23,085 nt of DNA, taken from a bacterium (lineage in GTDB: Bacteria; CSSED10-310; JAJRTK01). Under the pieces are notes generated by a model. The model did not search any database, was not told the origin of the DNA, and saw nothing but the letters and a program-made list of their open reading frames with translations. A program made the translations under genes and the position numbers. The stretch is from positions 1 through 23,085 of the forward strand of contig JAJRTK010000425.1 in assembly GCA_024278345.1 (NCBI GenBank), read 5' to 3'. Shown here one piece after another: positions 1 to 23,085 of this stretch. Position 1 is the stretch's first letter, and each line of letters starts with the position of its first letter.

Positions 1-135
1 GCTGGTTGGGGTCCGGTCGGGTCGGCGGCAGTCCGTCCGCCGCCCCTCCCCTCTCATCGCCCTTCAACCGGTCAACGAGCCCCCAAACACTCTTTCCGCC
101 TGGAAATGAGGGGATGTTTCAGGTGTAATTCAGGT
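1..135. repeat. Non-coding spacer with a family D repeat fragment
   Basis: No gene is visible before the element at 136. Bases 24-44 form a hairpin whose stem (GGCGG/CCGCC) and loop (CAGTCCGT) recur almost identically at 8911-8931, and the following CTCATCGCCC resembles 8978-8985. I read this as a decayed member of the dispersed D mosaic described at 8880. The left target duplication ATTCAGGT of the next element lies at 128-135. Confidence 0.4.
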
Positions 136-289
136 GGGACCTATCAAATCCCCGCGTTTTTGCTTTGCACTCCGCGGTGCCGCCCTGGTGGCACCGGCAT
201 CTTGCCGGTGGCGGGCTGGACGGGATTCACGGAATTGAACGGTGGGTTCCTTTCGTGCGTGGACTTGTCAACCGGATCTGATAGGTCCC
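136..289. mobile_element. Family A MITE-like element, copy 1 (154 bp)
   Basis: The element begins GGGACCTATCA and ends TGATAGGTCCC, so its ends are inverted repeats. It is flanked by perfect 8-bp direct repeats ATTCAGGT at 128-135 and 290-297, the footprint of a transposition event. It is exactly 154 bp, like the other three copies, but its middle is the most diverged. It keeps the internal hairpin CACCGGCATCTTGCCGGTG and the right-end block GTCAACCGGATCTGATAGG. No coding potential is seen, so mobilisation would need a transposase encoded elsewhere. The right target duplication contains the stop codon of the neighbouring cyclase gene. Confidence 0.88.
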
Positions 290-291
290 AT

Positions 292-1572
292 TCAGGTAAT
301 TCCGTGGTCGCTTCGGGGAGCGTCTTCCTTCCCTTCACCCACCAGCCACCAGGTCGTCATTTTGCCCTTGTTCTTCACCTCGATCTCTCCCCGAAGCTCG
401 AACTGGAACTGCCCGTTCAGACGCAGCCGGACGGCACTGCTCACTTGGATTCGCCCGGGTTTTCCGTGGGATTCCATCCGCGACGCCACGTTCACCGTGT
501 CCCCCCACACGTCGTATTGAAAACGCTTCATCCCGATGACCCCGGCAACGACGGGTCCCGTGTGCAGGCCCACCCGGATCTCCAGGTCGGGACCAGCCCG
601 CTCCCGAAGCTCCACCATCTTCAAAAGCATTGCCAGAGCGGTCCTCGCTGCCGCCTCCACATGGTTCTTCCCGGGTTCCGGCAGACCGGCAACGGCCATG
701 TACGCGTCTCCGATGGTTTTGATCTTCTCCAGGCCGTGGGTCGAGATTAGCTCGTCGAAGACCGTGAACATCGCGTCGAGAGATTCCACGACCTCCGATG
801 GAGATCGGTCGGCAGAGAAGCTCGTGAAACCGACGATATCGGCAAAGAGAACGGTGACTTCGGGAATCCGATCCGCGATGGGCTCTTCCCCCGCCTTCAA
901 CCGTTCCGCGATGGACGCGGGAAGGATATTCAAAAGCAGCCCCTCGGACTTGGCCTTTTCCCATGCCAGAGCTGCCTGGCCAAGATATTCTCGCCGCCGA
1001 AGCCGAGATCCCCAGATTCCCGCGAGGCCCGCGATCATGGATGCGAAAAGGAGGAACATGACGTGGGTCGCCCAGGTGGCCGCTGAGTAGGGCCCGGCAC
1101 CTGGGGCCGAAACCAGGAGATCGGCAGCCCAAACGCTCAGGGTTGTCGCCAGGATCTCATGCCATTCCATGGGAAAGAGAAGGACGGCACCCACCATGAC
1201 GAGCATTTGTCCCACGAAATAAGGGGATTCAAGGCCTCCCGTAACCCGCGCCGCCGTCGCCACATCCAGCGCGACGCCTCCAGAGAGGATCAAGGCCAAA
1301 AGAGGCGCCTGCTGAGCCCGTTGTTCTCGCCATGCTACGAGAGCCGCCGCCACCGCGTAGAGACCGACCAGCGTCCGAATCGCCGTGGTGGCGGCGAAGA
1401 CCTCCGGCTCTACAAAGACGGTGACCAGGGCATCGGCCAGGAACAAGACCGCCACCAACGGACCCGTTCGGACCAGGCCCGAAGCGATCAGCTTGTGCCG
1501 GTGTTTTCGATACTCGGCAAGAGCTTGCTTCTTACCACGACGACCAACTCCGTGTCGCACTCTGTTGCCCAT
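292..1572 (-). CDS. Membrane-bound class III adenylate cyclase
   Basis: This 426-residue protein probably converts ATP to cyclic AMP at the inner membrane. Residues about 33-190 hold roughly six hydrophobic segments and 215-412 form a class III cyclase domain. The metal-binding aspartates are D245 (in FADIVGFT) and D289 (in TIGDAYM). K285 and D354 occupy the base-recognition positions typical of adenylate rather than guanylate cyclases, and N361 and R365 (NVASRM) are the transition-state residues. All catalytic positions are present, so activity is expected. The start has a GGAG seven bases upstream. It lies 38 bp after the Cdd1-like gene and is likely co-transcribed with it. No HAMP or recognised ligand-sensing domain is evident; the membrane part may be the sensor. 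The stop codon sits inside the target duplication of the family A element. Confidence 0.9.
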   Translation of the reverse strand: MGNRVRHGVGRRGKKQALAEYRKHRHKLIASGLVRTGPLVAVLFLADALVTVFVEPEVFAATTAIRTLVGLYAVAAALVAWREQRAQQAPLLALILSGGVALDVATAARVTGGLESPYFVGQMLVMVGAVLLFPMEWHEILATTLSVWAADLLVSAPGAGPYSAATWATHVMFLLFASMIAGLAGIWGSRLRRREYLGQAALAWEKAKSEGLLLNILPASIAERLKAGEEPIADRIPEVTVLFADIVGFTSFSADRSPSEVVESLDAMFTVFDELISTHGLEKIKTIGDAYMAVAGLPEPGKNHVEAAARTALAMLLKMVELRERAGPDLEIRVGLHTGPVVAGVIGMKRFQYDVWGDTVNVASRMESHGKPGRIQVSSAVRLRLNGQFQFELRGEIEVKNKGKMTTWWLVGEGKEDAPRSDHGIT

Positions 1573-1610
1573 CGTCTTGCTCCAGCGGTCACTTTACGCT
1601 TTCCCGGCTT

Positions 1611-1895
1611 TCACTTACCTTTCGCCGCCGCCTTCCGGAGCCGCGACCAAGTCCACCAGTTGGCCTTTTCCGCCGGAAGCTCCGGATCCCGCGCCTGGGC
1701 TACCGCTGCCTGAAAAACGTCCAGACAACAGATGTCCACACGGCTCCCCCGAAGAGAACAGAGCCGTTGGTAGAGCTCCTCCGGGTCAGATTCCGCCAGG
1801 GCCTCCACGGTTTCGATCCCCAAAAGCTCGAAGTCCTTCACCGTCGCTGGACCTACCGACCGCAAATCCAGGAGCCGCCGCTCATCGCCACTCAT
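1611..1895 (-). CDS. Cdd1-type helix-hairpin-helix protein
   Basis: This 94-residue protein matches the 'pathogenicity locus' (Cdd1) family from memory. It has an N-terminal helix-hairpin-helix-like stretch (SVGPATVKDFELLGIETVEALA, about residues 13-34; DLRSVG at the front), then DPEELYQRLC at about 37-46, a short Cys-containing stretch (VDICCLDVF) and a tryptophan-rich end (NWWTW). Such proteins may bind DNA, but their function is not established. The ATG overlaps the TGA stop of the upstream VOC gene as ATGA, indicating translational coupling. The length fits the family. Confidence 0.75.
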   Translation of the reverse strand: MSGDERRLLDLRSVGPATVKDFELLGIETVEALAESDPEELYQRLCSLRGSRVDICCLDVFQAAVAQARDPELPAEKANWWTWSRLRKAAAKGK

Positions 1896-2278
1896 TTCTC
1901 GGCCTTGATGGCAAAAACCACCACCTGGCCCCCTGGTTCCCGGAACGCGATCTCCCGCATCCCGTAGAAGGTTGTCCGCTCTGGCACCACGATCTCCGCG
2001 CTCTTCGCCAGGTTGCGCAGAGGTTCAAGGTCGTCTACCTCGATATAGAGCATTGCGGAGGATTGCTGGGACGTCGTGGGCAGGCTCAGGTCCTCCTTCA
2101 TGCTTCCGTGGGTCTGGAGCATGATTTCCAGACCGTCCCGCTCCAGCCCGACAAAGCCGAGCTTATCTCCTGCGGGCACCTCCATGGTCTTCTTGAACCG
2201 AAGTCCATCCACCCAAAACTCCAACGAAGGCTCGATGGTGGTCACGTAAAGGATCGGGGTGAGCTTTTTCATCCGCAT
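1892..2278 (-). CDS. VOC-superfamily (glyoxalase/bleomycin-resistance fold) protein
   Basis: The 128-residue sequence has two beta-alpha-beta-beta-beta modules. The first starts at LTPILYVTTIEPSLEFWVD and the second at SAMLYIEVDDLEPLRNL, ending in REIAFREPGGQVVVF, the usual C-terminal strand of the fold. The histidine expected on the first strand of metal-dependent glyoxalase I is absent, so it is more likely a bleomycin-resistance-type or other VOC protein of unknown substrate. AAGGAAA lies about seven bases before the ATG. It overlaps the Cdd1-like gene by 4 bp and probably heads a three-gene unit with the cyclase. Confidence 0.8.
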   Translation of the reverse strand: MRMKKLTPILYVTTIEPSLEFWVDGLRFKKTMEVPAGDKLGFVGLERDGLEIMLQTHGSMKEDLSLPTTSQQSSAMLYIEVDDLEPLRNLAKSAEIVVPERTTFYGMREIAFREPGGQVVVFAIKAEK

Positions 2279-2317
2279 AACTAGTTTCCTTTCGGAGGCT
2301 TTCAGATTCTGATGCGG

Positions 2318-2372
2318 CTCGCCATTGCCGCCGCTTTCGATCCACTGCCCGAAGGCTGGAGCACCACCAGAA
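2318..2372. repeat. Family D repeat fragment, about 55 bp
   Basis: This block reads CTCGCCATTGCCGCCGCTTT, then CGATCCACTG, then GGCTGGAGCACCACC. It recurs with a few substitutions at 6287-6343. It fills most of the 117-bp spacer between purA and the VOC gene. No terminal inverted repeat or target duplication could be identified, so its mobility is unproven. Confidence 0.5.
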
Positions 2373-2395
2373 GTGTGGCGTAGCTTGCATTTTTT

Positions 2396-3673
2396 TCAAC
2401 GCCGCCACGGGTCGTTGAGCACCTGAAGACTGGAGCGATCCGGGCCTGTCGAGACCAAAGAGATCGGCACCCGCACAGTGTCAGCGACGAAGTCTAGAAA
2501 TTTCTTGGCGGGCTCTGGAAGCCTTTCCCCTGGCCCCGTCAGCACGGGCCAGCCTTGGAGCTCCCGGTAGATCGGTTGGCAATGCTCCAGATCCGAGGGA
2601 TCCGCCGGGGGCGAATCGATTTCTCGGCCATGGAGGCGGTAGGCCACGCAGGATTTCACCGAGGGGAATCCACCCAGCACGTCGATCTTCGTCATGGCCA
2701 GGGAATCGATGCCGCTGAGTCTCACGGCGTGGCGGAGTGCCACCAGATCGAGCCATCCGCACCGCCGTGGACGGCCCGTGGTCGCCCCGTATTCCTTGCC
2801 GGCTCGGCGTAGCGCCTCTCCCATCTCCCCGAGTTCCTCCGTGGGGAACCACCCAGCCCCTACGCGAGTCGTATAGGCTTTCGTGATACCCAGGGCCTCC
2901 TCCACTGCCTTCGGCGGGATCCCAAGCCCCGGGGCGATTCCCGCCGTGGTCGTGTTGGAGGAGGTCACGTAGGGATAAGTCCCGTGGTCCACGTCCAGCA
3001 TCATTCCCTGGGCACCCTCGAAAAGGATTCCGCCGCCTTCCTCGATTTGCCGCAAAAGCATGCCCGAGACATCCGCCACACAGGGCTCCAACCGCGGCCG
3101 GATCTCCTCGAAGTCCCGAATCATCCCCTCCGGCGTCGGAAGGGGCTCGTCCGATTTCTCCAGGAGCGGCCCCAGCCAGTCCAGAGCGGCCTCGATCTTC
3201 TCTCGTAAACGTGCCGGTGCCAGAAGATCGCCCACGAGGATCCCGTGGCGGGTCGCCTTGGACGCATAACACGGCCCGATGCCGCGCCTGGTCGTTCCGA
3301 TGGAACTCGATCTCCGGCGCTCGGCCAGCCCGTCCAGAATGCGGTGATACGGCATGACCACGTGGGCCCTGGTGCTCACGAAAACCCGGCCCAGCCAATC
3401 GACTCCGGCCTCCGACAACTGGTCCAGTTCCACGAGAAACGCGGCCGGATCGAAGACGACACCATTACCAAGGACGCACCGGAGTCCCCGCCGGAGGATC
3501 CCCGCTGGAACCAGGTGGAAAACGAATTTGCGACCGCCCTCCACGACGGTGTGCCCGGCATTGGCGCCGCCTTGGTAGCGGGCTACGATGGAAGCCTCCG
3601 CCGCCAGGGTATCGACAATTTTCGCCTTGCCTTCATCGCCCCACTGGGCGCCTACGACAGCCAGATTCTTCAA
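2396..3673 (-). CDS. purA: Adenylosuccinate synthetase
   Basis: PurA joins IMP and aspartate using GTP in the first committed step from IMP to AMP. I place the start at a TTG (3671-3673) with GGAGG eight bases upstream. This gives 425 residues and puts D13, K16 and H41 at the canonical family positions. Other motifs are GNGVVFDP, TTRRGIGPCY, the GAQG loop before DVDHGTYPYVTSSNTTT, YTTRVGAGWFPTE, the GTP-binding TKIDVLGGFP and the C-terminal STGPDRS. Residue 17, usually glycine in the GDEGKGK loop, is alanine (GDEGKAK). The frame stays open further upstream, but that stretch crosses a hairpin-array element. It lies downstream of serA on the same strand, separated by two mobile elements. Confidence 0.96.
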   Translation of the reverse strand: MKNLAVVGAQWGDEGKAKIVDTLAAEASIVARYQGGANAGHTVVEGGRKFVFHLVPAGILRRGLRCVLGNGVVFDPAAFLVELDQLSEAGVDWLGRVFVSTRAHVVMPYHRILDGLAERRRSSSIGTTRRGIGPCYASKATRHGILVGDLLAPARLREKIEAALDWLGPLLEKSDEPLPTPEGMIRDFEEIRPRLEPCVADVSGMLLRQIEEGGGILFEGAQGMMLDVDHGTYPYVTSSNTTTAGIAPGLGIPPKAVEEALGITKAYTTRVGAGWFPTEELGEMGEALRRAGKEYGATTGRPRRCGWLDLVALRHAVRLSGIDSLAMTKIDVLGGFPSVKSCVAYRLHGREIDSPPADPSDLEHCQPIYRELQGWPVLTGPGERLPEPAKKFLDFVADTVRVPISLVSTGPDRSSLQVLNDPWRR

Positions 3674-3747
3674 GGTTGGAGCCTCCGTGTGAGCCGGTCC
3701 CCATCGCGGGATTTTCCGGAAGTGGGGAACGGCCTGTTTGTGGAGAA

Positions 3748-4027
3748 GGGGCATCCACGCAAGGCGGGACAGAACAGGAAACAAAATGTGAAGCGTACAA
3801 AAAATGTGGGTCCAGGGAGCTAGCTCCCTGGTGGGCGCGGGGCGAAGCCCTGACAGGGGACCGGGGCCGGAGTCCCCGGACCACCGCCGGGTAACGCGAG
3901 GCGTGACCCTTCGAGTCACGCAAACGTGACCCTTCGAGTCACGCAAACGTGACCCGCCGAGCGGAGCGCGGCGTTGTCCGAAGCCAAGTTTTTTTCCGAG
4001 CCATTGTCCCGCCTTGCGTGGATACCC
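3748..4027. mobile_element. Family C hairpin-array element, copy 1 (280 bp)
   Basis: The ends are 23-bp inverted repeats with one mismatch: GGGCATCCACGCAAGGCGGG from 3749, against a right end finishing CTTGCGTGGATACCC at 4027. TGGAGAA is directly repeated at 3741-3747 and 4028-4034, a 7-bp target duplication. Inside are successive hairpins: 3812-3831 (9-bp stem CCAGGGAGC/GCTCCCTGG), 3839-3850 (GGGC/GCCC around GAA), 3861-3879 (CCGGGG/CCCCGG) and two tandem hairpins at 3902-3947. There is no convincing ORF. It occupies the region directly upstream of purA. Confidence 0.85.
3902..3947. repeat. Two tandem 23-bp hairpin units
   Basis: The unit CGTGACCCTTCGAGTCACGC plus AAA occurs twice back to back without a mismatch, followed by a partial third unit CGTGACCC. 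Each unit is itself a hairpin (GTGAC/GTCAC). The equivalent place in copy 2 (near 10486-10500) has only a single CGTGACCC, so the duplication is specific to this copy. Confidence 0.85.
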
Positions 4028-4043
4028 TGGAGAAAAAAGATTC

Positions 4044-4197
4044 GGGACCTATCAAATTGTCGTGTTTTTGCTTTACAATTTTCTTCGCCGAAACGGTGGC
4101 ACCGGCATCTTGCCGGTCTAGCGCCCTCCGGGCTGCACGGAGCCGGGAAGGAGGCCCGCCCCAGCGGTGATGTTGTCAACCGGATCTGATAGGTCCC
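4044..4197. mobile_element. Family A MITE-like element, copy 2 (154 bp)
   Basis: It starts GGGACCTATCA and ends TGATAGGTCCC, flanked by perfect 8-bp direct repeats AAAGATTC at 4036-4043 and 4198-4205. The interior closely matches copies 3 and 4, including ACGGTGGCACCGGCATCTTG and GGGAAGGAGGCCCGCCCCAG. It inserted 9 bp from the right end of the family C copy, giving two independent insertions side by side in the serA-purA spacer. Confidence 0.92.
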
Positions 4198-4239
4198 AAA
4201 GATTCGGCTCGCAGCAAAGATCTCCCAGGTCCGACCTTC

Positions 4240-4345
4240 GGCCTCCATGCGGGTTTTTTGCAGCGGGCGCGGGATTGGAGGCGAGTGGCCCGCAGCGGAT
4301 GCGAGGGACGGGAGCGGAACGCAACCCAAAAAAAGATCGGCGGTT
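4240..4345 (-). repeat. Family D repeat copy, inverted relative to 8880
   Basis: Read on the minus strand, 4310-4327 is GGGTTGCGTTCCGCTCCC, an exact match to 8890-8907, followed about 21 bases later by CCACTCGCCT, as at 8930-8939. The intervening bases differ, so this is a diverged copy. It lies just downstream of the serA stop codon. No TIR or target duplication is recognised. Confidence 0.55.
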
Positions 4346-4400
4346 TAGTTTTTTTCTTCTCCCGAAGAGTGCCTCCAAGAGAAGTTCAAGCCGGGGTTGG

Positions 4401-5987
4401 TCAATCCAAGTGGACGAGAGTCGTCTCCAGGATTTCAGGGATGCTGAGAATCTCCTTGAGAAGGCCGTCATCGACGTCGGAGTCAAGATTCAGGATGGAG
4501 ACGGCCTCTTCGAGCTGATCGAGGCGACCGAGCTGCATTCTGGCAATGTTGATCTCGTACCGGCCAAGGAGAGAACCGAGCTTGCCGATGACGCCGGGCC
4601 GGTCAAGATTCCTGGAGATGAGCATGTACCTGCTGGGCGTCGCTTCCAGCAGGAACCCGTCCAACTCTACCAGACGAATTGCCCCGGATGAGAGGACTGT
4701 TCCCGCCAACGTTTTTTCGGCGCGATCCGTTCGGAGGCAGACCTTGATCCGGTCGGCGAACGGGCGAGCTGATGCCGTGTGAATCTCGCGGCTCTCGAGC
4801 CCGCGTTCCTTTGCAACGATGCCGGCATTGACCCGGTTGATCATGCCGCTTTGGAGGAACCGGCCCAGGATCGCCTCCAGGCAGCTATTGAGAACGAGCC
4901 CTTTTGGAAGACTCGCCGGAACACCGGCCAATTCCACTTCCAAGTGGGTTGGCCTTCCAAGGGTCATCTGGGCGCTGATGGAGGCGAGGGTCGAAGCCAG
5001 AATCACGTAATCCCGGGCCTTCGCCTCTGTCTCCGGATCGACCATGAGCAGGTTGACCGCATTCTTGTAGTCGGCCTCCAGGAGAGCATCGGCCACTTGC
5101 CGCGCCACTTGATCGGAGACTTTTTGCTGAGCCTCGTGGGTCGAGGCACCAAGATGTGGCGTGACGATGACATTCGGGTGCCGGACCAGCGGGTGGTCGG
5201 GCGGCGGCGGTTCCTGTTGGAGCACGTCGAGAGCCGCTCCGGCAAGTTTTCCCGATTCCAGAGCCTCGAGGACTGCCTCTTCGTCAATGAGGGCGCCCCG
5301 GGCGCAGTTGATGAGCATCGTTCCAGGTTTGACGTGGCGGAGGCTTTCCCGGTTGATGAGGTGCCGGGTCTTGGGGGTGGCCGGAGTGTGCAGGCTGATG
5401 TAGTCGCTTTCCGCAAGGAGCTCGTCCAGCTCCATGAGAGAGATCTTGTACCGCTCCGCGGTCTCGCGGGAGACAAAGGGATCGTAGGCGATGACCGCCA
5501 TGTCCAGCCGCTGCAGCCGGACGGCGACGCCCAGCCCGATCCGGCCCAGCCCCACGATCCCCGCCGTCTTGCCGAAGACTTCCCGCCCCACGAAGGCCTT
5601 CCGATTCCAGGCACCCGACCGCAGGGATGCCACTGCCTGAGGGATGTTCCGGGAAAGCGCCAGGAGCATGGCTACCGACAGTTCCGCCGTGGTGGTCGTG
5701 CTCGCCGATGGCGTGTTCATCACCACGATGCCGCGGCGGGTCGCCTCTTTGAGGTCCACGTTGTCCAAACCGATCCCGGCGCGACCAATCACCTTTAACC
5801 CCGTGGCCGCCGCGAGCACCTCCGAATCGATTGTCGATGAGCTCCGGATGATGACCGCGTCAGCCTCTTTCACGGCTTCGGCAAGATCCGGCCCCTTGAG
5901 GCCCAACCTTTCTTCCACCTCGAGCCCACGAAGCTTGAGGTAGTCCTTGGCTTGTTGGGTGATTCGATCCAGTATCACGACTTTCAT
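4401..5987 (-). CDS. serA: D-3-phosphoglycerate dehydrogenase, long form
   Basis: SerA oxidises 3-phosphoglycerate to 3-phosphohydroxypyruvate with NAD+, opening serine synthesis. Its 528 residues fit the long form with substrate-binding, NAD-binding, intervening (ASB-type) and ACT domains. The dinucleotide motif GLGRIG is at 146-151, and the catalytic triad is R230 (NCARGALIDE), E259 and H278 (TPHLGAST). The ACT domain covers about 453-528 (RPGVIGKLGSLLGRYEINIA) and is the usual site of serine feedback control. AAGGTGG precedes the ATG. The downstream spacer to purA is 727 bp of mobile and repetitive DNA, so read-through to purA is uncertain. Confidence 0.96.
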   Translation of the reverse strand: MKVVILDRITQQAKDYLKLRGLEVEERLGLKGPDLAEAVKEADAVIIRSSSTIDSEVLAAATGLKVIGRAGIGLDNVDLKEATRRGIVVMNTPSASTTTTAELSVAMLLALSRNIPQAVASLRSGAWNRKAFVGREVFGKTAGIVGLGRIGLGVAVRLQRLDMAVIAYDPFVSRETAERYKISLMELDELLAESDYISLHTPATPKTRHLINRESLRHVKPGTMLINCARGALIDEEAVLEALESGKLAGAALDVLQQEPPPPDHPLVRHPNVIVTPHLGASTHEAQQKVSDQVARQVADALLEADYKNAVNLLMVDPETEAKARDYVILASTLASISAQMTLGRPTHLEVELAGVPASLPKGLVLNSCLEAILGRFLQSGMINRVNAGIVAKERGLESREIHTASARPFADRIKVCLRTDRAEKTLAGTVLSSGAIRLVELDGFLLEATPSRYMLISRNLDRPGVIGKLGSLLGRYEINIARMQLGRLDQLEEAVSILNLDSDVDDGLLKEILSIPEILETTLVHLD

Positions 5988-6469
5988 GGGTCCACCTTGC
6001 TTCGAACGAGCAGGTCCGTTCCGCGGAGGTTCTTGGTTGATTCTTCCGGGTGGCCGAGGTTGTGTGCGTTGTCACACACCTTGCCAAGAAGCGACACCGA
6101 TTTGATAGGCCCGGGGGACCGAGCCTGTCAACCCCGGAGCTTTGATCAACATCTGGTGGCGAAATCCGATCGCGCTCTTCTCTTAGGGCATGAATCTCGG
6201 TAAACCCTTTGCTTTCGCTGTGTTACCTTCCGCTCCCATCGGTATCGACCCCTGCCTTTGGCACGAGTTCCCCCCAGCACCCGCTCCTCGCCACTGTCGC
6301 CGCTCTCGATCCACTGACCCCCAAGGCCGGAGCACCACCCGAAATCGGGAAAGATCTGCTTTTTCCACCATTTCCAATTCAAGAGATTTCAGCCGTTGGG
6401 TGATAGAGGATCTCGTAACCTACTGGTTTCAAAGACCTGAAGAATAGGCGCCAGTCTTGGGCCGGAGCA
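5988..6469. repeat. Divergent intergenic region with family D fragment at 6287-6343
   Basis: This is the upstream part of the 935-bp spacer between the divergent serA and TPR genes and must carry their promoters, although no convincing -35/-10 pair was identified. Bases 6287-6343 repeat the block at 2318-2372 (CGATCCACTG followed by GGCCGGAGCACCACC). Bases 6222-6236 (GTTACCTTCCGCTCC) resemble the D motif. No protein-coding gene is convincing here. Confidence 0.5.
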
Positions 6470-6477
6470 AAAAACCG

Positions 6478-6676
6478 GGCCTCGGTCATGGTACCGGCCA
6501 CCCGAAAAAAGCGCGCAGCGCACAAAGAGGGGTCCAGGGAGCTGGCTCCCTGTCGTGGGTCTGGGAGTGGCGCTCCCAGCGGAGGTCCGGAGGCAGAGCC
6601 TCCGCCGGGTTCCAGGGCTGGAAGCCCTGGGGCGGCGTTTGAAAAATGCACCGTGGCCGGTACCATGACCGAGGCC
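6478..6676. mobile_element. Family B hairpin-array element, copy 1 (199 bp)
   Basis: The ends are perfect 24-bp inverted repeats (6478-6501 and 6653-6676, beginning GGCCTCGGTCATGGTACCGG). AAAAACCG is directly repeated at 6470-6477 and 6677-6684, an 8-bp target duplication. Between the ends are four hairpins in a row: 6535-6552 (CAGGGAGC/GCTCCCTG), 6561-6579 (CTGGGAG/CTCCCAG), 6588-6604 (CGGAGGC/GCCTCCG, triloop AGA) and 6612-6630 (CCAGGGCT/AGCCCTGG, triloop GGA). Reading frames across it are by-products of this structure. Confidence 0.88.
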
Positions 6677-6922
6677 AAAAACCGGATGTGCCGAGAGTTC
6701 TCGTCTCGGCACCGGTCATCGCTGGCCGCCTTGCCAGCGAGCGCCTCCTTACCGGGTAGCTGCCGGGCGAAGTCCTGACCGACCACCGAGGCCCATCGTC
6801 TCCACTGGTTTCAGCGTTTCTCTGGCTTTCGTGGTAAGAAATCCCGGTGCCATTCTTTTCTGCAACCCGGCGCCTTGAACCTTGTTGAGGCTTTAACATG
6901 ACGTACCACCCAGGATAGGCTA

Positions 6923-8818
6923 ATGTTGCGAAAAAACCGATGGCTCATCGTTTTGACGGTGGCGTGGTCCGGATGCCGCATGGCTCCCCCGGAAGACCAA
7001 AACAAAACCCAGGTTCGCGTTCTCTCTTCGAGCCCCGCGCAAGACATCCGTGTGCAGGTCGTTAAACAGAATGACGAATCGAGGACTTTACTCGCCTACA
7101 TAAGAGCCGTCGAAGCCGAGCTGGATGCCCGTATGAGCGGCAGTGAAACCGAGGCGGTCAGGCTCCTTCAGCGAAGTATCCAGCAGTTAGAGGAAGTCGT
7201 GCGCCTGGGCTATGGAACCCTTCCGCTGCGCCTCAAAACTGCTTCTGGCCTGAGGTTCTTGGCGTCGCGCCAGTCCGACTCCGCGGTGCGAAAAAAACTC
7301 ATGGAACGAGCCGCCAAGCACTATTTCGAGGCACTGCGGGAGCATGGCGATTCTCACGAGGCCATGGAAGGCTATCTAACCATCGAAAGGGCCGTTCTTC
7401 GCACGCCTTTGAAGCAGACCATCAAAGTGTTCGAAGGTCTGGCACAAGAGAAGCCCGACGCCAGAGGCATTCGTTTTCGCCTGGGCGATCTCTACCTTGG
7501 CGCTGACAGACCAGACGAAGCGGCGAACCTGTTCGGAGAGCTCGCTGGGCAATACCCCAAGAATCCCAGGGTCTGGTACCAAAAGGGGCGCGCGGAATAC
7601 ACCCAAGGAAAATTTCAGGAGGCCTTGGCCTCTTTCGAAAAATCGACGCGCCTTCAAGGCGTCACCAGCGACATGTACGAAGCGCTTCGCGCGCAAGCCT
7701 CATGCCTCGTGGCCCTTGGCGAGCGACCCCGGGCTCAGGCCATTCTCGCACGCCTGGTGGCGGAACAGGAGAGCGTTGCCGAAAACTGGATTGAGTTGGC
7801 CAAATGGCATTTCCAGGGAAAGGATTACGACAGCACCCTCAAGGTGCTTGCCCGCGCCCTCAGCCTCAAACCGCGCAACTTTCTTGCCAATGTCCTCATG
7901 GGCCGGAGCTTCATGGCTCTGGGCCGCACCGATGAAGCCCTTAGCACTTACAAACGGCTCACCGTGATGTGGCCCGATCAGGCCCAAAGCTGGGCCATCC
8001 TAGGGGAAGCCCAGCTCAATACAGGACGGTTCGGGGATGCCGCTGACAGCTTGGTCCGCGCCAGAAAACTGCGGAGCGAAATGCAAAACGGCTTCCTTCT
8101 TGCCGAAGCTCTCAGGCTGGGGGGAAAGCTCAAACAAGCCGAAAAACTTCTCACCGAGCTCCTGGAACAGGCACCGGATGATTTCGACGTTTTGCGGACG
8201 CTCTTCTTCCTGAAACTCGACTTAGAGGAGTTTGGCAGCTCCTACGAAATCGCCCGCGGGCTCCACGATAAAAAGCCCAGTTTTCTGACCAACTACATGC
8301 TGGGCGCATCCCTGGAGCGTCTTGGCCGCCTCGACGAGTCCATCGTCTACCTCAAGCGCGCCATCGACGAAAAACCCGACTTCGCATCGGCCCGGAACTA
8401 CCTTGGTTACCTCTATGCCGAGCACGGGATTCACCTGGAAGAATCCATCCAGCAGATTGAGCTGGCCCTGGAAATCGATCCTGACAACGGCGCTTATCTC
8501 GACAGCCTTGGGTGGGCCTACTATCGCCTGGGTCGCCTCCAAGAAGCCCGACGGCAATTGGTTCGCGCCGTCGAAGCCCTGGATCGCGAAGGGGCCCCGG
8601 ATTCGGTCGTCTACGGCCATCTTGGAGATATCTATTTTGGGCTCTCCTGTTACGGAAAGGCTTTCGATGCCTGGAAGAGCGCCCTGAAGTTGGAGGAAGA
8701 CCCAAAACTGCGGCGAAGCCTCAAGAAGAAGCTCGGTCGATTGGAACTCAAGCAACCCTCACCCAGGGATTGTCAGCCATCCAAGGAAGAGGCCGTTTCT
8801 CCTACGGCCCTCCGATGA
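6923..8818 (+). CDS. TPR-repeat lipoprotein
   Basis: This 631-residue protein starts with a basic, hydrophobic signal (KNRWLIVLTVAWSGC) whose cysteine 18 could be lipidated, although tryptophan at -3 is unusual. From about residue 120 to 610 it is nearly continuous tetratricopeptide repeats, for example PDEAANLFGELAGQYPKNP, RLDESIVYLKRAIDEKPDF and NGAYLDSLGWAYYRLGRLQEA. It is probably a periplasmic scaffold anchored to a membrane. No enzyme domain is visible. AGGA lies seven bases before the ATG. In related gene orders a protein like this precedes the LolB/DUF4292 lipoprotein and ispE. Its partner and exact role are unknown. Confidence 0.85.
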   Translation: MLRKNRWLIVLTVAWSGCRMAPPEDQNKTQVRVLSSSPAQDIRVQVVKQNDESRTLLAYIRAVEAELDARMSGSETEAVRLLQRSIQQLEEVVRLGYGTLPLRLKTASGLRFLASRQSDSAVRKKLMERAAKHYFEALREHGDSHEAMEGYLTIERAVLRTPLKQTIKVFEGLAQEKPDARGIRFRLGDLYLGADRPDEAANLFGELAGQYPKNPRVWYQKGRAEYTQGKFQEALASFEKSTRLQGVTSDMYEALRAQASCLVALGERPRAQAILARLVAEQESVAENWIELAKWHFQGKDYDSTLKVLARALSLKPRNFLANVLMGRSFMALGRTDEALSTYKRLTVMWPDQAQSWAILGEAQLNTGRFGDAADSLVRARKLRSEMQNGFLLAEALRLGGKLKQAEKLLTELLEQAPDDFDVLRTLFFLKLDLEEFGSSYEIARGLHDKKPSFLTNYMLGASLERLGRLDESIVYLKRAIDEKPDFASARNYLGYLYAEHGIHLEESIQQIELALEIDPDNGAYLDSLGWAYYRLGRLQEARRQLVRAVEALDREGAPDSVVYGHLGDIYFGLSCYGKAFDAWKSALKLEEDPKLRRSLKKKLGRLELKQPSPRDCQPSKEEAVSPTALR

Positions 8819-8879
8819 GCCCCATCTTTGTCACCCCGGTTTTGCGCGGCCTTCGCCGAAGAATATCTTCGTGCCCCGT

Positions 8880-9060
8880 TTCTTTTCTTGGGTTGCGTTC
8901 CGCTCCCAGCGGCGGCAATCCGTCCGCCGCCACTCGCCTTCAGCCCATACTCCCCCCGTCCGCCAACCCTCGCCTTTCATCGCCCTGGACAGAGTTCGCC
9001 GCCCTGGAGGCGTGTCACCACGCCATTTCCGGCCGAACGGTCTTCTGGACGATCAGCAAC
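8880..9060 (+). repeat. Family D repeat mosaic
   Basis: The 276-bp gap between the TPR gene and the family A element contains no gene. It holds GGGTTGCGTTCCGCTCCC (8890-8907, inverted copy at 4310-4327), the hairpin GGCGGCAATCCGTCCGCCGC (8911-8930, relative at 24-44), CCACTCGCCT (8930-8939), and GCCTTTCATCGCCCTGGA (8972-8989, exact inverted match at 10112-10129). The pattern is a patchwork of short shared blocks rather than one clean element. Confidence 0.5.
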
Positions 9061-9094
9061 TTCCGGCTGAGATTCAGAAAGTAGAGTCCCCGAA

Positions 9095-9248
9095 GGGACC
9101 TATCACATTGTCGTGTTTTTGCTTTACAACTTTCTTCGCCAAAACGGTGGCACCGGCATCTTGCCGGTGTAGCGCCCTCCGGGCTGCACGGAGCCGGGAA
9201 GGAGGCCCGCCCCAGCGGTGATGTTGTCAACCGGATCTGATAGGTCTC
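9095..9248. mobile_element. Family A MITE-like element, copy 3 (154 bp)
   Basis: The left end is GGGACCTATCA and the right end TGATAGGTCTC, with one substitution in the terminal repeat. Perfect 8-bp direct repeats TCCCCGAA flank it at 9087-9094 and 9249-9256. The interior is nearly identical to copies 2 and 4. It sits 32 bp before the start of the LolB-like gene, so it separates that gene from any promoter further upstream. Confidence 0.92.
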
Positions 9249-9280
9249 TCCCCGAACACCGGAGAATCACGGAGAACGCC

Positions 9281-10078
9281 GTGGGAGCCAATCGCTTATT
9301 CGAGATCGGGAAGCCTGGTCTCTTGCTTGTGGGGATCTTGGTGCTGGGACTGTCAGCGTGCGGACGTGGCCACTCCGATCCTTTCGCGGCGCTACCCCTG
9401 GTTTCCCATTCGGTGTCGGCCGGATTCATCGATGCCGTTTCCCGGTACCGGAAAAGCCAACAGGGAATCGAGGCTTTGAGCGGTCGGTTTGTTGGCCGTG
9501 CCGTGGAGGGGCGGCGGAAGCGGAGCTTCAAGCAACTTTTCGCCCTCAAGCTTCCAGATTCCTTGAGAATAGAGATTGAGACACCCGTTGGACAGAGCCT
9601 TGCCCTCTTCGTATCAGATGGCGATTTCTTATTTTACAGGGAAAAGGGCCAAGATTCCCCCTGGTTTTCCAAAGCCAGCACCGCCGCGATGGAGCGCTGT
9701 TTCGGCTATCGGCTCGGCGTGGAAGAGTTGGTCAGGACGTTGGCTGGATGGATGGAACCCCTGGATCTAACGGTCGGAATGGCCGTTCGGCGGGCCGGTT
9801 CCGTTGTTTACTTGGCTAGCCGTGCAAGGCCAGGCCGCCTGGAATACGGATTTGACAAAGAGGGAGGTGTCTTGCGCTCAAGAACCTTTTACGGGTCCCA
9901 AGGAAAAAGACAAGTGGTGGTCCTCTATAGGGCTTTTACCGGTTCCCAAGGGCGGATTGCTCCCTCGCGGATTTTGATTCGCGACCTCCAAGGAGAAGGC
10001 TCCGTCGAGTTGGAGGCGGTGCGGTTGCGATTCAATCCCACTCTTTCGGACAGGGTGTTTTTGCCTCCGAAAAAGTGA
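9281..10078 (+). CDS. LolB/DUF4292-like outer-membrane lipoprotein
   Basis: I choose the GTG at 9281, preceded by GGAGAA, giving 265 residues; frames opening earlier start inside the family A element. The signal peptide ends in a perfect lipobox LSAC, with cysteine at residue 27. The mature part has a LolB-like beta-rich pattern (ALSGRFVGRAVEGRRKRSF, LRIEIETPVGQSLALFVSDG, FLFYREKG, then strands near the C-terminus). LolB proteins insert lipoproteins into the outer membrane, but sequence identity with true LolB looks weak, so DUF4292-type is the safer name. Position supports it: in related genomes this gene precedes ispE and tRNA-Gln. Here ispE is not found. Confidence 0.7.
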   Translation: MGANRLFEIGKPGLLLVGILVLGLSACGRGHSDPFAALPLVSHSVSAGFIDAVSRYRKSQQGIEALSGRFVGRAVEGRRKRSFKQLFALKLPDSLRIEIETPVGQSLALFVSDGDFLFYREKGQDSPWFSKASTAAMERCFGYRLGVEELVRTLAGWMEPLDLTVGMAVRRAGSVVYLASRARPGRLEYGFDKEGGVLRSRTFYGSQGKRQVVVLYRAFTGSQGRIAPSRILIRDLQGEGSVELEAVRLRFNPTLSDRVFLPPKK

Positions 10079-10111
10079 TGGAGGCAACTCTCCGAGGGCT
10101 CTTGCCATGGT

Positions 10112-10129
10112 TCCAGGGCGATGAAAGGC
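10112..10129 (-). repeat. Family D block, exact inverted copy of 8972-8989
   Basis: On the minus strand this reads GCCTTTCATCGCCCTGGA, identical to 8972-8989. It lies just after the LolB-like gene, in spacer sequence with no gene. The surrounding bases match less well. Confidence 0.5.
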
Positions 10130-10248
10130 CAGTGGCCCACCATTGGAGCGATGGCGACTCCGGCCGCGCGGAAAGCCTGCCAGGCTGCGCAAAGCTTGGC
10201 TCGAATCCCAAATGAAGATCGTGTGGCGCATTGCTCACTTCCCGGAAT

Positions 10249-10573
10249 GGGGTATCCACTTAGCCGGGACACACGGAAAAACCCCAAAAAGACGCGCAGC
10301 GTACAAAAACGTGGGTAAGGAGCCCGTTCACCGCAAGTTGCAACGGGAAATGAGCGCGCTCCCTGGTGCGTGCGGGGCGAAGCGCGTCCAACAGCTCGTT
10401 GGCCTGCGTCACGGTCGCGCTCCCTGGTGCGTGCGGGGCGAAGCCCTGCCAGGGGATGGAATCTCCGGACGACCGCCGGGTAACGCAAACGTGACCCGCC
10501 GAGCGACAGCGAGGCGTTGCCCGGACGCTTGCGATTCCACATCCCGGGAATGTCCCGCCTTGCGTGGATACCC
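10249..10573. mobile_element. Family C hairpin-array element, copy 2 (325 bp)
   Basis: The left end GGGGTATCCAC pairs with the right end GTGGATACCC, and the inner TIR (CCGGGACA at left, TGTCCCGCC at right) matches copy 1. CCGGAAT is directly repeated at 10242-10248 and 10574-10580, a 7-bp target duplication. Internal hairpins include CCCGTT/AACGGG (10323-10347) and GGGC/GCCC around GAA (10436-10447). A 29-bp direct repeat (10355-10383 and 10416-10444) shows internal duplication. It occupies the position where ispE would be expected. Confidence 0.83.
10355..10444. repeat. 29-bp perfect direct repeat inside family C copy 2
   Basis: The segment beginning CGCGCTCCCTGGTGCGTGCG and ending GGGGCGAAGC occurs at 10355-10383 and again at 10416-10444, offset by 61 bp. 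Between the two lies a short hairpin, CCAAC/GTTGG. Copy 1 has only one equivalent. Confidence 0.8.
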
Positions 10574-10753
10574 CCGGAATGCGAGGCCCCTATCCGGGAG
10601 GCTGATGCGCATCGCTTACTTCCCGGAATCCTTGGCCCCATCGAGTGTCGGGCGCAATCCGTCGCACCCTGTGCGGAGTCACGCGCAGACCGAAAAAAAA
10701 TCTAATTTTCTGGTTCGGAAGCCTATCCACAACAGGCTCCTGGTGACCTGTTG

Positions 10754-10783
10754 TTGATCTGTCCCGGTGGTTTGGCTTATAAA
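10754..10783 (+). promoter_or_regulatory. Possible sigma-70-type promoter for tRNA-Gln
   Basis: TTGATC (10754-10759) and TATAAA (10778-10783) are separated by 18 bases, about 110 bp upstream of the tRNA. The -10 is good and the -35 mediocre. It is the best candidate in the spacer, but it rests on consensus matching only. Confidence 0.3.
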
Positions 10784-10893
10784 AAGGCGGCAGTTTAGCC
10801 TCCTTTATCGCCCCCCCCTTTTGGGACCATTTACCGTGGCGGTCGCCTCTTGACGGCCTCATGCGGGGGGGAGGGAGTGCCCGGCTGTTTTGC

Positions 10894-10969
10894 AGGGGAG
10901 TGGCCAAGCGGTAAAGGCATCGGCCTTTGGAGCCGACATGCGCAGGTTCGAACCCTGCCTCCCCTGCCA
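10894..10969 (+). tRNA. tRNA-Gln (anticodon TTG)
   Basis: A full cloverleaf can be drawn. The acceptor stem is AGGGGAG/CTCCCCT, the anticodon stem TCGGC/GCCGA closes the loop CTTTGGA giving anticodon TTG (reads CAA), and the T arm is GCAGG-TTCGAAC-CCTGC. The discriminator is G and CCA is encoded at 10967-10969. The weak A1-U72 pair is usual for glutamine tRNAs. In many proteobacteria this gene sits between ispE and prs; neither is present here. Confidence 0.96.
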
Positions 10970-10974
10970 CATCC

Positions 10975-11105
10975 TTTTTCTGACGGCAACAGCATCAATG
11001 CCCCCTCAAACCTGGACCAGATTACGGCTCTTGCCACCGATATCGGTGCGGACATCAGATTCGTGACAGGATCCGTCTGCAAGGCCGTGGGCGAAGGCGG
11101 AATTG
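10975..11105 (+). pseudogene. Decayed fragment of mlaD (MCE domain end)
   Basis: This stretch aligns with the reverse complement of the intact mlaD around 21540-21675, corresponding to residues about 117-158. Both encode LDQITALATDIGADI and then VTGSV and AVGEG. In the 86 bp from TGGACCAGAT to GGGCGAAGGC I count 8 differences by eye (about 90% identity). Several change the residue (K to R, S to F, R to C, N to K), and there is a small deletion, so it is not under protein-level selection. It begins about 6 bp after the tRNA CCA end and has no MCE start or downstream part. I infer a partial duplication or rearrangement remnant. Confidence 0.85.
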
Positions 11106-11305
11106 GCGATGCGTAATGCCCGGGGGTGCCAACGTGGGGGGGACGATGCCGGCTTTCCATCGCTCGTTTCGCTTCAGGGGGGGAACGTCAAAACTACTCC
11201 TATTGGAGGGCTATGGCCGAGTAATGCACGACCATGGGTCTTGATAAGGTTTTTCCATATTGTGACAGACATGAATGAACGCTGAGTCAAGGCGCTGGTA
11301 GAAAG
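11106..11305. other. Spacer with no recognisable gene
   Basis: About 200 bp between the mlaD fragment and the next family A element. I see no coding pattern, tRNA or repeat. If the usual gene order applied, prs (ribose-phosphate pyrophosphokinase) would lie in this area, but none of its motifs is present. Confidence 0.6.
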
Positions 11306-11313
11306 GAACGAAG

Positions 11314-11467
11314 GGGACCTATCAAATTGTCGTGTTTTTGCTTTACAATTTTCTTCGCCGAAACGGTGGCACCGGCATCTTGCCGGTGTAGCGCCCTACG
11401 GGCTGCACGGAGCCGGGAAGGAGGCCCGCCCCAGCGGTGAAGTTGTCAACCGAATCTGATAGGTCTC
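11314..11467. mobile_element. Family A MITE-like element, copy 4 (154 bp)
   Basis: Left end GGGACCTATCA, right end TGATAGGTCTC. Flanking 8-mers are GAACGAAG (11306-11313) and GAACGGAG (11468-11475), a target duplication with one later substitution. The interior matches copies 2 and 3 with only scattered changes (for example GCGCCCTACGGG for GCGCCCTCCGGG). The mutated duplication suggests an older insertion than copies 2 or 3. Confidence 0.9.
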
Positions 11468-11551
11468 GAACGGAGGCCTTCCGAAAGCTCGCGGCGCAGG
11501 CATGGACTGCAATTCAAGGGAGCGGAATCCAAACTTTCAATACAGAAAACC

Positions 11552-11842
11552 GGAGGCGGTCAACGGTGGTGCCTCTGGTCTCTTGGCTACGCTCGGGCCC
11601 GGTCGCCCGAAAAAACGCGCTGCGCATAGAGAGGGGCAGGGGAGCGAACTCCCTTGGAAATCTGACCCGTTGCCATGGAAAGCAACGGGTTCCCCGGGAT
11701 CAGCGGCCCAGCGAAAGCCTGGAGGCCGATCCGTCGCCGGGTTCCAGGGGCGTAGGCCCAGGGCTGCGCTTGGAATTCCGCACTGTGGCCGGTGTCGAGC
11801 GCAGGAAGAGTTGGCTCTGCCCACCACCGATGACCGAAGCCC
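11552..11842. mobile_element. Family B hairpin-array element, copy 2 (291 bp)
   Basis: The diverged ends are GGAGGCGGTCAACGGTGGTG at left and CACCACCGATGACCGAAGCC plus C at right. AGAAAACC is directly repeated at 11544-11551 and 11843-11850, an 8-bp target duplication. Bases from 11603 (CGCCCGAAAAAACGCGC) resemble copy 1 at 6500. A strong hairpin ACCCGTTGC/GCAACGGGT is at 11665-11690, and the common block TCGCCGGGT at 11734. It ends about 52 bp before the rplY RBS-start region and probably replaces the native upstream DNA. Confidence 0.8.
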
Positions 11843-11901
11843 AGAAAACCGTTCGGATGAGATAGTCCCGGATGAATCGACGTGAAGGAGGTAGGCTGTC
11901 A

Positions 11902-12534
11902 ATGGCCAGCAGATTGAAACTGTCCGTAAGGACGGAAACAGGAAAAGGTGTGGCAAGGAAGCTTCGGGATCGCGGTAAAATACCCGTGATCGTCTATGGA
12001 CATGGATCCGAGGACATCCCCGCAGTCATCGATGCACCAGGCTTTGTCAAATTCTTGATGACCCTAAAATCGGGAGTCCAGTTGATCGAGCTCGAAGTCG
12101 ATGGCGGCGAACCTCGAGATCCCATCCTCGCCTTGATCAAGGAGATTCAGTACCATCGAGTTTCGGAGAAAATTCTCCACGTCGATTTTCATGCCGTCCG
12201 TACTGAAGAAACAATTCGGGTTCGCGTTCCTGTCGATTACGTTGGCGTTCCCTTCGGAGTGCGGGAAGAGGGAGGCGTGTTGGAATTTGTTGCCCGGGAG
12301 ATAGAAGTCGAGTGTCTGCCGCGCTATCTTCCCACCAGGCTGCCCATCAATGTGTCGGAGCTGCGACTCGGAGAGGCTCTTCATTTGGAAGATATTGAGC
12401 TTCCAGAGCATGTAGAAACAAGAACGGATTCACGGAAAACCATGGTGCATGTGGTGAGCAAGGGGGTCGAGGCTGAGGAAGCTGAGGAGGCCGAGGAGGC
12501 CGAGGCGACGGAGGAAGTCACTGCCGCAGTATAG
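11902..12534 (+). CDS. rplY: 50S ribosomal protein L25/Ctc, long form
   Basis: L25 binds 5S rRNA in the large subunit. The 210-residue protein has the L25 domain at about 1-90 (LKLSVRTETGKGVARKLRD, GKIPVIVYGHG, ILALIKEIQYH, HVDFHAV) and the CTC/TL5 C-terminal domain at about 95-185 (VRVPVDYVGVPFGVREEGGVLE, LPRYLPTRLPINVSEL). It ends in an acidic EAEEAEEAEE-type tail of about 20 residues, common in long L25 proteins. GGAGG ten bases upstream selects the ATG at 11902 over an in-frame one 30 bases earlier. pth follows by 84 bp. Confidence 0.95.
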   Translation: MASRLKLSVRTETGKGVARKLRDRGKIPVIVYGHGSEDIPAVIDAPGFVKFLMTLKSGVQLIELEVDGGEPRDPILALIKEIQYHRVSEKILHVDFHAVRTEETIRVRVPVDYVGVPFGVREEGGVLEFVAREIEVECLPRYLPTRLPINVSELRLGEALHLEDIELPEHVETRTDSRKTMVHVVSKGVEAEEAEEAEEAEATEEVTAAV

Positions 12535-12555
12535 TCCACTCCTCAATTCCAGGCC

Positions 12556-12582
12556 AAAACGTCGGGGAATCCCGTTTTATTT
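12556..12582 (+). terminator. Possible weak intrinsic terminator after rplY
   Basis: AAAACG pairs with CGTTTT, and GG/CC continues the stem after a two-base bulge; TTTTATTT follows or overlaps the 3' arm. It would only partly separate rplY from pth. The stem is AT-rich and the call is tentative. Confidence 0.25.
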
Positions 12583-12618
12583 GTCGGACCCAAGAGCCAA
12601 TGGGAAAGGGAAAATGAA

Positions 12619-13239
12619 ATGGCCGCCGCTTTGTTGGAAATCACCCATGGTTGGCTTGTCATCGGCCTTGGGAACCCGGGGAAGCAGTATGCCGGGACTC
12701 GGCACAATCTCGGGTTTCTCGTGGCGGACGAGCTGCTTCGGCGGTATCCTCCCCTGGCCTCCATCGGCAATCCGAGCTCGGTTGTCGTGCGAATCGTCAT
12801 CGGCGGTTCGCCAGTGATTCTTGCCAAGCCCATGACCTACATGAACCGGAGTGGAGCAGCCGTTGCCTCACTCATCGGGCGCTTTCCAGAGCACCGGATC
12901 CTTGTGATTCACGATGATTTGGATCTGGCGGAAGGACGGATGAAGCTCAAGCGATCCGGAGGAGACGGCGGGCATCTTGGCCTGCGCTCTATCGTAGAGG
13001 AACTCGGGCATGGAAATTTTGCGCGCTTGCGGCTCGGAATTGGCCGGCCTGCCGATGGGGACGTTGTCCATTACGTATTGGAGGCATTGGCGGACGACCC
13101 CTTGAAAGAACACCTTGAGTGGGCGCGCAATGCCGCCCCTGTTGTCGAACAGGTGGTGCGGGAAGGACTAACGGCGGCGATGAATCGCGTGAATCGTCGC
13201 GTCGTCGAGGCAAGAGAGTTCACTGGTTTTACGCGTTGA
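12619..13239 (+). CDS. pth: Peptidyl-tRNA hydrolase
   Basis: Pth releases stalled peptidyl-tRNA by cleaving the ester bond, recycling tRNA in the cytoplasm. The 206 residues contain the family motifs: GLGNPGKQYAGTRHNLGF with N19 and catalytic H29, KPMTYMNRSG with N76, and the HDDLDL motif with D99. In the next motif the usual asparagine after GGH is leucine (GGDGGHLGLRSI, L120). Other family members also vary here, so activity is still expected. It follows rplY directly, as in most proteobacteria. The N-terminus is a few residues longer than usual before GLGNPG. Confidence 0.95.
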   Translation: MAAALLEITHGWLVIGLGNPGKQYAGTRHNLGFLVADELLRRYPPLASIGNPSSVVVRIVIGGSPVILAKPMTYMNRSGAAVASLIGRFPEHRILVIHDDLDLAEGRMKLKRSGGDGGHLGLRSIVEELGHGNFARLRLGIGRPADGDVVHYVLEALADDPLKEHLEWARNAAPVVEQVVREGLTAAMNRVNRRVVEAREFTGFTR

Positions 13240-13347
13240 GAAAGAGAGCGCCGAAAGGCGTCCAAAAAACCTGATATTGATCCAACTGGCGATGACGCTG
13301 GTAGGGATGATGGGAGGCTCCGCCGCGAATCCATCTCGGTGTGTCAA

Positions 13348-13524
13348 ACCCGGATTTCTCATCAAATCCCGTCGCGAGGCGGCGCGGGCGTGCAGCCGGC
13401 GAATCCGACGACAGGCAGGCACCGGAGGCGTAACAGAACTACGTTGAGGATGCCGGACCGGGGAGGGCGCTGTTGGCAGCGATGATTGCGTTGACGCACC
13501 AGGAATTTAATGAGATTTCCGGGT
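13348..13524. mobile_element. Family E inverted-repeat element, copy 1 (177 bp)
   Basis: Ends ACCCGGATTTCTCATCAA and TTAATGAGATTTCCGGGT are imperfect inverted repeats. CAA lies on both outer sides, possibly a 3-bp target duplication. A central block (13409-13452, with CACCGGAGGCGTA then ACTACGTTGAGGATG) is shared with copy 2 at 22901. There is no coding potential. It lies in the 415-bp pth-hppA spacer, which contains no other feature. Confidence 0.75.
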
Positions 13525-13654
13525 CAAAGGGTAGCTTCTCTTCGAGGGGGCCAGGAGCTTTCCAGAGAAATGGCCTCCCGTTTTGCGGAGAGATGCTTCG
13601 CTCATCCCTGGTGGGCTCGGCTGCCAACGACTCTTATGGAGAATGGTGAAAACT

Positions 13655-16156
13655 ATGGGGAATGCAGCAGAAATACTGACGTACCTGGCGCCCTTGGTGG
13701 GGTTGGCCGGGTTGTTTTACGCCTACATGGTCTACCAATCGATCAACGAGATTAAGATTGTCGATAAGACCATGCTCGACCTTGCCCAGGCGATCCACGA
13801 TGGCGCCATGGTCTTCCTCAAGCGCGAATACAGCCGGTTGGCAATCTTTATCGTCATCGTTTTTGGTCTTCTGGCTACCTTCATAGGTGGGTGGACCGCT
13901 TTCGCCTTTCTCGTGGGAGCAAGCTGCTCCGCCGGTGCTGGAATTTTTGGGATGCGGGCTGCCACCCGGGCCAACGTCCGCACTGCCTTTGCTGCCAAAC
14001 AGGAAGCCGACGCCATCGCCAAGAAGGACGAAGCGCTGATCAAACAACTGTCGGGAAAGGCCCTGGCTGTAGCCTTCTCAGGCGGAAACGTCATGGGCAT
14101 GAGCATCGCGGGCCTTGGACTCATCGGTGTGAGTCTCTTCTACCTTTTTCTGGTCACCTGGCCGAGCAATCAGGCCATGGATTCCGCTTACTTCGACTTC
14201 GTTGTCCAGGTCTTGTCGGGATTTGCCATGGGTGCGAGCTCCATCGCCCTCTTCGCTCGTGTGGGCGGCGGCATCTATACGAAGGCAGCGGATGTCGGTG
14301 CGGACCTTGTGGGAAAAGTCGAAGCGGGAATTCCAGAAGACGATCCGCGGAACCCGGCGGTGATTGCCGACAACGTTGGTGACAACGTGGGCGACGTGGC
14401 GGGGATGGGCGCCGATCTCTTCGAATCTTACGTTGGCTCCATTATCGCAACCATCGCCATTGCCGCTACGGCGGACAAGATTGGGGGCGAGGCCTTGGCC
14501 GGAGTGGATGCCCGGATTGGCTTTATGTCCTTGCCCATAGTGCTCGTTACCTTGGGACTTGTGGCCTCTTTCTTTGGCAGCTTGTATGTCGATAAAAACA
14601 AAGAACGGGCTCCAGACAAAGTACTCCACGGTGCCACCGTGCAGGCCGCCCTCATCTTTTTGGGGGCTGCCCTCGTCGCATGTGCCGCCTTGGTCTGGTC
14701 CGTGGCATGGGCTGTTTTTGCGTCGATCCTTGTGGGAATGATCGGAGGTATCGCCATCGGCATGCTCACCGAGTATTACACATCAGATCACTACGGGCCG
14801 GTTCAAAACCTGGCAAAAGCCGCGACGACAGGCGCTGCAACAAATATCATCGCAGGCCTAGCCATCGGCATGCTCAGCACCGTGGGACCAGTTTTGATCA
14901 TCGTTAGCGCAATCTTGATAAGTTTCGTGACCACAGGACTTTACGGTATTGGCCTGGCGGCTGTTAGCATGTTGGCGACCATTGGTATTACCATGAGCGT
15001 CGATGCCTACGGACCAGTTGCGGACAACGGAGGCGGGATCGCGCAGATGGCGGGATTGGGAGCGGATACGCGGAAGATCACTGATCGTCTCGATTCGCTG
15101 GGGAATACGACTGCCGCCATGGGAAAAGGTTTTGCCATCGGTTCGGCTGCCTTGACGGCTTTGGCCATGTATTCGGCCTTTGGCCAAGCAGCAAGGATCA
15201 ACTCCATTGACCTCATGGATGTTTATGTCGTTGTCGGCCTCTTCATTGGCGGGATTCTGCCCTTCTTGTTGGCGGCATTGACCATGGAAGCCGTTGGAAA
15301 AGCAGCCCAGGACATGGTTGCCGAGGTCCGCCGGCAGTTCAAGGAAATTCCAGGATTGATGGAAGGCACGGCCAAGCCCGATTCAAATCGTTGCATCGCC
15401 ATTTCCACCGATGCCGCATTGCGGCAGATGATTCTGCCAGGCCTCATCGCAGTGGCTGCTCCCGTGGTCGTCGGATTTGGCCTTGGTGCCCACGGTCTCG
15501 GCGGAATGCTTGCCGGGGCTACCGTCACTGGAGTCTGCCTGGCCCTCATGATGGCCAATAGTGGTGGTGCGTGGGACAATGCAAAAAAACACATTGAAGA
15601 AGGTGCTTATGATGGCAAGGGAAGTCCGGCGCATGCCGCCGCGGTTGTGGGCGATACCGTGGGCGACCCCTTCAAAGATACCTCCGGGCCGTCCATGAAT
15701 ATCCTGATCAAGCTTATGAGTGTCGTGTCCCTGGTTATCGCACCGCTGTTGATCGTGGAAGGCGTGGCATCCTCCGATCCCGCCTCGCAGTCATCGGTGG
15801 CTCCGACGACTCAGGCGAGGCCATCTTCTACAACGACTTCCTCCTCTTCGCTTGGCCCTGGAAGCGGCGAAGCGGGAATGCCGGAGGCAGGGGCAAAACC
15901 GACGAAAGGTACCGAGCCATCGGTCCCCACCGCGGAAGACTCCTCCTCGCCGGGACCTGGAGGGAGTCAAGCTGGGATGCCAGAACCTGGCGCAAAACCG
16001 AGCACGGCGGGAGATTCCTCCGAACCCGGTGGCGCCCCAGCTTCTTCAGGGGGTGGCGGAGCCCCGCCAGTAAGCTCGCCTCTCACGGAGAAACCTCCAT
16101 CTTCCCCTGGCGACCCCGAAGCCTCTCCTAGTAGTAGCATGGGCGGCGACCGCTAG
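13655..16156 (+). CDS. hppA: Membrane-bound ion-pumping pyrophosphatase with C-terminal tail
   Basis: This integral membrane enzyme couples hydrolysis of pyrophosphate to outward ion pumping. Residues 1-700 are a complete family core with about 16 hydrophobic segments. The pyrophosphate site is [13 protein letters not shown] (213-225) with [12 protein letters not shown] (239-250), and the second acidic half-site is near 640-674 ([22 protein letters not shown]). [10 protein letters not shown] (483-492) has alanine where K+-independent enzymes have lysine, so a K+-dependent type is expected; whether H+ or Na+ is pumped is not decided. Residues 706-833 form an extra Ser/Pro/Gly-rich tail. The start is ATG 13655 by homology; GTG 13646 and ATG 13643 are alternatives. 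Confidence 0.95.
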
Positions 16157-16332
16157 TCCGGCTCCCATCTTGTCTTTCTCTCTATCCGAATGATAGCTTG
16201 CCTTCCTTGGTAAGCTCTGACTCCATCACAAATTGGAACGCTGAATGTGGCCCCCAGGGCTCGAACAACTGGAGTTTGCTGTTGAATCGGGCCTGGTTGG
16301 GAGCCACGACAGCCTAGTGAGGTGAATGCATT
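16157..16332. other. Short spacer between hppA and rpsF
   Basis: Only the rpsF ribosome binding site (AGTGAGGTGA, 16316-16325) is recognised. No terminator stem and no repeat element is seen. Confidence 0.5.
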
Positions 16333-16704
16333 TTGCGGTATTATGAATCGATCATCGTCTTGGATCCTGAATCGCCAGCGGAAGACCGCGAACAGGTTTC
16401 CCAAAAAATCCAAACCGTCGTTGAGGATCTCCAAGGGGAAATCGTCTCGGTTGACGATTGGGGCAAGCGAAAGTTGGCCTACGCAGTAAAGAACAAACGC
16501 TATGGCTATATGATGAGGACTCTCCTCAAGGCCCCGGTGATCGCCGTGGGAGAGCTTGAGCGCCTTTACCGGCACTCAGAGCCTGTCATCAAGCACATGA
16601 CGGTTATCCTCACGGACAAGGACCTGGCAAACAAAGAACTACTCGACAAGGTGCCCGTAGCTCTGGATGCCCCAGATACCGGCCGCCGGAGAAGACTTGG
16701 CTGA
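16333..16704 (+). CDS. rpsF: 30S ribosomal protein S6
   Basis: S6 binds the central domain of 16S rRNA together with S18. The 123 residues show the full fold: RYYESIIVLDP at the start, IVSVDDWGKRKLAYAVKNKRYGYMM in the middle and LERLYRHSEPVIKHMTVIL towards the end, with a short basic tail (GRRRRLG). The start is TTG; GAGGTG about eight bases upstream and the family N-terminus support it. Its binding partner gene rpsR, normally next, is missing from the following 198 bp. Confidence 0.95.
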   Translation: MRYYESIIVLDPESPAEDREQVSQKIQTVVEDLQGEIVSVDDWGKRKLAYAVKNKRYGYMMRTLLKAPVIAVGELERLYRHSEPVIKHMTVILTDKDLANKELLDKVPVALDAPDTGRRRRLG

Positions 16705-16902
16705 ACCGCATGGAAAGGGGCTTCGGCTCGAGTGCTGAGCGTCGGCGGGCCGGTTCTCTCGATTCGCCTTCCCCCGCCGGACTTCGCTATCAGTTTTTCG
16801 AGTTCACTCAGAGTCGATGAAGAGAGTCTAGGACCGCGTGACTTGCGGCCTATCCAAAGCCAAAAAGTCTCGGTCTAGATTTGCGCATATCAGAGGAACG
16901 TC
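16705..16902 (+). other. rpsF-rplI spacer lacking rpsR
   Basis: All frames were read. A start at 16817 (ATGAAGAGAGTC) meets a stop at once, and no S18 motif (a basic N-terminus, DYKD-like stretch or the SRITG and IKRAR segments) is seen. The gap is also too short for a normal S18 gene of about 70-95 codons. Only an rplI ribosome binding site (AGAGGAA, 16890-16896) is recognised. Confidence 0.7.
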
Positions 16903-17346
16903 ATGAAGATCATTCTTCGCTCAGATGTCCGTGGCCTCGGCGAGGCAGGCGATCTCGTCCAGGTCAAGGATGGATACGCCCGGAACTACTTGCTCCCACA
17001 AAAACTCGCCGTCGCCGCGAGCCGCTCCAGTGTCAAGGCGCTGGACCACGAAAAGAGGCAGATCGCTCTCCGCGAGAGGCGTCGGTTGAAAGAGCTTGAG
17101 AAACTTGCTCACAAGCTTCGATCCACCTCAGTGACCATCACCAAGGAGGTTGGAGAGGGAGACCGCCTCTTCGGCTCCGTCACCTCGATGGACATCCAGC
17201 GCTCTCTCGAACAGGAAGGGATTGAGCTCGACCGGCGCCTCATCGACCTTCCTGAACCTATCAAAGCCATCGGAGTCTTCGACGTTTCCGTCAAGCTGCA
17301 CCGGCAGGTGCAAGCCTCTCTCAAAGTCTGGGTCGTCAAGGCCTGA
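16903..17346 (+). CDS. rplI: 50S ribosomal protein L9
   Basis: L9 is a two-domain protein on the large subunit near the L1 stalk that supports reading-frame maintenance. The 147 residues carry the N-terminal rRNA-binding domain (MKIILRSDVRGLGEAGDLVQVKDGYARNYLLP, written here by its ends MKIILRSD and GYARNYLLP), a connecting helix of about 35 residues, and the C-terminal domain (RLFGSVTSMDIQRSL through LHRQVQASLKVWVVKA). Length and motifs are normal. AGAGGAA precedes the ATG. It is followed by dnaB after a 358-bp gap. Confidence 0.96.
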   Translation: MKIILRSDVRGLGEAGDLVQVKDGYARNYLLPQKLAVAASRSSVKALDHEKRQIALRERRRLKELEKLAHKLRSTSVTITKEVGEGDRLFGSVTSMDIQRSLEQEGIELDRRLIDLPEPIKAIGVFDVSVKLHRQVQASLKVWVVKA

Positions 17347-17704
17347 GCACCGTTTTCTTTTCCCCAAGGCAAGAACTGGTCGGTTTCGCTTCAGGTTTTC
17401 GCCAGCGCTCGTTTCTGCGGGGATTGTTGGGCCAGTCGGTTGACTCCTGATGAGCTTCTTGGAAAGATCCTCTCGGGCTTCTGATTGCCGCTAAGGGTTG
17501 TGTCGGTCCAGCACTGGCGGCAATGAACCTGTTTTCGCGATGCTCAGCGCTCTTGGTGCCGAGCAGCCCTTCTCAAGGTCGTGTCTTGGCCCAAGCCCTG
17601 TTGCCTGGGCTGGCCGTGGGCGAATTCGCCGTAAAGTTGGCGAATTGCTTTTTTCCCAGCGGCGATTTCCCGCTGCTCTGTTGCGCCTTCGGAAGGAACC
17701 TGCA
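17347..17704 (+). other. Spacer of 358 bp before dnaB
   Basis: No gene, RNA or dispersed repeat family is recognised. The reading frame is open upstream of dnaB across most of it, but the sequence there is unlike DnaB. The dnaB ribosome binding site GGAAGGAA lies at 17690-17697. Confidence 0.55.
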
Positions 17705-19111
17705 ATGAATGAGCCGCGTCGGGCTTCCAGCTCGAGACGAAACCAAAAAGGTGGCTCTCTCCCCACAGGGCGTGTCCTGCCCCATAGTATCGAGGCGGAA
17801 CGCGGCGTCTTGGGAGCCGTTCTGGTTCTTCCCAATACGATTTACGATGTGGCGGAGTCTCTGGAGCCTGAAGACTTCTTCCGAGAGTCTCACCAACTCA
17901 TCTTTCAGCATGTTCTCAAACTCCATGAGCAGCAGGGAGCCATCGATCTTATCCTTGTTACTGACCGCCTGCGATCGACGGGAGATCTAGAAAAAACGGG
18001 AGGCGTAGATTACCTCACGAATCTGGCCCAGAGCGTTCCCGCTGCCGCAAATCTCCTTGCCTACTGCCGCGTCGTCAAGGCCAAGGCCGTTCTCAGAAGT
18101 ATCATCCGGGCCGCCGGCCATATTGTCGATAAAGGCTACCGAGACGAGGAGGGCTTTGAGAAACTCCTGGCAGAAACCGAAACTAAGCTTCTCCAGCTCG
18201 CCGACAGGAAGGGCGACCGAACCTATGTCAGCCTCCAGGAAATTCTTCCGCCCGCGGTCAAAGCCCTGGAACAGGCTTATCAGCACCAGGGTCAGGTCAG
18301 CGGAGTGGCGACTGGATTCGTAGAGTTCGACGAGCTGACCACAGGATTTCATCCCAGCGACCTTGTCATCATAGCCGGTCGCCCAGCCATGGGGAAGACC
18401 GCTTTCGGCCTCAGTATCGTGCTGAACGTAGCCATGCGCGGGGAAAGCGTCCTCTTTTTCTCGTTGGAAATGTCCCGAGAGCAGCTAGCCACGAGGATTC
18501 TCTGCGCCGAAGCAAGAGTCAACAGCCAAGAATTGCGCCAGGGCCGCACGAAACCGGGGCAGTGGCATGTTATCATCGAAGCTGCGAATCGTCTGAACGA
18601 CGTTCCCCTGTACATTGATGACAGCCCTTTTCTCAGTCCCAGAGAACTGCGGGCAAAGGCCCGCCGATTCACCAGGGAGCATCCACTCAAGCTCATGGTG
18701 ATCGACTACCTTCAACTCATGGTCAATCCCGACGCAAGGGAAAACCGGCAGGTGGAAATATCGGCTATCTCCAGAGGTCTCAAGCTTTTGGCAAAGGAGC
18801 TGAACATTCCAATTGTCGCCCTCGCTCAGTTGAGCCGGGCGGTGGAGAACCGTGCCGACAAGCGACCGATCCTCGCGGATTTGCGGGAGTCTGGCGCCAT
18901 CGAGCAAGACGCTGATACAATCGTCTTCCTGTTCCGCCAGGAATACTATGATCGCCTCCTTAGTCGAGAACCTGCCGAAGACGTTCAAGGGGTGGCGGAG
19001 ATTATTGTCGGGAAGCAGAGAAATGGTCCTACGGGAAACGTTCGCTTGGCATTCTTGGAGCGGTTCGCCCGCTTCGAAAACCTCAGTTTCAGACAGGGTG
19101 ACCGACGGTGA
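17705..19111 (+). CDS. dnaB: Replicative DNA helicase
   Basis: DnaB is the hexameric ATP-driven helicase that unwinds DNA 5' to 3' at the replication fork and recruits primase. The 468 residues include the N-terminal domain (SIEAERGVLGAVL, EDFFRESHQLIF) and a RecA-like motor. Walker A is GRPAMGKT (225-232), FFSLEMS is at 251-257, and Walker B is LMVIDYLQLM (330-339). The C-terminal motifs QLSRAVENRADKRPILADLR and KQRNGPTG are present, with no intein. AAGGAA seven bases upstream fixes the ATG at 17705. It follows rplI as in many bacteria, and mlaE starts 87 bp later. Confidence 0.96.
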   Translation: MNEPRRASSSRRNQKGGSLPTGRVLPHSIEAERGVLGAVLVLPNTIYDVAESLEPEDFFRESHQLIFQHVLKLHEQQGAIDLILVTDRLRSTGDLEKTGGVDYLTNLAQSVPAAANLLAYCRVVKAKAVLRSIIRAAGHIVDKGYRDEEGFEKLLAETETKLLQLADRKGDRTYVSLQEILPPAVKALEQAYQHQGQVSGVATGFVEFDELTTGFHPSDLVIIAGRPAMGKTAFGLSIVLNVAMRGESVLFFSLEMSREQLATRILCAEARVNSQELRQGRTKPGQWHVIIEAANRLNDVPLYIDDSPFLSPRELRAKARRFTREHPLKLMVIDYLQLMVNPDARENRQVEISAISRGLKLLAKELNIPIVALAQLSRAVENRADKRPILADLRESGAIEQDADTIVFLFRQEYYDRLLSREPAEDVQGVAEIIVGKQRNGPTGNVRLAFLERFARFENLSFRQGDRR

Positions 19112-19198
19112 ACATGGTTGCAGCCTTGCGCTGCTCACCCATCATCGCCCCGGTTACGGTTCTTTGTCCCGTGATGGGGAACACCGCCAGAAAACAGA

Positions 19199-19990
19199 AT
19201 GACGGAGGTCGAGGTGCTTTACCTCATTGAGGCGCTGGGCGCCAGAGTGATCCGGTTTGCCGAAGAAGCAGGAAGGCTGGGACTTTTGTTTGGCCAAACC
19301 CTGGCCGGACTCGTGCGCCGCCCGTTTCATCTCAGGCTCGTGTTCGAGCAAATGTTGGCCGTGGGCGTTCATTCCCTTCCCGTTGTCTTGATTACGGCAC
19401 TCTCTACCGGGGCGGTTCTGTGCCAGCAAAGCATCGCCGGGTTCCGTCGATTTGGAGCCGAAAGTCTGGTGGGAGGAGTCGTAGCCCTTTCCATCACCCG
19501 CGAGCTTGGACCGATCATCGCCGGATTGATGGTCGCCGGTCGCGTCGGTTCCGCCATGGCCGCCGAGCTCGGAACCATGCGCGTGACAGAGCAGATTGAT
19601 GCTCTCTATACTCTAGCTGCCGATCCAGTTAAATATCTCATCGTACCGCGCTTCCTGGCGGGCCTTTTCATGCTGCCATTCCTGGTTGCCTTTGCCGATG
19701 GTGTCGGTATCCTTGGTGGATACGTGGTGGGCGTTAAAGTTCTTGGAATCAACGGCACGCTCTATATGAAAACCACCTACGACCTGTTGAAGCTCGAAGA
19801 CGTCTTTAGCGGAGTCTTCAAGGCCGGGGTCTTTGGCGGCATCATCTCCATCGTCGGCTGTTATCAAGGTTTCTATACCCGCGGTGGAGCCGAAGGCGTC
19901 GGCCAGGCGACCACAAGGGCCGTCGTGATCGCCTCGGTAGGGATTCTGGTCAGCGATTACCTGATGAATGCCCTATTTTTCCTCAGTTGA
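19199..19990 (+). CDS. mlaE: MlaE/YrbE-family ABC transporter permease
   Basis: MlaE is the inner-membrane permease of the Mla phospholipid-transport complex, working with the ATPase MlaF and the MCE protein MlaD. The 263 residues have about five to six hydrophobic segments and the family signature ITRELGPIIAGLMVAGRVGS followed by AMAAELGTMRVTEQIDAL. The C-terminus ends in YLMNALFF. ATG 19199 has no clear Shine-Dalgarno; GTG 19214 with ACGGAGG five bases before it is an attractive alternative. It is convergent with mlaD and mlaF rather than in one operon with them. Confidence 0.93.
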   Translation: MTEVEVLYLIEALGARVIRFAEEAGRLGLLFGQTLAGLVRRPFHLRLVFEQMLAVGVHSLPVVLITALSTGAVLCQQSIAGFRRFGAESLVGGVVALSITRELGPIIAGLMVAGRVGSAMAAELGTMRVTEQIDALYTLAADPVKYLIVPRFLAGLFMLPFLVAFADGVGILGGYVVGVKVLGINGTLYMKTTYDLLKLEDVFSGVFKAGVFGGIISIVGCYQGFYTRGGAEGVGQATTRAVVIASVGILVSDYLMNALFFLS

Positions 19991-20059
19991 CCCCAGAACA
20001 GCGCCCAATCATTGTATGGGATGATCGAGCGGACTCACAAGGGAGCATACCCTGAATTG

Positions 20060-20180
20060 TCTCGCCCCGTATCTCAAAGGTCGGGGGGGGCCATTCTGGG
20101 GGCACCGCTGGCGAAAGCGGCGGAAGTTGCGAACAGCGGGCGTCGGACGGCGCCTGATGAGAGCGGAACGTAACACCGGA
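20060..20180 (-). repeat. Family D-like repeat in the mlaE-mlaD convergent spacer
   Basis: On the minus strand 20160-20175 reads GTTACGTTCCGCTCTC, like the D motif at 8893 and 6222, and further on CCGCCGCTTTCG and GGTGCCCCCAGAA resemble 2328-2372. The matches are short and interrupted. A run of eight G at about 20083-20090 lies within. No gene is present in 19991-20300. Confidence 0.4.
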
Positions 20181-20300
20181 AGAAAAAGCGCTTCGAAAAC
20201 GATTTCCAGGACCAAAACCCGATAGAAAGTTTGAAGGTCTTGACAAAATTAATCCCTGGACCCGAGTGTTCTCGTGGCGTCAGCCGACCGAAATCGTGGG

Positions 20301-22022
20301 CTAGGGACTGGCGGAGGCAGCCAGGCCTAGGAGATTCTTGATATCCTTATCCTCGATGAAGAAGCCGCCGCCGATGATAGGTGTGCTCCGCTCCTGGTAA
20401 AGGGGATTGTCCCAGCCCGCCGTAAGAAAAATGTGCTTTGTTACGTAGAAGTTGCCCGTGAATTTGAGATGGGGCGAAACAGGATTGCCAAAGTCGAATG
20501 CCTCGAAGGAGAGCCAGGCCCGTTTGTTCATGAACTGGTATTGGAGGCCTAGGCCACCTCGATATTCCAGCATACCGGCATAGATAGAGAGGTTCTTGTG
20601 CCGGACCCCAAAGGCGGCGGTGATCAAGATTTGATCCAGAGCCACGTCTTGCTCCGTCCGGATTACGGTTTCCGGACCATCGCCAATGGTGATCCGGGTC
20701 TCGGTTGTGTTGAACCGTTCGTCGCCAAAGGGCGATGCCAGCAACTCGACGCGGTAGAACTTGTTGGGGCTCGGCTCCAGATCGACGCCGATGTATCCCA
20801 TGCCTCCGCGGCCTTTAAGATGCCCTTCGCCTCTCATCCGGAGGATAGTTCTGAATTTCCGGAAACCGCTCAAGGTCTCTTGTAGGCTGGTGAGCGCGCC
20901 GTTGAGATTGTCGTGGACATCGTCCCGGTTGATGAGTTTGCCCACCGTGCCCTGGCCTTCGTCCACCTTTTCCATGATGCTGCTCAAGGAATCCATCGTC
21001 TTGTCCAGCCTCGCGCTTGCAATCTTCACGTTGTCAAGGCTGTCGCCAAGGGTTTGGCCGTTTTCTTGGACGATAGTTTCGAGTTCGTTCATGGTTGTGG
21101 TGAGGGTCTCGCTGTTTCGGGTGACGAATGTGTCGAGCTTAGACATGATGCTGTCAAGCTTGAAGAGAATTTGCGGCACGCCTTGGTTGAGGCTGCCCGT
21201 GACGCCCTCCACGTTTGAAACCGTCTGCGTCAACGAACCACGGTTTTCGCTCACAAGCTCTTTCATGACGCCGGCAAGGTCGCGAATGTTCACTAGGAGT
21301 GCTGTGGCGTTGTCCTGGTTCTGCTCCAGCAGCTTGGCCATGGTCTCAGTCACACGCCGAACGTTGTTCATGGAGGCATCGATGTTCTTCTGATTCTTTG
21401 ACAAAACTTCCCGAAGGACGTCCGTGCTCGCTTGAACATTCGCAACAATTTCGTCGATCCCTTTCCGGTTGGCGGCAACGGTTTCTTGAAGGCTGGCTGC
21501 GAACTTGTCCAGGCTGATGAGAATGGCTTCGACGCGGTTGTCTTCGCCTTCGCCCACGGCGTTGCGGACGGATCCTGTCACGGATTTGATGTCCGCACCG
21601 ATATCAGTCGCAAGGGCCGTGATCTGGTCCAGGCTTTGGGGGGGGGCAGCCTTGATGCTGTCGCCGTCGGAAAAACCTTCGGCATCTGGATCGCCCGGGA
21701 GGATTTCCACGTACTTTTCTCCCAAAAGCCCCAACGAGGAAACGATGGCTTTGGAGTCTCTGGGCAGCACGATGCCTTCTACAAGTTGAAGCTCCACAAG
21801 AGCCCGGCCCCGCTCCAGCCGGATGTTTTTGACGCGGCCTACACGCACTCCCGCGGCACGGACTTCGGCGTTGGGAATCAAGCCAGCCGCCGAGGAGAAT
21901 CTGGCGCGGAGAATCTTTCCTGTCGCTGCAGCGCCCAGGCCATCGCTGACTCGCGTTGAGAAGAAACCCAAAATGCCCATGCCAAAGAGCACAAAAATGC
22001 CAACTTTGAGTTCTGTTTTCAC
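20301..22022 (-). CDS. mlaD: MCE-domain lipid-transport protein with long helical and beta-rich C-terminus
   Basis: MlaD-type proteins form a membrane-anchored ring that receives lipid in the periplasm. I start at GTG 22020-22022, with GGAG nine bases upstream, giving 573 residues. Residues 7-22 are the single transmembrane helix, and about 36-112 the MCE domain (LIPNAEVRAAGVRVGRV, LGLLGEKYVEILPGD). Residues 130-390 are heptad-rich helix with many Asn/Thr/Ser, probably a needle-like coiled coil. Residues about 405-556 are beta-strand-rich (GYIGVDLEP, LSIYAGMLEYRGGLGLQYQF, IFLTAGWDNPLY) and end with GGGFFIEDKDIKNLLG. It is much longer than E. coli MlaD (about 180 residues). It is in an operon with mlaF, 106 bp downstream of it. 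Confidence 0.9.
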   Translation of the reverse strand: MKTELKVGIFVLFGMGILGFFSTRVSDGLGAAATGKILRARFSSAAGLIPNAEVRAAGVRVGRVKNIRLERGRALVELQLVEGIVLPRDSKAIVSSLGLLGEKYVEILPGDPDAEGFSDGDSIKAAPPQSLDQITALATDIGADIKSVTGSVRNAVGEGEDNRVEAILISLDKFAASLQETVAANRKGIDEIVANVQASTDVLREVLSKNQKNIDASMNNVRRVTETMAKLLEQNQDNATALLVNIRDLAGVMKELVSENRGSLTQTVSNVEGVTGSLNQGVPQILFKLDSIMSKLDTFVTRNSETLTTTMNELETIVQENGQTLGDSLDNVKIASARLDKTMDSLSSIMEKVDEGQGTVGKLINRDDVHDNLNGALTSLQETLSGFRKFRTILRMRGEGHLKGRGGMGYIGVDLEPSPNKFYRVELLASPFGDERFNTTETRITIGDGPETVIRTEQDVALDQILITAAFGVRHKNLSIYAGMLEYRGGLGLQYQFMNKRAWLSFEAFDFGNPVSPHLKFTGNFYVTKHIFLTAGWDNPLYQERSTPIIGGGFFIEDKDIKNLLGLAASASP

Positions 22023-22128
22023 TTTCCTAAACTCCGGCGCATATAAGGAGTGGATCCCACTGCGATAGGCATGAACTGCTCGGTCGTCAGTGTGACGAGC
22101 AATCGCTCCCCGCTGTGACGGGGGCGGC

Positions 22129-22875
22129 TTAGAAAACTCGAAACGGACCTTCTTCCGATCCGGTGATGAATTGCCGCACAATAGGGTTTTGCGTGTTGTG
22201 AATCTGCTCCGGCGTGCCTTGTTCGATGATCTTCCCATCATAGAGCAGCGCGATCTGATCCGCGATTTGATACGCGCTGGACATGTCATGGGTGATCGTG
22301 AACGATGTAACCTTGAGTTCCTGCTTCAGAAGGACGATTAGCTTGTTTATCACATCGCCCATGATGGGATCGAGCCCGGTTGTTGGCTCATCATACAGGA
22401 TGACCATTGGGTCCATGGCGATGGCGCGAGCCAGCCCCACTCGCTTTTTCATGCCGCCGCTTAGGTCGGAAGGCATTTTGTCTTCATACCCCTTCATTCC
22501 AACGAGCCGCAGTTTCTCAGAAGCGATTTCGCGAATCCCCGAGTCCGGCATCTTTGTGTGGTGTCGAAGCCCGAAACCCACATTCTCCCAGACCGAAAGC
22601 GAATCAAACAGGGCTGCTCCTTGAAACAGCATTCCCATTCGTTTCCGGAGGTTCATAAGCTCCGATGCCGACAGATCTGGGACGTTTCTTCCCGCTACCT
22701 GGACCACTCCTCGATCCGGGTGCAACAAGCCCATGATATGCTTCAAGGTGACTGATTTTCCCGTTCCGCTCCCCCCGATGAGCACAAGCGATTCGCCCGT
22801 TTTTACATGCAAATCGACTCCGCGGAGCACTTTCTTCGGGCCGAAGGCTTTGTAGATTTTTTTCAAGAGAATCAA
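22129..22875 (-). CDS. mlaF: MlaF-family ABC transporter ATP-binding protein
   Basis: MlaF powers phospholipid movement through MlaE. The TTG at 22873-22875 has GGAGG five bases upstream and gives 248 residues. Walker A is GGSGTGKS (34-41), the Q-loop Q85, the signature LSGGMKKR (138-145), Walker B VILYDEP with E163, and the switch H196 in ITHD. RKRMGMLFQGAALFDSLSV is typical of Mla ATPases. It is the first gene of the mlaF-mlaD unit. The region directly upstream is a family E element, so its promoter would lie in or beyond that repeat. Confidence 0.95.
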   Translation of the reverse strand: MILLKKIYKAFGPKKVLRGVDLHVKTGESLVLIGGSGTGKSVTLKHIMGLLHPDRGVVQVAGRNVPDLSASELMNLRKRMGMLFQGAALFDSLSVWENVGFGLRHHTKMPDSGIREIASEKLRLVGMKGYEDKMPSDLSGGMKKRVGLARAIAMDPMVILYDEPTTGLDPIMGDVINKLIVLLKQELKVTSFTITHDMSSAYQIADQIALLYDGKIIEQGTPEQIHNTQNPIVRQFITGSEEGPFRVF

Positions 22876-22900
22876 GCAGACCTCCAAAACCAACTGTCCA

Positions 22901-23080
22901 ACCCGGATATCTCATCAAGGATCGTTGCGAGGCAGTCTGAGGCACGTTTCCACCAAGGATGAGGACAGGCGGACACCGGAGGCGTAGTCTTGCACTACGT
23001 CGAGGATGTCCCACCGACGAAGACGCCGGTGGAGACGATGGATCAGACGCCGCAGCAGGTTTTTGATGAGATATCCGGGT
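22901..23080. mobile_element. Family E inverted-repeat element, copy 2 (180 bp)
   Basis: The ends ACCCGGATATCTCATCAA and TTGATGAGATATCCGGGT are perfect 18-bp inverted repeats. CCA lies directly outside both ends (22898-22900 and 23081-23083), a possible 3-bp target duplication. The centre has a clean hairpin CGTAGT-cttgc-ACTACG (22983-22999) within the conserved block shared with copy 1. The element sits 25 bp upstream of the mlaF start and the window ends 5 bp after it. Confidence 0.82.
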
Positions 23081-23085
23081 CCAAA

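What the first reader, a model, noticed from the sequence alone, without database searches (positions are those of the whole stretch)
136..11467. Four 154-bp MITE-like elements with 8-bp target duplications (family A)
Copies at 136-289, 4044-4197, 9095-9248 and 11314-11467 are all exactly 154 bp. They share the end GGGACCTATCA/TGATAGGTCYC and carry different flanking 8-mers duplicated on both sides: ATTCAGGT, AAAGATTC, TCCCCGAA, and GAACGAAG/GAACGGAG. This is direct evidence of transposition. They encode nothing, so a transposase acting in trans is implied. An 8-bp duplication with GG-starting ends is compatible with families such as ISL3 or IS256, but that link is inference.
Basis: partly seen in the sequence, partly recalled or inferred. 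Interest (0 to 1): 0.78.

Follow-up and report, generated by a model that had tools for sequence, protein, structure and literature searches.

The report
High-copy 154-bp MITE family, parent unknown
The four repeats are copies of a small non-coding jumping element that has spread about 200 times through the gaps between genes of one uncultured bacterium, moved by a transposase that could not be found in its genome assembly; it is a new family of a known kind of element.

Summary
In detail: four 154-bp repeats, each between 8-bp direct repeats (the fourth pair 7/8). In the window's own genome (6.06 Mb MAG, 87.9% complete) the family is abundant: 73 pairs of exact ends, 173 right-type ends, about 220 copies by density. 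Of 73 measured copies 59 are exactly 154 bp. Of the 70 with both flanks readable, 58 have an 8-bp duplication (51 perfect), all 58 different; swapping flanks between copies gives 3 of 4830. Insertions avoid coding sequence (2/64 coding-like against 65% of random sites). This is a MITE family moved in trans, most likely by a DDE transposase that makes 8-bp duplications. It has several subfamilies; a chimera of A and B, joined at a shared central hairpin, has itself transposed. It was not found in 59 other genomes, species-level genome contigs, plasmids or viral contigs. The parent IS was not found: IS256 and IS6 gave no match, and the ISL3, ISKra4 and IS1595 relics end in different repeats. The family link is therefore unresolved. 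It is a new member of a known kind, with two further MITE families (about 200 bp and 210-312 bp) in the same genome.

The parts
136..289 (+). MITE copy, subfamily B, 154 bp
   Evidence: TSD ATTCAGGT at 128-135 and 290-297 (the right copy holds the stop codon of the adenylate-cyclase-like ORF 292-1572 on the - strand)
4044..4197 (+). MITE copy, subfamily A, 154 bp
   Evidence: TSD AAAGATTC at 4036-4043 and 4198-4205; lies between purA-like and serA-like ORFs
9095..9248 (+). MITE copy, subfamily A, right end TGATAGGTCTC, 154 bp
   Evidence: TSD TCCCCGAA at 9087-9094 and 9249-9256; just upstream of a lipoprotein-like ORF
11314..11467 (+). MITE copy, subfamily A, right end TGATAGGTCTC, 154 bp
   Evidence: TSD GAACGAAG/GAACGGAG at 11306-11313 and 11468-11475 (7/8); between a tRNA gene and an L25-like ORF
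192..210 (.). central hairpin CACCGGCA-TCT-TGCCGGTG of copy 1
4100..4118 (.). central hairpin of copy 2 (outermost pair broken in this copy)
9151..9169 (.). central hairpin of copy 3
11370..11388 (.). central hairpin of copy 4
   Evidence: sequence; position by register

Best explanation
A high-copy family of MITEs. Each copy is a non-coding 154-bp element with 11-14-bp terminal inverted repeats (GGGACCTATCARAT) and a central hairpin. A DDE transposase acting in trans recognises the two ends, moves the element and inserts it by a staggered cut that leaves an 8-bp target duplication. Shown: ends, duplications, copy number, intergenic placement, independent transposition of several subfamilies and of a chimera. 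Inferred: the DDE mechanism, the trans action, and that the transposase is encoded by an IS with the same ends, either lost from the lineage or missing from the binned assembly. Placement between genes most likely reflects selection against gene-disrupting insertions.
For: 58/70 copies with >=7/8 matching 8-bp flanks (51 perfect), control 3/4830, all 58 duplications different. 73 exact end pairs, none for the reversed control pattern; 173 right-type ends; 36.5 copies per Mb in 0.79 Mb of contigs not chosen for carrying the element. 2/64 insertion sites coding-like against 65% of random sites at the same threshold. Subfamily A copies are 96.5% and B copies 97.5% alike but A and B only 70%: separate amplifications from different masters; the A|B chimera has five measured copies, four of them with readable, perfect and different duplications. 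Transposase relics of four IS families (ISL3, ISKra4, IS1595 and an ISAs1-like fragment) show that the genome has hosted IS elements.
Against: No autonomous partner with these ends was found in the roughly quarter of the genome read letter by letter, and the whole-genome family searches gave only transposases with other ends or none. A few copies lack a recognisable duplication.
Confidence: 0.95

Rival explanations
1. Narrower version on the parent: the elements are internal-deletion derivatives of an IS of the prokaryotic Mutator-like group (IS256, ISH6, ISLre2, ISAzba1/ISMich2/ISKra4), which makes 8- or 9-bp duplications and has terminal inverted repeats with a fixed terminal base.
For: 8-bp duplication and G-starting ends fit the group as described in PMC3942029 (8 or 9 bp DRs, 18-39-bp IRs, conserved terminal C). 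Broken ISKra4-like transposase genes are present.
Against: The ISKra4-like relics appear to end in GGGTGCGGCTCTTT, 7/25 positions identical to this element's end. IS256: no match. ISLre2: no match, but that control was silent. The insertion sites show no fixed-distance promoter motif.
Confidence: 0.35
2. Narrower version on the parent: the partner is of the ISL3 or IS1595 type (GG-starting ends, 8-bp duplications).
For: Relics of both are in the genome; terminal GG and 8-bp duplications are typical of both (own knowledge of ISfinder families).
Against: Their ends here are GGCTCTTCGCCATC (ISL3) and GGCTCTATATGCGATCC (IS1595), 10/25 and 6/25 positions identical to the MITE end.
Confidence: 0.3
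3. REP-like palindromes spread by a RAYT (tyrosine/HUH) transposase or by recombination, not by a DDE enzyme.
For: Intergenic, structured, high copy; central hairpin with compensated changes.
Against: Terminal inverted repeats and 8-bp duplications in 58/70 copies; HUH/RAYT elements do not duplicate the target (own knowledge).
Confidence: 0.02
4. The repeats are kept because they serve the host (structured RNA, transcription stop or regulatory site).
For: Folding z-scores -3.1 to -4.4; hairpin pairs kept with changes on both sides at two columns; intergenic placement.
Against: Terminal inverted repeats alone explain much of the folding energy; no promoter pattern and no terminator pattern inside the two copies examined; placement is equally explained by purifying selection; no Rfam family matches.
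Confidence: 0.1

Closest known systems
Chunjie (Geobacter uraniireducens) and QMITE2 (Coxiella burnetii), as described in PMC10969869
   Same: Bacterial MITEs of similar size (178-235 bp; about 190 bp) with TIRs and direct repeats, mostly intergenic, tens of copies, many partial
   Different: No sequence relation tested; here 59 of 73 measured copies keep exactly one length (154 bp) and the estimated copy number is higher
MITECca01 of Cardinium cOegib (PMC9769881)
   Same: Strain-specific, very abundant (169 copies), mostly intergenic and also inside other mobile elements
   Different: There the parental IS982-family IS is present with intact copies; here no parent was found
Correia element of Neisseria (PMC10969869)
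   Same: Non-coding element (204 bp) at more than 120 copies
   Different: Carries a sigma70-like promoter sequence; none was detected here

Membership tests
MITE (non-autonomous IS derivative) | Short, no transposase, multiple copies | tested here: met
   154 bp; 73 strict end pairs and about 220 copies estimated
MITE (non-autonomous IS derivative) | Terminal inverted repeats | tested here: met
   GGGACCTATCA(R)AT at both ends
MITE (non-autonomous IS derivative) | Target-site duplication, different at each site | tested here: met
   8 bp, 58/70 copies, 58 different sequences
MITE (non-autonomous IS derivative) | Shares ends with an identified autonomous IS (helpful, not required by all authors) | tested here: inconclusive
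   No IS with these ends found, but the assembly is incomplete and only about a quarter was read letter by letter
IS256 derivative | IS256-type transposase (PF00872) in the genome | tested here: not met
   0 matches; the control found it in 6 of 14 genomes
ISL3 derivative | Ends shared with the genome's ISL3 elements | tested here: not met
   ISL3 relic on C5 ends GGCTCTTCGCCATC
IS1595 derivative | Ends shared with the genome's IS1595 elements | tested here: not met
   GGCTCTATATGCGATCC at both relics
ISKra4 derivative | Ends shared with the genome's ISKra4-like elements | tested here: not met
   GGGTGCGGCTCTTTYT beside two relics; boundaries inferred from fragments on two contigs
IS6 derivative | IS6-type transposase (PF13610) in the genome | tested here: not met
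   0 matches; control positive
ISLre2 derivative | PF06782 transposase in the genome | tested here: inconclusive
   0 matches, but no control genome gave one either

The most novel reading that the evidence does not exclude
The subfamilies A, B and C (A and B about 30% diverged) kept the same 154-bp length and a central hairpin with compensated changes because the folded core is needed, either for a transposition complex of an undescribed transposase family or as a structure used by the host.
Probability: 0.12. Interest if true: 0.55.

Novelty: new member of a known kind. Interest (0 to 1): 0.36.

Why it matters
It is an abundant MITE family with well-kept duplications in a deep lineage of uncultured bacteria, one of at least three such families in a genome where every transposase gene examined is a fragment. 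It offers a clean case for asking how non-autonomous elements outnumber or outlive their transposase source, and how new masters arise by recombination between subfamilies at a shared hairpin. For annotation it explains many assembly breaks: 17 of 29 copies in an unselected contig sample lie within 25 bp of a contig end.

Tried and rejected
(1) An IS1595 transposase 3' end fused to half an element on C16 (L067:1-232) first looked like the parent; comparison with C322 and C295 showed the same transposase without it, so it is a truncated insertion into an IS1595. (2) A triple GGGACCTATTATTTTT repeat on C239 looked like an IS end but lies upstream of an ordinary ORF. (3) Scans for the ends elsewhere: genome contigs, plasmids, viral contigs, 385 other genomes with up to 3 mismatches (three single matches, taken as chance, not followed up). 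(4) Promoter-targeted insertion as in ISLre2/ISKra4: no motif at a fixed distance; only a weak A-(not C)-T preference at -12 to -10 on the left side. (5) Exchange of flanks between copies as the cause of missing duplications: no convincing case. (6) Strict length requirement: 130- and 162-bp variants also have perfect duplications.

Full report
OBSERVATION. The four copies, their coordinates, length, ends and flanking 8-mers are as reported. The repeat finder groups them as one family (D1), with the first copy only 68% identical to the reference; it belongs to a second subfamily.

GENOME SCALE. The window is contig 364 of a 6.06-Mb assembly (550 contigs, 87.9% complete). A search with the 154-bp copy returned 40 scored matches, all 97-100% identical, out of 270 first-look candidates. 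A pattern requiring both exact ends at the right spacing found 73 elements and none for the reversed control. Right-type ends (25 bp, up to 3 mismatches) number 173. In 78 contigs (0.79 Mb) picked by number, not for carrying the element, there are 29 copies, 36.5 per Mb, which scales to about 220 for the assembly; this is an extrapolation.

TARGET DUPLICATION. Of 73 copies whose two ends could be placed, 59 are exactly 154 bp. Of 70 with both flanks readable, 51 have identical and 58 have at least 7/8 identical 8-mers on the two sides; lengths 4-7 and 9-12 give almost nothing; combining the left flank of one copy with the right flank of another gives 3 of 4830. The 58 duplications are all different. 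This shows insertion by staggered cutting with an 8-bp offset.

PLACEMENT. With a codon-usage score trained on long ORFs of the sample, 2 of 64 reconstructed empty sites look coding, against 65% of random sites. The score is home-made, but the contrast is large. In the window the insertions lie between genes; in the first, the duplicated 8-mer contains the stop codon of the neighbouring ORF, so its product is not changed. A weak target preference (A, not C, T at -12 to -10) is seen on the left side only.

SUBFAMILIES. Diagnostic halves define A (37 copies of 73), B (16), C (2), D (3) and an A|B chimera (5); ten copies were left unassigned by this simple rule, several of them plain variants of A. 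A and B average 70% identity without gaps, while copies within each are 96.5% and 97.5% alike. The chimera switches from A to B at the central hairpin; four of its five copies have readable flanks, all with perfect and different duplications, so it transposes as a unit. Variants of 130, 151 and 162 bp also keep perfect duplications.

STRUCTURE. The copy at 4044 (both strands) and the copy at 136 fold better than shuffles (z -3.1, -4.4, -4.4), in part because of the inverted ends. In an alignment of 18 diverse copies the central stem CACCGGCA/TGCCGGTG is kept, with both sides changed at two stem columns (C-G to A-U in four sequences, A-U to G-C in one). The covariation term is small, and relatedness among copies was not corrected for. 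The core GGCATCTTGCC occurs almost only inside the element in the sampled DNA (88 of 92).

TAXONOMIC RANGE. No match in 59 other genomes, including seven of the same phylum, none of the paired pattern in genome contigs (that collection may leave out the window's own genome), none in plasmids or viral contigs. The ends with up to 3 mismatches occur singly in three of 385 other genomes, which I take as chance. The nearest DnaB relatives found are only up to 47% identical, so the host is a deep lineage.

TRANSPOSASE. No element with these ends and a transposase was seen in the sampled contigs. Whole-genome family searches: ISL3 (PF01610) fragments on C5 and C395, the former with a classical GGCTCTTC-type end and interrupted by another MITE; IS256 none; DDE_Tnp_1 one fragment at a contig start; ISKra4-like, broken genes below cut-off; IS1595 two fragments; IS6 none; ISLre2 none, with a silent control. 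Ends of the ISL3, ISKra4 and IS1595 relics do not match the MITE. The smallest contig seen is about 2.7 kb and contigs break at the MITE, so a multi-copy IS of 1-2 kb could be missing from the bin; its absence here is weak evidence of loss.

VERDICT. A real, high-copy MITE family with an unidentified transposase. Prokaryotic Mutator-like elements also make 8-9-bp duplications (PMC3942029), so that group is one candidate; ISL3 and IS1595 types are others. The kind of element is well known (PMC10969869, PMC9769881), hence a moderate interest score.

Noticed in passing
window 6478-6676: Second MITE family: 199-201 bp, ends GGCCTCGGTCATGGTACCGGCCAC, with the 8-bp duplication AAAAACCG on both sides; 9 end pairs in the sample, perfect 8-bp duplications in 4 of 8 with readable flanks and a 9-bp one in another; one copy sits inside an ISL3 transposase gene.
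   Followed up: partly
window 3749-4027: Third MITE family: 210-312 bp, ends GGGTATCCACGCAAGGCGGGACA, 22 end pairs in the sample, 8-9-bp duplications in some; the window copy's right duplication directly abuts the left duplication of the element at 4044. Its interior resembles that of the second family.
   Followed up: partly
window 10252-10572: Probable further copy of the third family, by eye: a GGGTATCCACTTAGCCGGGACA-like start and a TGTCCCGCCTTGCGTGGATACCC end.
   Followed up: no
window 11001-11099 and 21545-21643: 99-nt inverted duplication (89%): a fragment of the mlaD-like gene (ORF 20301-22289, - strand) is repeated just downstream of the tRNA gene.
   Followed up: no
window 13583-16156: H+-pyrophosphatase-like ORF with a long Pro/Ser/Gly-rich C-terminal tail.
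   Followed up: no
L079:65-160, L148:130-156, L067:6508-6540: Elements of the 154-bp family interrupted by members of other repeat families, two of them at the same GTTTTT stretch.
   Followed up: partly
L157:7970-8015 (C239): Three tandem copies of GGGACCTATTATTTTT directly upstream of an ORF with a ribosome-binding-site-like sequence.
   Followed up: no

Follow-up and report, generated by a model that had tools for sequence, protein, structure and literature searches.

Hairpin elements with unlike ends share a core in this bacterial genome, and it is at this core that a multicopy group II intron integrates. Four such elements lie in the window (the whole stretch of DNA analysed, 23,085 nucleotides), and we consider it probable that they are ISL3-like MITEs (short non-autonomous transposons) whose descent is shared and whose history is mosaic, and that a hairpin-targeting (IIC-like) intron has exploited them.

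Extent of the shared core

The sequence-only reading had described four hairpin elements in which an A-run is followed by a GCGCAGCG-like block, and these are present at 6511, 3791, 10293 and 11619. The elements, their target duplications and their cores are as follows.

6478–6676, + strand: B1 element, 199 bp, with perfect 24-bp terminal inverted repeats GGCCTCGGTCATGGTACCGGCCAC
6470–6477 and 6677–6684: B1 target duplication AAAAACCG
6505–6552, + strand: B1 shared core, comprising the A-run, GCGCGCAGCGC, CACAAAGA and the first hairpin (6535–6552)
3749–4027, + strand: C1 element, 279 bp, with ends GGGCATCCACGCAAGGCGGGACA
3741–3748 (TGGAGAAG) and 4028–4035 (TGGAGAAA): C1 duplication, 8 bp with one change, in the last base
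3783–3831, + strand: C1 shared core, AAAATGTGAAGCGTACAAAAAATGTGG^GTCCAGGGAGCTAGCTCCCTGG
10250–10573, + strand: C2 element, with left end GGGTATCCACTTAGCCGGGACAC and a right end of the C type
10242–10249 and 10574–10581: C2 duplication CCGGAATG, 8 bp, on both sides
10286–10315, + strand: left half of the shared core in C2, AAAAAGACGCGCAGCGTACAAAAACGTGGG
11552–11841, + strand: B2 element, decayed, with a G-type long end GGAGGCGGTCAACGGTGGTGCC / GGCTTCGGTCATCGGTGGTGGGC
11543–11551 and 11842–11850: B2 duplication CAGAAAACC
11610–11657, + strand: decayed shared core of B2, AAAAAACGCGCTGCGCATAGAGAGGGGCAGGGGAGCGAACTCCCTTGG

In place of the first hairpin, C2 carries a CCCGTT..AACGGG module, and related modules occur in many C copies. 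The left boundary of B2, near 11552, lies well beyond the core.

Similarity was scored against 500 hairpin-preserving shuffles for each element pair, and the genome-wide statistics are based on ~1.5 Mb of contigs of the source genome together with pattern searches. The scores of B1 against C1 (20.5) and against C2 (15.0) exceeded those of all 500 shuffles (maxima 16.0 and 13.0, respectively). B2 is too decayed to prove core similarity alone: its scores against C1 and C2 were reached by 110/500 and 24/500 shuffles. Among genome copies of B and C elements, the shared block begins at the A-run, takes in the first hairpin and measures 48 bp, and in better-preserved copies (a B element in L003 and a C element in L073) 44 of the 48 positions are identical, with a score of 38 against a shuffle maximum of 16. 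For B1, C1 and the better-preserved copies, the shuffles rule out the possibility, raised in the sequence-only reading, that the similarity is no better than that of GC-rich hairpins. The common core of B and C proposed there is therefore real, but it is smaller and of another nature than claimed. The proposed second core block, CCGCCGGGT, was dropped because C copies vary at this position: among 66 C-type sites, 16 read CCTTCGGGT, 11 read CCTACGGGT and only 9 read CCGCCGGGT.

Between families, identity is 0.76–0.82 within 20 bp of the intron insertion point (positions 0 to 9 and −5 to −1 being conditioned by the search motif) and falls to ~0.25, the background level, past −40 and +50. Seen from the left end, the core sits at the same place and points the same way in every family. 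The core was not found in seven other genomes of the phylum. A contig scan of other genomes placed the hairpin motif once in Rubritepida and, among the matches listed, in 14 stretches of an unrelated Ruminococcus MAG; at the Ruminococcus loci, no group II intron reached the Rfam cut-off.

A group II intron inserts at the core

Group II domain V (RF00029) gave 25 matches, 22 of them above the gathering score and 16 with an identical top score. Since the assembly is fragmented (550 contigs, many with ends inside hairpin-element repeats), it is not possible to match 5' with 3' junctions of the intron. Twenty-two of the 23 3' junctions fall at the core position, next to ends that were classified by hand, and in part automatically, as B (8), D (2), G (3), C (2), Cv (2) and C3 (4), with one unclear end. 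Seven of the eight 5' junctions directly follow the CCAGGGAGCNNGCTCCCTGGAC first hairpin, in B (3), G (1) and C (3) elements, and the eighth follows another hairpin. The intron reverse transcriptase is present as fragments only (TIGR04416, E=1.9e-12), with homology to LtrA/GsI-IIC (group II reverse transcriptases in the PDB). The entry point is GCTCCCTGGAC^CCACATTTTTG, or TGTGG^GTCCAGGG on the element strand, directly 3' of the first hairpin; its counterpart lies between 6531 and 6532 in B1 and between 3808 and 3810 in C1. The insertion position suggests an IIC-like, hairpin-targeting intron. Group IIC introns require an upstream hairpin and short IBS1/IBS3 sequences (PMC7923331; PMC3898094). 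Because such targeting needs only a hairpin and a few bases, the intron alone does not explain why 22–26 bp are conserved on the opposite side of the site, and most of the shared cores seen hold no intron. That the core is an intron insertion site lay beyond what the sequence-only reading could see.

Ends and target duplications

Across the genome, we counted 219 B-end sites (≤3 mismatches) and 413 C-end sites. Exact 8-bp duplications flank 12 of the 43 paired C elements, and none has an exact 6- or 7-bp duplication; among B-type elements, 9 of 22 have an exact 8-bp duplication. The reported difference in duplication length, 8 bp for one family and 7 bp for the other, is thus an error: C elements duplicate 8 bp as B elements do, and 8-bp duplications are found in A, B, C, D and G elements. 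Both B and C ends are GG-starting repeats of 23–24 bp with 8-bp duplications, as in ISL3 elements, but beyond the GG start they have no clear common sequence, and each is one member of a swarm of related variants. C elements have the traits of ISL3-type MITEs (GG-starting inverted repeats of ~20–24 bp and an 8-bp duplication), and B elements likewise have GG ends and the 8-bp duplication. The idea that the same core had been packaged with two different transposition systems therefore stands in part: the different ends are borne out and mosaics exist, but separate systems are unsupported, because both kinds of end are ISL3-like, the difference in duplication length was mistaken and the ends form variant swarms. 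The 23–24 bp terminal repeats with 8-bp duplications also rule out REP/REPIN identity; REP/REPIN sequences are not known to have such ends with target duplications of this length.

C elements probably derive from an ISL3 transposon

After a degraded ISL3-family transposase gene at the C5 locus come AAAAATGTGGGTCCAG, a hairpin array and a right end of the C type. The transposase pieces scored 83.7 and 70.0 bits against PF01610, and 85.7 and 68.6 bits against NF033550, the latter below the whole-protein cut-off because each piece is a fragment; the ISL3 zinc-ribbon domain (PF14690) was not found. This gene, the one ISL3 gene that lies by a C end, is partial (the contig begins within it) and is interrupted by a B element, so the left end of this ISL3 element is unseen. 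A 270-bp module of this locus recurs in one C element at 81% identity. The succession of ISL3 gene, hairpin array and C-type end directly supports the conclusion that C elements are internally deleted, ISL3-derived miniatures, with the hairpin array as the 3' noncoding region of the insertion sequence.

In the assembled genome, which is 87.9% complete and in which repeats are under-assembled, ISL3 sequences occur only at C5 and as a fragment at C395. No transposase flanked by B-type ends turned up there, of the ISL3 family or any other, and we therefore do not count B among the proven ISL3 members. The B-, D-, E-, F- and G-type elements are built as the C elements are (GG-starting ends of 23–24 bp, an 8-bp duplication, an A-rich spacer, the core and a hairpin array), and they were probably moved by a related transposase. 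A search of 0.98 Mb for widely spaced end pairs flanked by duplications yielded no autonomous elements, and no multicopy transposase genes were evident in an all-against-all comparison of open reading frames. DDE_Tnp_1 (PF01609) was rejected as a source, being a single fragment unlinked to B or C ends. Elsewhere in the phylum, only one further ISL3 fragment was found; viral contigs held no relatives of the transposase, and plasmids held only distant ISL3 sequences (<60% identity).

How the core came to be shared

Two mosaics join parts of different families: an element at 4687 in L181 has a B-like end and a C-type interior, and one in L107 has a B-type interior and a C-like left flank. Core subtypes also cross between the B and C end swarms, although these crossings rest on few sites and could also be due to mutation. 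The GCGTCGTACATRAAYGTGG core subtype occurs with C, C3 and E ends, and the core of the common C subfamily differs at 1 of 24 positions from D/G elements and at 3 from the next commonest C group. The small hairpin of this subfamily has an A-C mismatch, as if two types had been joined. On the reading we prefer, a diverse ISL3-like superfamily of one lineage would have given rise to the four elements as its MITEs; the common core with unlike flanks would reflect shared descent and exchange between co-resident copies, to which the chimeras and crossing subtypes point, and the intron may spread through the many hairpin sites that result.

Simple descent, in which all families come from one ISL3-like ancestor, the ends changed along with their transposases and the core was merely the slowest part to change, with no exchange between families, agrees with the build, the orientation and the lengths of ends and duplications, which are constant across families, but we regard it as unlikely given the crossing subtypes and the L181 and L107 chimeras, some of which could be misjoins of the fragmented assembly. 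Similarly unlikely is a three-part relation in which ISL3-type transposition spreads standard hairpin landing sites by the hundred, the intron moves into these sites, and intron-associated conversion or recombination there keeps the core common while ends and interiors diverge. It is improbable that the intron itself spread the core, as a homing footprint copied between families when flanking tracts were co-converted at intron entry or loss: the shared block has the insertion point at its centre and unrelated sequence to either side, and all major end types have introns in the core, but most cores hold none and ordinary recombination gives the same pattern. Extensive conversion of flanks is also not known from bacterial retrohoming.

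Quite improbable, too, is the capture of one structured core by two transposition systems that are unrelated and differ in the length of their duplications. Ends that agree only in their GG start, core flanks that differ on both sides and the existence of chimeric elements fit such a capture; the 8-bp duplications of B and C alike, the swarms of end variants, the origin of the C interior in the noncoding region of an ISL3 element, and the constant place and orientation of the core all argue against it. An assembler misled by the 48-bp repeat into joining B and C sequences is a very remote prospect, even with so many contigs ending in repeats, because fixed differences separate B cores from C cores, and both kinds are found in numerous contigs, where their flanks are unique and their duplications match. 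That the similarity reflects GC-rich hairpins or chance only, for which the motif in Ruminococcus and Rubritepida and the scores of B2 alone might speak, is scarcely credible against the L003–L073 comparison.

Relation to known systems and implications

The elements resemble ISL3 insertion sequences and derived MITEs in the PF01610/NF033550 transposase beside a C-type end, the GG-starting inverted repeats of 23–24 bp and the 8-bp duplication; the ISL3 element ISPpu12a has 24-bp ends and an 8-bp duplication (PMC4133298), and the latter was also seen in the ISL3 elements checked in this analysis. They differ in the long 3' hairpin arrays, the swarm of end variants and the lack of a B-type transposase in the assembly. 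The intron resembles group IIC (bacterial class C) introns, including the IIC-attC introns of integrons (PMC7923331, PMC3898094), in inserting directly 3' of a hairpin, starting with GTGCG/GTACG and having a group II domain V and a reverse transcriptase, but nearly all copies here sit in one core motif of several MITE families and not at terminators or attC sites. A self-splicing intron is likewise associated with a MITE or insertion sequence in the group I intron/MITE of Ca. Thiomargarita nelsonii and in IStrons (PMC4853749), but these involve another intron class, whereas here the intron has inserted into the core of MITEs from several families whose ends differ. The Tn3-derived TIMEs (PMC4133298) are also mosaic, non-autonomous and miniature, but have 5–6 bp duplications and are mostly single copy. 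REP/REPIN palindromic repeats (PMC3116915) share the high-copy hairpin DNA.

A DNA transposon system is thus joined to a retroelement, the MITEs offering a hairpin-targeting intron landing pads that are dispersed through the genome. A few decayed copies are poor ground for inferring new transposition systems: in this one genome, hundreds of tiny hairpin transposons have different ends, and what their shared core probably records is a place where an intron lands, together with exchange among transposons that are related, and not two systems. If exchange at the intron point is true, the shaping of unrelated-looking repeat families by mobile introns, and the swapping of ends and interiors among MITEs, would become testable.

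Hairpin elements of the window and their ends in the genome

The window, one contig (C364) of the genome, holds four hairpin mini-transposons (MITEs), labeled B or C by end type, and four copies of a further MITE family, A. The extents of B1 and C1 agree with those in the sequence-only reading.

Hairpin elements and A-family copies in the window
3749-4027, C1 element
6478-6676, B1 element
10250-10573, C2 element
11552-11841, B2 element
136-292, 4044-4200, 9095-9251 and 11314-11470, A-family MITE copies

About 1.5 Mb of the genome was taken as sequence stretches (L-numbers), and the remainder was covered by pattern, DNA and family searches; of the eight genomes compared for the phylum, this one is the sole representative of its family. 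With ≤3 mismatches, the C end was located at 413 genome sites and the B end at 219, while the backwards control of each gave 0. Both ends belong to swarms of variants: the B end shares GGNNTNGGTCATNG...CGGCCACCC with D, E, F and the longer G ends, which carry an additional hairpin, and the C end is one member of a second swarm, GGGTATCCACNNAAGNCGGGACA plus variants. Nesting is frequent (B inside C at L181 13406 and L006, C inside E at L085, A inside C at L131).

The A elements are about 154 bp long, with the terminal sequence GGGACCTATCA and 8-bp duplications such as AAAGATTC and ATTCAGGT; the copy at 4044 lies 16 bp from C1. C elements contain tandem 23-bp units, GTCACGCAAACGTGACCCTTCGA (3901-3963 in the window), whose number differs by copy and reaches at least 4. 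Repeats of the GGCGGCAGTCCGTCCGCCGCC / GGGTTGCGTTCCGCTCCC type, unrelated to A, B and C, recur at 4-52, 4310-4336 and 8881-8939. Elsewhere, 11001-11099, which lies shortly after the downstream end of the tRNA gene (10894-10966), forms a 99-bp inverted repeat with 21545-21643 (89% complementary) and is a stray partial copy of the reading frame 20301-22289.

A shared core surrounds a group II intron integration point

The sequence-only reading proposed that one core had been packaged with two transposition systems. B1 scored above all 500 hairpin-preserving shuffles against both C1 and C2, but B2 did not exceed 500 such shuffles against either. The better-preserved copies L003 and L073 have AAARCGCGCAGCGCACAAARATGTGGGTCCAGGGAGCNNGCTCCCTGG in common with an identity of 44/48, and their score of 38 compares with a shuffle maximum of 16. 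Similarity drops to chance level beyond the A-run on one side and the first hairpin on the other, and the second conserved block proposed, CCGCCGGGT, did not hold up, being present at just 9 of 66 C-type sites, where CCTTCGGGT and CCTACGGGT are more frequent at the same position.

This 48-bp core is placed around a single integration point, GCTCCCTGGAC^CCACATTTTTG. An identical foreign sequence (TGTGG/ATAGGGNTAGGG) follows four cores of different end families and was identified by Rfam as a group II intron (L224). The genome has 25 such Rfam hits, 22 of them above the cut-off and 16 with an identical top score, and fragments of the intron's reverse transcriptase (RT) match both the RT/maturase model for group II introns and group II RTs of solved structure. 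The core position accounts for 22 of the 23 distinct 3' junctions, with end types B (8), D (2), G (3), C (2), Cv (2), C3 (4) and unclear (1), assigned by eye wherever the site classification was ambiguous; the intron thus occupies cores of several end families. The sole off-core junction, L264, adjoins GGCGGCAGTCCGTCCGCCGCC / GGGTTGCGTTCCGCTCCC-like sequence. Seven of the eight 5' junctions directly follow CCAGGGAGCNNGCTCCCTGGAC (B three, G one, C three), and the eighth follows another C hairpin. The excess of 3' ends (23 versus 8) points to truncation of many copies or to gaps in the assembly. Group IIC introns insert immediately behind a hairpin, at sites that carry a short binding sequence (PMC7923331, PMC3898094), and by its insertion position the intron here resembles them.

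A group II intron of a second type, with domain V GAGCCGTATGTGA..., is also found close to these repeats in L267, L269 and L270 (contigs C336, C190 and C456); the L267 copy contains a longer RT reading frame. In the unrelated Bacillota MAG RUG14638 (Ruminococcus), ACGYGARTAGCGCGTAAGCGC-GTGGGTCCAGGGAGCTTGCTCCCTGG occurs in 14 copies among the matches listed (L232-L246 except L242), often preceding varying hairpin arrays and without obvious terminal repeats; the hairpin grammar is the same despite the distance between the genomes.

C-type sequence on an ISL3 element, and 8-bp duplications throughout

At the start of contig C5 (L100 1-1238) lies an ISL3-family transposase gene in two pieces (PF01610, 83.7 and 70.0 bits), split by a B MITE (L100 335-535) with its own duplication, GTTCAAGC. 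About 30 bases past the stop codon comes AAAAATGTGGGTCCAG; beyond it lie a 270-bp module and then the C hairpins, closed by a C-type right end, so that C-type sequence is present on an ISL3 element; the module recurs at 81% in a C element on contig C205 (L131/L223). Because these parts adjoin on C5 and the module is matched on C205, C elements would most simply be deletion derivatives of an ISL3 element, with core and hairpins as its 3' noncoding region. The connection is strong but not complete, since the C5 copy lacks its left end. No transposase bearing B-type ends was found in the genome (6.06 Mb, 550 contigs, 87.9% complete); these ends are probably likewise of ISL3 type.

The sequence-only reading had rested half of its case for two systems on 8- versus 7-bp duplications. 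This contrast was an error, because both element types give exact 8-bp duplications: 12 of 43 paired C elements, with none of 6 or 7 bp, and 9 of 22 B-type elements. In the window, CCGGAATG flanks C2 on both sides, and C1 has the flanks TGGAGAAG/TGGAGAAA. Duplications are of 8 bp throughout the element families. Control ISL3 elements from two plasmids have ends starting with GG and 8-bp duplications, one of them weak because it is a T run, and 24-bp ends with 8 bp are on record for ISPpu12a (PMC4133298).

Core subtypes cross end types

Among 142 classified sites, the core subtype GCGCAGCGCACAAARATGTGG was found with B, D, G and the largest C subfamily, and GCGTCGTACATRAAYGTGG in C, C3 and E-type elements. 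Of 43 B-type elements, 42 have G-C as the pair in the small core hairpin; there, 30 C elements carry A-T and another 19 an A-C mismatch. The mismatch is limited to the C subfamily with AAGATTGGAAA-like spacers and a downstream base like that of B/D/G (TGTGG in 18/19). This pattern would result from a join within the hairpin between the left part of a C type and the right part of a B/D/G type, but a single progenitor that had acquired two mutations could also account for it. Direct chimeras exist, with a B-like end on a C-type interior (L181 4687) and a C-like left flank on a B-type interior (L107). We infer that the crossing subtypes arose by exchange, not by pure descent.

Discussion

The requirements of the intron account for its location, but not for the sharing of 22-26 bp on the far side of the integration point. 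Common descent plus recombination would explain that sharing with no further assumptions; intron-driven conversion is a possible, more novel source. Mosaic miniature elements have a precedent (PMC4133298), as do a group I intron/MITE partnership and IStrons (PMC4853749). We found no description of a group II intron with a site common to several MITE families, which is weak evidence, as subscription literature was not covered. The elements and the intron are best placed with known kinds, ISL3-type MITEs and hairpin-targeting group II introns, and the intron probably gains an advantage from the MITEs.
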